Part shown: positions 1 through 64,000 of the stretch, piece after piece
How the letters are laid out: each line of letters opens with the position of its first letter
Numbering within the stretch: the stretch's first letter is position 1
NCBI GenBank assembly: GCA_022539475.1
Contig: VCMS01000005.1
Span: forward strand, 186,001 to 250,000
Source of the DNA: Gracilaria domingensis
Lineage: Eukaryota > Rhodophyta > Florideophyceae > Gracilariales > Gracilariaceae
Length of the DNA: 64,000 bases
Direction: 5' to 3'
Notes under the pieces: model-generated
Seen by the model: the letters and a program-made list of their open reading frames with translations, nothing else
The model's database searches: none
Told to the model about the DNA's origin: nothing
Program-made: the position numbers and the translations under genes

Positions 1-2
1 GA

Positions 3-188
3 GCCTCAGCTGTCCTGCTCGGTAGACCTGTTTTATGGGCGTTGGCAGACGGCGGCGAAGACGGTGTGCGTTCGTACCTTAGAGATATGAAGCAACAAGT
101 TGAGCTTACCATGAAGCTTGCTGGTGCCACTTGCATCGAAGAGATTACTCCCGATTTGTTGGTAGAGAACGGGCTCTCCAAACTGTGA
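3..188 (+). CDS. FMN-dependent 2-hydroxyacid oxidase (glycolate/lactate oxidase family), C-terminal end only
   Basis: The frame opened at base 3 is open from the window edge to a TGA at 186-188 and gives about 61 residues. It contains LLGRPVLWALADGGEDGV followed by LELTM-like and LAGAT segments, which is the C-terminal end of the glycolate oxidase / lactate oxidase / (S)-2-hydroxyacid oxidase TIM barrel (family usually about 360-380 aa). These FMN enzymes oxidise glycolate or lactate to the 2-oxoacid and make hydrogen peroxide. The protein ends in S-K-L, a textbook type 1 peroxisomal targeting signal, so a peroxisomal photorespiratory role is likely. Substrate (glycolate or lactate) cannot be told from this tail. 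The catalytic His/Arg region lies outside the window. Confidence 0.85.
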   Translation, partial: ASAVLLGRPVLWALADGGEDGVRSYLRDMKQQVELTMKLAGATCIEEITPDLLVENGLSKL

Positions 189-3024
189 CACACAGCATGT
201 TTGGTTTTCGCGATTATTACATATGGTCTAGGTCGTTTCGGGCAATGTCATCCAGTTACCTTGTTTCAGCTAGTTGGAGTCGCTCTTAAGCTTTTGACGA
301 TCGGCTCATATTGTTATTCGTTGCTGGAACGTTACAATCCCATGTTCACTCTCCTGAAAATGCAGGCACCAAGGTCAGTGCGCCCGTGATGAACGGAGAA
401 GTTCGTCATCGGCTTCTGTTCATCCCGGGTTAGGGGTCCATTTGCAAGAGCATACCGTCTTTGTGAGAGCTCACTAGAAGTACAGCCGTCCACCTGCATC
501 ATATATCTGGCCGCACACTTCCGTACAGTGGTTTACTCACAGTTTTGATTGCATTCCTCTCGATCTCAACACATACTAGTCAACACTGTTACCGGGAGCA
601 GGACGGCAGTTTCATGCCAGCCTTTTTTGGCAAGAGAAGAACAAAAAGGATGTCGACTTTATAGACCGATAGGTGAAAATCTTGCTGCCCCAGCGTGGTT
701 GAAAAAGCATTTGTAAGAACCTAAGATTCTCGAGCCTTGGATGGACGTCCCCGACATCATTTCGCAGAGTGATGATGATTGCTGCGGCACTTATTCGAAG
801 AGTTCCATATCTTTATGATAGTCTTTTCCTTCACTGGTACCTCTCTCTCTCTCATCATTGAAGTTAATGAACCTCTACTCGTGGGTTTGCTGAACACCTG
901 GCGATCTATAAATACCTCTTTATCGCAGCCACTAACCACTAATCAGTAGCTCTCCTAAACTTTCTAAATGACGACGAGAAACTATTAGGTATCTTAGGTG
1001 TTTCCGACGGCAAAGCGTTTCGTCAACGACGCTTATCGCCTTCTTCTTTCCCTCATTCATTCTCTAAACATCTGTGGAGAGAGGGTTCACTACTTTTCGA
1101 CAGTGCAACAAGCATGGCTGTCCCTATTGCAGCAAGTTCCACGGTCGAAGCAGTGCATGAACGAAGATTCGTAACTATCATTACGATAATGTTCTGATTC
1201 ACTACACGTACTCGTAAAATTCGAACTCTTGGGGTTTCGTTCAGACTACCAAGAAGTTGTTTAACTTGAGCTTAGCGCAACATCGGCTTTCTCCACAAAC
1301 AATCTGTCTAATATAACTTCACAGGCCTTACTATCTCTCTCTCCTTTATAGTCATCTGCCCCCAATTACGAGGCAGAAGTAAGGCTATTTCTATGCCTAG
1401 AAGTAAACGGCCTTACTATGTGAGAGAAATCCCTTACACGGAATCTAGTTGCAGAATCACACAAAGAGATATGAGAAAGACCTGCTACCAGAAACAAGTG
1501 GTCATCCCACAATAGTGCCTTACGCAACTAGATAGTCACTTTTCGCTCGAAAAACAATGTACTATCTTACAGGTGTTAATCAGACAGAGATACTCACCAT
1601 CATCATCATCATCATGGTGAGTATCTCTGTCTAATTAACACCTGCAAGATAGCATCATGATGATTATGCAAGCCTCCGACAAAGAAAGAAGCTTGTTCGA
1701 TGCCATCGAGGGAAGCAGTCGGAGTGGAGATTCCCGAGGTATCTGAGAGCTAACCAATCGCCTTTATTCTTACTTCTAATTCTTATTACTATGTGAAATA
1801 CAGGAGGCTATTCATGCATACTACCTGGCCCACACTTCTGAGCAAATTCCGTTCTGGGCGTATTTGGGCAAGTAATGTACAACTCAGTTGCTTTAAAATT
1901 CAATCCCTACGTAAAAAGCGTAAGGGTTATGGACTCTTCCGAATGTAATGTAGAATGTGGATGTGTCTATCCCGGAGATCATAGCTGCCTCCATAACGAC
2001 AAGATACAAGATGGTAACAAGCCGTTAGCAACGCGACATAAGAACTTTTGTCAGGTAGAAGATAACAGATTCGTAATGGATGAATGACGGGTACTTATCA
2101 TTCCGGATTGGTGAATGATGGGTCAAGCGGCTTGAGGTGTTTTACAAACATGGGACTTCAGGATACAGATGAACACCTGTGACAGTTGACATAAAACCAA
2201 GCGCATGTAGAGTTCATTAAAGACTCTCTGCAGATACCCTTGTATAAGGCTTCCATTGTTTATCCTCAATCCCTCGTCCGCACTGTCTGTTAATTCTGAT
2301 CGGTAGCAATTTCGACTCTTCACAACTGACTCTTCTGGCAACGCAGTAATACTTACTGCTGACCATGTTGACATTACAAAAACGGAATTCGCAATTTTGC
2401 TGTTCTTCAATATCGTGAAGATGGTGGTCGTTGTTGATGTGCATCTTAACTGCAGCTTCAAGAATAATCCATACGCACAATGGATATTGTTCCGCGCAAC
2501 AACACGATTATCTTATTTGCAGCGCATCATACTGCAGCAAAACTCATAGAAAGTAGTGGAACATGTTATAGTTAACGAAACTGCAACATGTCGAGGCGTG
2601 CATTTGTGTAACCAGTTCCTGCCGAACTACACGCGCGGATCGAGAAAACCTGTATAGCAGCAGATACTGAGGTGCTCCTGAGACATGCACTTCACGCAAA
2701 AGCTTTGTTTGTCACCAACTTGGCAACAAGAAGTGCGCAAGGCTGGACCTGAAGGATTCTCTCCCAACAGGTTTACTTGCTACTTCGAAGGGATGACACA
2801 TGAATTTATTGGATCTGTTATAAAGTGACATCCGGCATGTTGCTGGCAACAGTAATGTATCGAGATACAGCTTCGACGGGAGATGGTGGGGACAACCCAG
2901 GAGCACTGACATACACCTGCTTATCATACCAGGATTCACCTGTCTTCTGAGCAACTAGAAACAATGTGATATTCAATGTGGTCAGGACCTTAGTAATAGT
3001 TCTGCAGAGAGCAATTTCACAAAG
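189..3024. other. Gene-free stretch with no recognised coding sequence
   Basis: No open frame here resembles a known protein; the longest are about 60-110 codons with no recognisable motif. Composition is near neutral to slightly AT-rich. The one structured object is the long hairpin at 1560-1654. Short pyrimidine tracts (ctctctctc) lie near 840 and 1330. A lineage-specific small gene or non-coding RNA cannot be excluded. Confidence 0.5.
1560..1654. repeat. Long near-perfect hairpin (41-bp arms, 13-nt CAT-repeat loop)
   Basis: Left arm 1560-1600 and right arm 1614-1654 are reverse complements over 41 bp with three mismatches (1561/1653, 1569/1645, 1581/1633). The loop 1601-1613 is a run of CAT triplets. 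All three mismatches are A.C or C.A in a plus-strand RNA but G.U wobbles in a minus-strand RNA, so a minus-strand transcript would pair without interruption. It could be a small-RNA precursor, a small inverted-repeat (foldback) element, or a recent inverted duplication. No terminal target-site duplication was identified. Confidence 0.85.
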
Positions 3025-3033
3025 TATATAAAA
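3025..3033 (+). promoter_or_regulatory. TATA box of the GH12-like gene
   Basis: TATATAAAA lies 91 bp before the ATG at 3124. Transcription would be expected about 25-30 bp downstream, near 3055-3062, leaving a 5' leader of about 60-70 bases. The element is clearer than anything seen before the other genes here, which fits a regulated secreted protein. Confidence 0.6.
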
Positions 3034-3123
3034 CCCCGTCCCCATTCCCGTGAGAGATCAGTACCCGGCAAGAGCAGTCCAGCCGCCAGTCCAACTTACA
3101 AACCACACAGACAGAAACTCAAC

Positions 3124-3963
3124 ATGTTTACCGACAAACGTATTGCTCACGCTTGTCTGCTCACAGCTTTTGCATTGAACGTTATATGTACGCAGACAGC
3201 TTCGGTGTTTACGGACAAAGTTTGCACAGCGTCAAATTGCCCTAATTCAGCTACCCCTCCCGCGGACGATTATCGCTCGCTTGGAAACAAGGTTTCGGGG
3301 GCTTTCGGGGGATATGTAGACACATGGGCTAGTAGCGGCGCCACGACGTTCACAACCGATATGATGGTAACATCAGCACAGGCATGGCCGCGTATCTCAG
3401 AAGGAACCACAACTCAGCAACACACACCGGGTTACCCAATCTCAGTTCGGGACTATCTCCGTGTTAACGGAGGTCGATACATCTCATACAGCGGTTGGTG
3501 GGCAAAGAGAACGAATGGACCCAATGCTGGGGGATCACCGCGTGGGCCGAGATACAATGGGGCATACATCTGGCTGAACGACCCGGCCAACTTCAGGGCA
3601 GATGGAAAGAGTCCGATTTGGCCTTATACGATTGAGATTAATGTGTGGAATCGGCATGACAATGGTATTCGATCAGGGGCCGAGCGAAGTGCAGATTACT
3701 ACGATAGCAATGGACGGTATGAAGTGTGGGGGCATGATGTAGATGCTGAGGGTGATAAGTTTTTTGCGTATTATGTGATCCTAAAAGACGAGACAACGAC
3801 GGATATGGTGATCAACGTGAAGGCTCTCCTACGCCACCTTCGCGACACCACATCCAAATTGAAGAACTGGCATGAGTTGGTCGAAATCTGCGTTGCGGCA
3901 GAGGGGCATGCCGGCGCCGATGCCAAGTTCGGAGCTGATATTAACACAATGGGACGTCCTTGA
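3124..3963 (+). CDS. Secreted GH12-like beta-jelly-roll protein (putative endoglucanase/xyloglucanase-like)
   Basis: 279 aa, intronless, starting at an ATG in the context aacATGt behind a TATA box. Residues 8-27 form a hydrophobic signal peptide. The body has the size and order of motifs of glycoside hydrolase family 12: Y-S-G-W-W (122-126), A-Y-I-W-L-N-D-P (147-154), then T-I-E-I-N-V-W-N (169-176), which parallels the nucleophile-bearing EIMIWL strand, and A-A-E-G near 258-261, which parallels the acid/base G-x-E strand. E171 and E260 are the candidate catalytic pair. GH12 enzymes cut beta-1,4-glucans or xyloglucan by a retaining mechanism. The match was made by eye and is distant, so a carbohydrate-binding or GH11-like protein of the same fold is possible. 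A role in the cell wall or extracellular matrix is inferred. Confidence 0.5.
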   Translation: MFTDKRIAHACLLTAFALNVICTQTASVFTDKVCTASNCPNSATPPADDYRSLGNKVSGAFGGYVDTWASSGATTFTTDMMVTSAQAWPRISEGTTTQQHTPGYPISVRDYLRVNGGRYISYSGWWAKRTNGPNAGGSPRGPRYNGAYIWLNDPANFRADGKSPIWPYTIEINVWNRHDNGIRSGAERSADYYDSNGRYEVWGHDVDAEGDKFFAYYVILKDETTTDMVINVKALLRHLRDTTSKLKNWHELVEICVAAEGHAGADAKFGADINTMGRP

Positions 3964-4615
3964 GTTTTAACTGATTGGGCGATTTATGGCGTAACGGCAC
4001 GACAGTCGCAGAATGATGACGATCAGCGATTCACGCGGTAAAGCCAAACTTCGTTTGATTGCTCATAAAGCTACCGAAGGCAGCAGCATCATCCATGATG
4101 ATGAGGCGATGGCGGAGAAGAAGATGGCGAGCGAACGCTGTCAATTGGCGGCAGCGCATTGGCGCGCCGTGATGCGAGCGACTCATCGCGTGGCACGCTG
4201 CGCGCCACACAAGGCATGCGCGGGAAAAAACGCGCAAACCGGCGCGCCATGCGCGCAGCTGCCAGCACACAGCAGCGCGCGCGCGTGCAAATCCGAGATA
4301 TCTACCGTACTGCGTACCTTCATCTCTCGTGCATCTCCGCCACGGCAGCAGCGCGCCCCTCCCTCGACGGCGATGACTGCAACAGCGCGACGACCGCTCA
4401 CACGCGCGTTTAATACACACGCAATCATCACACACGCGGCGGCGGCGGCGACGTTTTGTACTACGATACTACCACAGGATACCGCGTCCCGCCTGCGGGA
4501 CAGTGTTTGCGTTCCAACAAGAACCCCGACGTAAAAAAGAAAAAAAAAAAAGGTTACAAGATAGAAAAACTACACACACACACGCAAACGCAACACAGAG
4601 ATCGAAGCCGTCGTC
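3964..4615. other. Intergenic, CG-rich with simple repeats
   Basis: Lies between the GH12-like gene (plus) and a coiled-coil gene (minus), so both 3' ends point into it. It is rich in gcgc motifs at 4140-4300, has an A-run near 4533-4551 and a short (CA)n near 4574-4582. Overlapping open frames on both strands come from the CG-rich composition and show no protein-like pattern. Confidence 0.5.
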
Positions 4616-5500
4616 CTACGCGCGCAGAAGCGGTGCTCCCTCCGCCGGCGCGCCGCGCCGCACGCCGACCAGGGAGAGCAGCTTGGTCGCAAGATCGGCG
4701 CCCCACCTCCACACGCCCTCGAAAAAGCTTGCGACAGCCTCAAACGCCCGCGCGGCAAAGCCCACGCTCTTGCTCTCATGCACGAGCGCGTTGGTGTCCT
4801 CGTGCGCCACTGCGCTATCACACTCATCGTGCACGCGGATGGCAGTGTGTGAAGCGCCAGCCGCACTGACACAAGTGTCGCTTCTCAGCGTGTCGCCAGT
4901 ATCAATGCTGGAATAACTCTGCGGAGACATGGACGCCGCTCCTCTCTTGGCGGCGGTCACGGCGTAGTGGTCCAGTTGACGCTCGAGCGAGCTGATGACC
5001 ATGCGCTCCGCGTCCAGCTTATCCTTGGTTTCGACAACTTGTTTCTCCAGCGCCTCACAATGTTCTCCCGCGCTCTCGTGCAGCTGTCTCAATCTGTCGC
5101 ACTCCGCTCTTGCGTCGCCCAATTCGCCGCTCACGCCCGCGACACGCCCCGTCAACTGATCCACGGACGCGAGCAACCGCTCACACTCAAGCTTGAGCTG
5201 ATCGCGCTCCAGCTCCAACGCATCGCGATGCGCGCTCAGCTGCTCCAACGAGCCGTCAATCGACTTGCGCCCCCTCTGCGCCGTCTGCAACGCCTGCTGC
5301 GCAACGGTCCTGGCGGCGACGGCGTCGGCCGCAACCGCCTCGGACGCCCTCAACCTGGCAATCAGCTTGGCATTCAACGCGCGCAAGCTCTCCTCAAGCG
5401 GCGAAGCACTCTTGCCCGTAGCGTCCTCCGCGGCGGGCGCGCGCTGCGGCGGCGCGTGCTTGGCGCGTCTGGCGCGCGCAGCCTTGGTGGAGGAAGTCAT
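4616..5500 (-). CDS. Coiled-coil protein of unknown function
   Basis: 294 aa from the ATG at 5500; an in-frame open stretch upstream (to 5632) lies in CG-repeat DNA and would add an Ala-rich leader, so the start is uncertain. Residues 1-30 are basic (TKAARARRAKHA). From about 35 to 200 there is a long heptad-rich coiled coil (LEQLSAHRDALELERDQLKL, and onward to LERQLDHY). An acidic, Ser-rich linker follows, then a short amphipathic/hydrophobic segment near 260-285 (AFEAVASFFEGVWRWG...TKLLSLVGV) that could touch a membrane, and a tail ending PLLRA. I do not recognise the family. It diverges from the coiled-coil gene at 6050 across a CG-rich gap. Confidence 0.6.
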   Translation of the reverse strand: MTSSTKAARARRAKHAPPQRAPAAEDATGKSASPLEESLRALNAKLIARLRASEAVAADAVAARTVAQQALQTAQRGRKSIDGSLEQLSAHRDALELERDQLKLECERLLASVDQLTGRVAGVSGELGDARAECDRLRQLHESAGEHCEALEKQVVETKDKLDAERMVISSLERQLDHYAVTAAKRGAASMSPQSYSSIDTGDTLRSDTCVSAAGASHTAIRVHDECDSAVAHEDTNALVHESKSVGFAARAFEAVASFFEGVWRWGADLATKLLSLVGVRRGAPAEGAPLLRA

Positions 5501-6049
5501 GACGGCGGAGGAGACGAGCAGCGGCAACACGGCAGCAAACGGAGCGCAGCCAGCAGCCGCCGCATTCGAGACCGGCGCGCACGCGCGCGCGCGGGCGGCT
5601 GCGCCTTTTGAAGGCGCGGCTGCCGCGCCCAAAAGCGGCGCGCTCGCGCGCGCACGCGCGCGCTCGCGCTGCGCGCGCTGCGGCGCGGCACGCGCGCCTG
5701 TCGCAGTCGCCGCAGCCGCGCACGCACGCCACCAAGCGTGTGGTTACGCTTGGCACCGCTGTCGCGAACCACCCGGCACACGCGTACACGTCGTCCAGCC
5801 GCGCGGTGTCGGTTCTGGTAACCAGAATCTGGTTCGCCTCAACCTGCAGCACCCGTTGAGTGGCACGCCGTGTGCCGCACTCGTGACTTTGCTAGAGCTC
5901 TCTCCCACTGGCGAACGGCGCTCGTACCAAAGGTACGCGCCCCGCGTGAACTGTCCCACGCGGAAGACGTCATCTTCGCTCGCTACACAACCCGCTCCGT
6001 CCTTCTTCCTTCTCCCCCCCCACCCCTTCCCCACCACTACCCAAGCACG
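5501..6049. promoter_or_regulatory. CG-rich divergent promoter gap
   Basis: The gap between two outward-facing genes (ATGs at 5500 minus and 6050 plus). Bases 5570-5730 are almost pure gcgc repeats, and a pyrimidine-rich tract (tccttcttccttctcccccc) just precedes the plus-strand ATG. No TATA box was seen. It is probably a bidirectional CpG-rich promoter; this is inferred from position and composition only. Confidence 0.4.
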
Positions 6050-6973
6050 ATGCCGTCCAAAATACGCCACAGTGCCTTGGTAGACGCGCTTCCTATCGAC
6101 TACCGTCATGGCAAGACCTTCTCGCTCCCTTCCTCAAAGGCCACGCCGGACGATTGGTCTTCCATGGCCGCCTACGCCACCGGGCTCATAGCCGGTCGCT
6201 ATTCCGTCGCCACCGCCATGGGAAAATCCCCAGAGAAGGACTCGGCCTCCTTGTCCGAGGCCGCCGACCGACTGCTCACGTCCCGCGAGGCCTCCATGTT
6301 CCTCACCTGGAAAAAGGACCCCAAGTCTGCCCTCCCGTCGCCCGACTGGCGCCGCCTCAGAACCTCCATCACCGGCTCTCCGGCCTCCAGGCGTCGCTGG
6401 GAACAGTTTGTACCGGCCTTGCAGTTGCTGTACGGAGACCGTGAGAGGTTGTCCGCCGAGCATTGTAAGGGATGGGCTGAAAAGTACCCAGACGCCATGC
6501 CCTTGCTCGTGGCAGCGCGCAAGATGCATCGAGCCAGACACTACGCTCGCGGTGCTGGTTCGTCGTCGTCCGCGAGGCTGGATTACTTGGAACTGCTTGC
6601 ATGCCGTAAGCTCATGAGTGAAATCGGCGCACAGCGCATCAAGGCCAGCAGTAGGATGAAGCAAATAAACAAGTACGCCGCTGACAAGGAGGGAGAGCTG
6701 CTGCGTCGCATCTCAAAGCTCAACGTCACTGATGCACCGTCCAGTCGCGAATCCGCTACAAAGGTGTCGGAAGCAAGAGATTCTGCCTATTCCAAGCTCA
6801 CCAAGACACGAACGCAGCGCATTGCTGACGCCGCCATGGTCAAGAAGCAGAACATTGAGTTGACTTCCTTGGAGACTGCGCTTCGCGTACGTATCGCAGC
6901 CTTGGAAGAGCGTTTGGACGCAGCTCGTCGATCCGCGCCGTCCAGCTCAGGAAGGTCTCGATCTCGTCGATGA
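6050..6973 (+). CDS. Basic coiled-coil protein of unknown function
   Basis: 307 aa from the ATG at 6050 (context acgATGccg), chosen over an upstream in-frame ATG at 5870 because the protein becomes protein-like only at MPSKIRHSALVDALP and the upstream part is a pyrimidine-tract translation. The first 170 residues look globular and helical with several Trp (DDWSSM, MFLTWKKDP, SPDWRRLR, RRWEQF). Residues about 200-300 form a basic coiled coil (AYSKLTKTRTQRIADAAMVK, LETALRVRIAALEERLDAAR). The tail is Ser/Arg-rich (SSSGRSRSRR), so a nuclear or RNA-associated location is possible. No family recognised. Confidence 0.6.
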   Translation: MPSKIRHSALVDALPIDYRHGKTFSLPSSKATPDDWSSMAAYATGLIAGRYSVATAMGKSPEKDSASLSEAADRLLTSREASMFLTWKKDPKSALPSPDWRRLRTSITGSPASRRRWEQFVPALQLLYGDRERLSAEHCKGWAEKYPDAMPLLVAARKMHRARHYARGAGSSSSARLDYLELLACRKLMSEIGAQRIKASSRMKQINKYAADKEGELLRRISKLNVTDAPSSRESATKVSEARDSAYSKLTKTRTQRIADAAMVKKQNIELTSLETALRVRIAALEERLDAARRSAPSSSGRSRSRR

Positions 6974-7236
6974 TTTGCATCATGAGAACGCCTCCACAGC
7001 AGTAGCCTATGCTTTGCGTGATGCGCTTACGTTACCATACGTGTTCGTCGCCACGAGATGATTCGTTTTTTTTGCTGGTTTGATTTGCTTTTGATGTACC
7101 TGTGGTATCCTTAGAATGCGTTGTTGTAGAAATGTTGCAGCTTGTGAAAATCCAATGACATTGTGAACGTGACTGGCGCCATCTGAAGCGACGCTTCATG
7201 CCGAGTGTCTTTGAACACAGCATCATGTACTTTCTA

Positions 7237-7576
7237 GCCAAAAAACTATATGTCCTCTCTCTTTACAACGCGTACGCAGAATGACAGAAAATAAGTTGAT
7301 CCGCAGTCATCATGATAGCGCGGCTCACAGGTACGGCGCGCGCTCCGACGCAGCCGTTGCAGCGCCTGCTCCAAGCGCTGTGCGCAGCTTCTTGTACCGT
7401 CGTGCGTTCCAGCCAAAAAACTACATGTCCTACCTCTTTACAACGCGTACGCAGAATGACAGAATATAAGTTGATCCGCAATCATAGTGCGGATCACGCT
7501 ACGCATCGGACGTTCATCCAGGTACGGCGCGCGTCGACACAGCCGTTGTAACGCCTGTTCCAGGCGCTGTGCCTCT
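7237..7576. repeat. Imperfect tandem duplication, period about 175 bp
   Basis: The stretch beginning gccaaaaaactatatgtcct at 7237 recurs at 7412 (gccaaaaaactacatgtcct) and both run through the shared core acaacgcgtacgcagaatga into ggtacggcgcgcg and the cgctgtgc end. The second unit (7412-7576) holds the last codons and stop of the F-box-like gene; the first unit (7237 to about 7390) lies beyond that stop. The units differ by scattered substitutions and a short indel, so the duplication is not recent. The first unit keeps an in-frame ending closely matching the gene's C-terminus (ADQLIFCHSAYAL). Confidence 0.8.
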
Positions 7577-8868
7577 TCTCCTTCACCCGTGCCGCCGCAC
7601 GGCCACATCTGCTGCACAGACGCCGAGGCGGCCGGACCGCAGCTCGAAAAGTTCCTGCATCGCAACTCGCTCACCTGCAGTTCTCTCAGTTCGGTGCAGT
7701 GTTGCGCGCAGAGGTGGAACAGTTGTAATAGTCGTTTCGACGGCACGCAGCCTTGCATCGACACCGGAACGCTTAGTGTGTGAAGCTTGGATGCCAGCGA
7801 ACTGAGCAGTTGTTGCAGATGCTCAAAACTGATGAGTACGTGCACCAGAACTAGATGTTGGAGACTCGGTAGAGAACACATATCTGTACAGAGCGCTGCG
7901 GGCAAGGTATGCATGCGCATTTTCGGCACGAATGGATCATGCCACAGTAGAGTAAGACGATTGAGGGATTTGGGTAGATTCAAAGGCTCATTGCGCACAA
8001 CGACGGTATCAAACTGGCGCAATGCACGATATTCAACATTGGGGTCCAAGTTCAAATGAGACGCTGCCACCAAGCGATTCGAGAGCGTGGGCGCAGCATG
8101 ACTGAGCGAAGCGTCGAGACACGGCACATGTCGAAAGCCGTGCAACGCGACAGTGTGCATAGCGAGCAAAACGGGTTGCAGCGACAACGGCAACCGATAC
8201 ACGGAACAAGTGGTGCGTAGCACCAAATGTATGAGATTCGGAAACGCTCGCAACGCCAGCAGCAGCTCCTCCGAGGTCAAATCGTCCACAAAGATATCCA
8301 ACGACTCCAAACGACGCGCCGTTCTGGCAAGGCGTTCCAGCAAGCGGAACTGCCACGCGTTCCTGACGCCGCTCATGGTCAGGCCGTCTTCCATCTCCGT
8401 GAGATGGGCGGTACGCGAATCAATACGCAACGCCCGCAGGCTCTTGAGCGACGCGACGGTATCCAGAAACAGCTCGCTGGCGGCGGTGGAAAACGACGTG
8501 ACGAACAGCGACTGCACGCACGGAGCGTCGGCGACGGCGGTGAGCAACGGCGGCGAGAGCGGCATGCGCACGTGGGTGAGATGCGGCGCGGCCAGCAGGC
8601 GGCGGAAGACGGCGACGTGGCGCGGCGAGCCGAAGGTGAGCAGCTCGAGCGCGCGGAGCGAGTCACGCAGCACGGCGGCCCAGCGCGCGGCGTCGCTCTC
8701 GAAGCGCAGCGTGAGCGAGTGCGAAAGCGCGTGCGCCACGACGCGGCGCAGGTAGCGCGACGTGCACGCGAGCGCGAGCGCGGGCGCGGTCATATCGGTG
8801 TGCGGCGCGCGCGCGCAAAGCATGTGCGCGACGCGCAGCAGCACGTCGTACGGGAGGCGGTGCAGCAT
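7438..8868 (-). CDS. F-box-like / leucine-rich-repeat-like protein
   Basis: 476 aa from the ATG at 8868, where MLHRLPYDVLLRVAHMLCA reads as an F-box-like helix (L-P-x-D/E-v-L-L-x-v). An in-frame ATG at 8952 would add 28 residues. After about residue 60 the protein repeats Leu-rich units (LRALELLTFGS, LTHVRMPLSP, LKSLRALRIDS, LESLDIFVDDL, LIHLVLRTT, LQHLVLVHVL, LHTLSVPVS, LRELQVSEL), as in F-box/LRR substrate adaptors of SCF ubiquitin ligases. Role by family: substrate recognition for ubiquitylation. The last 30 or so residues come from the second unit of a tandem duplication and break the LRR pattern. Codon use is very GC-rich at the 5' end. Confidence 0.65.
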   Translation of the reverse strand: MLHRLPYDVLLRVAHMLCARAPHTDMTAPALALACTSRYLRRVVAHALSHSLTLRFESDAARWAAVLRDSLRALELLTFGSPRHVAVFRRLLAAPHLTHVRMPLSPPLLTAVADAPCVQSLFVTSFSTAASELFLDTVASLKSLRALRIDSRTAHLTEMEDGLTMSGVRNAWQFRLLERLARTARRLESLDIFVDDLTSEELLLALRAFPNLIHLVLRTTCSVYRLPLSLQPVLLAMHTVALHGFRHVPCLDASLSHAAPTLSNRLVAASHLNLDPNVEYRALRQFDTVVVRNEPLNLPKSLNRLTLLWHDPFVPKMRMHTLPAALCTDMCSLPSLQHLVLVHVLISFEHLQQLLSSLASKLHTLSVPVSMQGCVPSKRLLQLFHLCAQHCTELRELQVSELRCRNFSSCGPAASASVQQMWPCGGTGEGEEAQRLEQALQRLCRRAPYLDERPMRSVIRTMIADQLIFCHSAYAL

Positions 8869-9066
8869 GGCGGGCGCGGCGGAGCAGTGCGGGCGCGCGG
8901 CGCAGAGGCGCGGCGAGTCGCACGTCGCACGGGCGCCCGCGCCGAGGAGCATAATCGGCACAGATAGAGCTGCGGCGGTACAGCCGTGGGTTTTAGGGAT
9001 AACGCGCGCGGCGCGCGTGGCTTACAGCGCGCCCTATACTGTACATACCACAGTACTGTACACGTG

Positions 9067-9907
9067 TCAGCAATGCACGAGCGCGCCGAAGCGGCGCAGG
9101 TAGTCGCGCACGTAGAGCATGCCCATGCTGCACTGGCCGGCGAACAGCATGCCCCACATGAGCACGTTGCCCGCGCGCCGCCGCTGCAGCCGCTCCGACA
9201 CGCGCATCAGCGGCAGCTGCGACAGCATGCCCAGGAACACGTACGGCCGCAGCATGCGGAAGCCGCAGAACGCCACGTACTCGTGCAGGATCGCGCTCAG
9301 CAGGAACGTGCCCAGCGCCGCCGTGCTGCGCCCCACCTTGTGCCGCCGCACGCCCTCCACGTACAGGTGGCGCAGGCACCACTCGTGCACCAGCACGTTC
9401 CATTCGCGCCAGAACGCCTGCAGCGTCGTCGCGTTCCACCACTCGCGGTAGAACTGCCGGTCTGCGAAGCGCGTCATCTCCGCCACCACGTTCAGCGCGC
9501 AGTGGAAGAACTCGAAGAACAGCAGCAGCCAGATGAAGAAGCACGGCAGCGCCAGTTTCACCATGTACCACAGCAGTCGCGGCTCGTCGTCCGTGCCGCG
9601 CCCGAGCCGCCAGATCGGCACGCAGAACTGCATGATCAGCACATACTGAATCACCATGCACACCACCATCTGGATGCTGTACCACCCTACGTATCGGACG
9701 CGCACCGTGTGGGTGCGCGGGTAGCTCGTTTCGTACACCAGCACCGGCGCCACCGCATAGTACAACATATTGCCGGCCGTCAGGTTGCGCGGGTATTTCA
9801 CTCGCTTGCTGCTTGCTGCATTGGAGCGTCCGCGCGAGTCCAACGAAGATTCCGATGCTGCACTAGTGGTTGCCGTCGTTGTGGTTGTGGTTGTTGTTGT
9901 TGTTGCT

Positions 9908-9962
<55 letters not shown>

Positions 9963-10743
9963 CCGCCGCCGTCGCCGTAGTCATTCGGGCATTTTCGTTT
10001 GACGCACTTGCGCGCAATCGCTGGCGCTGGCGTTGCATGCGGCGAAGCTGAGTCTCCTCATCCAGCAGCAGGTTGGTCAGCACATAGCTGTGCTGCTTGA
10101 GCGCCACCGCCACGAACAACATGCCATGAATCAGTCCGAACAACGGATTCACCTGCGCCAGGAACAGCAGCTTGGTGGCCACAGTGAAGAATAATAACAA
10201 ACTTAAGCCGTGCAGAATAAGCGTTTGGTGCACGGTAAGCCATCTTGTCTGCATACCCTTGGTGATGAAGTACGCCACAAAAAACGGCAATGGCAGTAAC
10301 AAATTAAGAAACAGCGAACGCACGGCGTGCTTGAACAAAGTGCCGTAGCAAATGGAACTCGGCCACGCGCCAAAACCGTCCTCTAAAACATTCCTGACAA
10401 ACAGAAACGCCAGACAAAACGCAAGCAACATGAACGACAGGTTGTAAAACCCCTCTAGACGATCAGACTTGAGCTCCTCTAGAAGCTCGATAGGACGAGG
10501 CTCGTGTCCATAATATTCTTCAAGTGGCGCGGCCCGGGCGCGCGGTTCGTGAACGTACAGTGACGGGCGAGAGACGGAGTCGGCATCTATTTCAGAGGAG
10601 GAGGAGGACGGACTTGACGGTGGGCGCACATCGTAGTCGGACGGTCGCGAAGAGCTGTGCGTGGAAGCAATGGACGCTTTGAGGGCCTGCACGAGCTGCG
10701 ACCGTCGCTGGAGCAGCGAGGGCGACAGTTCCACGCTGCGCAT
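9067..10743 (-). CDS. MBOAT acyltransferase of the DGAT1 / sterol O-acyltransferase family
   Basis: 558 aa from the ATG at 10743 (MRSVELSPSLLQRRSQLV). After a Ser-rich cytosolic head (about 1-90) there are eight or more hydrophobic segments. Family hallmarks: KYPRNLT near the middle, FYREWWN (family FYxDWWN) within DRQFYREWWNATTLQAFWREW, and the active-site His in AILHEYVAF. These ER-membrane enzymes esterify diacylglycerol (DGAT1) or sterols (SOAT/ACAT) with acyl-CoA. DGAT1 is favoured because this is probably an alga, but sterol acylation is not excluded. Odd feature: between the N-terminal membrane segments and KYPRNLT lies an Ala-Thr run encoded by a GCCGTC microsatellite. The start beyond 10743 is uncertain, since the frame is open to about 10851 without an ATG. 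Confidence 0.85.
9867..9975. repeat. Microsatellite inside the MBOAT gene
   Basis: About nine units of GTCGCC (9908-9960), bordered by TTG/TGG triplets (9867-9900) and GCC triplets. On the coding (minus) strand it reads as alternating Ala-Thr followed by poly-Thr. The unit is a multiple of three, so length changes keep frame. Confidence 0.9.
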
Positions 10744-12412
10744 GACGCGCTCGGCAAAGCCTGCAATGTTGAAGGCGCTAATGTTGGCGGTGGGGAAAGC
10801 AAGAGCGGAGTGGGAAGGAAGACAAGCGCACGGAGACGGCGGAAGAATCAATCAAAACCTTTTTAAAGGCGTTGGCAATGAGGGGAGGGTAAGCGGTGAT
10901 CACGGCGGCGAAGGTAGAAGGTGAGAAATGGCGGAGGGTCGAAGGTATGGCGAGGCGAAAGGGCTGGCGGGCGGTACGTGCTCGCACAATGAGCTTGCGC
11001 GCGGGGCGCGAGCGCGACAGTGGCGAAGAGAGGCGCGTGAAAATAAGCGTGCCGCGCGGGCTCGTTGACGGGAAGCGCTTGAAACCGCAAGCGGCCAATC
11101 AGCCGCGTGCACATGGCGCGCAACGCCTTGCCCGCCTGCTGGCCGCGTGCGTTTTCGTTCGAGCAGCACCCGCCTTTTTTTCACGCGTGTGGAATCGCCG
11201 CGGCCGCGCGTCTTCGTAACTGTCGTGCACTTCGTCGACGTGCGTTTGTGCGGCGCCGCGTACATGCTTGATGCTCGTCTGGCTTGTGCGACATCAGCGT
11301 GATCGCTTGGTGAAGCGGGAGCACGTACACTTTGCTCGCAACCTTCTCTGGCGCTTCAGTGTCGCGCTGAGTCAGGCATGTCGCAAAGTCAGTTCCGCTT
11401 TCGACACTGCGCTGAATGGGCGCTAGTCTAGCTAGCGCGTCGAGAATGCCCACCTGACTAGTCCTCTTATCCCTTTGCTTTGCCTTGCTACCGGTTTCAG
11501 TGAGCTTGTACGAGTTTCATTTTGAAACGTACATCTTGTATCCGAATATTATAGCGCAGCAGCAACCCCGCCGCATGTTCTAGCCCAATTGCATACCGCC
11601 TGTTCGTCTCTTGTTCGACATCCTCCTCAGGGCCACAAGCACGTCACCATCGAGAATCCCAATCGCAGATTCACCCGAGTATCGATACCAGTGTCGCCTG
11701 CGAACCTTCGACACCGTGAACGCCATTTATGTTCTTCGACATTAATGCATTAACGCTCAGTTAACACGCAGTGTCTTCTTCTTTCTGCGTCGTGTCTTTC
11801 GCTGACACAAGCAAAAGTCCTTATTGCAGGGTCCTTTCGCCAAGGCACGTACTACATCACGTGCTTGTCGTTACTGGGAAACAAGCCGTTGTTCCTGAAG
11901 AAGCGCAGATTTGCGAACAGCGTGTCTTCGGCAACATTATCATCAGTTCTTGGCCTCCGTCGGAGATCCATCTCCGGGAACATTAGCGTCCATCATCCTG
12001 GCCATCCGGGGTAGGTATTGTTTAGAGCCAGCTTTTGCAAACTACAACGCTCTATCGCTGGCAAACATGCTGATACAATGCTCTTTGTTACAAGAAGCAT
12101 GTCATATGCTGCAAAATACTCTTTCCAACATGCCAAGTAGAATGGTCAAAGATAATGCCTTCCGAATGTAGTCTTGTCAAAAGCAACGAGGTCTGTCACT
12201 ACAACGCCTGCGCGCTTTCCCAGACATGAATTCCCATTCCGCATACAGTCACGGCGCTGATCTGATCGATCTGATTGCGGAAAAAAGGCGCCAAGAATAT
12301 CAAATACGCCTATCGGTTAAAATACGCAATGTGCTTTGTCACCAACAGCATCGTTCTCGTTTCCCCACCTCGATCTGAAAGGAACCAGGGAGCGTCCCGC
12401 ACCTTGGGCGCG
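10744..12412. other. Long gap without recognised genes
   Basis: Lies between the 5' ends of the MBOAT gene (minus) and the dioxygenase-like gene (plus), so it holds both promoters. Bases 10900-11250 are CG-rich with overlapping meaningless frames; 11400-12300 is neutral. Small open frames at 11771-11986 and 11911-12171 show no known motif. No TATA box or RNA gene was recognised. Confidence 0.45.
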
Positions 12413-13731
12413 ATGAAAGATCAGCGCGGAGGTGCTAGACGAAGACAACGCCTACATCCTGACCTCCTGCGTCCCAACGCGCCAAATCTGGAGCATTTGA
12501 GACCAGCAACAATTCCTTCGGTGAACAACATCCAGATTCCCGCAAAGTCCCGTACAACACTATTTCCTTGGCACAGTACCGTCATTCTCATTGCAGGAAT
12601 CCTGCTGGGAAAGTTTCACAATCAAATAGTTCGTCAAGTCCAGAACATCGCAAATGAAGTTCGACCGCATTGCGAGTTGGGCGAAATCTGCGCATGGTAT
12701 GAGAAACGTCCGCACCTAGAAGATGGACGCTTATCTTCTTCTGTTTGGGACGTACCTCGCAAGCATCTTACGTCCAACTACAGTGCTTTACATCACCTCA
12801 GAAAAGGTGTCAGTGTCAAGGTGCAATCGCAGTATCCAAGAGTTTTCTGCATGTCGGCAGTTCTTGATGAAGGCGAGGTACAATTGTTAACGAATGCGGC
12901 CGAAACGGCGTTTGCTGGAGAGTTGTTCGACACAAACGATGTACGAGAAACTGTGCTCTATGTGAAGGACACGCACACGGTAGGTATAGCACGCACTTGT
13001 CTTGTCCTATTTTGATTGTCGTCTTCAGTCCGGCTGACCACTGATTCTAATTTGCTTTCCCATGACGAGAGCAGGACATTGCTGAACTTTTGGGGAAGGT
13101 CGTCAGATTGATTGGATTGCCCTCTAAACGCTACGTCGAGGAGTTGGTTTTTCGTCGCTATGACCGACATACGCATATCAAATCGGAAGCATCATGGTGC
13201 CACAGCGGAGAAGCAAAGAATACAAATGAACCGTTTGCGGGCTGCGGATGTGCCGCCGTGGCACTGCTCACTTTAGAGAGCCCAGAACATGGCGGGACCG
13301 ACATCGTGTTCAGTGGTACTGTCGATGACCACCCTCTTGATGAAACGCGCGTGACAACTCAAGTAGGGGATATGCTAACCTGGTTTACTATTCATCCTAT
13401 GACAGAAAGGGCACAGCAGGTGCATCATAGAACACAGCCGATCCTACATGGCACCAAATTGGTAGCTGAACTGCACATTCGGAATTGCTCCTGGTTGAAG
13501 AACAAGCCGCGCGTGGGCGATGCGCGAATAAAGAGCGCGGAGAGCAAGGTGAGCGTTTCGCCATCACCGTCAGATGCGCAGGTGTTGAATGACAATCGGA
13601 ATGACGCGGACATGGATGAGGCAGCAACGCGCAAAGCAGGAAACGATGCTGAACGCTCAAAAGTTGGCGCCGACTTGACAGAATTGCTGCGGGGCGAGAG
13701 TGGCGGTAAGAGTGTGACCACTGCAACGTAG
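12413..13731 (+). CDS. Membrane-anchored 2OG-Fe(II) dioxygenase-like (prolyl 4-hydroxylase-like) protein, two exons
   Basis: Exons 12413-12979 and 13075-13731; the 95-bp intron starts gtaggt and ends gagcag, with phase 0 kept, giving 407 aa. The ATG at 12413 (MKDQRGGARRR) is preferred; the frame is open further upstream. Residues about 46-65 (PWHSTVILIAGILLGKF) form one membrane anchor, as in type II P4Hs. Exon 2 has the C-terminal P4H pattern: V-x-x-G-D-M-L-T-W-F, then H-H-R-T-Q-P-I-L-H-G-T-K-L, where a His (iron) and Lys (2-oxoglutarate) are expected. The first iron site, normally H-x-D, reads around RRYDRHTHIKSE and has no clear H-x-D, so the enzyme may be divergent or inactive. The acidic tail (from about 340) is low complexity. 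Confidence 0.55.
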
Positions 13732-13842
13732 ACTTGGGGGGGAAGGCTGTAAATAATGATAAGCTGACGTGACTGTCGGAGCATGGAGACAGGTTGCAAG
13801 AGGTTTTATGGCTATACAGGAGTTAGGTATTGATGTCCACAT

Positions 13843-14985
13843 TCAGCGAGAATTGCCCGCGTGGAAAAGACGTAGTAGAGATTTGACGCCGGGCAGCTTG
13901 CCGTTGCGACGCTTGACGCTTGTTGATGAAGAGCTTGCTGATGAAGAGGACGGTGATTGCAGCGGCACTGAAGTCTCCCAGTGAAGGCATTTGAACTGCT
14001 GCGGAACTTGCGGCGCGTCGTCGACGCGCACACCTTGCAACGGCTGATGGTGGGCGGTGGCACGAACATACTCGGCGTACTGCTGCTGTGACACGTTGAG
14101 TTGAAGGAATATCAAGGTGACGTTATCGCGAGAGTTGAATCGCAACGCCTCGTTGACAATGGTTCGTGCACGCTCTGGCAGCGGCTCCGTGTGCGCTTCA
14201 TTGAGCGCCATGGATGCCAGCTCCTGCTCGTCCAACAAGTCTGTATTCCACAGTCCATCGGTGGCAAGCAGGATGCGGCTGTGGTCACTCTGCATGTGGT
14301 GCTTGGAGATGTGCGGGTCGGCCGACAGGGCGCTGGTTGCGTCGAGCTTGTGATCGCGATCGCCGAGTGCGCGCGTGACGTCGAGGTGCTTATCCGGACC
14401 GAGCATGCGGCCGTTGCGAATGATGGCGCCCGCCTGCTGCACGCGCTTGAGCTCGTGCGCGTCGCGGACGCTGTGCGAGGCCGTCAAGGCGCGATGCGAG
14501 CCGTCCTCGCAGACGAGCAGTGCGCGACTGTCGCCCACGTTGGCAACGAACAGAAGGCCGTTGACAAACAGCAGCAGGCACAAGGTGGTGCCGTCGGAGA
14601 CGCGCCGCTCCGCGCTGGTCCGCAGCACGCCGGCCTCCAGCCTGGCGACGGCCTGCTGCAGCACCTGCTCGCAGCTCGGAAACACGCGCTTGTTCCAGCG
14701 CTCGTCGCCCAGCACCTCCGCGACGACGCGCGCGCGCACAAACTCGGCGGCGACCACGCCGCAGTGGCCGTCCAGCACGGCGTAGAGCGCGACATGGCCC
14801 CACACAATGTGCGCGCCCTCCCACACGACGAAGCAGTCCTGCTGCGCGTGGCGCCCGCCCGGCGACGAGAACGCGCGCCCCAGACACCACATGCCGCGCA
14901 GTCGCAAAGCCGTCGCGATCCGCAGAGCCGCTGCGCACCGCGCTCTGGCGGCGCGCGCACGTGCGCGCCGCGCCGCGCGCGCCAT
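13843..14985 (-). CDS. PP2C-type protein phosphatase (PPM family)
   Basis: 380 aa from the ATG at 14985; the next in-frame Met is at 14892 (MWCLGRAFSSPGGR) and the 31 residues between are an Arg/Ala run that may be a leader or untranslated. The PPM motifs occur in order: RHAQQD, YAVLDGHCG, DGTTLCLLL, VANVGDSRAL, LTASHSVRD, LDVTRALGD, ILLATDGLW, SRDNVTLI. The metal-binding Asp residues (QQD, LDGH, TDGLW, RDNV) are all present, so Mn/Mg-dependent Ser/Thr phosphatase activity is expected. The G-G of the usual DGHGG is C-G here. After the catalytic core, the last 60 or so residues are Ser-rich and basic (SVKRRNGKLPGVKS). Head-to-head with the anoctamin gene. Confidence 0.9.
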   Translation of the reverse strand: MARAARRARARAARARCAAALRIATALRLRGMWCLGRAFSSPGGRHAQQDCFVVWEGAHIVWGHVALYAVLDGHCGVVAAEFVRARVVAEVLGDERWNKRVFPSCEQVLQQAVARLEAGVLRTSAERRVSDGTTLCLLLFVNGLLFVANVGDSRALLVCEDGSHRALTASHSVRDAHELKRVQQAGAIIRNGRMLGPDKHLDVTRALGDRDHKLDATSALSADPHISKHHMQSDHSRILLATDGLWNTDLLDEQELASMALNEAHTEPLPERARTIVNEALRFNSRDNVTLIFLQLNVSQQQYAEYVRATAHHQPLQGVRVDDAPQVPQQFKCLHWETSVPLQSPSSSSASSSSTSVKRRNGKLPGVKSLLRLFHAGNSR

Positions 14986-15441
14986 TGTGCCACGCCCGCG
15001 CGCGCACGCGCCGCGCCGTTGCGCAAGGCGCGGGCGCCGCGCGCCGCCGCGCAGCCCGCGTTTCGCGACGGCAGTTGACGCCCGGCACCGGGCGCGCACC
15101 CGTCGACGCGCATCGACGCCTGACGCGCGGCACCGGCGCGGAGGGAGCGCGGGCGGCAGACACAGCTGGCCACGTCGCGCGCCCATCTCGCGCGCGCAGC
15201 TCGCGCGCGCGCGTGATTGGCGCCGTGTCGCTCCGCGCGCGGCGCGCCGCGACGTGGCGCGTAGCGCGGGCCGTCGCCGCGCCACCTCGCGCGCAACGGC
15301 GCCTTGTGCTCGTCGTCGCGTGCGGCTCGCCGCGTGCCGCGCGCGACCGCGACCGTTATCGGGCGCCGCTGCCTCCGCGTCTTCGCACCGCACCGGCGTG
15401 CCCCCTCTCCCCCGTCGTCGGCGCTGCCCTGCGTGTGCGCC
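14986..15441. promoter_or_regulatory. Very CG-rich divergent promoter gap
   Basis: 456 bp between the ATGs of the PP2C (minus) and anoctamin (plus) genes. Almost the whole stretch is made of gcgc-type words (for example 14990-15010 and 15180-15260). Long open frames cross it on both strands because stop codons are rare in such sequence. A shared CpG-rich promoter is inferred. Confidence 0.45.
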
Positions 15442-18070
15442 ATGCGTTCGTACGGCAGCTTCGCCTCCGATGGCGCTCCCAGCTCGCCTTCTTCGTCGGG
15501 CGATAGCCCCGCGCAGCCGTACGCGCCCCCGCCTTGGTCGCCGCCGCTGCCGTCGCCGCCGCCCGTCGAAGCAACCGCCAGTCCGTTCAGCCCGCTGCCG
15601 CCGCCGCGCACGCCGTCGCCACCCGCCGCGGATCTTGCATCGTACGGCGAGCCGCCCGCTTCGGGCTGGGAGTATGTGCTCGTGTTTCCGCACAAGTCGC
15701 CCCCGCTTGATGAGCATGCCATGCTCACCCGTCACGCGCGAGCGCGCGTTCTGGCGCGACTGAGGGCGGGCCGTTTTGCGTATTGTCAGACGTGGTTGCC
15801 GGCGCAGAGTTGCGTGCTGGTGCAGCTTGCACTGCCGGAGCCCGAGCTCAAGCTAGCCGCCGAGCAACTTGCTATCGAGTTGCAGTTGTTGCCGCAGTAT
15901 GGTGGCGGCTACATGCCGTATGCGAGAGACCGCTCTCATGTGTTTGCTAACGATGCACGTCGTGAGAATGGTTTGCCGTATTTCACCGCGGCCACGCGCC
16001 TTCGCATCACCGTTCAGGCGCTTGCGGTTCGTGACGGCTGGGGCGCCGCTATCGACTTGCCTCAGCTCCGTCGCAGTGGCTATTTGTCTCAAGCGTATGC
16101 GTTACATGCTGAGCCTGATCGTGCCAATCTGCTCAAGACCGCCGTCTATGATCGACTGTGGAAGCCAGGCAGTGTTATGCCAATTCCAGACTTACGTCAC
16201 TACTTTGGCGCGCGCGTTACCATCTACTTTGCATGGCTTGTGTTCTACGCTCGCATGTTGACGGGTATTGCGCTAATATCTATCCCTGCGTACTTCGTCA
16301 TTACAAGGTCTGATTCAACGCACTACATTGATTGGACGCGTTTGTTATTCGGGCTTGCGTTGTGCTTTTGGGGTACTTACTGGCTTGAGCATTGGAAGCG
16401 ACGAAACTTTGTGCTCAACGTCAAATGGGGTCTTACCGACTTGGAGGACGAAAGGGAAAATAGCCAGGTGCGTAGCGATTTCCGCGGGAATGAACAAACC
16501 GGCTTTTATAGCCGAGGTGGTTTTGTGCATCTTTCCGATATGCATCCCGCAACCTCAGGCAGTAATCGCGCCGGAAGGATTCGCACGCGTTTGATTCGAT
16601 CTGACTTGCCCGGAGTTCCGGATCACGTGGCCGATGTCGTTGCTATGGGTGGTACCACAGATCCGGACTTTGTACTGGAAGCTCCTGTGACCGGATTGGT
16701 GTTTGCAGATCTACCAGTCCATCCGTATAGAAGCAAGACTGCGTTTAAGCGCCGTTTGTATGTGTCCGCTGCCGTGACGTTGTTCTTTTCGTTATGCGTC
16801 GCGTTTGCTTCATTTTCTATCTTGTTTTATAAGGCCGATATTGTCTTCTTGTTTCATTCATTCGGTGCTAACCGTATTGCTAACTCGGTTCCTGGTATTG
16901 CAACTGCATTACTAATCTCTATTTCTGACCCATTGTGGAAAATGGTTTCAACAATACTTACTGACTGGGAGAACCACCGCACTAATCAGTCATACGAGAA
17001 TAGCCTCATAGTCAAACACTTCGCATTTCAATTTGTTTCCAGTAAGTTCTTCATTTCGCTTCCTCCTGCGCGGTACCCTGGTCCCTGGCCTTCCATTGGG
17101 TTTGGCATTGGTTCTAATAGGTTTTTGTTTCATGTCTCATTGCTCCTGCTGCCTCGACCTCACGAAAGACTACATTTCCTTATTTTACATTGCTTTTGTT
17201 AAGCCTTTCACTCCGTCTGATCCGTGTATCATTGGACCCTTTTCTTCGGAACCTGACTGTATGCATGAACTGCAAACACAGCTAACATCATTAATCATTA
17301 CCAAGGCGACTATTCAACAACTCCTCGAGTTAGGGATTCCATTCATTATTTATCAAGTTAATCGCTGGTTCAAGAGAAAGGTCGAGGAGCACCAGGAAGA
17401 GCGGATGACGGAAGAGGAACGGCAGCGGCTTCTTGCAGAAGGTGCAACCTTACGCGCAGTGGAAGACGACCCTGCAATTGCGCAACTCAACAAAGCACCT
17501 TATGTCTCTACTATTGCGGATTACGGTGAACTGGTTATTCAACATGGCTATCTCGTTATGTTCGGACTAGCTTTTCCCTTGGCAGCCGTTATCAACTTCT
17601 TCAACAACGTAATTGAATCGCGTACTGATTTATACAAACTGCTCGATGTGCAACAGCGCCCTGATGCGGATGAAGCAGAAGATATTGGTGTATGGCTGGG
17701 CGTACTGAGCTTTTTTTCGGTTGCTTCTGCGATGACAACAGCTGGCTTATTGACAATCACCACGCCCGCCCTTCAGAAATTGCTTCCAGACTTCATTGGG
17801 GACTCGGCCGAGGCGTATCCTGCTGTCTCGTTTATCATCTTTGAACATATCATGCTCGGAATCAGATGGCTAGTTCGCTTCCTGGTTGGCGATAAACCTG
17901 CTTCCGCGTATCGCACCTTCGCTAGACAAGAGTTTTTGAAGGCTCGTTGTTTCAATGTCAATTGGAAACCTTACTATCGTGCTAACAACTGGGAAAATGA
18001 TGTTGAACTTCCTCAAGATGTTGGACTTTCTGTGGAAATTGTGCCCTCTGATCATGAGGAAATGTCTTAA
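15442..18070 (+). CDS. Anoctamin (TMEM16) family membrane protein, two exons
   Basis: Exons 15442-17041 and 17169-18070; intron 17042-17168 (gtaagt...gaaag, 127 bp). Joining restores FQFVSNYISLFYIAF, the highly conserved anoctamin segment, which fixes the splice sites. 833 aa. The N-terminal ~90 residues are Pro/Ser-rich; a cytosolic domain follows; the membrane part starts near residue 255 (VTIYFAWLVFYARMLTGIAL). Conserved pieces: FGTYWLEHWKRRNF-type WKR segment, the FQFVxNYxSLFYIAF helix, and ELGIPFIIYQVN. The C-terminal half carries the Glu/Asp-rich helices (AEAYPAVSFIIFEHIMLGIR) of the calcium-binding region. The family makes Ca-activated chloride channels and phospholipid scramblases; which of the two cannot be told here. 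Confidence 0.9.
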
Positions 18071-19194
18071 TACTTATTTCATAGACAGTATTCATTGCAT
18101 CTTGGCGTATCACTTGCAGCACAGTTCCTCGCTAGTTCATGGTGATGTGTACGACGGTAGCTTGTCGCAAGGACGCGAGTCTGTTTTGAATTACAGGTAC
18201 CCTTGGTAGTACATCTTTAGAATGTGCTGAGCAATCGCCTTATGACTCAAAGATTGATGTATCACGAACGAACGAAAGTGATGTATCACACCCGCTCTGC
18301 GTGTGCTATTATGATGCCGAAAGGTAGACACGCTTTTCAACTTGAATATTTCACAGGTGACCCGATCAAATCGTTAAAGACTGTTCACCAATGGTGACCA
18401 AATAGTTAAAAAGATTGTTCACCAGTGGTGAATCACCACCTGTCCGACGAAATCGTCACGATGTTTTTCCAAAAGCGATCGACCTTATCCTGCAAGGGGC
18501 CATTTGCGATCCCTTTCAACGGTCATTTGGGAGTCATGATGCCCTCGCGTCCCTCTCGTCAACTTTTGTAAAAGGAAACAGTGGAGAACCATTTTGCACA
18601 AGAACGGGTGCTCTCTGCAAAATAGTCAACAAGATGCCTCTATCCAGTCTCTTTCCGGTTTCGGCTCGACAAAATCGGCTACAATACCATACTCGTTGCT
18701 TTCCAACTCTCTTGAGTATAAGGCAAAAGTGCTTGTCGACTGCAATCACAGAAACTCCAAATGTGCGCGGAACGGAAGGGCAAAGCATTACAGCACATTT
18801 GCTGCCCTTTGTCCCTCGCAGACGTTGGCCGTGACATGTCACTTACGACGATGGCCTCCTGACGGTAGAACTGAACTCTATAGAAACCGCTCGTAATTCT
18901 GTTCCTCGATGTAAAGATTGAACACGACATGGCGAAGAAAGGGAAACCTTCCATAGATAATCACTCTCTCGAATCCATCGAGCTCACATTGTGACAGAAG
19001 GGTCCCTCGTACTGAATCGCGAAAGTATATCAGTTCCTTTTTTTGAATTACTCGGATGAGAAGAAGAAGACAGCACTCCCTTTGCTCTCTTTGAATCTGT
19101 CTCTCTCTTCGCCAGAGTTCACAATACCCAACGATCGTGATACATGCCACTAACGTAACTGCAACAAGCTGAGGAAGCCAAAGGTGCATGACGA
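18071..19194. other. Gap without recognised genes
   Basis: Small overlapping open frames on both strands (18415-18834, 18534-18842, 18679-18954, 18878-19252) show no known motif. Two near-palindromes occur in tandem at about 18382-18396 and 18417-18431 (TTCACCAATGGTGA and TTCACCAGTGGTGA), each preceded by a gttaaa. The promoter of the glycosyltransferase at 19195 should lie here; no TATA box stands out. Confidence 0.4.
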
Positions 19195-20709
19195 ATGCGA
19201 CACTCGTTTTCTTTTGTTCCGGAATACAACGTGGAGATACCTGCCAGAACATTGATCTCAGAAGTATTTCTCAAAAGCATTCGATTTCTAAAACGAAGAA
19301 GAACGTCCATGTCATTGATAACGAAAAGACAGAACTTATTTTGTCTACCTCGTCCGTTATATCGAGAGCATTTGATAAAAAGCGTCGTTCTGATATGCGT
19401 CGTGTGGTCCGTCATCAGCCTTCTGCGAGAACCAAGACCACAGGGTGGCGTAAAACCACAGGATGACACTCGGAATAGCAAAAAACAAATGTTGACCGAA
19501 GAGAAGATATCCTATGAGCTGAAACTTCTTCATGATCAAATCGCACAGAGTTCTTTGAAGTTTCCCTCACAAAATCCCAAGAACGTCTCTGGTGACGAAA
19601 GAGAAGCAAATATCGCCTTCTTTGTACAAATATCGGAATCAAACATCATTCTCGTCCCCAGACTTCTTTCGCGAATATGGCATCGAGAAAACACTTATTG
19701 CCTTCACTTCGATAACAAGATTTCTCTGCAAACGAAGAAATTGTTTGAAGAGATGCTAGGCAGTCACGAACGTTTCCAGAACATCTTCCTGCTGCAAAGC
19801 AGTGGCATAACCTACGCTGGTATATCTATGATCTTGAATACGCTCGACAGTATTGAGACATTGCTTGATCCAAACAAATCGTGGGACTACTACATAAATT
19901 TGAGTGGCTCCGACTATCCTTTGGTATCTCCAATCGGAATTCGCCGCCTGCTTGGCGAAATTCTTGCAAGCGCAAGTGAAACATCATTTGTACACTTTTC
20001 CTCTGCCCGGAGCACTTGGGACACGCTTCTGAGGCACAGGCTGAGATTCCTTCACTTTGATCCTACGCTAGGTTTCAACCCTCACCCGGGAAAACAACTG
20101 ATTGAGACATATACAAGACATCCAGTTGTATTGTCGAAGGACATCAACATTACCATTCCAAAAGGCGAGGCCTGGATCATCGCCCATAGATCATTTTGCG
20201 AGGAGGTGATAAGTGGAACTCTTGGTCGTCGCCTCCTCACATTATTCGCCAACATGCAAAGCCCTGCTGAACATTTTTTCCAAACTGTTGCATGGAATCA
20301 TCGCAGATTCAACGATACCACAGCTCGACATTCATTAAGGCTTGTGCGATGGAAGAAAGCTGACGGAACACGATCAAGGCAACACCCCGTTTACTTGGAT
20401 GATCAATCTGAAAGCGGGAAATGGCTTTACTGGGATTCCATAAAAGCTTCCAAAGACCTTTTTGCCCGAAAGTTCCGAACGCCCAATAGCCCGTTAATGG
20501 AACACATTGACAGATATGTAAGTGGCTTGGGCGAGAACATAACGGACACTTCTTCGGCAATGTACTTCCAAAGAGTGAACCGAAAATTGAACTGTGTCGT
20601 AAGTGAGACAGTCACTTCTCAACAAAATCCTATAGAGTGCAGAAAACAGAAAACGCCTTTTAAACCTCCAGATCCTTCTCCAGCCGCACCTTCCAATCCC
20701 GCAATCTAG
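19195..20709 (+). CDS. GT14 glycosyltransferase (core-2/I-branching / xylosyltransferase type)
   Basis: 504 aa, intronless, type II membrane protein. A basic cytosolic head (KRRRTS, residues 34-38) precedes the single anchor at about 63-80 (IKSVVLICVVWSVISLL), then a lumenal catalytic domain. The family signature WDYYINLSGSDYPLVSP (about 223-239) is nearly identical to the consensus of core-2/I-branching enzymes, and SPAEHFFQTVAWN (about 365-377) matches the second family block. These Golgi enzymes transfer GlcNAc, GlcA or xylose to glycans or proteoglycans. The donor and acceptor cannot be deduced. An internal Met (MSLITKRQN, residue 39) before the anchor could be an alternative start. The tail is Pro-rich. 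Confidence 0.88.
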   Translation: MRHSFSFVPEYNVEIPARTLISEVFLKSIRFLKRRRTSMSLITKRQNLFCLPRPLYREHLIKSVVLICVVWSVISLLREPRPQGGVKPQDDTRNSKKQMLTEEKISYELKLLHDQIAQSSLKFPSQNPKNVSGDEREANIAFFVQISESNIILVPRLLSRIWHRENTYCLHFDNKISLQTKKLFEEMLGSHERFQNIFLLQSSGITYAGISMILNTLDSIETLLDPNKSWDYYINLSGSDYPLVSPIGIRRLLGEILASASETSFVHFSSARSTWDTLLRHRLRFLHFDPTLGFNPHPGKQLIETYTRHPVVLSKDINITIPKGEAWIIAHRSFCEEVISGTLGRRLLTLFANMQSPAEHFFQTVAWNHRRFNDTTARHSLRLVRWKKADGTRSRQHPVYLDDQSESGKWLYWDSIKASKDLFARKFRTPNSPLMEHIDRYVSGLGENITDTSSAMYFQRVNRKLNCVVSETVTSQQNPIECRKQKTPFKPPDPSPAAPSNPAI

Positions 20710-21189
20710 TGTTGGGGATAGCTTCGAGATTCATGTGTTTCAGGTCCTAAGCGTCGGCAGGAATGAGAAGTGCTTCTGCTCTCTTCGATATTAAAATTGG
20801 TTGTGTGAAGGAGCTTGCCACTTCATATTTGTTTAGGCATACTTCTTCAATGCGGACATTTACGTCCCAACTAGCCGTTGCGGAACTACAGAGAGTTCTC
20901 TCTGCCTTAGACGTATAAGAATTGATCGATTTCTTGTGTAATCAATGTTTGCAAATTTAGATTGCGGTGTTTTGCTATCATACAGTACTCATACATGTAT
21001 TAGACAAATGAGGCAGCGATTCTGTGCGACAGTATCATTATGATCATGATATCATATTATCAACTCGCACTTCGAGGTTCGGCTTACGGTCAGCTGCTCC
21101 CTAATTAGGAAATGGTAGAAGCTCGAACTTGCTACTTTCTTCTTTTCTTGCCCCTCCCTTCTAGAGAAGCCGAAACACTTTTTAAATGC

Positions 21190-21492
21190 CACTACCTAAT
21201 TAAATCTATCGTTGTTTTGTCTCTACTCTTCTTCTTCTTCTTCTTCTCTACTCTATTGTGAACCTGGCAGTTCGTTTTGCCGTGGCGAGTTTGTACGCGG
21301 ACAACAAAATAGAAGGTGATCTGCATCGTTTTTAATGTTCGTGCAAAAATCGCAACGAGCCGGGATTTTGTCGACATGTGTTGCATCCGGGTGTAGGCAA
21401 CTTATGTTCTTATCCTTCTTCGCAAGAGAAAACAGTTTTCTACCTGTAGATAACTTTACTGAAGCTATATAATCGGGGGCTATCGTCCGCAT
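21190..21492 (-). mobile_element. LINE (non-LTR retrotransposon) 3' remnant
   Basis: On the minus strand the frame 21492-21253 (79 aa) ends with C-D-F-C-x8-H-L-L-F-C-C-P, the Cys-x2-Cys...His...Cys finger that closes ORF2 of many LINEs, preceded by a short basic/hydrophobic stretch like the end of the reverse-transcriptase protein (STGRKLFSLAKK). Downstream (21247-21190) come AGA triplets and the words gacaaaacaacgatagattt, which recur in similar form near 46600-46646. No reverse-transcriptase domain is left, so it is a 5'-truncated fragment. Confidence 0.5.
21229..21247. repeat. (TTC)n microsatellite
   Basis: About six TTC triplets in tandem, directly after the LINE remnant's coding end on the minus strand (read there as GAA/AGA repeats). 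It may be part of the element's 3' tail. Confidence 0.85.
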
Positions 21493-21765
21493 TGAAGAAG
21501 AAAAACATTTTCATACATGTTGGCTCGCATTCGAAGCAAGTTGCGCTTCGTTCGGGATCTTCCCCGACAAAGTGGTTTTCGGAAGGCGTACTTCTCCCTC
21601 AGCATGAGACAAAATTATTTATTAGTTACAAATAAAGTGGACTATAGGGTGTACCATTGTAGCAAAGGCCCAATCCCTCTACATCTAAACCTAAATCTAC
21701 ACAGTCGAAGGAGGATGAAGTTAATGTGCATTTACATGCCTCTAGCCACTCCACAGCAGAGGAAA

Positions 21766-24700
21766 TTATCCCACACTACGAGCCCTCTTCATACAAGACA
21801 AAGATCGGGAAAGTGCGTCTGGATAATGGACTTTGTCAACAGCGAGTTCCCCTTGCGCTTTGTTCACGCGCTTTGCGATCTCCAGCATCACTTTCTTCTC
21901 TGTTAACCATTCGAATTCGAACAACTTCGGTTCCCACCCATTATATATAGCCCGAGCTCTCTCAACACAGGTATCATCTGTGAACCGAGTCAACCATTCT
22001 ATCTCCACCACTTTTCCGGCAAGACTTTTGGCGACGCCAGCCTCTGCCTCAGAGACCGATTTCCAGGGTTGCAGGCGGCTTATAATACTATCGAAGCATT
22101 TCAATGTAGTTGAGTTCACCCAGGCTTGTGTTACTTGTATATTTCTTTCGCTTCTCGGTGCTTTCTTTCGACATCCTCCGTTCTGGAGCCATTCGATAAC
22201 ACATCGAGCAATCAGATCATTGCTCTTGCCTTCCAAGGATTGAGGGCTAACTCCTTGGTGCGATGTGCCCGTCGAGTTCGATTCGTTCACGCGGCCATCT
22301 CGAAGCAGGGGTGTTGAGCATTGGGAAAAGGAATTGGACATCTGTTGATAGCTAGGGAATCCAACTGGAAGACCAGGTTCGAGTTGGCGCTCCGGCTTTT
22401 CCGTATTTCTCCCTGGGGCGATGCTGTTGATAGACTCGTTCCCATCTGACCTACTTGCGACCTCGCGGTTATTTCGTCGAGGTCCACTGGTCGGTGTGTG
22501 GTTTTCTTCCAAAAGCTTTACCTTCGGACTTGATTGCGCCACCTCGCTTTGGATTCTTCTATAGTCTTCCCCCACAGTTGTCTTGACATCCTGAAGTGCA
22601 GAATGGAATAGTGTGGATGTCACTTGGGTTATCCTCTGAGCGATTTCTTTAGAGGAAGACTTAAATCTAAGCCTCTCAACCACTAGGCTTTCCTGCGCTT
22701 CCGACAGAATTTGCTGATTCATCTCGGCCATCTTCTTGTCAAGTGACTTTTCTAGAACCTTCAAGAAGTTATCGGAGCTACTCTTACAATCTCGATCGAC
22801 TTTCTCAATTCTTGTGCCGAGTTGAGCAATATCTCTCGACATGGAATCAACGCTCTTCTTTAGACCCTCGAACTCCTCTTTAGTCTTTTTGCTGATCATC
22901 GAAAACTTGTCATCCACTGTTCTCAGTGCATCGGACATAAGACGCTCTATGTCTTCCGAATCGTTCTTCATCTCGGGAACAACAGAGATGCGAGTGGCAG
23001 GTTGGACACTAGCTACCACGTAAGAGGGAACAATCCTTGGTTGAAGAATGCTGGCGCCACCTTGGTCGTAAGGGTTTCGCGGTGTGGTGGCAAATGGGAG
23101 CTGAGTGCTAACGCTGAATGCTGGTGTGACCATCGGAGCACTGGTTGTTCGCTGGGAGCTGATAATCGCGGAAGGATCCACAACGTTAGGTGTCGTTGAG
23201 ACTTGACGTTGCAAATTTGCCCGGGTTTTCGCCGTGGCAGAGTTGAGAGGCCCTGACGTTAGGGCTTGGCTTCCTGTCGACAAAAACGTTGTCGCACCAG
23301 CGACAAGAGGAGGAACTCTGTTCGTCCCGTGTGCCCATTGCAACGTTGTTTCACAGGGCGACACCGACGCGTCTCTGGTCGTGTGGTCTAACTCGTTCAT
23401 TCTATTTCCAGCGGATGCTGCTTCCGATGAAACTCGAATACCGCCTTGGGGATTCCGCGTATCATTCACATCTCGAAGTCCTGCAGGGTGTGCCGTGCTT
23501 GACAGGGGTTTTCTCCTCTTCGTGGCACCTGCCAAATTACCATACTCAGATGCACTTCGCTTTCGCCCTCTTTCAACCCCACTTTCTTTGTCCACATGGG
23601 CACGTCTTGTGGCTCTCAATGGTTGAAGCTCTTTCGACAGCCCAGAGTTGATCGAGGGGGTGCTTCCTTTTGCAATGATAGATACTTGCTTTGTCCCCGT
23701 CTCTTGTAAATTCGATGCCTTAGGGTTCGCCACGGCCTGGAGCGAAGACGATGTTTGTGGAGCCGATTGCTGTGTTTGGATCCTTCTCCCGTTCAGCGTA
23801 GAAGCCGCACAAGATACATTTGGCAGGCTCGGGAGCGGTGGCGCAGCATACAACCGTGTAGTTGTTGATGTTGTAGCTGCATATAATTTCGATGCTGAGC
23901 TTGAAGCGGTTCTGCTGTTTGGAACCAAAGCTAGAGATCGTGCTGATCCTAGATGGCTCTGAAATAAAACCCCCGGAAGGCCATTGTTTTGGAGATTAGA
24001 ACTCCCGCGGTGAGGCTGCGTAACATCTTTGGGGCTCGATACGAGGCTTTGGATAGAAATACTTCCAGAGGATTTCGGCATGGACGGTCGAGGTAGCTGG
24101 GGTTGAGTTTTGCGACCATCCGTGTGTGATTTTGAACGTCCTAGAGGTATACAAGCTTCTTGCGTCGCGACTGTGGTCGTTGTCCCTACAGACTGTGAGT
24201 TCGGCATGTCACGAGTCATTGACGCATTTTCTAAATGCACACGGGGAGGAGTTGGACTACTGATGCGAGGAATGGGCTTCATAGGGGTGTTTGGTCCTAA
24301 GCGTTGATCTATACCGGATGAGTGTCGAGAAGAACCAGCATTTTCATAAATATGAGATTGTGTTCTAGGCACATCCATTCGTAGGGATCTTGAAGAATAA
24401 GATACTGACAGAGGCTTATTTCTAGGGATTCGCTCGTTTGAAACAACCTTGGGTGAAGGATGCCTAGCCTTCTTTCGCATGACTGCGGAGTCAATTGGGA
24501 GTTGCTTCGACGTGTTTGAACTTCCTGCCTTCACAATTTCTGCGCGTGCATCCGCGACTTGCTTCGGCATGGTGCTTGTATTAATATCAGCTGGTTCGAT
24601 TGCTGATTTCGATTGTCCAACATATGTCGACTTCATAGCTTCTGAAACAACAGACTTTGATTGTGATACTCGAGACTTCAATTTAGGGGTTGCATGGTTG

Positions 24701-26964
24701 GGAGCGTTCGTCTTTGGCCTTTCGTGGGAACCATTCTCCACAGTAGCTTTGAAAGTACGTGGCCCAGCACTTGAACCTGATGGCACCTGTCGATGGTCGC
24801 CCGCTGAGATGGTTCTTTGCATGGACAGCGTGCTAGCCTGCGTAGGTGTGGCGATCTTCTTGCTCTGTGGGGCTGATACAGACTGCTTTGTCACACTTGT
24901 CTGTGGAATAGTATTAGCAGAGCGTTTGGACGGCACCATGGCTTGTGCCTTCGTTACGACCGCCTTGTTCTGCGTTGATGGCATTAACTGTTTTGTCAAA
25001 CTTCTCTGCGACACGACATTAGCAGGGCGCTCCGACGGTGTTTCAGTCCTTGTGGATGTTGCGACCATCTTGTTTTGTGTGGACGACATGAGCTGTTTTG
25101 GCAGGCTTTTCTGCGGCCCGACATTAATGGAGGGGGGGATGTTGTGAGTTCGCGCTACAGCAATGCCTGCCTGAGCGCCTGTGGAGAGCGGTGTAGTTGT
25201 CCTATGGGAATCCTTTTCAGTTCCTCCGTTATTCTTCTGTGGGGTGTGCTTCGCATTCTTTGCTGAGCCAGGAGATTTAAGGTGTAGGCTCGACTGCTTT
25301 CGGACCGCTACGGATGTGTTCGGATCAACGTTTGTTGGATTTCGAGACGGAAGGCCCACGACATTACCGGAGCTGCTGTTTGGTTTTACCCCTATTGTTT
25401 GCTGAGTCTTCGTGGCAGGACTTGTAGTTGCACCCGACATCTTGGTCTTCGCTTCGGGAAATGTACCATGCGAAACCGATTGATTGCCCATTGACGGTTT
25501 AGACATTTTAACCGCGGGAGCAAGGACGATGTGAGGGGGTTCTGAAGTTGTCTGCACTGCAGGACCATTAGTAGTTCTCTGGAGATTCCGAGTGAGTAGA
25601 GTCTTCGATTTCGTGACCGTGATTGAATTACTCTTGGTCACATCTGTTGTCGTGCGCCCCATTCTTTCACTCCTGCCGTTAACACCTGTGCTCTGTGTGT
25701 TCTTATTCACTGTGGCTTCCTTCGAGGTAGTCTGTGCAGCAGCTTTCGATGCACGCATGTGTGGGCTCGATACGGATGGCTTGCCAGTCTTTCTCCTTTG
25801 TGAGACAAGATTCGAAGTCGCATCCTGAACGGCTCCTTTGCGATGAGTGAGCTTTGGCAAAGCCGTGGCTGCGATCCCTGCAGAACTTTTCGAAACTGAG
25901 CGCTCCTGCATGGACAGAGAGAGTTTCCCGCTCGTTGTTTTCGATGTTATATTGCGCACATCGGGATTTACGGGCAAGCCGCTAGCCGCTTTCGCAGTCG
26001 CCCTGGAACCGGAAACGATTGAGCGGTTGACTGCGGACGGCGGAAGCTTTAGAGGGGGCGATTCGGGTGGATTTGCTGGTGGCTTGTTTCGATTGGGAGA
26101 GAGTTGGTAGGCAGCCAACGGAGCTGGACTAATAATTGGGTCGGCGCGATTCCCGAGAGCGGACGGTGCATTGTTAGGTGAAGTGTAGTTGTTCGGGGCT
26201 GAAAGCGAGGCAGATTGAGCGGAATAGGAGTTTCGATGATCTTTGTGGCAGTTAGGAGAAGTACGGGGAGGAATGGATTGAATAGCAGTGTGGGGGGACT
26301 TGTGGTGCGTGGAGCGGTTTTGGGTCGTAGACTTATTCCCACGAGCGTAATGGTGTTGCAGCTCGGAGGTATCGGCTGCAGATGAGGTATCGCCTCCGTA
26401 TCCCCTATCGAGGATCTCCTCTTCGATTACCTCGTGCTCAATGTCGGACACAATAGGGTCTGAAACATCGGAGGCGCGATGGTCTGAAACGCCACGCGGG
26501 TTGCGCTGAACGGGCACCTCTTCAATCTCAACGTCCGACTGCTGCGTGCTGAGGCTGAGAGAGCCGTCCAGCGTGATGACGGCGTCGTTGGAGTGGTGCG
26601 TGCGTTGCTTGTGACGCGCTCGCTTCGGCGGGGATTCGGGGTCGCCGTCGTCGTCGACGTCGTCGTCGTCGTCAATAACAATGGGCTCCGGCTCGTGAGT
26701 GGTGAAGAGGTTTCTCGAACGCTTTCTGGGACTGGCAGAGTGGGCTCGGGAGACGCGCTCGGCGGCATTGCCCCTGAAACGCCAGCGTTCGTTGGACAGG
26801 CGGAGCTTCTCCACCTCGCCATCCAGATAGGTGATGCGGTACCTGCCGTTGCTGAGAATGTCGTCAATGATGCCGGGGTAGTACTGCCTGTCAGCCGGCC
26901 ACCACACCTCGATTTCGTCACCGGCCTGCACCTGGTCGATGAGGTAGTCGTTGCGCAGTGCCAT
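21766..26964 (-). CDS. Giant Tudor-domain protein with coiled coil and a new C-terminal domain (paralogue A)
   Basis: 1732 aa in a single exon from the ATG at 26964 (MALRNDYL). Residues about 12-62 form a Tudor domain close to those of plant PDS5C and MSH6: GDEIEVWWPADRQYYPGIID, then Y-L-D-G-E-V-E-K-L-R-L...E-R-W-R-F; the aromatic W-W, Y-Y and W-R-F positions are typical of methyl-lysine readers. An acidic stretch (IDDDDDVDDD) and basic patch (PRKRSR) follow, then about 1200 residues of Ser/Thr/Pro-rich disorder. A coiled coil lies at about 1350-1500 (IERLMSDALRTVDDKFSMIS and onward). The last ~140 residues form a domain shared with paralogue B: ERARAIYNGWEPKLFEFEWL then TEKKVML. A nuclear chromatin scaffold or reader role is inferred. 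Divergent from paralogue B. Confidence 0.8.
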   Translation of the reverse strand: MALRNDYLIDQVQAGDEIEVWWPADRQYYPGIIDDILSNGRYRITYLDGEVEKLRLSNERWRFRGNAAERVSRAHSASPRKRSRNLFTTHEPEPIVIDDDDDVDDDGDPESPPKRARHKQRTHHSNDAVITLDGSLSLSTQQSDVEIEEVPVQRNPRGVSDHRASDVSDPIVSDIEHEVIEEEILDRGYGGDTSSAADTSELQHHYARGNKSTTQNRSTHHKSPHTAIQSIPPRTSPNCHKDHRNSYSAQSASLSAPNNYTSPNNAPSALGNRADPIISPAPLAAYQLSPNRNKPPANPPESPPLKLPPSAVNRSIVSGSRATAKAASGLPVNPDVRNITSKTTSGKLSLSMQERSVSKSSAGIAATALPKLTHRKGAVQDATSNLVSQRRKTGKPSVSSPHMRASKAAAQTTSKEATVNKNTQSTGVNGRSERMGRTTTDVTKSNSITVTKSKTLLTRNLQRTTNGPAVQTTSEPPHIVLAPAVKMSKPSMGNQSVSHGTFPEAKTKMSGATTSPATKTQQTIGVKPNSSSGNVVGLPSRNPTNVDPNTSVAVRKQSSLHLKSPGSAKNAKHTPQKNNGGTEKDSHRTTTPLSTGAQAGIAVARTHNIPPSINVGPQKSLPKQLMSSTQNKMVATSTRTETPSERPANVVSQRSLTKQLMPSTQNKAVVTKAQAMVPSKRSANTIPQTSVTKQSVSAPQSKKIATPTQASTLSMQRTISAGDHRQVPSGSSAGPRTFKATVENGSHERPKTNAPNHATPKLKSRVSQSKSVVSEAMKSTYVGQSKSAIEPADINTSTMPKQVADARAEIVKAGSSNTSKQLPIDSAVMRKKARHPSPKVVSNERIPRNKPLSVSYSSRSLRMDVPRTQSHIYENAGSSRHSSGIDQRLGPNTPMKPIPRISSPTPPRVHLENASMTRDMPNSQSVGTTTTVATQEACIPLGRSKSHTDGRKTQPQLPRPSMPKSSGSISIQSLVSSPKDVTQPHRGSSNLQNNGLPGVLFQSHLGSARSLALVPNSRTASSSASKLYAATTSTTTRLYAAPPLPSLPNVSCAASTLNGRRIQTQQSAPQTSSSLQAVANPKASNLQETGTKQVSIIAKGSTPSINSGLSKELQPLRATRRAHVDKESGVERGRKRSASEYGNLAGATKRRKPLSSTAHPAGLRDVNDTRNPQGGIRVSSEAASAGNRMNELDHTTRDASVSPCETTLQWAHGTNRVPPLVAGATTFLSTGSQALTSGPLNSATAKTRANLQRQVSTTPNVVDPSAIISSQRTTSAPMVTPAFSVSTQLPFATTPRNPYDQGGASILQPRIVPSYVVASVQPATRISVVPEMKNDSEDIERLMSDALRTVDDKFSMISKKTKEEFEGLKKSVDSMSRDIAQLGTRIEKVDRDCKSSSDNFLKVLEKSLDKKMAEMNQQILSEAQESLVVERLRFKSSSKEIAQRITQVTSTLFHSALQDVKTTVGEDYRRIQSEVAQSSPKVKLLEENHTPTSGPRRNNREVASRSDGNESINSIAPGRNTEKPERQLEPGLPVGFPSYQQMSNSFSQCSTPLLRDGRVNESNSTGTSHQGVSPQSLEGKSNDLIARCVIEWLQNGGCRKKAPRSERNIQVTQAWVNSTTLKCFDSIISRLQPWKSVSEAEAGVAKSLAGKVVEIEWLTRFTDDTCVERARAIYNGWEPKLFEFEWLTEKKVMLEIAKRVNKAQGELAVDKVHYPDALSRSLSCMKRARSVG

Positions 26965-27514
26965 GATGGTGAAGACGGGCAACTGAGAGGCCGACGCGCG
27001 GCGGCGGGGGCGGCGGCAGCGACCGAGGGCGACGGCGCGAGCGGGGCAGCGCACCTGCGGCACTTCGCAGGCACCAACGGTAGCGTAGCTTTGTAATCAC
27101 TCGAGCGAGCGGCGCGCAGAGCGAGCGCGCATGGGCGAGCGGCACGTGCGGAGCGCGGCGGTGCACAAACGCGCCGCGAAGGACACACCGCGGCTGCTCG
27201 CGTCCGCGCTCGCGCGCAAGCCTACTAGTCGCGAGGATGCGCCGGCCAGCGCAGACAGAGCCACCGGTCCGAAACGACAGTACCCTGCTGACAGCGTCTT
27301 ACAGCGCGCCCACGCGTGACGCGCTGCGCGCGCTTGGCAAGCGCCGCAGCGCGCGAGCGCGCCAAAACAGAAACGGCGAAAACGCGCGCGCGCGCAACCC
27401 GCAAAAAGCGCGCCACTTCCGGCGCCAGCTCCGCCGCGCCCACGTCGTCCTCACCTCAGCCGCTGCCCGCGCCGCGCGCACCGCCCTCGCCGCGCGCCTT
27501 GCACCGCCTTCACC
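26965..27514. promoter_or_regulatory. CG-rich bidirectional promoter of the two giant Tudor genes
   Basis: 550 bp between the ATGs at 26964 (minus) and 27515 (plus). 27080-27430 is packed with gcgc words; small open frames in it come from composition. No TATA box seen. As paralogues A and B share domains, a common promoter suggests co-expression; this is inference. Confidence 0.5.
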
Positions 27515-30500
27515 ATGGGTCGGCAACCGCCCACGCTGGGCGCCGACGAAAATCCGCCGTCGCCGCTGCCGCCCCCTACCCCGTACACCGAGCCGCCCAC
27601 CCCGCTTGACATGCCCGAGTCGCCCGTCGCGCTGCCGCGCTCGCTATCGCCGCGCCTGCGTCCGCTGCGCCGCCTCGCCGCGCGAAAGGACCCCGCCAGC
27701 GATAAGCTTTCCGCTCGCTCCCGTCGCCACGGCGATGGCGCTACCTCCGCCAATTCCACGTCGCCGTCACCGCCGCCTGCTGCCCCTGCGCAGAATGCGC
27801 CGCACTCGGACCTTCCGCAGAAAGAGGTCGCTGCGTCTGAGCATACACCTCCGGACAAGTCGCCCGAGCCGCGCACGCGATCTCTTGCTGAGAAGCCGCC
27901 GGAACCCCAAATCGATGCCTCTGCGCCTGCTGATATTTCTGATGCTGCTGCCGCCGCTTCGCCGGAACAACCGCCCACTGCGTCGCCTCCATCTGCGCCT
28001 GAACATCAATCTGATTTGCCGCGCAAGCCTGCCTCGTCCGACATGCCACCCGATGAGCCAGAGGCTGAGCCAGTGGTTGAACCAGAGGCTCAGCCACCCG
28101 CTGATGCCATGAATGTTGATAATCCCGTTTCTCAGGAATTACAAACCGAACAGGAGCCCCCACACCCCGGGAAAGACCAATCTGAGTCTGCTGCACACCC
28201 TTCGGATCCCTCTCAACAAACCGAACACCAGAATCACCCTGCTCTGTCACGCGAGCGCGACAAGTCTGCGCAGCCCGCCACACGGCGTTTGGCTCTGTCC
28301 GGTGCTGCGTTACACGAAGCCGCAGAGAAGACCGATTTAGCATCTGTGGAACCCACACTAGAAGCTGCTTCCAACACCGAGCCACCTGCAGAGGGCAATG
28401 CTCAAGTAGATGAGGCCATGCCTGACATTCAGCAGCGAACCAGTCCCGACGCCATAGCGCATGACAAGCCCGATGCCCCCTCTCCTCCAAATTCTAATGC
28501 TCTGCCCGACCTCCCCGAAACTGGAACGCAAGTGCAAGATGAAATCACACCCTCTGTTCCCGACAAGCCGCGCAATGATCAACCCACATCGCCTCCTCCG
28601 CACACCCCTCTGCAACCGATGGATACGTCTGCACCGCAACCAACGTCTGGTGAAGTGATAGATTTGGCTGATGGCGCAACACAGCCGAATCAAGTAAGCT
28701 CGAAAACCCCGCGTCCCCGCCAACTTGCGGTTCGTAGCGATTTTAACAAGTTTGAAAGACGACAATTAGCTGTGCGTACGCAAGAGCCGGAGGATCTACC
28801 TCATGAATCATCGGCAACCCCACTGTCGTCCTCACCGTCACCTGATGTATCCAAAAGTTTAAGGGGTGGTCCAAGATCCAGAACGCGAAAACGACATAGT
28901 TCACCAGACGAATTCGAGGGGCCGACATCTCGTTATGGTACTAGAAGCGCTACGAAAGAAACAGGATTCCTTCCGAACCGCCCGCGCACTCGACGTTACT
29001 CCGAACCAGCCATTACCACCATATCTGAACGAACAAGAAGCAGAAAGAAGTCGCAAATACAACCGGTGAAATCGCAAATACAACCGGTGAAAGGAGATAG
29101 GCTACGCGTCTTGTGGCACATTGACCTCCTTTACTACGAGGGAGTGGTTGACAGTGTACTCCACTACCGTGGGAAACAATTCTTTGATCTTACGTATGAT
29201 TCCGGAGAGAAAGAATTCTACTTGGACCTCTCCACGCGCAAATGGCGTTTTGCGGATGGGAGAGATGGAAACGACTCAGATGATAGTATACCAGAGCCTC
29301 AAGGGCTACCAGACTACGCAGAATTCCCTAAAGTTGGCGACAAGGTGCTGGTTATGTGGCATGTTGATGCGCAATACTATCCTGGTGTAGTCAAGGATAT
29401 TCTCAAGGTTGACAATGGGTGGTTTTATGACGTCGACTACGACGGCGGTGATCGCGAATTCTTCCTAGATTTGCATGTGAGAAAGTGGAAGTATGCTTTG
29501 GGCGGCGAGGCAAAGAAAAGGAAGCGGAAGATCGTACCACCGGCCAAACGCGCACCTCGAGAGAAAATTAAACGAGCAGCGAGGAAGTCAACAGGAGGTG
29601 GTAACTCGGCATACGAACCTCCCCCCAGTTCTTCGATGGCCACCGGAGATTCTCTTGATATCTTGGAATCAAGCGAGCACCAACCATCTCGATCGTTACG
29701 AAAGGTGGAGAGTTTGCTCGAGGACAAGGAGCGTCAAGAGCAGGAGCGAAGATCTCGGGAAGAACAGAAGAAAAGAGTAGCAGATCAACGACGAATGGAA
29801 GCGAAACGGGTACAGGCCCTTGCTCAGGAGCGAGAAGAGCAATTGCGAAGAGCCAATATTCCGAAAGGCATTGAACGTGAGCAGGACTCTGCGGTGGGAC
29901 TGCCAAGTAATCTGTCAGATGTTGGAGATGTTGCTGGTCCTAAGCCTTCTGTGACAAAGCCATCAACGGATATGCAGCCGACACAGGCGGAGCAATTGGA
30001 GCCCGCCATTGTTCTTGACCTCCCGGAGCTCGAAGATGAAACCTTTGAGAATATGATGGAAGATATTGGTGCACCGCTTGCTCCATCGTCTACCAAGAAG
30101 CGTCCGCGATCACCTGTGTCAGCGGTCGATGACGATGAGCAGGCCAAGCGAAAGAAAGGTTTCTCTTCAGCCGGGAAAACTCGAAATCTTGCTGCGCGCG
30201 AGAACCTGGACATTCCATCTGGGGAGGACTTTGTCAGTGACACAGTGAGAAATATTGGCGCACTTCAAAACCTCCCAATTCAAGAGATCAATGTATCGAG
30301 TACCGCACCATCCCCTCCTCAAAGACTATCGTCGCAGCATCAGGGAGAACTTTTTGCTTCAATCAAACAGTCTCATCTTCCACCGAACGCTGCTCCCCCT
30401 GCGCGGAAGACAGTGCAGCAGCGGGCTCGTTCAGCCCCTCGCACGCAACTCGCTCAACAGCATGTCTTGCAGTCAGAACCTGATTTCATTCCACGTCCTC

Positions 30501-33500
30501 GTTCCGTATCAAGGGCAAGGTCGAGGTCGCGACGACCTACTTCGCGAAGACGGACCACTTCTCCACATTCGTTCATTGAAAGACGAAGACTCATGTCGAA
30601 GGACAAGACCCCTATGTATACTCCTGCGTCCGAATATGGGTGGATGAGACCCTCCGCGTATTTGTCACAAAAGCGGGTAAGTTCGGCTAAGAAGGCAAAG
30701 ACTACTGTCGCAGACATAGTGTCAGTGTCAGGTCTGGTGGCGAAGAGATGGATCGAAGAGAACACAAAGCAAATTTCAGCCAACCTGAAGAACATGGAAA
30801 ACGAGCTTTCTAAGATGAAAGCGACTCATGCTAAACACATGAAGACTGAGAAAATGCGTCAGAATCGAGCAACTGCTCGGCAGCCCAGGAAACCAGCTGG
30901 TCCAGAAATGTCCGATGAAGAGAAGGATGCTGTGCTGGGGGGTGTAGGGGGTGAGTTCATGGGGCTCATCAAGAGATATAGGACAGTGGTGGAACGACGA
31001 GAACAAGTCCTCATACAACAATTTGCTAGGTTCCGGAAAACGTTGGGATCGCAGAATTCGAAGCTTGTGTCAACTGGAAAACAACTAGAAAAGTTAGACA
31101 TTCGTGGTCTTAAAGCCCTCGACAATCTGCAACCCATCACCAGAAGCAAGCTTGACATACCTCCACCTCTGCCGCCAAGACAGAAGATGAATCTTAACCA
31201 CGTATCACCATTCAAATCTCCATTACCATTACTTCATCAAGATACGGTCCAGGTGCTACAAAACGCAGATAGCCCTCGAGGCAAACCTGTAGATCGACCT
31301 GATAAGTCTGATGCCGTTGCAAAGAGTCTCCGTCGAAAACTGGCAGATCTCGTCACAAGATCGGACTGGTTGGGGGAAGAAGTAAAGCGCTTGCAGAACC
31401 GAGAGAGGTTTTTGGTGAAGGAGAAGAGAGAGGCAATCGCGGAGCTGAACAAAATGCGCTCAGAGAGGAGTTCTCCACTTCTTAAGACAACCCCATCGTC
31501 AAGTTCCAGAGCGCTTCCACCTCGATCAACATCTGTAAGGACATCCGATAGACCACTGCTTAAGTTTTCTCCAGCGAAGCCGGTTGGAATTGTGAAGAAC
31601 AGAACTGCGATGGAAAGTCGCAGTTCGGGGCGCAGTGCTGGCTGCATAGCACCACGGAAGAACTTGCCACCTGGTAACATGAACTATAAACCACCGATGC
31701 AACAAACACCCTCTCAATCTCGATCTGAGTTGAAGTCAGCTAGAACGAGGTCGCCTACTGTGACTCCCGCTGTACTTTCGAAATCAGTTCCAATGCAGGA
31801 ACCACCACCAGTGCCCAAGCCAGCAACTTTCGTGACACCGACGTCGAATCCAATGGAGGATGTGACGAAACCGGAGGTTTCGGGAACTGCTTCCACCGAG
31901 ATTGAGAAAGGGTCAAACTTTACCGACGAACTGGGCAAGTCAATGGACAAACAAGCATGGGAGTTGCTTGCACTCATTTTCACTATTTGGTTGCTACAGG
32001 ATGAAGGTCGGAGCGAACCGCCGAAGGAACCTGGCGAGAAGATGGACTCTTGGGTTAGAGCATGTGTGAGGAACTGCCTCAAGCATGCTAGGATATATCT
32101 TGAGGCGACATCTGGTATTACTACAGCGAGACGAAGTCTAATGCATGACGTGGATGGCGAGAACGTGTACGTAAAATGGATTCTCGGCGATTCCGATGAG
32201 AACTTTGAGCGAGCTCGTTCGAACTATTCGCTTTGGGAACCGACACTCCTTGATGTTGAATGGCTTGCTGAGAAGAGAGTGCTTCTTGGTCTGAGCATAT
32301 GTTATAAGAAGGCCTGGGGTGAAACTTCTGCACGACAATATGAAACTACTCTCATGTATGCTAAGGCCATTGCTCACAAAGCTGTTTCAAACTTCGAGCT
32401 CTACATGCCTCATACTATTGTTCTAGGGGCGACTCAAGTTTCGGTTCCTTCTGCTACAGGGGCGGAGTCTCAATCTCTACCTTCCCAACCTGGAGTTGGT
32501 AACCTAAAACATGGATCCCTGACTGTGGGCAAAGATTCCGGTATTGTGTCAGGTCCTGTTGCTGTCACTGAAGCCAACGAACCTGCAGCTGTCAAACCTG
32601 TGACGCAGCCTTCAAATGTGCTCATTGCTCAGCCATCTCTTCAAGGTACCAGCTTGCCTCTTTCCGGCAGACCCGTAGTTGAACAACCTCTCAGTGTTAC
32701 ATCAAGTCAGCTCGAAGCCACAAAGACTTCACGCTCAGGAATGGGGAGGATAACTGCTGGAACATCGCTGACTGCACCTGTGTCAGAACCTATCCGCTCT
32801 AACGCACAAAGTGCTACAGACACGACACTAGCTGCTACACAGAATATTACGCCGGAGCCTGGATCTACTGATCCCCAAGCGAACCTTGCGGGCCATCGAC
32901 AGCCGAATACTGCGGCTAATCTGTCACCAGTGGTTCCTCCCGTTCCATCGCCGGCATCTAGGGCGAAAGCTCCAGCCGAATCGACCGAGTCCCATGAAAA
33001 GGACAACGCTGCTACTACTGACAGACCAGACCCAAGGCCTTCCCGAAGTACAGCTGAAGACGCTGTTGAGGAACGAAAGATTCCAAATCCTTCCGATAAC
33101 AAACCCGCTTTTGGAAGTCATGAAGGTGATAAAAATGGTGAGAAAGGTAAGATTTCGTTGGGAACTTCAGCGTCAAAAAGTCTAAACACTTCCGGAACAC
33201 CGCCTAGACTTAACGTACAAAGTCCGTCATCCACTTCTCTATTAGCAAAGGACGTTAACAAAGGTACCACTTCACCCACAAAATCTACAAGTTTCGTGAA
33301 CGAACAGGGCGCCCAGGCTTCAACAAATGATTCGCAAGAGAATAGAGCAAAACCAGGTGTTGCTGAACGTAACCACCGAAATATTGAGCAAAAGAATATG
33401 GGCGGTGGAGGTGGTGAGAAAACACGGAACTCGAGTTCTAACGGAAATGATCAACTCACTCAGGCAGATAACGTGGATATTTCTTTGTCTAAACAGTCTG

Positions 33501-35017
33501 CAGTCGGGTCAGTCGTCTCCATGATTGTTGCTAGCGCAAGTCAATCCGGCTCTAATGAGAAAACGATTCCTTCTCCTTCACCAGTATCGGGTGCCCCTCA
33601 TCTGTCCAGCGCAACGATTGTCACATCAATGGGCGCCAACGTACCTGCCCATACACCGTCCGCACCTCGGAGCGCTCCAAGCAATGCTTCGTCAATACGG
33701 AGTGGTGCTGAGAAAGGTACGAATGTAAGTGATGAGAGCCTGTCGAAGAATACAGAAGCAGGGACTGGGCCGAAATCTAGCCAGCCCGCTGAGGCCGTGA
33801 CTAAGGAGTTCACATATGAAGCAACAGATTCAAGTACGAGGGATCATTCATCATCAGCAGTAGCTGAAACGACTAAATCGTCGACCATCGCAAGCGGGAA
33901 TGAGAAGGATGCAGGCGCTCAAAAGAATAGTACTGATTCTGGAAGGACTCTTCGCAGTTCAAAACCGCCCGGCTCTCGGGCGGTAGGAGGACTCCCATCG
34001 CAGTCAAATACGCAAGGATTGAAGCCACCGTCCCCATCCACGAAACGAGGCTCGAAAGCTGCAACTGGGAAAGGATCAGGGGCTAGGGGAAGAAAACAGA
34101 CGAAATCTGCGCGCAAAGGAGCTCCAAATAGAAGTAGACAGAATCGCACACCAACTCGTCCCAGAGACGCTCCAGGTGGCACTGGTTCTCCGAGAGTACA
34201 ACGAAAGGGAGCGAGGGCAGAATCTGAGCCTTCGGTCCCACAGACTGCTGGTATGGTAGGTCTGATGCGACTACCAGGAGCGTCACCCACCGTATCCCAG
34301 ACAGAAAACCGGGTATATCTAAGTTCCTCAATTCCCACAGAGTCGCTTGCCACACGCCAACCAGTCGGCATGAAGAGGCTTTCACAAACCCCAGCCTCTA
34401 CGGCCCCTCAACGTCGGATACTGTCTGGGGTAGATCCCGCAGAGTTTGATTCACTACCAAGTCCAATTCCAAGACGGCAGGGTTTGAAGGGAGTTTCGGA
34501 TGACCAATTTTCGCATGCTGTGCCGTACACAATTGAGCAGCAGAGCAACCCATATGCCCCGAATGGAAAGTGGGGTTCTCAGCAACCTGTTCAAAGGAAA
34601 GGATATAAGAGTTTGTCACTGATGCCACCTATGGCTCAGCAGAGCGCTCCTATTACAGGACATCCGGCAAATCCGTTCGACGCCAGAGCAGTTGCGTCCC
34701 CTTTTGAGTACAATAGAACGGGAGAGCAAGTTGTGGCAAGTGAGGCTCGGGCAGAAGTCGGACAAGAAAGTGGTTATCATGTTGCAGAACAGGTAGATGT
34801 GATGAACCCTCCTACCCCGGCCGCCCTTTCGGCTCTTGACTATGGTGTTGAGCCTGTACATCGAGATCCTGTGCCTTCGACCACAGAGTTTCAAGAACGG
34901 TTCGATAGAGGGTACGACCCTTACAGGTCTCAGATTGGCCACATTGTGAATACTATGCCACGGGAGGGTTTTAATGCCACAAGAAATGTCCTGCCTAAGG
35001 AATATGGGAAACGGTAG
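27515..35017 (+). CDS. Giant tandem-Tudor protein with coiled coils and a shared new domain (paralogue B)
   Basis: 2500 aa in one exon, ATG at 27515 (caccATGgg, good context). Residues 1-510 are Pro/Ser/Glu-rich disorder. An exact 21-bp repeat gives SQIQPVK twice (513-526). Two Tudor domains follow: about 527-582 (GDRLRVLWHIDLLYYEGVVD...KWRF) and 607-664 (GDKVLVMWHVDAQYYPGVVK...KWKY), each with the aromatic pocket positions. A basic stretch (KKRKRKIVPPAKRAPREK, about 667) is a likely nuclear signal. Coiled coils lie at about 715-790 and 1070-1310. At about 1475-1630 is the domain shared with paralogue A (FERARSNYSLWEPTLLDVEW, then LAEKRVLL). A disordered Ser/Thr-rich tail of about 870 residues ends the protein. 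Likely a chromatin scaffold reading methylated histone; function unproven. Confidence 0.82.
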   Translation: MGRQPPTLGADENPPSPLPPPTPYTEPPTPLDMPESPVALPRSLSPRLRPLRRLAARKDPASDKLSARSRRHGDGATSANSTSPSPPPAAPAQNAPHSDLPQKEVAASEHTPPDKSPEPRTRSLAEKPPEPQIDASAPADISDAAAAASPEQPPTASPPSAPEHQSDLPRKPASSDMPPDEPEAEPVVEPEAQPPADAMNVDNPVSQELQTEQEPPHPGKDQSESAAHPSDPSQQTEHQNHPALSRERDKSAQPATRRLALSGAALHEAAEKTDLASVEPTLEAASNTEPPAEGNAQVDEAMPDIQQRTSPDAIAHDKPDAPSPPNSNALPDLPETGTQVQDEITPSVPDKPRNDQPTSPPPHTPLQPMDTSAPQPTSGEVIDLADGATQPNQVSSKTPRPRQLAVRSDFNKFERRQLAVRTQEPEDLPHESSATPLSSSPSPDVSKSLRGGPRSRTRKRHSSPDEFEGPTSRYGTRSATKETGFLPNRPRTRRYSEPAITTISERTRSRKKSQIQPVKSQIQPVKGDRLRVLWHIDLLYYEGVVDSVLHYRGKQFFDLTYDSGEKEFYLDLSTRKWRFADGRDGNDSDDSIPEPQGLPDYAEFPKVGDKVLVMWHVDAQYYPGVVKDILKVDNGWFYDVDYDGGDREFFLDLHVRKWKYALGGEAKKRKRKIVPPAKRAPREKIKRAARKSTGGGNSAYEPPPSSSMATGDSLDILESSEHQPSRSLRKVESLLEDKERQEQERRSREEQKKRVADQRRMEAKRVQALAQEREEQLRRANIPKGIEREQDSAVGLPSNLSDVGDVAGPKPSVTKPSTDMQPTQAEQLEPAIVLDLPELEDETFENMMEDIGAPLAPSSTKKRPRSPVSAVDDDEQAKRKKGFSSAGKTRNLAARENLDIPSGEDFVSDTVRNIGALQNLPIQEINVSSTAPSPPQRLSSQHQGELFASIKQSHLPPNAAPPARKTVQQRARSAPRTQLAQQHVLQSEPDFIPRPRSVSRARSRSRRPTSRRRTTSPHSFIERRRLMSKDKTPMYTPASEYGWMRPSAYLSQKRVSSAKKAKTTVADIVSVSGLVAKRWIEENTKQISANLKNMENELSKMKATHAKHMKTEKMRQNRATARQPRKPAGPEMSDEEKDAVLGGVGGEFMGLIKRYRTVVERREQVLIQQFARFRKTLGSQNSKLVSTGKQLEKLDIRGLKALDNLQPITRSKLDIPPPLPPRQKMNLNHVSPFKSPLPLLHQDTVQVLQNADSPRGKPVDRPDKSDAVAKSLRRKLADLVTRSDWLGEEVKRLQNRERFLVKEKREAIAELNKMRSERSSPLLKTTPSSSSRALPPRSTSVRTSDRPLLKFSPAKPVGIVKNRTAMESRSSGRSAGCIAPRKNLPPGNMNYKPPMQQTPSQSRSELKSARTRSPTVTPAVLSKSVPMQEPPPVPKPATFVTPTSNPMEDVTKPEVSGTASTEIEKGSNFTDELGKSMDKQAWELLALIFTIWLLQDEGRSEPPKEPGEKMDSWVRACVRNCLKHARIYLEATSGITTARRSLMHDVDGENVYVKWILGDSDENFERARSNYSLWEPTLLDVEWLAEKRVLLGLSICYKKAWGETSARQYETTLMYAKAIAHKAVSNFELYMPHTIVLGATQVSVPSATGAESQSLPSQPGVGNLKHGSLTVGKDSGIVSGPVAVTEANEPAAVKPVTQPSNVLIAQPSLQGTSLPLSGRPVVEQPLSVTSSQLEATKTSRSGMGRITAGTSLTAPVSEPIRSNAQSATDTTLAATQNITPEPGSTDPQANLAGHRQPNTAANLSPVVPPVPSPASRAKAPAESTESHEKDNAATTDRPDPRPSRSTAEDAVEERKIPNPSDNKPAFGSHEGDKNGEKGKISLGTSASKSLNTSGTPPRLNVQSPSSTSLLAKDVNKGTTSPTKSTSFVNEQGAQASTNDSQENRAKPGVAERNHRNIEQKNMGGGGGEKTRNSSSNGNDQLTQADNVDISLSKQSAVGSVVSMIVASASQSGSNEKTIPSPSPVSGAPHLSSATIVTSMGANVPAHTPSAPRSAPSNASSIRSGAEKGTNVSDESLSKNTEAGTGPKSSQPAEAVTKEFTYEATDSSTRDHSSSAVAETTKSSTIASGNEKDAGAQKNSTDSGRTLRSSKPPGSRAVGGLPSQSNTQGLKPPSPSTKRGSKAATGKGSGARGRKQTKSARKGAPNRSRQNRTPTRPRDAPGGTGSPRVQRKGARAESEPSVPQTAGMVGLMRLPGASPTVSQTENRVYLSSSIPTESLATRQPVGMKRLSQTPASTAPQRRILSGVDPAEFDSLPSPIPRRQGLKGVSDDQFSHAVPYTIEQQSNPYAPNGKWGSQQPVQRKGYKSLSLMPPMAQQSAPITGHPANPFDARAVASPFEYNRTGEQVVASEARAEVGQESGYHVAEQVDVMNPPTPAALSALDYGVEPVHRDPVPSTTEFQERFDRGYDPYRSQIGHIVNTMPREGFNATRNVLPKEYGKR
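29051..29092 (+). repeat. Exact 21-bp tandem duplication in the giant Tudor gene
   Basis: Two identical, adjacent copies of a 21-base unit (29051-29071, 29072-29092) encode SQIQPVK twice, immediately before the first Tudor domain. With no differences between copies, the duplication is probably recent. Confidence 0.95.
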
Positions 35018-36488
35018 GTTCCCTAAGGATTTTCGGAGCATCGAGCAGTTCTTGTTGATCTCTTATCCAGTGCCGAGTATCTCAGGCATGGGCATGCCCG
35101 GAAGTGTTATTGTACTAATGCGGGAACTCTAGTTCTATTACTGCTAGAGTATATTGGGCTTTGTGGGAGCGTGGCCGGGGAACCAAATTTGAAGTATGGT
35201 GGAACTTACGGCGTTTTCTCATACTCTGACAGTGCATGTATGTCGGTGATCTGCAATTTTTATGTGCTGAGTCTCAAACCGGAGTTGTAAAGAGCGTTAT
35301 CTCAGGACATTCTATTTCTCTTGTGTCCCTATGTCAAGGTACCGTCGTACAAGGGTAGAAGGCTACTGCTTGCGTGGAACACTCGCCTTATGGCAGGCAC
35401 GTCAATTCCTCGTACACAGCTGTGGGCAATGACCCAACCTCTCACAACACTATACTCTACCTGTCAACCAAACGTAATAGCCGTGTGCACTCTCCCCTTC
35501 ACGAAATGTGCACGTCAACTCGGGCTCACACTACAATATAGTATTAGATCCCAACCGCAAAGGCGTTTCAGTACAGACGACTGTTGCCTTCGCGACACGG
35601 AAAGCGTAATTGCTTGTAGATCATGTGCCTTGGCAGCAGTACAAGCGGACAACGCGGCGTCGCGCTAGCTGTGGGCGTCTCTCACAAAACGCGTAAATAA
35701 AGGCCTCATTCATTCATTCATTCATTCATTCAGAAGTAAGATGGCACTGTGGGCAAATGCTCTGGCGATTCGTGTGATTAGGTCTCAAACTCTGCATAGA
35801 CACCATTGTCGGGGCACAAAAGTATGAAAATTTCTGTCTTCTCTGGTCAGGAGGTTGAAAGATACGATGGTCGATAAACAAAATAGCATCCAAGGCTGCC
35901 TTGAAATGATGATCATCGTCATTGCGATTGCATTCTATTTTTCGTCGCTCTATCAAAAACGGATCACAAGTCTCGACCTCAGCAAGGTCGCCTCGAAGTT
36001 CTTAGAAACATGATTGCTCTGCATAACGTAGAAAGCTATCATAGAAAATGAGAGACATAAACTTCATAGAAGCCTTGAAGATAACATCATGCAACAACGT
36101 GTTTTGTGTACGAATAACCCAGATGTATGCCCGTGCAGTAACGCAATCCCATGGTGATACCGTCGCCGGCGTTCAGGTGCCTGAACTGTTGCTTAATCTA
36201 ACAGAGCCATATGAAGTCTCATGACTAACAAAAGTGTGAGTAGAAGAGAGACACAGGATATCATTGGATACAAAGATGAAGATTTCAGGAAAACCTGAGC
36301 GAAAGGTTCCGTCTAAAACATTACGCATGCACACAAACCTGTCACATCATCTGTAACAAATTTCAAAGCAAGTCAGAGACGGTTATAGGTCGGTTAGGAT
36401 AACTGTAATAATTGTTACTGTGGATAGAGAGCTAAAATCTGCATTCTAGCAATCAAGACAAACAAATCGCTCTTCATACTGAACAGAT
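35018..36488. other. Gap with a possible LINE-type (CATT)n tail
   Basis: No recognised gene. An open frame at 35321-35668 has no known motif. At 35691-35733 the words aataaaggcct lead into six CATT units (35707-35730), the kind of tail short repeats or LINEs leave at their 3' ends. The rest (35740-36480) is neutral to AT-rich. Confidence 0.4.
35707..35730. repeat. (CATT)6 microsatellite
   Basis: Six exact CATT units behind an aataaa motif. It may be the 3' tail of a retroposed element reading plus-strand, but no coding part of such an element could be identified upstream. Confidence 0.9.
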
Positions 36489-37253
36489 TCACTCGTTTGA
36501 TGCTGCCGGGTCAATCCAGTTATCAAGAGTAGAACAGCGAGTTGCCAGTTTCTGAAATGGTTCCAATCGTGCTTGAAAGGTTAGACCAGCTCTTCCGCTC
36601 GTTGACGGCAATATCCAAACTTCACTGGTCTCAGCCCCTCGCAGATTCCAGTCTCGACCAGAACCAACATGACCAAATTCGCCATTCCATCCTCCTAGAA
36701 GCTTTCTCGCTACGATTTTGGATACGCAGCAGAGTATACGCGGAGGTGTCCCCCCCGTTCCACATTCTAGTCTTTCAAAGAAGCCCTGCTTCCACTCTGT
36801 GTTTCTCACAGCTCTTTTCCCGATTTTCGAGGCATCACTTCCGCTAGTAACGAACAGATCAATGAATCCGATTCCACAGCAGCCAGGTAACTTTGCGTGC
36901 TGTGATGGTTTGCAGAGATGTGCTGGTGCTAGCTGAGATTCTTGTAAGAGCCGCCAAAATTGGTTCGTTCTATGGGCGTATGGAGCTACTTCGTCCCAAC
37001 TTTTAGCAGATGGATTATGTCCGACAAAAACTATTCGAAGAGGATGTTTTTCTCCAAAGTAGCGAGAGAAGTCCCGCTTCTTAACGTCATTGTCGGCATT
37101 GTCACAAGGAGTTGGTCTCGAGGGAGTCAATTGTGTGTGTTGTCGTATCTTTGCGATACGGGTTCTTGTGCTGCGCAGCGCATCAATGGGAGTAGTGCTC
37201 ATCTGGTTGGGTATCATGAAAAAGGACGGCACGAAGGTTGGAATACGCCTCAT
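36489..37253 (-). CDS. TDG/Mug-family mismatch-specific uracil/thymine DNA glycosylase
   Basis: 254 aa, intronless, ATG at 37253; internal Mets at residues 13 and 18 (MIPNQMSTT) are alternative starts. The domain begins near residue 70: RIVFVGHNPSAKSW corresponds to the catalytic G-I-N-P motif (the Asn is present), HRTNQFWRLLQESQL matches the GNxFWxxLxxSGL block, GIGFIDLF matches the GIGITDLV strand, and VWILPSTSGRAG matches the LPNPSG loop that penetrates the helix. The family removes U or T mispaired with G and other damaged bases, starting base-excision repair. Residues 1-65 are basic and may carry an organelle or nuclear signal. Head-to-head with Tudor paralogue C. Confidence 0.88.
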   Translation of the reverse strand: MRRIPTFVPSFFMIPNQMSTTPIDALRSTRTRIAKIRQHTQLTPSRPTPCDNADNDVKKRDFSRYFGEKHPLRIVFVGHNPSAKSWDEVAPYAHRTNQFWRLLQESQLAPAHLCKPSQHAKLPGCCGIGFIDLFVTSGSDASKIGKRAVRNTEWKQGFFERLECGTGGTPPRILCCVSKIVARKLLGGWNGEFGHVGSGRDWNLRGAETSEVWILPSTSGRAGLTFQARLEPFQKLATRCSTLDNWIDPAASNE

Positions 37254-37764
37254 ATTTTAACAGATCAATTACGTCATACGCTTGTACCGCCCGGGCTCCG
37301 CAGCTCGACAGAGACGGGACTGGCCTGCCACAGGCTACTGCCGCCGTCGGCGGCGTCACTTGTTTCTCAGGAAAGTTTTCATGCGGAGCATGTTGACCGG
37401 AGTGTCATTAAAGAGACCTTTTCATAGACCGACTCCATTCAATGTAACTGCTGTCTCATCGCTCCACGCCGAACAGCACGGGTGCGACGCATGCCCATGT
37501 GTCACGTCTCCATGCTTCCGCTGCACACGAGGGACTAACTGGAAGTTACTGTAATGCGACCACGTACCGCGTCGTGGCGCGCGGAGCAGCGATGATCTGG
37601 CGCCAAAATCGGGGATGATCCCATCTCCTTTCCCCAAAAAGCGCGCGGTTTCGGTTCGCTCGGCCTATGCAGCCACCACGTCTCGTATTGTATCGTTCTA
37701 CATCGTCCACCTCTTTCCGCCCCAGTGGTCCTGCACCCGCTACGCGCGCACTACCGTCTCCAAA
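37254..37764. promoter_or_regulatory. Divergent promoter gap (DNA glycosylase / Tudor paralogue C)
   Basis: 511 bp between the ATGs at 37253 (minus) and 37765 (plus). No TATA box seen. An in-frame ATG at 37615 lies in this gap, so the plus-strand transcript may start near 37560-37700. Confidence 0.4.
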
Positions 37765-39084
37765 ATGGCGCCCGGCTCGACGCTCCCCGCCCTCCACCAG
37801 CGCGTTTATATCTGGTTCGATGGCTATGATGAGTACTACCCCGGTCGCGTCGCTAATCTCACCCCTCCCTTCGAGTTCAAGGTCGTCTTAGAAGACGGTA
37901 CCGATTGGAATATCGACTCAAGGAAACACGTCTACAAGTTCTCCAACGACGACGCGGAGAAACAAACAGAACCTGAAGAGGAACCTGAAAAGATGGACAC
38001 GGAGCAAAAACCCAGTAGCAAAAAGAAAGACGATGAATCTGAAAAGCAAGTCTCTGCGGATGACCAACCCGAACCAAACGGTGCCCAGACGCGTCGTCGT
38101 GCAGGTAGGGCTCTGAGGAAGAACGCTGCCCCGTCGAGGACTGTCGAGCCCGATGTCGCGCCGCAAGTAGATCAAGAAGAGGAACCACAGGAAGAAGCTG
38201 AAAACGACGAGAACGACGACTACGTTCCCAAAGAGGATGATGAGAATGAACCGGAAAAGATCCCAAGGCTTAGAAGGTCAGCAAGATCAGCAAGAGCTAC
38301 CGATGAAGAACGTGAGCGTCGCACTACAAGGAGCAGAGCGAGGGCCATTGAAGAGCCTGTTGGATTGCCTCCCCGAACACGCAAGAAGGCGCCTGCAAAG
38401 AGAACGATGAAGCCAAGTGCAGAAGATGAAAGGCCAATGAAGAGACGAAAGCAAGTTGAGGAACCCATGGACCAGTTAGACGATGAACCCATCCGCGATG
38501 AGGATGGTGCGGCGGGCTTGTCTACCAAGGCAGTCACTGCAATTGCTGTTCAAGCTGCACTAGAGAGCGCCAAAGCAGTTCTCAAACCATTGAGCGATAA
38601 AATGACTTCCATTGTGAAGTCGTTCTCAGAAATAAATGTTCTCATGAAACAGAGTACAGAGGCTGCCGCGCGAGATGCTGTCAAGAAGGTGATATCAGAA
38701 CCAGAAGCTTCAAAAGGAACTCTCGCAGCCTTAGCAAATTTCCAGCTCGACTTCGCGGAAGTGGTTGGTGGCGGAGAAGCAAGAATGAAGGCGTATTCGA
38801 ATTTGAGCGAGCAAGAATTCGACCATTTGAATCGAATGATTGAGTACCAAGGCAAAGCCCTGAAAGAACTGGAACGTTTGCTGTATGCCGCTAAAGAATT
38901 TGGGAAAAAACCGGTCCTGGAAGAACCGGAACCCAACCCAGACGCAGAGGTGAACGGAAAGGGCAACGGAAAAGGAAAAGGAAATGGAAAGGACAAAGAG
39001 AGCGAAAACGAGAAGAAAGGGGAAACGAGAAAGAAAAAAGAACTGAATAGTTCTAATCCATCTGCTGAAGATGGACTACCGTAG
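37765..39084 (+). CDS. Tudor-domain protein with basic/acidic linker and coiled coil (paralogue C)
   Basis: 439 aa from the ATG at 37765 (caaaATGgcg, strong context); an in-frame ATG at 37615 would add 50 residues not like the rest. Residues about 8-55 form a Tudor domain: HQRVYIWFDGYDEYYPGRVA, then E-D-G-T-D-W-N and H-V-Y-K-F, related to those of the giant genes but ending differently. Acidic Glu/Lys-rich disorder follows (60-270) with several basic patches (RRRAGRALRK, RTRKKAPAKR, MKRRKQ) fit for DNA or nuclear import. Residues about 255-395 are helical and coiled-coil-prone. The tail is a Gly-Lys-Asn run (GKGNGKGKGNGKDK). It lacks the W-E-P...E-W-L domain of paralogues A and B. A chromatin role is inferred from the Tudor domain. 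Confidence 0.75.
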   Translation: MAPGSTLPALHQRVYIWFDGYDEYYPGRVANLTPPFEFKVVLEDGTDWNIDSRKHVYKFSNDDAEKQTEPEEEPEKMDTEQKPSSKKKDDESEKQVSADDQPEPNGAQTRRRAGRALRKNAAPSRTVEPDVAPQVDQEEEPQEEAENDENDDYVPKEDDENEPEKIPRLRRSARSARATDEERERRTTRSRARAIEEPVGLPPRTRKKAPAKRTMKPSAEDERPMKRRKQVEEPMDQLDDEPIRDEDGAAGLSTKAVTAIAVQAALESAKAVLKPLSDKMTSIVKSFSEINVLMKQSTEAAARDAVKKVISEPEASKGTLAALANFQLDFAEVVGGGEARMKAYSNLSEQEFDHLNRMIEYQGKALKELERLLYAAKEFGKKPVLEEPEPNPDAEVNGKGNGKGKGNGKDKESENEKKGETRKKKELNSSNPSAEDGLP

Positions 39085-40026
39085 TAATGACATGGGCTTG
39101 ATGGCAATTCAAGCGCTTGTGTTCAGAAGCACACCTGGATTATCGCTATGCACCTTGGTGTGAGATTCATGTCCGATGAATGATAGTGAAATGTCAACAT
39201 TCAGTGTTTTAAAGGTTAGAATTTGGACAGCCACCGGCGGTTGGCCCGGTGCCCGATGAGAGCTCTCTTCGTATATCCTCCACTTCACCTCAGATATGAC
39301 CAAGGAGCTGGGAAGATATGTTGACCTCGAACGATATTGATCGACCGAGTTCTAGTGTACGGGCACTGCTGTTTAGTCCCAATGGCGAAATCAAGTTACA
39401 GCTGCGGCTGTTGCTGCGATGAGAGGACATCATGGTCGCGTCCTGCCGTATTCGTGCCTGGATAGCAAGGTGTTGAAAGAAAGTGTGTAACCGAATGTTC
39501 TTGATCTTGTCACTTTGATTACCAGAGCATTAAATAGGTTATCAACAACCTCCTGACTTTATTCAAGACAACAAGAATCGACAACATTGTTACGTCTAGC
39601 AATCAGACACGCATCCTGTATCTCCATGCCATTTCCTACTCAGACGCACAAGTGATTAAAGATACTGAATTTCTTCGGGTGCAGAAGGGGACTTCTTGGC
39701 GACAAGCTCCGATTGTATTGAAGCGGAGATTCATGAAGTCAATGGGAAATCCCAATCCTGAAGAGGCCACTTAACTTTCTGACTCGGCAACCGTGTTGAT
39801 GCAACTCCCGAAAGCTGAACAAACGCAGCTGCCACAACTTCTGTCGCAGAAGAGCTCTACCTTACGTTTGCTGAAGCCAAGAAATGATCTCATCAATGGA
39901 AAGCCAGTTTTCGCGGCTTCCGGCTATCTACAGCGACATGCACACAAGTGCTGAATGTGATCATACTGCAAAATCTTGGCCACCCGCGTCCTACAAACCT
40001 AGTCTTACAGCGTGACCCAAAACACC
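39085..40026. other. Gap without recognised genes
   Basis: Lies between the 3' ends of Tudor paralogue C (plus) and the ABCF gene (minus). Only short open frames occur and none resembles a known protein. No repeat was noticed. Confidence 0.45.
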
Positions 40027-42079
40027 TCAGAACTTCATGCCCTTCTTCAAGCTTTCCTTGTAAGATAAAATATCACCTTCCCAAATCTTCACCCCGTGAT
40101 CCACTACCCAAATCTCCCTCGCCACCTGACTCAATAATCGGAAGTCGTGGGATACAAGAACAACACCACCTTCAAAATTGTTTATAGCGTCAGCAAGAGC
40201 ATCAATTCCGTTCACATCGAGCGCGTTGGTAGGCTCATCAAGCAACAAAATGTGTGGTTTTCGGATCGCAATTTCCGCAAACACTAGACGAGACTTCATG
40301 CCTTCACTGAGGTGGGCAATTGGCGCAAGTTGCGCTTCCCCAGTGATGCCGAAACGCCCCACTTCGGCCCGATAACCCTGGAGTGTTTCATGAATCTTTG
40401 GATACTTTGATCGAATATACTCAACCGGGGAAAGGTTAAAATCAAGTTGATCCGCAGAGTGCTGATGATATCGACCAACCCTTACTCCCGACTTATGTGA
40501 AACAGAGCCTTCCGACGGGGCTAGCTCCTGCAGCATTAGGTTCAAAAGCGTACTTTTCCCTGCACCATTCGGACCTACCAATGAAACTCTAGATTCACCA
40601 TCTATACCAAAGCTCAAATTAGAGTACAAGTAGTCTTCTTTCTTTCCAGAGTAAGAAAACGCAACATCTGAGAAGCTGATCAGCGGGGGAGCAAGTGTCC
40701 CACACCCAAGGAAGGAAAACTTGAAGCGAGGTTCAGCGTACGGTGGTTCAAGCAATCCTGCTTCAACCATCTTATCGAGCTGCTTCTGCCGTGACTTTGC
40801 TTGGCGCACAAGGTTTGCATCTAATAAAATGTAAAAGAGAAACGCGATAATAACGGTAAGTAACTCTGTTCTTTCTTGTAACAGTTAGGAGGGACAAAAA
40901 CGTACAGGTACCACAGGAAGCAATGAATTGCTTGATGTGTTTGATTTCTTCTTGTTGCTTCTTGTAAAGCTTCAGTTGATTTGTATCTTGCTCCTCTCTA
41001 GTCCGTACGTAAGTGGAGTAGTTTCCGCCCCAGTATTTGAGTTTCTGTTGTTGCATGACCATTGTATCAGTGCAGACACCATCAAGGAAATCCTGCGAGT
41101 GAGATACAACAATAAGAATCTTGTTATATCTGGAAAGATATTCCTCCAGCCACACACATGCGGAGAGATCAAGCTACAACGCAACGCAATCAAGTCAAAA
41201 GAATGAAGAGTTAGATATAACTGTGAAAAAATCGTTGCTCTCAGAATGTAAACGTGAATCGATCGCGAGGGGTTTCAAACTTACATGGTTGGTGGGTTCA
41301 TCAAGTAGCAACATAGTCGGCTGAATAAAGAGAGCCTTTGCGAGGGCGACTCTCATGCGCCAACCTCCGCTCATATCTTTTGTCTTCTTCTGTATGGTTT
41401 GAGAAGTAAATCCCAAACCACACAGAATGGTGCTAGCTCGACTTTCGAAAGTTGAAGGATCCAACTCGTCTAGTTTCTCATAAACATCGGCGAGCAGCAA
41501 GCTCTCTGGTCCCTCCTCAGTGAGAATGTCGTCCGCCTTGGACTCCAATCTGGTCATCTCAGCTCTGGCTGAGTTAATAACGTAGTCCAGCGCCGAATCA
41601 TCTGACGGATGCGCTTCTTCGGAAAGAAGATGAATATCAATGTATTCTGGAATCGGAACTTGTCGTTCAGCTAAAACTTTCAGGAAGGTACTCTTCCCAC
41701 AACCGTTTCGCCCGATAAGTCCGTATCGCCGTCCAACTGTTAGTTCGATCATAGTATCTTCGACGAGAACTTTGTTGTGAAAGTTGAGCGAAAAGGCACC
41801 AATCTTAATGTCTCGTGCGCCATACACCGACATCAAGATACCAGTCGCAGTTGTACTAGTATCAGCCGCTGCATCTCCTAATTCATCCTTCACACTGTCC
41901 GTAGTGATGGACGACGCAACATCATCAAGTTTCTTCGCTTTTGGTCTTGTGGAGGCGCCACCCTTTTCGTATTTTCTTCGAACAGCTTCGACAGCTTCGG
42001 GGCCCTTCTTTGCAGCTTCCGCCTCTTCGCGGGCCCTCTGCTTTGCAAGGAACTTTTTCGATTTGTTCTTCGGCGGCAT
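40027..42079 (-). CDS. ABCF2 / Arb1-type twin-ATPase ABC protein, three exons
   Basis: Exons (minus) 42079-41285, 41173-40906, 40820-40027; introns 111 and 85 bp, with gtaagt...gtag and gtacgt...ttag ends. Joins restore DEPTNHLDLSACVWLEEYL and FIASCGTYANLVRQAKSRQ, matching yeast Arb1 and human ABCF2 closely. 618 aa. First ABC domain: Walker A GRNGCGKST, signature MSGGWRMR, Walker B LLLDEPTNH. Second: GPNGAGKST, an LSEGMKSR signature, LLLDEPTNALD, and the switch His in VSHDF. No membrane segments. Arb1/ABCF2 proteins act in 40S and 60S ribosome biogenesis. The N-terminus is Lys-rich (PPKNKSKKFLAKQRAREEAE). Odd feature: the second domain has DEPTNALD instead of the usual NHLD, and its signature is LSEG rather than LSGG or LSDG. 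Confidence 0.93.
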
Positions 42080-42927
42080 CTTTCGTGGAGGGCGGCCGAG
42101 ACGGAAATTTCCTGCTGCTAGTGAGGAGAATGCTTAGTTTCCCACCTTTGGTTGTAGGTGAGTACCGTTGGTGCAGTTAGTTCACTCCAGAAGTCCCAGG
42201 CGGAAACTTGCAACGCTTGTTACCAGTGCCCGGACGACGGCCGCGGAAACCGTTTACCATGCACCGCACGCGATGGGGGTCATTCACGTGGTCCACGCCA
42301 CCGTGTGCCATTTCAGCCCATACACGTAACGTGACGTGTCCTAGTTGCCAATTCACTTGAGAAATGGAAGGGTGCCACTGGTGCCAATTCACATTCTCTT
42401 CTTATTATGAGTCGGCGTAGCACACCAAACGTATATGGAGCTCCAGCTCATCTTGAGCATAATGTGCTCCTTCGCGTTGCGGACAGGAGGCATAAGCCGA
42501 CATTCATGGGCAATATCGATTCATCACAGTGGTTATTTCTTACGTCTCGAACAATTCCTTGATGATGCCCAAGGCGCTGACTACGTTCTGCCCTTGGAAG
42601 TGTGTGTTTGCCGCTGTCAGTCTTTCGTAGTTTCGTCAAATCTGTTGCGTTTTTGGTGACGACGACGAGCAGCCGCGACTTTGAGCATTTCACGGGATGT
42701 CTTGGACTCGAGAAATTTTGAATTAAAGAATCAAGGAGACACAAGTGGTAACGCAGTGCGCAGATATGGGAAATAAGCCGAAGAGGTTGTCGGACACGAC
42801 GCCTCAAAAGCATGATCATCTGCGTTTTGCATCTTTCATTTAAGTCACTCCTAAGTCTCGCGCTCAGTATCTTTTGTTCAGCTGTTGATTAAGCAGGCTT
42901 GCTACAGCTGATCAAGAGATGAACGAA
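42080..42927. other. Gap without recognised genes
   Basis: Between the 5' end of the ABCF gene (minus) and the 3' end of the protease gene (minus). Short frames at 42435-42659 (plus) and 42448-42819 (minus) show no known motif. Confidence 0.4.
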
Positions 42928-44047
42928 TTAGAGCTCCGTCCACCTATTATGGCTCCCTTCGTCAATGATTTCTTCAATCTGGTCCTTGAAGGCAGACAAG
43001 CGCACATACCACGGAATGCCACCTTTCTCAGCGCAGTCATAATAGGAGAAAGAGGTGACACCATATTGAATCAGCTCCCCATCTTCCCTGACAAAGAGAG
43101 GACCGCCCGAATCGCCCTCTGTACGCATGCAGTCAGCAGTGAAACAAGATATTGTTAGAACTAAACAATGATGGAAACTTTCAAAAGCTGAGTCGCTTTT
43201 GAAGCGGTTGAGGAAACTGATACTTACGGCAAGAGTCCGTTTTTCCTTTGTTGGGATATCCGACCGAAACTGCACACACAAGTAACCTCTCCTTCAGAAT
43301 GCTTTGATCAGCAAACTCGTCTTCATCCTTGCAATCCTCGAATGACCTAGAGATCACTCTGGTCTGCAGGGCGAAGTTCGGGAAATCCCCGTCCTGTCTT
43401 TTGACTCCATAACCGGCTACAATGACCTTTCTGTCAGCTTCTGGTTCGTCTCCCATGGTCACACTTTCATAATCTTCACCATCGATCTCGTTTTCCAACT
43501 CGACAACGGCGATATCGAATCCCGCTTCTTCTGTATTGTAGTATTTCTTCGGGATCCAAACGTTGTTGAAGTAGTATTCGTTAGCATTGTTTGGTGAAAA
43601 TTTTCTTTGTGCAATAAGAGCAAAAGAGTTCTCATAACTAAAAGTAGGACCGTCTTCGTAGAAGCAATGGGCGGCGGTCAAGATATGAGTCGAGTCTAGT
43701 ACAGACCCTGTACAAACTCCTGACGATCCACTGTCATCAGTCAGCTCGAGCTTAACCAAACGGCGAAGAACTTGTTTAGATGCCTTCTTTCCACCTACGA
43801 TACGAGGAAAGAACTTTGTGCCATTCACGTTTGCTCCGTTCACGTCCGTTCCGTTCACGTCTGTTCCATTAACGTCTGCCCCGTTCACTTCCGTTACGTT
43901 ATAGACTGTTTCATTAACTACAGTTCCGCCAACGACGGATCCGTTTACGTTTGTTCCGTTAGCGACTGTTCCATTGACATCTCCCTGAACAAGAGAAGCG
44001 CTTAAGGCGAAAAGGAACACCGCAACACTGTATGAAGCGCCACGCAT
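42928..44047 (-). CDS. Secreted trypsin-like (S1) serine protease with N-glycosylation-sequon repeat, two exons
   Basis: Exons (minus) 44047-43228 and 43118-42928; the 109-bp intron (gtaagt...acag) splits the codon before the catalytic Ser and joining gives CQGDSGGPLF. 336 aa. Residues 1-20 (MRGASYSVAVFLFALSASLV) are a signal peptide. About 22-83 is a run of V-N-G-T-like units (DVNGTDVNGTDVNGANVNGT), nearly every one an N-x-S/T sequon. RIVGGKKAS is the zymogen cleavage site. The triad is complete: TAAHC (His), DIAVVEL (Asp), GDSGG (Ser). As expected of the family, the protein would be activated by cleavage before IVGG. The heavily glycosylated prodomain suggests secretion to the wall or vacuole. 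An in-frame upstream ATG at 44170 is not preferred since it would bury the signal peptide. Confidence 0.9.
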
Positions 44048-45534
44048 TTTGATAGTATTCTCAACTGCTGAGGGCGAACTAAGAATACGGTTCAACATAT
44101 TAGGGTTCGTTCTTATGCAACAGTATGTAAAGTGGGAATTAGGTTTCATGACATCAGGCCTGTATGACATCCATTAGCGAGAGCAACCAACCATGAAAGA
44201 TGTTTACGGTGGTACATGGGGGATGCAATTATATTTTTGAGGGCCCCTCACATGCTGTGAAGCGAGAAACCAATGGCATGGTGGCAAGAATGTCGGATAT
44301 CTGCTATGGGACAGCTTTCGGTTAAACGCTTGACCCATGAAGTTCAGAGTTGATGAGCGTGGTCAGGGATTCGACAGGGTAAGTCCGAACACCCGCTTCC
44401 ATCGAGGGGCTGAGCTTGGCCTTTTTGTTGTCGTTGTTTGCAACTCTAGCTCCTGATAGAGAGGAACGGACTACACCAGCGGGAGAGGCCCGTAGGTCCA
44501 CTCAAGAGACCCTTGCAGTAAAACAATATGCGTGGGCCGGACGTAAAATCGCGATGAGCTTGCCGACGAGTTGTTCGATTTCAATGTATAGACCGTTTGA
44601 GGTTCGAAAGGGCGCTCGCTCGACGGAGCGCAAAAGAAAGAATCCGATCTGCTTCTTCAAGTACTTGGACATGACACAGTGAGCTGAAAAAAAAGAATGA
44701 AGAACGAACGAATGGCTTTCTTTCTGTGTCTGCAGGGACCCAGGCTGGAAACGAAGTAAAAGGCCAGCGAGAATGAGAACAGCAATTTCTTCCAGCACAA
44801 GGACGAAACAACCAGTGGCGTTTTATTTCTGTGGAACAAAGAAAGAGCCCTAAGAAGACGCAAGAAAAAGGCCTTGTCTGCCCGCCTAGCTTTCGCAAGG
44901 GCTATAGGAGATGGCCCAAAAGGATTTGGCCTTGCTGAAGAGAGAATTATCTAGACAATTCTTCGCCGTTAGTTTCGAGCTACAAAACGTAGGACAAAAG
45001 CATGATCATAGAAAACGTTTTTATGTCGAAGATGTAACCATCTTGAGCCTGCTTCGGCGTTTTGCCCTGAAACAACTGCGCAGTGATGACAGTGTACGTA
45101 GTTCGAATTACAAGTGTCAGGATTTCAGTGCATAAAGCCAGTACAGCCGGAACCGATCGGAAGAGGACGGGGATCCTCACGGATCGTGCGTGTGGTCATT
45201 CCCGTGTTTCGTGCATGGTAATCAAAAGCGTAGGTCTGAATATCAGCATAAAAGAAAAGACTTCGGGAAGGACCAGAAACAAGGGTAGAATGTTGAGGCT
45301 TTAAGCAATATCTCCCAACGACCCAAAAGGTCACGGCAGGACACAGAAGACAGTCGACTGCTTTAATAACAGTTAGTATCAATCAGGTAGAACGTTTGAC
45401 CTAGAGACTGCCTTCTCGCAAGAGAAAAGATGCAGACTTCCGGAACAGGCCAGGACCTCCCGAAAGAAGTCTGCCACACTCACTTCTTCTTTATTTTGGA
45501 CAGTAGTTTCTTATTCCTAAACTACAGTAGAGCC

Positions 45535-45963
45535 TCATAGGAGGCTCTCTCTCTTTAAAAAGGCCAAGAATTTCTGTGAATTATGTCTTATCAGGTACGG
45601 CACTGATGATTTGGCTTCTTGTGACTGTCCAGCCAAGAGCGATCGTCGAGACATGTTTAGATGTGGGCATCGCAGAACCACATGGTCGCAGCCTTTTTCA
45701 GCGTTTGTTCCACAGGAGCACCGCAGCGTTTTTTGGTTCAGATAAGAGACCACAGGATGAAATGATGGCACATGTTTTGTAAAGAATTGCGCCAGTGTCA
45801 CTTCAGCCTTCCGGGTTCCTCCATGTTCCTCAGAGAAATCAGAGCATTCTCGCAAGAAGGTAAAGGACTTTTTCCTGCTTGAGAGGAGAATCTTAGCGTC
45901 AAGCATATCCATCGGCACGAGGATTTGCTTGGAGACTGCTATGTTCAGACCTGCCACACTCAC
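45535..45963 (-). mobile_element. LINE (non-LTR retrotransposon) C-terminal remnant
   Basis: A 142-codon minus-strand frame ends with C-S-C-G-T-N-A-E-K-G-C-D-H-V-V-L-R-C-P, the Cys...His...Cys finger that follows the reverse-transcriptase region in LINE ORF2 proteins, then a basic tail. No reverse-transcriptase motif is present upstream, so this is a 5'-truncated or decayed fragment. It is not the same subfamily as the piece at 21253-21492: the finger spacing differs (C-x-C here, C-x2-C there). Confidence 0.45.
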
Positions 45964-46599
45964 ATTACGCTAATATCTTCACCTGACCTCCATATAGAGG
46001 ACTCCAATTTTTTCTGATTCTACAACCCTTGAAATGGGCCTATTTTCTTCCTTAATGCTGATCACATCTAAATGTGATTACATTCCTTTTGCAAGGGTAA
46101 GATATCATTTGTTCCTTCACGCCGTTTTGTTTTTATATCCCAAAAAAAAGGCCAACAGCATTAAGTCTAGTGACCAAGTCGGATCAAAAAGCGGTTCCGA
46201 TGGTGTAGGCTCCCTCTTTGCGCTTTGACAATTACAACTAATTTTCTGCACGACATACCAGTGTGCACTGCGCTCTGGAATTTCGAATCATTCATAACCG
46301 AGTCTTCTTTTGACACATGATATTTGCTCAAAAAGTTACTTCAATCTAGGTTTGCAATACTAGATCAAACGCAGTTCTCGTAAGATTTTCAACCAGAATG
46401 ATTCGATTTGGTTCGATTCAATGAATAGAAACCCATCTGTTATTTTCATGTCCATGTCGTGCGCTTGGCCAGAGAACTGAGTGCTGCCGTTCTGTCTTTT
46501 TGAAGGCAACCATCACACTTCTATATGTGAATCCCAAGGCATTGAAGTCTTGAAACTCAAGACTTGAATGAAACAATCACCAGCATTTTCTCGCCTTGT

Positions 46600-46646
46600 C
46601 TACTGCTTAATCAAGTCTATCATTGTTTTGTCATGTCTCTCTTTTC
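46600..46646 (-). repeat. Second copy of the LINE-tail sequence
   Basis: The stretch around taatcaagtctatcattgtt matches taattaaatctatcgttgtt near 21199 in about 17 of 20 bases, and the likeness continues into tttgtc and a pyrimidine-rich run. Its orientation relative to the 21.2-kb LINE piece is the same, so it may be the 3' tail of another truncated copy. Confidence 0.4.
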
Positions 46647-49179
46647 TTGTATGTTCCAAAACCTAGTTTTTATATGCCAAAGCATTATTTTGTCAAACAC
46701 CTGAGAAGTTTACATACCAAAATATGTTAGCACGCGATCTGCTAATGACCATAAACGTTCTACTTCCCTAGCTGAGTCTATTTGAGCTCAAAGTTTTTTT
46801 TACCAATTGTGATCTTGAGTTGTGCTCAGCTACAAAAGGGGAACATTTTTTGTTGTAGCAGATCACAACAGTTTGTAAACGTTTTTTTTTGTGTGGTTTA
46901 CCGTAGAGGAGAGCATGTCAAAGCCGCGCGGGGATGTTATCGTGATTCTTTGTGGCTTCCATCTGGAGCTCACAGCAACACACATTGGCAGAAAGAAGAA
47001 CTCTCCAGCTGCCTTTACTAGAAAATGATTTACTGTTGATCTGTTACTTTTTAGTTCTGATCTATGTCAAACAGGGCCGTATTTAGGACTACCTATTTTG
47101 CTAAATTATGGACATTGACTGACTACTCCGGCAAATCGAGTAGTCATTATCTTATTTATTGAATACTTTTTCGGCGGTCTGACTACTAGATTTGGAGCTT
47201 TTGTGACTATTTGACTATTCATTCCGCTATTTTGGTAGTCACAAATACGCCCCTCATTGATCAAAGGCAGAAGGCTTGAACTCTTTGTGCAATCGAAATT
47301 AAAACTGGTGCATAGAAGTGTTGGCTCTATCCAATAAAGGGTTGTAATAGGCCCCTATTACGGGGCGGTAATGGGTGCTAGATGTGCATTTTAATTGAAA
47401 AATAGCACTTAAAAATGCCGTCTTCTTCAAAAAGATCAATGTAAACGCCACTGGCGTTTGAGTGCCATTGAACTGCAATCCAATTAATTACGTTCTACCC
47501 CTGGTGCTTCTAGGGACCCCTTTTGCTGTCATTCACTAATTCTATATGAAAATATGTTCTAAAACAATGGAAGAACTAGTCAAGCTCGTAATACTTCACC
47601 ATTGTCTAGATATTTGGTCAATTACTGTGTATTGAAGTAGCTTCAAGAACGCAAGTTCTCCTAAGCTTAGATTTGTATCTATAAACAATGCTGGTTCTTT
47701 CCTTATGAAGAAACGAAATTATGGGAAGGCTCGCTCATGTCTTACGTTACGACTTTGTGATACGGGTGTTTAAATTTAATTCAAATTTTCGAGAAGAGAG
47801 AGGAAAATTGCCGTCTCATTAGAACTCTTTGAACTCTCGTTTTTGACGAATCTTCATGGAACTAATCTTTTTCTTACAGTTTCGAACTGTTTTCTCTGTA
47901 CCTGCTATGATGTTGATGAAAGAGGTGACCAAAATATGCAGAGGGAGAAGAAGAAGAGCCATTTGCAGCGTTAAAGGGCTGTTATCAACTAGTCAAAGAA
48001 TACTTGAGTTTGCAAAATGTGTCTTATATCTATTCTTTCATTTGTTCTTCCTCGCGGTGGGATTGCCTATTTCACATGCAGTATTGCAGTATGTTGCCCT
48101 TTACGAAATTTTGGTATTTCGAATGATACAAATCATATATTTATGTGGACATATGGTTTCAAGTTATGAATACAAATGCTATTTTGTATCATTTGTTTCT
48201 CATCCCTTGCAGTTTCTACAAATATTTTTATAAATCTACAATAATTGAATTTTTCAATCAAACTTATTGAACAAGGGTAAGGTCATAACTCATTTATATT
48301 CTTCAGAATATTTGCAGAGTGATCGATCTATTCCCATTATATACGATATAAATAAATAGTTGGTGCTTTTTGGAGCATTTGCACAACGTAAATAAGAACC
48401 TTTTCTTTTTCCCAATTTGGGACTCATAAACGAATTTTTGTTTTAGCAATACGAGAGCAAATATTTTGCAATGACTACACGTTCAAACTCTATTTCCGCC
48501 AATAGGGATACAAGAATGAACAAGACTATTTGAATATGCAACGGATCGAATAGAAAGGAAATCAAGTCGAACCGCGAGCTTTGGCTCCACATTTAACATG
48601 TTAATGTGATAGTAGATTGCAAAGGGTACATTTTAATTCAATCAAGTATCATACTTTAAACACTATTACTGAGATATATATAGCTTTAAACCAGCTCCTA
48701 TACTTGGAAAGCATTGAATGTAAATGGAAACCAATCAGTGGCCCACTGTTCTGACGAGTATTGGCAACGAAAGAGAAAAGTGTGACAAGCCAAAGTATTT
48801 GGCTCAACTTCCATTGGCTTGACATTGCCAAGCGCGCTTTCGGATGGAAAGGTTTCCCCTGACGTACATATAAGGGAGAAGTTGGAGCAACTTCTATCCC
48901 GTCGCATTTAACCACTTCCCTTTGTAGCGGGCTCCACGTAATTAGTTGTGGCGCAAATGGGGCGGATTGAAGGACTGAAGGTTGAAAACATGCAAAGAGG
49001 AGAACCGAAATGTCCGTAGCCATCGCTGCCTGGGGGCAGCCCGGGGAATTTGACTTATGGGACATCCTTCTCTTACGCTGAGAAAGTAATGCGAAAGACT
49101 ATCAGCAAAAAATGCGAGCAACAGTTATGTGTTTACGAACAGTTAATGAGCTTTCGGAACAGAGCGTACGAAAATAAAG

Positions 49180-49521
49180 TTAATGGGCTTTGGGCACAAT
49201 AGGGCGAATAAGTTCGGGACTGACATTTTCGTCGACGCTGCCATCATCATACCGCAAGTCATACGTATACTTCTTGCGGTCAAACACACCACCGCCTGTG
49301 TAAATCAACTTTGCGGCGATATTCTTTTCGGCGTAAAGCCCAACCTCATTTGAAAGCGGAGCTTCCCGAACATTTATAACATCACAAGCGAAATAGTTAC
49401 CCAGTCGATTTCCTTTCTTGACGGCTTCGACACGGGTGCCAAGTTCAATCTTGTTGCGGAAGGTTTTCTTGTAGCGGTCGCGGATTTTTCCTTTGAGGTT
49501 GTGGGAGTGAGCGTACGTCAT
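49180..49521 (-). CDS. Small Tudor-like domain protein
   Basis: 113 aa, ATG at 49521, TGA-free frame to a TAA-type stop at 49180. After a basic head (KGKIRDRYKKTFRNK) the protein is one small beta domain: IELGTRVEAVKKGNRLGNYF, A-C-D-V-I-N-V-R-E, then Y-D-L-R-Y-D-D-G-S-V-D-E-N-V-S-P-E-L-I-R-P-I. The last part is the Y-D-I/V-R-Y-D-D-G-x-x-E...L-I-R pattern of a widespread Tudor-like repeat of protists and algae, unlike the W-W/Y-Y type of the giant genes. No other domain is present. Function is unknown; binding to protein or nucleic acid is possible. It diverges from the DUF1995 gene. Confidence 0.65.
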   Translation of the reverse strand: MTYAHSHNLKGKIRDRYKKTFRNKIELGTRVEAVKKGNRLGNYFACDVINVREAPLSNEVGLYAEKNIAAKLIYTGGGVFDRKKYTYDLRYDDGSVDENVSPELIRPIVPKAH

Positions 49522-50471
49522 TTTCGAGCAAAGCGGAGAGTTGCTTGCGGGGATACGTGTGAGCTGTTGTGGTGAACGCGTTGTTCTATGCGTGATGAGG
49601 GAGGCGGAGCGGGCGAGATGGTTTTTATAGAGGCGGGCATGACAGAAACGGAGCTGAGAATTAAGTGCATTTTAGGTACACGTCAGTTCTGTAATGTGAC
49701 AGCGGCACCAATAGCTGCAGATAATTATGACAGCGCTTCACGGCAGAATCGAATTGGAGCACCGTTTCACATGTGCATATTATGTGCGCTACAGCGGTTT
49801 CTACGACAGGGAATCGCGTCCATGGTGTTCGTTCGTAGAACTTACAAGCGCATAACATAAGCTGTGCATCGAAACCTTATCCTTTCTGAGATCACTCATG
49901 GCTCGAACATTGCTTGTGGAAACATCTAGGCAACACACCAGTCTGGGCTTCGAGCCAAAAGTAGCAAAAGGGATGCAACACTACCAGTGTTTGCGACAAC
50001 TCTGCAACTCAATGCTCACAAAAGCGCACGTTTAGGTTAGTGACTCACGAAGGGACTATCTGCGAAGTGTCCTTTGGCTGTCAGATGCAGTGTTTGAATT
50101 TAAAAGTGGGTTCAGTTGTGTGTTACGCAAGCTCTGTACACGATCATCGTGGTGGTAAAGGGAGCGTTCGCTGGATGCCGTTGACGGTTAACTAGTTGAC
50201 CGAGTTGTTGAAAGTTAACTTCATCATCTTCCCTAAAGCAGTTGATCATAGTGATCGCGATGACAACAAGGCTTCACAAAAACATGACATGTTCATCACA
50301 TTATTGTCACCCTTGACGCATTCCTGAAAATCTTGTGAGAAGGGAGATTTTGAAATGCGGGAGTGAATGTTAGCCGCAGAAGCATCGTGTGGTCGACAGA
50401 CACGCGCATGAGGGTGATTCATTCCTCCGCGGTATCTACGATACGAGCATGAGCACGCATCGGTGTTGGCA
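49522..50471. other. Divergent gap between the small Tudor-like gene and the DUF1995 gene
   Basis: Both flanking genes read outward, so their promoters lie here. Open frames at 49588-49860 (plus) and 50246-50545 (minus) show no known motif. No TATA box was recognised. Confidence 0.4.
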
Positions 50472-51395
50472 ATGCACTCAAAAGAAGCAACATCCGCGCG
50501 GAGTACCATGCCTTCAAGCCAAGCTGTCACATTCATTCCTCTCATCGGTCTGAAAAGTGCTGTTCATGAAGTTGGTGGCATTCGAGTCGCTCGCCGCCGC
50601 CGTGCACCGCTTCAAGACCATTGCGTCTGGCGAACCCCAACATGTTGCGCCCCGCCCGCGACACTTTCTTTCCCGTTTTTCGATGATCAACGAGGGGCGC
50701 GAGGGTTGTACCGCGTGTCCTACGCCAAGGTGCTTTCTCAGTGCGTGAATGCATTGCAAGATGTTGTGCAAAACGGCGCAGACAACGGCTCAAACGCATT
50801 GAAGTTTACCATCGACTTCCCTCCAGACAAGTCTGAAGCTAGCACTGGAACGCTTGTTTCCAGGTTTGAAAACAACCTCAACTTCACAGAGAAGCTGCTT
50901 GCGGGATTGGGCGTTCCTTTGGATCAATGTGAACGCGTTGGCGGTGAGGTAAACATTTGTGACAACATCAATCCTCAGGGCGGTGGTGAGTATCTCACTG
51001 ACGATGAATGCATGGTGGGCTTTCGCACAAGGCAATGCGCGTCGCTTCAAGGACGGCCGCTAGTGGCGCTGTTCAACGCGGGGATGGACGGCAGCACGCT
51101 CAAGCAAGTGAAACCGCTGGACAAGGACGAGGAGGGGGTGGTGGTGCTGGTGAACTGCGGGCTGGACCGGCTGTCGTGGTTCGCCAAACGCGGCTTCGCC
51201 AAGTACATCGGCGAGTTTGCGGCGGCGTACTACCTCAAAGCGGTGGGCAGCGGGTGGCTGCTCAAGGCGGGCGCCTCGCCGTGGCGCACGCTGGCGCCGC
51301 TGGGCGGCGCGCTGCAGAGCATCGGCGAGGCCGAGCACAAGCCCAAGCTGGTCGACGTCGAGGCGCAGATCCGCTTCGCGCTCGCGCGCGCTTGA
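50472..51395 (+). CDS. DUF1995-family protein, probably plastid-targeted
   Basis: 307 aa from the ATG at 50472; a second in-frame ATG at 50508 (MPSSQAVTFIP) would give 295 aa. Residues 1-75 are Ser/Arg-rich without acidic residues in the middle (GGIRVARRRRAPLQ), fit for a transit peptide. The rest matches the DUF1995 layout: YRVSYAKVLSQCVNALQDVV, then A-L-K-F-T-I-D-F-P-P at its start, later GRPLVALFNAGMDG, V-V-L-V-N-C-G-L-D-R-L-S-W-F and LKAVGSGWLLKAGASPWRTL. Land-plant members include LPA3, a photosystem II assembly factor, but most members are uncharacterised. The 3' end is much more GC-rich than the 5' end. SMC5 follows 217 bp downstream on the same strand. Confidence 0.72.
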   Translation: MHSKEATSARSTMPSSQAVTFIPLIGLKSAVHEVGGIRVARRRRAPLQDHCVWRTPTCCAPPATLSFPFFDDQRGARGLYRVSYAKVLSQCVNALQDVVQNGADNGSNALKFTIDFPPDKSEASTGTLVSRFENNLNFTEKLLAGLGVPLDQCERVGGEVNICDNINPQGGGEYLTDDECMVGFRTRQCASLQGRPLVALFNAGMDGSTLKQVKPLDKDEEGVVVLVNCGLDRLSWFAKRGFAKYIGEFAAAYYLKAVGSGWLLKAGASPWRTLAPLGGALQSIGEAEHKPKLVDVEAQIRFALARA

Positions 51396-51612
51396 TCCGT
51401 CACGCTGCGCACCACGCGCACACGTGGCGGGAGGCGCTTGGCGCTCTCCTGCCGCGGCGCCACTCGGCTGGTGCGTTGCGCCGCGCGGCACTTCGCGCCA
51501 AAACGCTATCGCTGAACGCAACGCGTTCATGCGCCGCCCGTCGTAAACTTCCGGCGCACCTCGTGCGCTCAGCGCTACGCGCCCCGTCTTGAGAGTTCCG
51601 TCCGCTTCCGAC

Positions 51613-54600
51613 ATGGTTCGCAGCGCTTCTTTGCAGACCGCCCGTCCGCGGAAGAGCGCTGCCGATGACGAGCCCCATTTTGTTAGCAACGCTCATCCGC
51701 CGTATCCCATTCACCCGTTTCCCGGCTTTCGGCGCGGCAATTTGCTCCGCGTCGAGATGAAGAACTTTCTCACCTTCTCCGACACCACCATGCTGCCCGG
51801 ACCGCGCATGAATCTCATCATCGGTCCGAACGGGACAGGCAAATCCTCCGTGGCCAATGCAGTTTGCATTGTGTTTGGTGGTCATCCTAGACTGCTCGGC
51901 AGAAGCACTGATTTGGGTGGCTTTGTAAAGCATGGTACTCAGGAGGCCTGTGTCACAGCATTGATTTTTGATGACTCTATTCCGTCGGGGGTTCGTCAGG
52001 TGCGCAGAAAGTTTGACACAGACGGCAAGAACGAATTCTTTTTGGATGGCACCAGGTGCACCATGTCCAAAGTTTTGTCTGATGTTTGTCAACGTTACGA
52101 CATTCAGCTTGACAACCTTAGTCAGTTCATGCCACAGGAGAAGATTGCAGAGTTTGTCAATATGCAACCACACGAGTTGCTCGAAATTACCATTCGTGCG
52201 TTAGGCGGCACTGAAAAGTCCAATTTGTATCAGCGGTTGAAAACAGTCGATAAACAAATCTCAAGCGCCGATCAGGATCTTGCCTCTTTGCAGGAAAGGC
52301 TCGATACTCTTCGAGAGCAGCAAGAGGCCAACGCAGAAGAGGTGGCAGCATTTAAAGAGCAGCAGATGGTCAGAAAAAGACTGGAACTGTATCGTAGGTA
52401 CATGCTTTGTGCCGAGGAGGAGTATGCGAGGGAACGGTACGCTGCCATGTTGAAGGAAAGAAAGGAAATGGAGGCAGCTATTAACCAGCTCAAGCAACAA
52501 CTTAGTGACGCTTCTGCGGGGCCTATCAATGCCAAACGACAGATTCTTGACGCCGCAAGACAAACTCTCAAATCTGCGAAGGGAAAGTCTATGTCCCAAA
52601 CGGATCCTCTCAAGCAGCTCAATGAGGATGTGGAAAAAACTAATGCTGAGCTCCGTGCCAGGCAAAACGAATACAAGGACGTGGAACATCGCGCCGAACA
52701 GCTGAAGAAGGCCGTATCTTTGGCACAGACCAAGTACGAGCGAGCGGTGGAACAAAGGCAACAAATCGGCGACGTCAAGATTCCTTTACTGGACAGCAAG
52801 ATCAAGGAAATAGATGAAAAGAGATATGATGTGCGAAATGACATAACGCGTCTTCATGAGAAGAGTTTATCCTATGATAGAGAACGATCCAGCTCATCAA
52901 GGAATATAAAGATTGCAAATCATCAACTGCAAGAGATTGCTGACGTTCGGCACGCTCGCATCGATACTTTGTCGAGATGGAAACGGAAACCTCTTGATAA
53001 ATGTGCCGAAGTGGTGCAGAACTTGGTTCAGAAGCGTGTTTTTCAAGGTCATGTTTACGGTCCTGTAGGCGCAGAAATAGAAGTCCGCAACGAATATCAT
53101 GGTCGCATTTTGGAGCATCTCATGCGAGGAGACTTTTTCATAACAGCATTTGTCACAGAGACAATGCGAGATGCGAATGTATTGTTGGACGAGTGCCAAA
53201 AGGCCCTGGGATTCAGACCACATGTATTCACAGCCCCCACGACTGCTGATGACGAGCCAGACATGTATGCCATTCAACAACAAGTTCCTGCTCGACCTGT
53301 TGACGATACGCTGCGATCTATGGGAATCGTTGATGTAGTTAGCAATATTTACAGCGCTCCTGCTGCTGTACGGGCGGCTCTCAATGCGCAACTGAATCTT
53401 CACAATGTGCATGTGGGTATGGAGGGAGCTGCGACACAGCGTAGCATCGATGGATTGAAATGGGAGGATGGCGTAGTCGCTTGGTATACCCCTAAGGCAC
53501 GGATGGGTGTGATCAAGTCTCGATATGACAGGAATGTACGGAATCTCAGCATGGACAATTCGTTTGAAAATCAATCGGGCCGCTTCTTCGCGGAGAGTTT
53601 ATTTGCGCAAGAGCAAAAGAGACAGCACTTGATAAACCAGATCCGTGAAGAGGAGGGAAGAATGGAGAATGCTGGAAAGAAGGTGAAAGATATTATGGAA
53701 CGGATAAAGGAGCTCGAACAAGTGAAGCGCGATTTGGAGTCCGAAAGGAGGGAGAAAGAAAGAAGAAAGGCTGAAGCTAAGCGAATTGAAGACTTAGTTC
53801 GTGCGTTGGAGCGCCAAGTGAAACAAGCACAAGAACGTGCGGCAAACCATGACGTGAATCGTTTGAAGAAACGAGTGACGACACAGATGGGACAGTTGGA
53901 GGATGAGGTTGTAGACCTGGCGTTGCGTATGACGGCTGCGCTGGAACAACAAGTTGAGGCGGTTGGGCAATACGATGATGCCATGATCGATGTGGGATGT
54001 GCAGCCAGAGATTTGGCGAAGGAGCAGGAAAAGCATGAAAGCAGTGTACAGGAAATTGCGGCTCAGGAAGCTGCTTACAAGGATAAAAGAGCTGAAGAAA
54101 AGGCATGCAAAGCTGAGTACAAAAATAAGATGGAAAGAGCCAGGGGTGCCATAACAGAAGAGGATTGGGGAGAGCATGGAGAGGAACTCAATGCTCTACA
54201 CCAGATTGAGCCCGCTGAGTTAGAGGAGAAGATTGCTCAGATGGAAGGGCAAGCACAGGGGTTGGAAACGGGTGGCGATGGGATCATTCGGAGTTTTGAA
54301 GAGCGGCAAAAGAAGATTGAAAATTTGGAGAATGAGCTAGAGGATCGAAAACAGCGACACGGAGCACGGAGGGAACGAATGTTGAAGGAGAAGAAGGACT
54401 TCTTGTTATGGTTAGACAAAGGGGTGCAGAAGATGCGCACCAAATTCTCGTCGCTTTACCAAAGACTGGGCTGTTCTGGGGACTTGGAACTGGTGAACGG
54501 ACAGAGTGAGAAGCTGTCGGACCTGGCTCTGCAGATCCTGGTGTCGTACCGCGAGGACGTTGGACTGCGGGCTGTAAGCGCGAGCGCGAACAGTGGGGGA

Positions 54601-54885
54601 GAGAAGATGTGCTGCACAATGCTGTTCTGCTTCTCGCTGGTTGTGGAGGAGGGGCGGGTACCGCCGTTTGTGTTCGTGGACGAGCTGAATCAGGGACTGG
54701 ACCCGAAGAACGAGATGAGGATCATGAGCATGATGTTCGAGGACGCGGAGAAGGATGGGGCGAGTCAGAGCTTTGTGATATCGCCGAAACTGCAGCTTAA
54801 CATGCGGCTCAAGTCTCAGACGAAGACGCACATCCTGTTCAACGGGATGGTGCGGGGGGAGGAGATCACAGCGCCGGCAGTGTGA
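51613..54885 (+). CDS. SMC5: SMC5, structural maintenance of chromosomes protein 5
   Basis: 1090 aa, intronless, ATG at 51613 (acATGgt). N-terminal ATPase half: KNFLTFSDTTMLPGPRMNLI, Walker A GPNGTGKSSVANAV, then GRSTDLGGFVKHG and LSQFMPQEKIAEFV, which is the SMC5-specific 'FLPQ' region. Coiled coil about 200-440, hinge about 440-640, second coiled coil about 660-960. C-terminal half: signature SGGEKMCCTM and Walker B FVFVDELNQGLDPKNE; the V-D-E-x-N-Q-G-x-D-P motif is diagnostic for SMC5 versus other SMCs. It then ends with FVISPKL, as SMC5 does (F-x-I-T-P-K-L). With SMC6 and NSE proteins it forms the nuclear SMC5/6 complex for recombination repair and replication-fork stability. Confidence 0.95.
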   Translation: MVRSASLQTARPRKSAADDEPHFVSNAHPPYPIHPFPGFRRGNLLRVEMKNFLTFSDTTMLPGPRMNLIIGPNGTGKSSVANAVCIVFGGHPRLLGRSTDLGGFVKHGTQEACVTALIFDDSIPSGVRQVRRKFDTDGKNEFFLDGTRCTMSKVLSDVCQRYDIQLDNLSQFMPQEKIAEFVNMQPHELLEITIRALGGTEKSNLYQRLKTVDKQISSADQDLASLQERLDTLREQQEANAEEVAAFKEQQMVRKRLELYRRYMLCAEEEYARERYAAMLKERKEMEAAINQLKQQLSDASAGPINAKRQILDAARQTLKSAKGKSMSQTDPLKQLNEDVEKTNAELRARQNEYKDVEHRAEQLKKAVSLAQTKYERAVEQRQQIGDVKIPLLDSKIKEIDEKRYDVRNDITRLHEKSLSYDRERSSSSRNIKIANHQLQEIADVRHARIDTLSRWKRKPLDKCAEVVQNLVQKRVFQGHVYGPVGAEIEVRNEYHGRILEHLMRGDFFITAFVTETMRDANVLLDECQKALGFRPHVFTAPTTADDEPDMYAIQQQVPARPVDDTLRSMGIVDVVSNIYSAPAAVRAALNAQLNLHNVHVGMEGAATQRSIDGLKWEDGVVAWYTPKARMGVIKSRYDRNVRNLSMDNSFENQSGRFFAESLFAQEQKRQHLINQIREEEGRMENAGKKVKDIMERIKELEQVKRDLESERREKERRKAEAKRIEDLVRALERQVKQAQERAANHDVNRLKKRVTTQMGQLEDEVVDLALRMTAALEQQVEAVGQYDDAMIDVGCAARDLAKEQEKHESSVQEIAAQEAAYKDKRAEEKACKAEYKNKMERARGAITEEDWGEHGEELNALHQIEPAELEEKIAQMEGQAQGLETGGDGIIRSFEERQKKIENLENELEDRKQRHGARRERMLKEKKDFLLWLDKGVQKMRTKFSSLYQRLGCSGDLELVNGQSEKLSDLALQILVSYREDVGLRAVSASANSGGEKMCCTMLFCFSLVVEEGRVPPFVFVDELNQGLDPKNEMRIMSMMFEDAEKDGASQSFVISPKLQLNMRLKSQTKTHILFNGMVRGEEITAPAV

Positions 54886-55250
54886 GGCGGTGCTTCGGTG
54901 GGGATGACATGACACAACGGCGGAGCAGCGGGGGTGAGAGAGGGCGTGCGCGAGGACGGCTTACGCGCGAGGTACAGGCGCGTTGGCGATTGAGCTCAAT
55001 CTGCAGCCGCGCAATCATAGCGCGCGCTGCTGCAGCGGCAGTCAACGCGCGCACGTGCATGGCAAGCACGTGCACGGCACGCGCGGCGCGCGCTTTCCGC
55101 GCGCCATGCCCGCGTGGCGTGGCGATTTGGGCGCTGCGCTGACGGCTACGCGCGAAGAGGAGCTTGCCGCGGCGCTGTGCGCCTACGCTCGCTTCTGCGC
55201 ATAAAGGCGCTCGCGCGCGCGCACCCGCCGCCTCGGGCGCGCCGCGTCGC
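54886..55250. promoter_or_regulatory. CG-rich gap before the MOCOS-like gene
   Basis: 365 bp of strongly CG-rich DNA (gcgcgc words at 55010-55110 and 55200-55250) that should contain the promoter of the gene at 55251. Small open frames are compositional. No TATA box seen. Confidence 0.4.
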
Positions 55251-56657
55251 ATGCTCCGCACTGTACTACTACTCGCCGCTTCTTCTATGCCGCTTTCGTC
55301 GCTTGGCTTTCTTTTGCCGTCTTCCTCCTCCATGAACGAGTCCTTCTCACGCATCCGGCGCAAGCACTTCGCGCAGCTTGACCGCTCCAACGTCGTGTAC
55401 TTGGATCACACCGGCGCCTGTCCGGTTCCGCGCGACCTCCCGCTCAAGCATGCCGAGCTGCTTTCGACTCATGTGTACGCCAACCCTCACTCATCCTCCC
55501 TGCCCTCTGAGCACGCCACAGCCGCCATGGAACGCGCGCGCAATGCCGTGCTGCGCTTTTTCCACGCGCGCGAACATGAGGTCATTTTCACCGCCAATGC
55601 GTCTGCTGCCATTCATCTGGTGGCACAGACGTTTCCGTTTTCTTCGTGCTCCACCTTGTACCTGGCCGCCGACAACCACAACTCCGTGCTGGCGTTGCGC
55701 GAGGCCGCGCGCCACGCTGGTGGAAAGACTGTTATGCTGCCGCTTGATTCGCGTTTGAGACTTGCGCAGCCGCACTCGTATATCCGACAGAGTGAAGACG
55801 GCACCAGTTTGCTGGCGTATCCAGCGCAATCTAACTTTTCTGGCATTCGTCACGACCTCAGCTTGGTGCCGTTTGCGAGAGGTCGCAACGTTCGAGTACT
55901 GCTAGACGCTGCCGCGTATGCGCCCACCTCCGAGCTGGATCTTTCCGTGGTGGACGCGGACTTTGTTCCGTTGTCGTTTTACAAGATGTTTGGGTATCCT
56001 ACTGGAATAGGGGCGTTGATTGTTCGCAAGGATGCAATGCAGATGCTACGGAAGCAATGGTTTGCTGGCGGCACTGTCAAGTTTGTATCCGTGTCGGCCG
56101 ATTTGCACGTTTTGCATGATGGTGTGGACGCTTTTCAAGACGGCACGGTTGACTTTCTTTCGTTCCCCGCTGTGGTGAATGGGTTGCGTTTCCTGAGCAA
56201 GATTGGCATGAGTAACATAACCAAACAGGTTTCGTCACTAACGCATCAACTACTGCACCATCTGCATGGTATGCGGTACGCAAACGGGCGCAGAATGACT
56301 GTGATTTACGGGCCGGACTACGACGATTGCACTAATCGGGGCGGGACGGTCTCGATGGACTTGCTGGACAACAGTGGAAGGCGTTTTGACTGCCATTTTG
56401 TGGAGAAGGAGGCCGGTCGTCGTGGGTTGGCTATCCGAGCAGGGTGTTTTTGCAATCCGGGCTGTGCTGAACGTGTGTTTGATATTGACGCGCAGTCTGT
56501 GGTGGAATGCGTGCGGGAAGGACGAAGCGCTTACAACTGCACGGATGGAATTGGCTGCGTACGCGTGTCGGTCGGCGTTGCCAGCGTGAAGAAGGACGTC
56601 AAGGCGTTCATTTCGTTTGTAAGTTCGTTTTGTGCCACGCATGGAGTGAAGCGCTGA
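55251..56657 (+). CDS. MOCOS-type NifS-like (class V aminotransferase fold) protein without a MOSC domain
   Basis: 468 aa from the ATG at 55251, intronless. Residues 1-25 are hydrophobic (MLRTVLLLAASSMPLSSLGF), a signal or transit leader. The rest is the N-terminal PLP domain of molybdenum-cofactor sulfurase: N-V-V-Y-L-D-H-T-G-A-C-P near 45, FTANASAAIHLVAQTFPF, NHNSVLALR, SFYKMFGYPTGIGALIV with the PLP-binding Lys, and GLAIRAGCFCNPGCAE with the conserved sulfur-transfer Cys of this family. MOCOS sulfurates the Mo cofactor of xanthine dehydrogenase and aldehyde oxidase. The protein stops after the PLP domain, and no MOSC domain (usually 250-300 more residues) follows in any frame. It may be a cysteine desulfurase or lyase of different partner. 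Confidence 0.85.
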   Translation: MLRTVLLLAASSMPLSSLGFLLPSSSSMNESFSRIRRKHFAQLDRSNVVYLDHTGACPVPRDLPLKHAELLSTHVYANPHSSSLPSEHATAAMERARNAVLRFFHAREHEVIFTANASAAIHLVAQTFPFSSCSTLYLAADNHNSVLALREAARHAGGKTVMLPLDSRLRLAQPHSYIRQSEDGTSLLAYPAQSNFSGIRHDLSLVPFARGRNVRVLLDAAAYAPTSELDLSVVDADFVPLSFYKMFGYPTGIGALIVRKDAMQMLRKQWFAGGTVKFVSVSADLHVLHDGVDAFQDGTVDFLSFPAVVNGLRFLSKIGMSNITKQVSSLTHQLLHHLHGMRYANGRRMTVIYGPDYDDCTNRGGTVSMDLLDNSGRRFDCHFVEKEAGRRGLAIRAGCFCNPGCAERVFDIDAQSVVECVREGRSAYNCTDGIGCVRVSVGVASVKKDVKAFISFVSSFCATHGVKR

Positions 56658-57354
56658 CGCCGTCGGTGGGTGGCCGGAACGTCGGGCCGACTCCGTTCTG
56701 CCGTGTATGTTACGAGTATTTTTCTGTTAGTTCGCTTAGCCTCACTCATGTCATGTTCGCTGTTTGATCTTCCTAATCTCACTAAATAGTTACTACCTTG
56801 TATCATACAAGTTGTATGTACACGAACACGTCCCTTCGCAGCTTGCTGCGCTTGCAGTCCTCGGTTCCACGGGTGCGAGCATAAACTTTTTAGCCTGCGC
56901 TACAGCTTCGCTGAAGGGCTCTGGTGCCAGCAATGCTGGCACTTGTGACACGTCGATGCATTGACGTACCGTGTCACGTGCAACAGAATTAACTGCTTGC
57001 TGTTGCGGAGAGCGCGATTGGTCTATTAACCTTCTCGCCTGAATCCGCGTGAATTCACAAAACATAAAAACTTTTCACGATTGTCATGGTGTTTTCATCG
57101 ATGATCATCGCGATGGCCGTACGGCGTACACGTTGGCCGTTTCCTGGCCAATACCCTTGTACCAGGGGTACCAGGCCTGCGTTTTCTGTGCTCCTGATCC
57201 CAACGCCTTTAAGTTGAAATTTTCAACCCCAACTGCAAGCCATGCACCGCGCGCCCCGCGCCCTACCACGCACCGGATCCACAGCTCCGAGATTCAAAAT
57301 CTCGCCCCCGACACACCACTCTCCTTCGCGGGCAATTGCCGTCTCTTGCTCACC
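56658..57354. other. Gap before the carbonic anhydrase gene
   Basis: Contains a minus-strand open frame of 90 codons (57065-56793; see separate entry) and no other convincing structure. The plus-strand frame of the carbonic anhydrase is open upstream to 57049 without an ATG before 57355. Its promoter should lie here. Confidence 0.4.
56793..57065 (-). CDS. Possible small open reading frame, unknown
   Basis: A 90-codon ATG-started frame with a fairly protein-like composition in the middle (VARDTVRQCIDVSQVPALLA, then EPFSEAVAQAKKF) and a Cys-containing end (CEGTCSCTYNLYDTR). No family is recognised and no splice signals were needed. It lies between two plus-strand genes. It may be chance; listed only because nothing else fills the gap. 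Confidence 0.2.
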   Translation of the reverse strand: MFCEFTRIQARRLIDQSRSPQQQAVNSVARDTVRQCIDVSQVPALLAPEPFSEAVAQAKKFMLAPVEPRTASAASCEGTCSCTYNLYDTR

Positions 57355-58590
57355 ATGCCGCGCGACGCAGCTTCCTTCATCACACCGTGCTTACCGGTTC
57401 GTTTCAACCGCCCACCAAACGCCAATCTCTGCCCTCGCTGTTCCGCTAATCTAGATCGCGAAGGAAAGCTTTCGCGGCGAGCATTTCTCGCCACACTTTT
57501 GAATGCGACTTTGTTGCTCTCCAAAGCGACCAGTGCGGTTGGCGAACAGTCAGCTCCCGCTTCTGGCTCGGACACTTCTGCTCCTACCACATCTGAGCAA
57601 CCCAGTCCGCATACCCTAAAGCGCGGAAAACGTCCCACATGGGGTTATGACAAAGAAAACGGCCCGTCGGTGTGGCATACACTTTCCCCAGATTGGCAAC
57701 TTGCTGAGACAGGCGAGCTCCAATCTCCAATTCCTCTGTCATACAAAACTGCAACGTTGGAAGATGCAAACTCTCCGGATCGTCCACGTTTGCAAACCAC
57801 AACGTCAAAACTAGCAGGTCGCTTGCGTCCTTTGCCAAACGCTGCTCAACCGACCTTGCAGCTACAGCCTTATGTACCGCCACCGCCACCAGTTGTCGGC
57901 GATGCTCCTCCTTTAGACATCTACAAATCACCGCCTCCTCCTGCCGTTATCTACACCGAAGACTCGTCGTATGAACTGAAGGCAATCCACTTCCATGCTG
58001 GACGTACAGAACATGAAATCGGCGGATGGTCAGGCTCCTTGGAAACGCACTTCTGTTTCGAGCGTCGCGACGGAGCGTTCGTGTCTCGGGAAGAAGGCGA
58101 GGACAAAGTCGAAACAGAGGAAACTGTGGAAAGGGAAGATGTAAAGGAAACTGTCGAGGTACAACGGGAACCGAAGAAGGCGGATAAAGACCGCAAAGCA
58201 CCCAAGTACTTGAATCTGGCTTTCTTGGGAGAGCAGGCGCAAAGCTCTCCACCTTGGCTCTCCACGTTTTTGAAAACCATCCGTTTGCGCAACGAGGAAG
58301 ACGTTTCAGTCGTCGTCTCGATGGAAATGGGTAACGTTATACCAAACTTTGAGGAATGCGACATATACACGTACACGGGGTCGTTTACCACGCCTCCATG
58401 CTCTGAGGGAGTGCAATGGCTAGTTTTATCAAGCAGAATGCCTGTAGCTGAGGAAGATGTTATGGAAATAATGCGAATGCAAGGGGGTGAAAATGTCAGA
58501 CCACTGCAACAAATCAACGGAAGACGAGTATCGCGGTTCCCGGCCCTCAAGTTAAGTTCGGAGAAAGATTCAAAGGTAACACAAAAATAA
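57355..58590 (+). CDS. Alpha-type carbonic anhydrase with plastid and twin-arginine thylakoid leader
   Basis: 411 aa from the ATG at 57355 (caccATGccg). Residues 1-38 resemble a plastid transit peptide; 40-61 are a twin-arginine signal: S-R-R-A-F-L-A-T, hydrophobic core, and A-T-S-A before the cleavage point. The mature part shows alpha-CA motifs: GPSVWHTLSPDW, E-L-Q-S-P-I-P-L (121-128), the zinc-binding H-F-H (H212, H214), T-H-F (H232) and GSFTTPPCSEGVQWLVLSS. The His-Trp of the usual HFHW is His-Ala. Odd: long insertions, one Pro-rich before the active site (YVPPPPPVVGDAPP) and one Glu/Lys-rich (about 244-285), so it is about 100 residues longer than most. Thylakoid-lumen carbonic anhydrases feed CO2 to Rubisco or assist photosystem II. 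Location is inferred from the leader. Confidence 0.85.
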   Translation: MPRDAASFITPCLPVRFNRPPNANLCPRCSANLDREGKLSRRAFLATLLNATLLLSKATSAVGEQSAPASGSDTSAPTTSEQPSPHTLKRGKRPTWGYDKENGPSVWHTLSPDWQLAETGELQSPIPLSYKTATLEDANSPDRPRLQTTTSKLAGRLRPLPNAAQPTLQLQPYVPPPPPVVGDAPPLDIYKSPPPPAVIYTEDSSYELKAIHFHAGRTEHEIGGWSGSLETHFCFERRDGAFVSREEGEDKVETEETVEREDVKETVEVQREPKKADKDRKAPKYLNLAFLGEQAQSSPPWLSTFLKTIRLRNEEDVSVVVSMEMGNVIPNFEECDIYTYTGSFTTPPCSEGVQWLVLSSRMPVAEEDVMEIMRMQGGENVRPLQQINGRRVSRFPALKLSSEKDSKVTQK

Positions 58591-58860
58591 AACGATCCAA
58601 CTATATCCAGTGAGACAGTGAGAGGTCTTCTAAATTCGTTCTTGATGGCAAAGCGTAGCGATTGTTATCGATGAACTACACCTCGAGGTCCGCATCCTCT
58701 CACGCTACAATACACGCAATAGTTAGTACGGCACGAAGTCTTGCGTATCGGTGCAAGAACATCATATCAACTTCTTACGAAGACAAGCACTAAGGCGCGA
58801 TGCTCATCTCGCTAATGACAATAGTCCCATTTGAATTAGACAGGTTAGTAAAGGGATCAT

Positions 58861-60158
58861 CTACAGTTCATCCTTGCCCTGATCCGTCGTTGTCCCAGAA
58901 TTCTTGGTTCCATCACCGGTTTCGTCCAAGGACGGAGGCTGGCCATGAAGCTCAATGACCGCCTTCTTCTGTTCTTCTGTGAGATTTTCAGGGAAGTCTA
59001 CCCAGAATTCTACGATCAGGTTTCCTGCGGTCCCGTCATGATAGTCGGGCATGCCCTCCTCTGCGATGAAAATCTTCTCCCCCGGCTTTATAACCTTGTC
59101 AGTCTGGATGGGAACGAGACGACCATCTAATTGGCGCACCTGTCGATTAACACCGACCAAGGCCTCCGAAAGAGTGACCGACAAGCGATAATGCAAATCC
59201 TTTCCATGCCGGACAAAGCGGTCATGCTCCATGGTATCGATTTCAAAGCGAACACTGCCAGTAAGATGGTCTGGAATCTCATCAGTCTCATGCTCAAATA
59301 TGATATGCTGTCCATCTCGCATTCCCTTCTCCACGTCGACAAGAAGCATTTTTTCATCCTCCTTAAACTGACCATTTGGACACGATTTGCATTTCGGATT
59401 ACCAATCTTACCAGCGCCCCCGCAAACTGGGCAATGTGTTTGAATCTGTTGAACAAAGCCCGGTCCCAGTCGTTTGGTTGTAATGATCATACCTCTCCCG
59501 CCACATCTTGAACACTTCTTTTCACAGTCTGACCATGAACTGCAGATGATTCTCTTCTTGTGTGCTACTTCTAGTATGCCGCCGTTGTACAGGGTCTCAA
59601 GGGGAACGGTGAGTGGAATGACCACATCTGGAACAGTGGGCTCTTCGCGCTGACGCCGTCTGCCTCCAAACCCGCCGAACCCCCCGCCGAAAAAGCTCCC
59701 AAAAGGACCAAAATCGTCATCATCATTATCGTCTGCCATTTGATTGTTCATACCATCCTCACCAAACATGTCATACTTTTGACGCTTACTATCATCTGAC
59801 AATACTTCATACGCGTTATTGAGTTCGACCAATCTCTTGGCGGCTGACTTATCACCCGGATTTTTGTCTAAGAGGAAGTTAGTGTGCGTTACACATACTC
59901 AGATATACATTGGGGTTTAAACGTACCTGGGTGATATTTCACTGCAAGCTTCCTAAAAGCTCGCTTGATCGTACTAGAATCTGCATCGCGTGCAACGCCA
60001 AGAATATCGTAGTAGTCTCTACCGGCATATGCACGTGTCGCAAAACTCAACAGAACTATGAACAAAATGACAAACAAGAAAGGATGATCATGTGAGTGAG
60101 AAAACGAGCGCCTCCGACTGCTTCGCTGAAAGCGTTTGTTCCAATGTGCGTCGGACAT
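58861..60158 (-). CDS. ER-resident DnaJ (Scj1/ERdj3-type) with KDEL tail, two exons
   Basis: Exons (minus) 60158-59927 and 59867-58861; the 59-bp intron (gtacgt...cttag) splits the J domain, and joining gives [20 protein letters not shown]. 412 aa from the ATG at 60158; an in-frame upstream ATG at 60281 would give 453 aa. Residues 26-44 ([21 protein letters not shown]) are a signal peptide, then the J domain with H-P-D. A G/F region with [10 protein letters not shown] follows. The Cys-rich zinc region is present but its first repeat is unusual ([28 protein letters not shown]). The C-terminal beta-sandwich contains the substrate site. The last four residues are K-D-E-L, the ER-retrieval signal. 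It stimulates BiP in ER protein folding. Convergent with the carbonic anhydrase gene. Confidence 0.93.
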
Positions 60159-61131
60159 ACTGTCTATTGAAGGTGTGGAAGTTGGAGGACGACGACCTCT
60201 GCGCCTACACTTGCTCTTGGCTGACGAAAGAGGTGAACAATGGAAACTTATGGTAGTCGCAATGTCTTCGACGTTCGACATGCATTGTAAGGGAAACCTA
60301 AATCCAACCAATCAAGACGGCGTCTTCGCAAAGATGATTGAGTTGCACCTACTTTGGACGAATAAAACTATGCCAAGTGCCTTGCTTGAGCATAATATGC
60401 TCCAGCACTTGTTCGCCATTTATCATAAATGATGACGCCCAAGTTTAATTGATCGGGCAATCCCCCAGCTACGCTTGGCTACCATGCCGTAGCGGGCTAG
60501 ATACGTACAGCCGGATACCGTTCACCCGTTGTACGCTCGAGAATGGGACCTTTCATTCAACGTTGTCGCCCAACGTGGAGAGGGAAGGTTGGTTTTGACT
60601 GCTTGCTAGACTGATAGAAGGAGAATGCAACGGTAGCTAGTTTGGATTTTATCATCTGCTAGCAGAGGAACATCGTGACTTCATCGAATGTAATCCACAT
60701 TCATTGCGTTCATCTAGCTGAACTGGACCGGCTTGGATGAAGCAGCTCAGATTCTGGGCTTGTGTGCTTAAGTTTGTCATACCCAGTGGCCCTACCGCAC
60801 TCTGGCACAAGGAGCTCGCACAGCCAGCATCCTCTCAAAGTAAACTCAAAGTGTTCTGGTAATTTCAATTGGTTAAATGCTGTTATCGCGCGGGACATGA
60901 AGCATTAGCTGTAATGGAGAGAACTCTTGATCTCAACGCTTCCTCCAACGGCGTTGGAGTTTACCTAGTATATCACAAATACAGCAACTTGTCTAAAACA
61001 AAGTAAGAATATCTTAATGCCGTATTGCTCCAACATAAGTGAAGTAGGTTAGGGGAAAAGCTCGTAAACAGATCAGGCGTATTCAGTGTTACAATTCGTA
61101 GTGACCCATGTTTGCGAGAGTATGAAGAATA
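60159..61131. other. Gap without recognised genes
   Basis: Between the 5' end of the DnaJ gene (minus) and the 3' end of the CENP-C gene (minus). A perfect 8-bp inverted repeat with a 1-base centre (ctccaacg-g-cgttggag) occurs at about 60942-60958. A short frame at 60710-60898 (minus) was inspected as a possible last exon of CENP-C and rejected. Confidence 0.4.
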
Positions 61132-63999
61132 TTACCTCCTTGGCATCCACGCTTCCTCACTATCTGTGTCCCCAATGTCAACAAAAACTTGGGACACAGT
61201 AGGCATGATCTGACTATTCCGCCGCTCATAGCTCACCACCTCATTCTTCCAATACTTAAGTCGGGGAAACCTTTGCCTCTTGCTTCGCCTTGGCCCTGGG
61301 CCATCTTCTATTCGAACTTCGCCAACAGGTAAATGTGTTAATTCACGCCACTGACGCTTTCCCCTGTTCTTTGATTTCTCAACCTTTTTGGAGGCTTTTT
61401 TCCTCGTCGCAACTCTCTTCGATTTCCTTCGAATCACGGGAGAACTGGTCTCAGAGGTGGGATTTTCAGATGGATATGGTGATGTGATGGAGGGCTCTGT
61501 GTGGGAAACATCCTCCTTACCATCGCTCCGTTTCAAAGGAGCATCCATAGTATCCGAACTCAAGACATCACTAGGGGCACTTCGCTTTCGACCATTGGGT
61601 GAAGATATCTTCTTCGACCGTTGACTCTGTGCTTCTGTATGTGAGACAACTTCACTGATTTCGTTGTCGCATCTGTCAAGGTGACCGTCCTGTCCATTTT
61701 CCGCATCATCATCAATTCCGAAACCTTCATCGCCGTGGTCCTCAAAATCTTCATACTCACCACAATCACCAATATTCGACATCTGTTCACAGAAAGCAGG
61801 ATTCTCTGCTTCATCATCGTCATTCTGGACTTCTGTTGTAGGTACATTAACTGCAGAGGCGTCCTTTGCAGCTTCAGTTTGCTGACACTCGCTTCTATCC
61901 CCCACTGTAACCGATGGAACATTCTCCAGAGACTTCGGCATTTTGGGTGAATCACTCCTTGTGATAACACTATCGGCGGCTGAACGGCTTGCCATTTTAC
62001 GCACAGCAACAACTTGTAAACTATGTTCGCTTCCTTCGGCATCAACATTGATGACTTCGTTTTCGTCAAGAAGCATCCGTTTCGCAAGCGGTGCCGGGGA
62101 CATGAGTCCAATGAAATCAGTAGTTGATGCTAGCTTGACATCTTGCAGCTGACCAACGTCTACGTCCTTGGATAGTTCCTCCATCTCATCCAGTTCCATT
62201 TCTGGGTGCATACGTTCAATTGGAGTCACTGGAGGTGGACATGGTGGTACTCTCAAGAGCATTTCCGGTTGTTGCGGTTCAGAGTTTGAAAGGCTATTGC
62301 CTCCAACATCACTGCAATGTCTAGGCTTCTCTTTCGCAGTCTCCGGTGAAAAGTGCGTCGCAGTTACTTGAGTCCATTGTTCCCTACATTCAGCTCCTAG
62401 CCCTGTGCTCTCGATCAAGTCAGTTCCACTATGCTTCGCAGTTTTGCTGGATGGCTCATGCTGTGTTTTAGATTCCTGGTCTCGAGCTGAGCGGGTAATG
62501 GATGTCCCTCGTTCGTGTTTCGAAACATTCCCAACATCTTCAGAGATAGCGCTTAACTTCTGTCGATATGGAGCAGCACCGTTAAATGGAGAAACTTGTA
62601 CTCCTTGTACAGCATATGGACCTTTGCTTCCTCGAATTTTAGCTAACGTTGCTTTCGTATTAGGAGTCAATGTCTGGAGAATAGCAAGTTGATATGCGGT
62701 TACCCGTGGCGCGATATTTATCTGTGAGACATTGGTATGCACACGAATTCCGTTTACATTTCCAATGACCTCGGTCCGAGCGTTCGGCTCAGCCTCCACT
62801 TCTTTTGACTGGGTATTCGGACATTCCTTATGCTTTTCCAAATCAGTTGATGCTGGTGCGATTGAAACGGACGCAACTGCTTGTGTAGCGACCTCTGCGT
62901 TGCCTGCGATGGAAGTAGGAACGGTCGCATCCGTCGAGGAATCGTTCGTAGGACCAGGTACAGTAGCAAGATCGACCCCAGTAGAATTAGCAATTTCTTC
63001 TGTTTCATTGTCTGTATTGACGTAATCTGAATCCTTGCCATGAAGAGAGTCTGACTTTTCTTCTTCATTTCCCGCGATCTGTGCCCCAATTTGTTCACAC
63101 ACACCATCTGCACCGGTTGACTGTGGTGGTTGACTTGATTGAGGTGGTACAGAGGCCAAGGAGTCCGATTCTGCAGGCTCAGATTCTTCCAGAACTTCCA
63201 GAAGAAGATCATGGTCACTTCGAGGGAGTGAAACTGCGCTGTTGTCAACGGCAGGATCCGGAACATTTTCAAGGCTCATTGTCTTCTGAGGGGAGGCCAA
63301 GACTGGTAGCGCACACGACGAACGACTTCTTGTTGCATGCGCTGTGGTGGCAACGAGTTCATCATGATCAAAATCTATACCTGAAATGACCGCAGCGTCG
63401 GCCTGGAGCTCCTTCCTCGTAGCAAGCATCTCCTCGCGATGCAAGGACTCGTTCATTGCGATATTCGGCTGTTGCGGAGAACAGATACTCTGTTTTTCTT
63501 TAAGCTCCCCACTTTCGGTGCTGCATTCTTTCCCGATTAGAATTGGTGTACGCAAAGAGGACCTATTGGACTGAGCATCCTTTCTTTTTCTCCCTTCACT
63601 GGCCTCTCGCTCTTCCGCAAGGGAGCGTGTATGTATAGAATGCGGGGTAGAGGGTTGAACAGGAGATGTACCCGTCTCTGCGTGGTTCACGGAGTGCGTT
63701 TCGTGCCGTTCGGTGGGAACTTCGCTGTGACGGCGACTTGAGGTTGCAGATGGTCCTGGGGTCGCAGGAAGGTCACTGAGGGATATGAGCGGAATTGAAT
63801 CAGGAAGGACATTGGCCTGTGCGCTTTCTCCTCCTGTCTTGATACTAGAGAGGTCAACATGTGGAGCACACTGAGAGCTTGGCAGTACCGCTGCGGATCT
63901 CATCTGCTCTACCTCCATGACACCATCACTCTGCTCATCTCCAGCTTCATCCAGTTTTTCGAAGAGAAGATCCATTTCCACGTCAATGTCTAAAGGTTG
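61132..63999 (-). CDS. CENP-C homologue (centromere protein C), 5' end outside the window
   Basis: At least 955 aa, open to the right edge (first visible residues QPLDIDVEMDLLFEKLDE), so the start lies beyond it. Almost all of it is disordered, Ser/Glu/Pro-rich sequence. The identity rests on the C-terminal block at about 61218-61296: GPRRSKRQRFPRLKYWKNE followed by V-V-S-Y-E-R-R. It is a clear CENP-C motif (R-R-S-x-R-x-x-x-x-P-L-x-Y-W-x-x-E-x-x-x-Y), which binds the CENP-A nucleosome. Basic stretches (RRKSKRVATRKKASKKVEK) precede it. The protein ends 35 residues after the motif, so the cupin dimerisation domain found in yeast and animal CENP-C is not seen. The location would be the inner kinetochore. 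Confidence 0.85.
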   Translation of the reverse strand, partial: QPLDIDVEMDLLFEKLDEAGDEQSDGVMEVEQMRSAAVLPSSQCAPHVDLSSIKTGGESAQANVLPDSIPLISLSDLPATPGPSATSSRRHSEVPTERHETHSVNHAETGTSPVQPSTPHSIHTRSLAEEREASEGRKRKDAQSNRSSLRTPILIGKECSTESGELKEKQSICSPQQPNIAMNESLHREEMLATRKELQADAAVISGIDFDHDELVATTAHATRSRSSCALPVLASPQKTMSLENVPDPAVDNSAVSLPRSDHDLLLEVLEESEPAESDSLASVPPQSSQPPQSTGADGVCEQIGAQIAGNEEEKSDSLHGKDSDYVNTDNETEEIANSTGVDLATVPGPTNDSSTDATVPTSIAGNAEVATQAVASVSIAPASTDLEKHKECPNTQSKEVEAEPNARTEVIGNVNGIRVHTNVSQINIAPRVTAYQLAILQTLTPNTKATLAKIRGSKGPYAVQGVQVSPFNGAAPYRQKLSAISEDVGNVSKHERGTSITRSARDQESKTQHEPSSKTAKHSGTDLIESTGLGAECREQWTQVTATHFSPETAKEKPRHCSDVGGNSLSNSEPQQPEMLLRVPPCPPPVTPIERMHPEMELDEMEELSKDVDVGQLQDVKLASTTDFIGLMSPAPLAKRMLLDENEVINVDAEGSEHSLQVVAVRKMASRSAADSVITRSDSPKMPKSLENVPSVTVGDRSECQQTEAAKDASAVNVPTTEVQNDDDEAENPAFCEQMSNIGDCGEYEDFEDHGDEGFGIDDDAENGQDGHLDRCDNEISEVVSHTEAQSQRSKKISSPNGRKRSAPSDVLSSDTMDAPLKRSDGKEDVSHTEPSITSPYPSENPTSETSSPVIRRKSKRVATRKKASKKVEKSKNRGKRQWRELTHLPVGEVRIEDGPGPRRSKRQRFPRLKYWKNEVVSYERRNSQIMPTVSQVFVDIGDTDSEEAWMPRR

Positions 64000-64000
64000 A

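What the first reader, a model, noticed from the sequence alone, without database searches (positions are those of the whole stretch)
21766..35017. Two giant divergent paralogues combine Tudor domains with an unrecognised W-E-P/E-W-L domain
Both proteins (1732 and 2500 aa, each a single exon) have Tudor domains near plant PDS5C/MSH6 type and share a second block of about 140 residues. The best part aligns ERARAIYNGWEPKLFEFEWL with ERARSNYSLWEPTLLDVEWL, followed by EKKVML and EKRVLL. The block also keeps an upstream WV...C and WL helix pair. I know no named family with this pairing. The Tudor number differs (one against two) and so does the placement of the shared block (C-terminal against internal), so they are an old duplicate pair kept head-to-head around one CG-rich promoter. 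A chromatin-scaffold function is inference.
Basis: partly seen in the sequence, partly recalled or inferred. Interest (0 to 1): 0.78.

Follow-up and report, generated by a model that had tools for sequence, protein, structure and literature searches.

The report
Paired giant Tudor-domain proteins
Two very long, mostly unstructured proteins, encoded side by side in opposite directions in a possibly algal genome, share a histone-reader-type Tudor domain and a second helical domain that matched no catalogued family, so they look like an old duplicate pair of chromatin-tethering proteins with a possibly new domain.

Summary
Two single-frame genes (1732 and 2500 aa) diverge from a 550-bp, 73% GC interval. 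They share RDM15/PDS5C-type Tudors (one against two) and a block of about 130 residues (BLASTP E=2e-15; 0 of 1000 shuffles). Most of the rest scores as disordered, and the stretches compared outside show no convincing shared sequence. The Tudor profile's best solved relative is 7DE9, the Arabidopsis RDM15 Tudor that reads H3K4me1 (E=2.4e-12). Its three cage residues are kept in 3 of 3 Tudors of the pair. Its first mono-methyl-selecting aspartate (D643) is kept in the small protein but is Ser or Gly in the large one. The block matched no Pfam family and nothing significant in PDB sequences or folds. AlphaFold2's best model is a helical bundle (pLDDT 75, pTM 0.75), most conserved at the ERAR..Y..WEP.L...EWL.EK turn. 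Best reading: diverged chromatin tethers, with a Tudor holding methylated histone and a helical module holding a partner. Duplication and Tudor type are shown; histone and partner binding are inferred. No eukaryotic collection could be searched, so the block's spread is unknown.

The parts
21766..26964 (-). gene P1, 1732 aa: N-terminal Tudor, long stretch scoring as disordered, helical/coil segment, C-terminal helical block
   Evidence: open frame and ATG; stop-free length far beyond chance and disorder scale
26782..26925 (-). P1 Tudor domain, residues 14-61
   Evidence: phmmer to 7DE9 E=1.6e-8; cage W/Y/Y and D643 kept
22753..22881 (-). P1 heptad-like helix, residues 1362-1404 (weak, home-made score)
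   Evidence: heptad scan; coordinates converted by hand
21847..22242 (-). P1 copy of the shared helical block, residues 1575-1706
   Evidence: BLASTP E=2e-15; shuffles 0/1000; AlphaFold2 model
21883..21963 (-). most conserved 27 residues of the block in P1 (ERARAIYNGWEPKLFEFEWLTEKKVML)
   Evidence: 16 of 27 identical to P2; best-window permutation 25/20000
26965..27514 (.). interval between the two start codons, presumed shared promoter
   Evidence: 550 bp, GC 0.73, CpG o/e 1.42; promoter function inferred
27515..35017 (+). gene P2, 2500 aa: N-terminus scoring as disordered, two Tudor domains, long disordered stretch, internal helical block, tail of about 900 aa scoring as disordered
   Evidence: open frame and ATG; stop counts and disorder scale
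29090..29245 (+). P2 Tudor a, residues 526-577
   Evidence: BLASTP to P1 Tudor; phmmer of the tandem pair to 7DE9 E=1.1e-4, best stretch in Tudor a; cage kept, D643 is S
29333..29488 (+). P2 Tudor b, residues 607-658
   Evidence: BLASTP to P1 Tudor; Pfam Tudor_5 E=2.7e-5, below its curated cut-off; cage kept, D643 is G
31937..32323 (+). P2 copy of the shared helical block, residues 1475-1603
   Evidence: BLASTP E=2e-15
32207..32287 (+). most conserved 27 residues of the block in P2 (ERARSNYSLWEPTLLDVEWLAEKRVLL)

Best explanation
The two genes are an old inverted (head-to-head) duplicate pair. Each protein is a long flexible tether with two kinds of folded part: Tudor domain(s) of the RDM15/PDS5C kind that hold a methylated lysine of histone H3 (most likely H3K4), and a helical module that binds a partner protein, probably through its conserved WEP/EWL turn. 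The copies have diverged: P1 keeps acidic residues at both positions that in RDM15 select mono-methyl lysine (D and E for D643 and D645), whereas P2 has two Tudors that keep the aromatic cage but lack the first of those aspartates, so P2 should be less selective for, or bind more than, the mono-methyl state. Shown: homology, layout, Tudor type, residue pattern. Inferred: histone binding, methyl-state split, partner binding, shared promoter.
For: Shared Tudor and shared block in the same order in neighbouring divergent genes. Best solved relative of the Tudor profile is 7DE9 at E=2.4e-12, next hit 6.8e-4. 7DE9 is the RDM15 Tudor (legend in PMC13361950); in its H3K4me1 complex the cage is Trp616, Tyr623, Tyr641, with Asp643/Asp645 coordinating the mono-methyl group and Glu647/Gln654 the H3R2 (PMC8184781 passages). 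At those seven positions P1 has W Y Y D E E E, P2a W Y Y S E E R, P2b W Y Y G D E R. On the TOP-IDP scale (my threshold 0.10, segments of 12 residues or more) the low-disorder segments are the Tudors, parts of the block, and one further stretch in P2 (1151-1171); 91% and 89% of windows score as disordered. The block folds as helices with pTM 0.75 in the best model, and its identity is concentrated in 27 residues (16 of 27; the other aligned columns 25 of 138).
Against: No binding, localisation or expression data. Pfam Tudor matches stay below their curated cut-offs. Only 2 of 5 AlphaFold2 models of the block exceed a mean pLDDT of 70 (75.2, 71.0, 49.1, 39.4, 37.5), the alignment held two sequences, and the P2 block alone gave pLDDT 41.7. 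The conserved WEP loop itself is below pLDDT 50. The 27-residue window was chosen after seeing the alignment, though the permutation allows for that. P2 has Arg and P1 Glu where RDM15 has Gln654. No third member of the block was found, in collections of viral contigs and prokaryotic genomes.
Confidence: 0.55

Rival explanations
1. The block is a very diverged member of a known helical protein-binding domain (for example of the TFIIS-N/LEDGF type that accompanies PWWP readers elsewhere, recalled), which sequence profiles miss. The proteins would then be a version of a known reader-plus-adaptor design.
For: Small all-helical model; a histone reader joined to a helical adaptor is a known layout (recalled). 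A two-sequence alignment is a weak query, and HMMER's filters drop most matches above about E=0.1 (note).
Against: No Pfam family listed at E<=10 for either copy; Foldseek against PDB found nothing better than E=1.2, with TM-scores below 0.3 in the 50 of 137 rows shown; PDB sequence profile best E=0.3.
Confidence: 0.25
2. The Tudors read methyl marks on non-histone proteins, or methyl-arginine, and the proteins act in RNA or DNA-repair assemblies rather than on H3.
For: Tudor domains as a class bind many methylated ligands (recalled); P2 lacks D643 and has Arg where RDM15 has Gln654.
Against: The nearest solved relative by far is the H3K4me1 reader and the full cage is kept in 3 of 3 Tudors of the pair.
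Confidence: 0.2
3. Not a gene duplication: Tudor and block were brought together twice by domain shuffling, and the head-to-head layout is coincidence.
For: The stretches between Tudor and block show no convincing similarity (coil regions: 31 of 1000 shuffles reach the score; first disordered stretches: 262 of 300).
Against: Same two domains, same order, adjacent genes; disordered stretches are expected to lose similarity.
Confidence: 0.06
4. One or both frames are not single genes (in-frame introns or fused neighbours).
For: Introns seem to occur in this genome: the anoctamin gene is split between two frames that match successive parts of the Pfam model, and a DnaJ gene appears split (J-domain frame recognised by eye). 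No transcripts could be checked.
Against: No internal stop in 1732 and 2500 codons; both shared domains lie within one frame in each gene.
Confidence: 0.07

Closest known systems
Arabidopsis RDM15 (AT4G31880; also called PDS5C, recalled), Tudor structure 7DE9
   Same: Tudor domain: phmmer E=1.6e-8 for P1; cage residues W616, Y623, Y641 and E647 kept in 3 of 3 Tudors of the pair.
   Different: RDM15's Tudor is C-terminal (PMC8184781); in P1 it is N-terminal, in P2 duplicated and internal. Pfam scans of P1 and P2 at E<=1 gave no PDS5-like repeat family. D643 absent in P2.
Plant MSH6 (Tudor plus MutS)
   Same: Also carries a Tudor said to bind H3K4me1 (PMC12292046 passage).
   Different: No MutS family in either window protein at E<=1. 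The MSH6 Tudor sequence itself was not compared.
LEDGF-type readers (PWWP plus helical adaptor domain; recalled)
   Same: Supposed working layout: histone reader at one place, helical protein-binding module at another, flexible chain between.
   Different: Tudor instead of PWWP; no match of the block to a Pfam family.

Membership tests
RDM15/PDS5C-type Tudor | significant sequence match to the solved Tudor | tested here: met
   E=2.4e-12 (profile of four window Tudors), 1.6e-8 (P1), 1.1e-4 (P2 pair, best stretch in Tudor a)
RDM15/PDS5C-type Tudor | aromatic cage W616/Y623/Y641 | tested here: met
   kept in 3 of 3 Tudors of P1 and P2; the nearby P3 has F/Y/L
RDM15/PDS5C-type Tudor | both mono-methyl-selecting acids D643 and D645 | tested here: inconclusive
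   P1: D and E; P2a: S and E; P2b: G and D. Met conservatively by P1, not met by P2
RDM15/PDS5C-type Tudor | binding of H3K4me1 | not testable with these tools
   needs peptide binding
PDS5C protein (whole) | PDS5-like helical-repeat part besides the Tudor (feature recalled) | tested here: not met
   no such family among the Pfam matches of P1 (4 listed) and P2 (1 listed) at E<=1
Any Pfam domain for the shared block | profile match | tested here: not met
   0 families listed for both copies at E<=10 (HMMER filters drop most matches above about 0.1)
Any solved fold for the shared block | structural match | tested here: inconclusive
   best Foldseek E=1.2 (PDB) and 1.4 (viral models); the model is only moderately sure and the second aligner was unavailable

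The most novel reading that the evidence does not exclude
The block founds a new helical domain family, peculiar to an algal lineage and regularly joined to RDM15-type Tudors, and the head-to-head pair divides the H3K4 methyl states between two giant tethers: one for mono-methyl, one (tandem Tudor without D643) for other states.
Probability: 0.25. Interest if true: 0.62.

Novelty: new variant of a known kind. Interest (0 to 1): 0.42.

Why it matters
H3K4me1 reading by this Tudor type is described from Arabidopsis, where it is tied to DNA methylation and, for PDS5C and MSH6, to DNA repair (PMC8184781 and PMC13361950 passages). It also offers a natural comparison of Tudors that keep or lack a mono-methyl-selecting aspartate, testable with three small domains. 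If the helical block is a new family, it adds a module to chromatin biology.

Tried and rejected
Relatives of the block: the search for related loci with the block alignment in viral contigs (20 stretches matched a pattern, 0 confirmed) and in genome contigs (77 stretches, 0 confirmed), and with the P2 block alone in viral contigs (1 stretch, 0 confirmed). A WEP.L...EWL DNA pattern gave 9 stretches in viral contigs. On translation none of the 9 had ERAR..Y before the W or EK two residues after EWL; five of them look like copies of one element with stops in the frame. The best tblastn E was 0.089. I take them as chance. Collections with eukaryotes were not available, so absence says little.

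Structure: the P2 block alone folded poorly (pLDDT 41.7), though its helix order resembles the P1 model except for missing helix 75-86. Foldseek against PDB (50 of 137 rows shown) and viral models (50 of 197 shown) gave no credible match.

Residual similarity outside Tudor and block: coil regions 31 of 1000 shuffles, first disordered stretches 262 of 300; remainder of P3 against P1 183 of 200 and against P2 109 of 200. The third Tudor-like gene P3 was considered as another duplicate. It resembles the P1 Tudor (0 of 1000 shuffles) but not P2a (434 of 1000) and hardly P2b (43 of 1000); its best PDB hit is EPL1 at E=0.36, its cage is degenerate, and no block-like match was seen in it. Left open.

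Weak Pfam matches in the P1 coil segment (Lectin_N E=0.011, STAT_alpha 0.18, ATG17_like 0.74, all below cut-off) were taken as coiled-coil noise. NCBIfam gave only P1 0.13 and 0.97 (coil segment) and P3 0.049, nothing for P2.

Literature: searches for PDS5C/RDM15, Tudor with red algae (20 of 142 papers listed), MSH6/Tudor (12 of 15 listed), CENP-C, H3K4me1 Tudor with algae (2 of 2), Tudor with Chondrus (4 of 4). In the listings I saw no paper on this protein pair; without a species or gene name such a search is weak. I saw passages only of PMC13361950, PMC8184781, PMC12292046 and PMC9252888, and listings of the rest.

Full report
What is there. The window looks eukaryotic by its genes and no whole genome is held for it. 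Two long frames diverge from a common interval: P1 on the minus strand, 26964 to 21766, 1732 aa, and P2 on the plus strand, 27515 to 35017, 2500 aa. From base composition about 75 and 109 in-frame stops would be expected; each frame has only its terminal stop, while the other five frames hold 42 to 85 (P1) and 63 to 156 (P2). The interval between the start codons is 550 bp with GC 0.73 and CpG observed/expected 1.42, against 0.511 and 1.09 for the window.

Homology of the pair. BLASTP of P1 against P2 finds a block at P1 1575-1706 and P2 1475-1603, 36 of 132 identical, E=2e-15, and the P1 Tudor against each of two Tudors in P2, E=2e-8 and 4e-8. Residue shuffles never reach these scores (0 of 1000 each). 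The two Tudors of P2 are 25 of 52 identical. Between the shared parts I found no convincing similarity: the coil regions score above most shuffles (31 of 1000 reach the score), the first disordered stretches do not (262 of 300). At identical residues of the block with a choice of codon, 16 of 36 use the same codon where 11.0 are expected from codon usage; for the two Tudors of P2 it is 4 of 23 against 9.0. Silent sites are therefore at or close to saturation and the duplications are old.

The Tudors. A profile of four window Tudors (three from P1/P2 and the one from P3) hits 7DE9 in the PDB at E=2.4e-12; the next hit is 6.8e-4. P1 alone hits it at 1.6e-8 and the P2 pair at 1.1e-4, the best stretch being Tudor a. 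7DE9 is the Tudor of Arabidopsis RDM15 (figure legend in PMC13361950), gene AT4G31880, solved with H3K4me1 (PMC8184781 passages); that this gene is also called PDS5C is recalled. The paper names Trp616, Tyr623 and Tyr641 as the cage, Asp643 and Asp645 as the residues that coordinate the two protons of mono-methyl lysine, and Glu647 and Gln654 for H3R2. These seven letters fit the 7DE9 stretch in one register only, 7 of 7. P1 reads W Y Y D E E E, P2a W Y Y S E E R, P2b W Y Y G D E R, and the nearby P3 F Y L D D N Y. Hence P1 and both P2 Tudors have a complete cage, P1 keeps an acidic pair, and P2 lacks the first acid. My prediction is mono-methyl preference for P1 and weaker or different state preference for P2.

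The block. It matched no Pfam family at E<=10, gave no NCBIfam match when the whole proteins were scanned (the two P1 matches, E 0.13 and 0.97, lie in the coil segment), and no PDB sequence better than E=0.3. AlphaFold2 on the two-sequence alignment gives seven helices with mean pLDDT 75.2 and pTM 0.75 in the best of five models; three of the five are poor (49.1, 39.4, 37.5). The WL and WV...C features lie in the first and second helix, ERAR..Y in and just after the fifth, and EWL.EK..(M/L)L in the sixth; the WEP turn between them is below pLDDT 50. Identity is concentrated there: 16 of 27 columns against 41 of 165 overall; a permutation that allows for choosing the best window gives 25 of 20000. 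A conserved, uncertainly modelled turn of this kind is what a binding site could look like, but that is inference. The P2 block alone folded badly (pLDDT 41.7) with a broadly similar helix order. Foldseek found no credible neighbour in PDB (best E=1.2) or among viral models (best E=1.4). This does not prove a new fold.

Architecture and mechanism. On the TOP-IDP scale (threshold 0.10, chosen by me; segments under 12 residues dropped) 91% of P1 and 89% of P2 windows score as disordered, and the segments that do not are the Tudors, parts of the block and one short stretch in P2 at 1151-1171. A weak heptad pattern lies at P1 1362-1404 and P2 1075-1115. I read both proteins as flexible tethers: a Tudor part on methylated H3 and a helical part on a partner, separated by about 1500 residues in P1 and 800 in P2. 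In P2 the chain continues for about 900 residues past the block. The tether role rests on domain types, not on data.

Limits. No collection of eukaryotic genomes or proteomes was at hand, so whether the block exists elsewhere is open; the negative searches cover viral contigs and prokaryotic genomes only. Searches used a faulty pattern and are void. The species is not known. A DUF1995 protein agrees with a photosynthetic organism by my recall of that family, and the intron-poor layout agrees with, but does not show, a red alga.

Verdict. It is a new variant of a known kind: RDM15-type Tudors in an architecture that I did not find described, with a module that is uncatalogued in the libraries searched here.

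Noticed in passing
window 61132-63999 (-): Frame open at the window edge whose C-terminus (RRSKRQRFPRLKYWKNEVVSYERRN) resembles the CENP-C motif: 4 of 7 PDB hits with the last 76 residues are named CENP-C or centromere protein C (E 0.015 to 0.6), though the top hit is an L51_S25_CI-B8 domain protein (E=0.0035); with the whole frame the best of 2 hits is CENP-C at E=0.74. No Pfam family listed at E<=10, so no cupin seen. CENP-C or a KNL2-like protein (recalled) is possible.
   Followed up: partly
window 37765-39084 (+): Third Tudor-like gene 2.7 kb downstream of P2 (P3, from the Met at residue 51 of the frame), with a degenerate cage (F/Y/L) and a heptad-like segment at residues 326-356 of the frame; no sign of the shared block.
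   Followed up: partly
window 49180-49671 (-): Short frame with a weak Tudor/Agenet-like match (Tudor_5 E=0.011, Agenet E=0.15). Against the other Tudors 173 (P1), 10 (P2a), 117 (P2b) and 139 (P3) of 1000 shuffles reach the score.
   Followed up: partly
window 51589-54885 (+): SMC-family ATPase in a single frame (SMC_N E=5e-21); looks like SMC5 by recall.
   Followed up: no
window 29047-29092 (+): 21-base tandem repeat (2.2 copies, 96% match) just before the first P2 Tudor, giving KSQIQPVKSQIQPVK: probably a recent small duplication inside P2.
   Followed up: no
window 50463-51395 (+): DUF1995 protein (E=7.6e-7), a family I recall from cyanobacteria and photosynthetic eukaryotes; the best hint to the kind of organism.
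   Followed up: no
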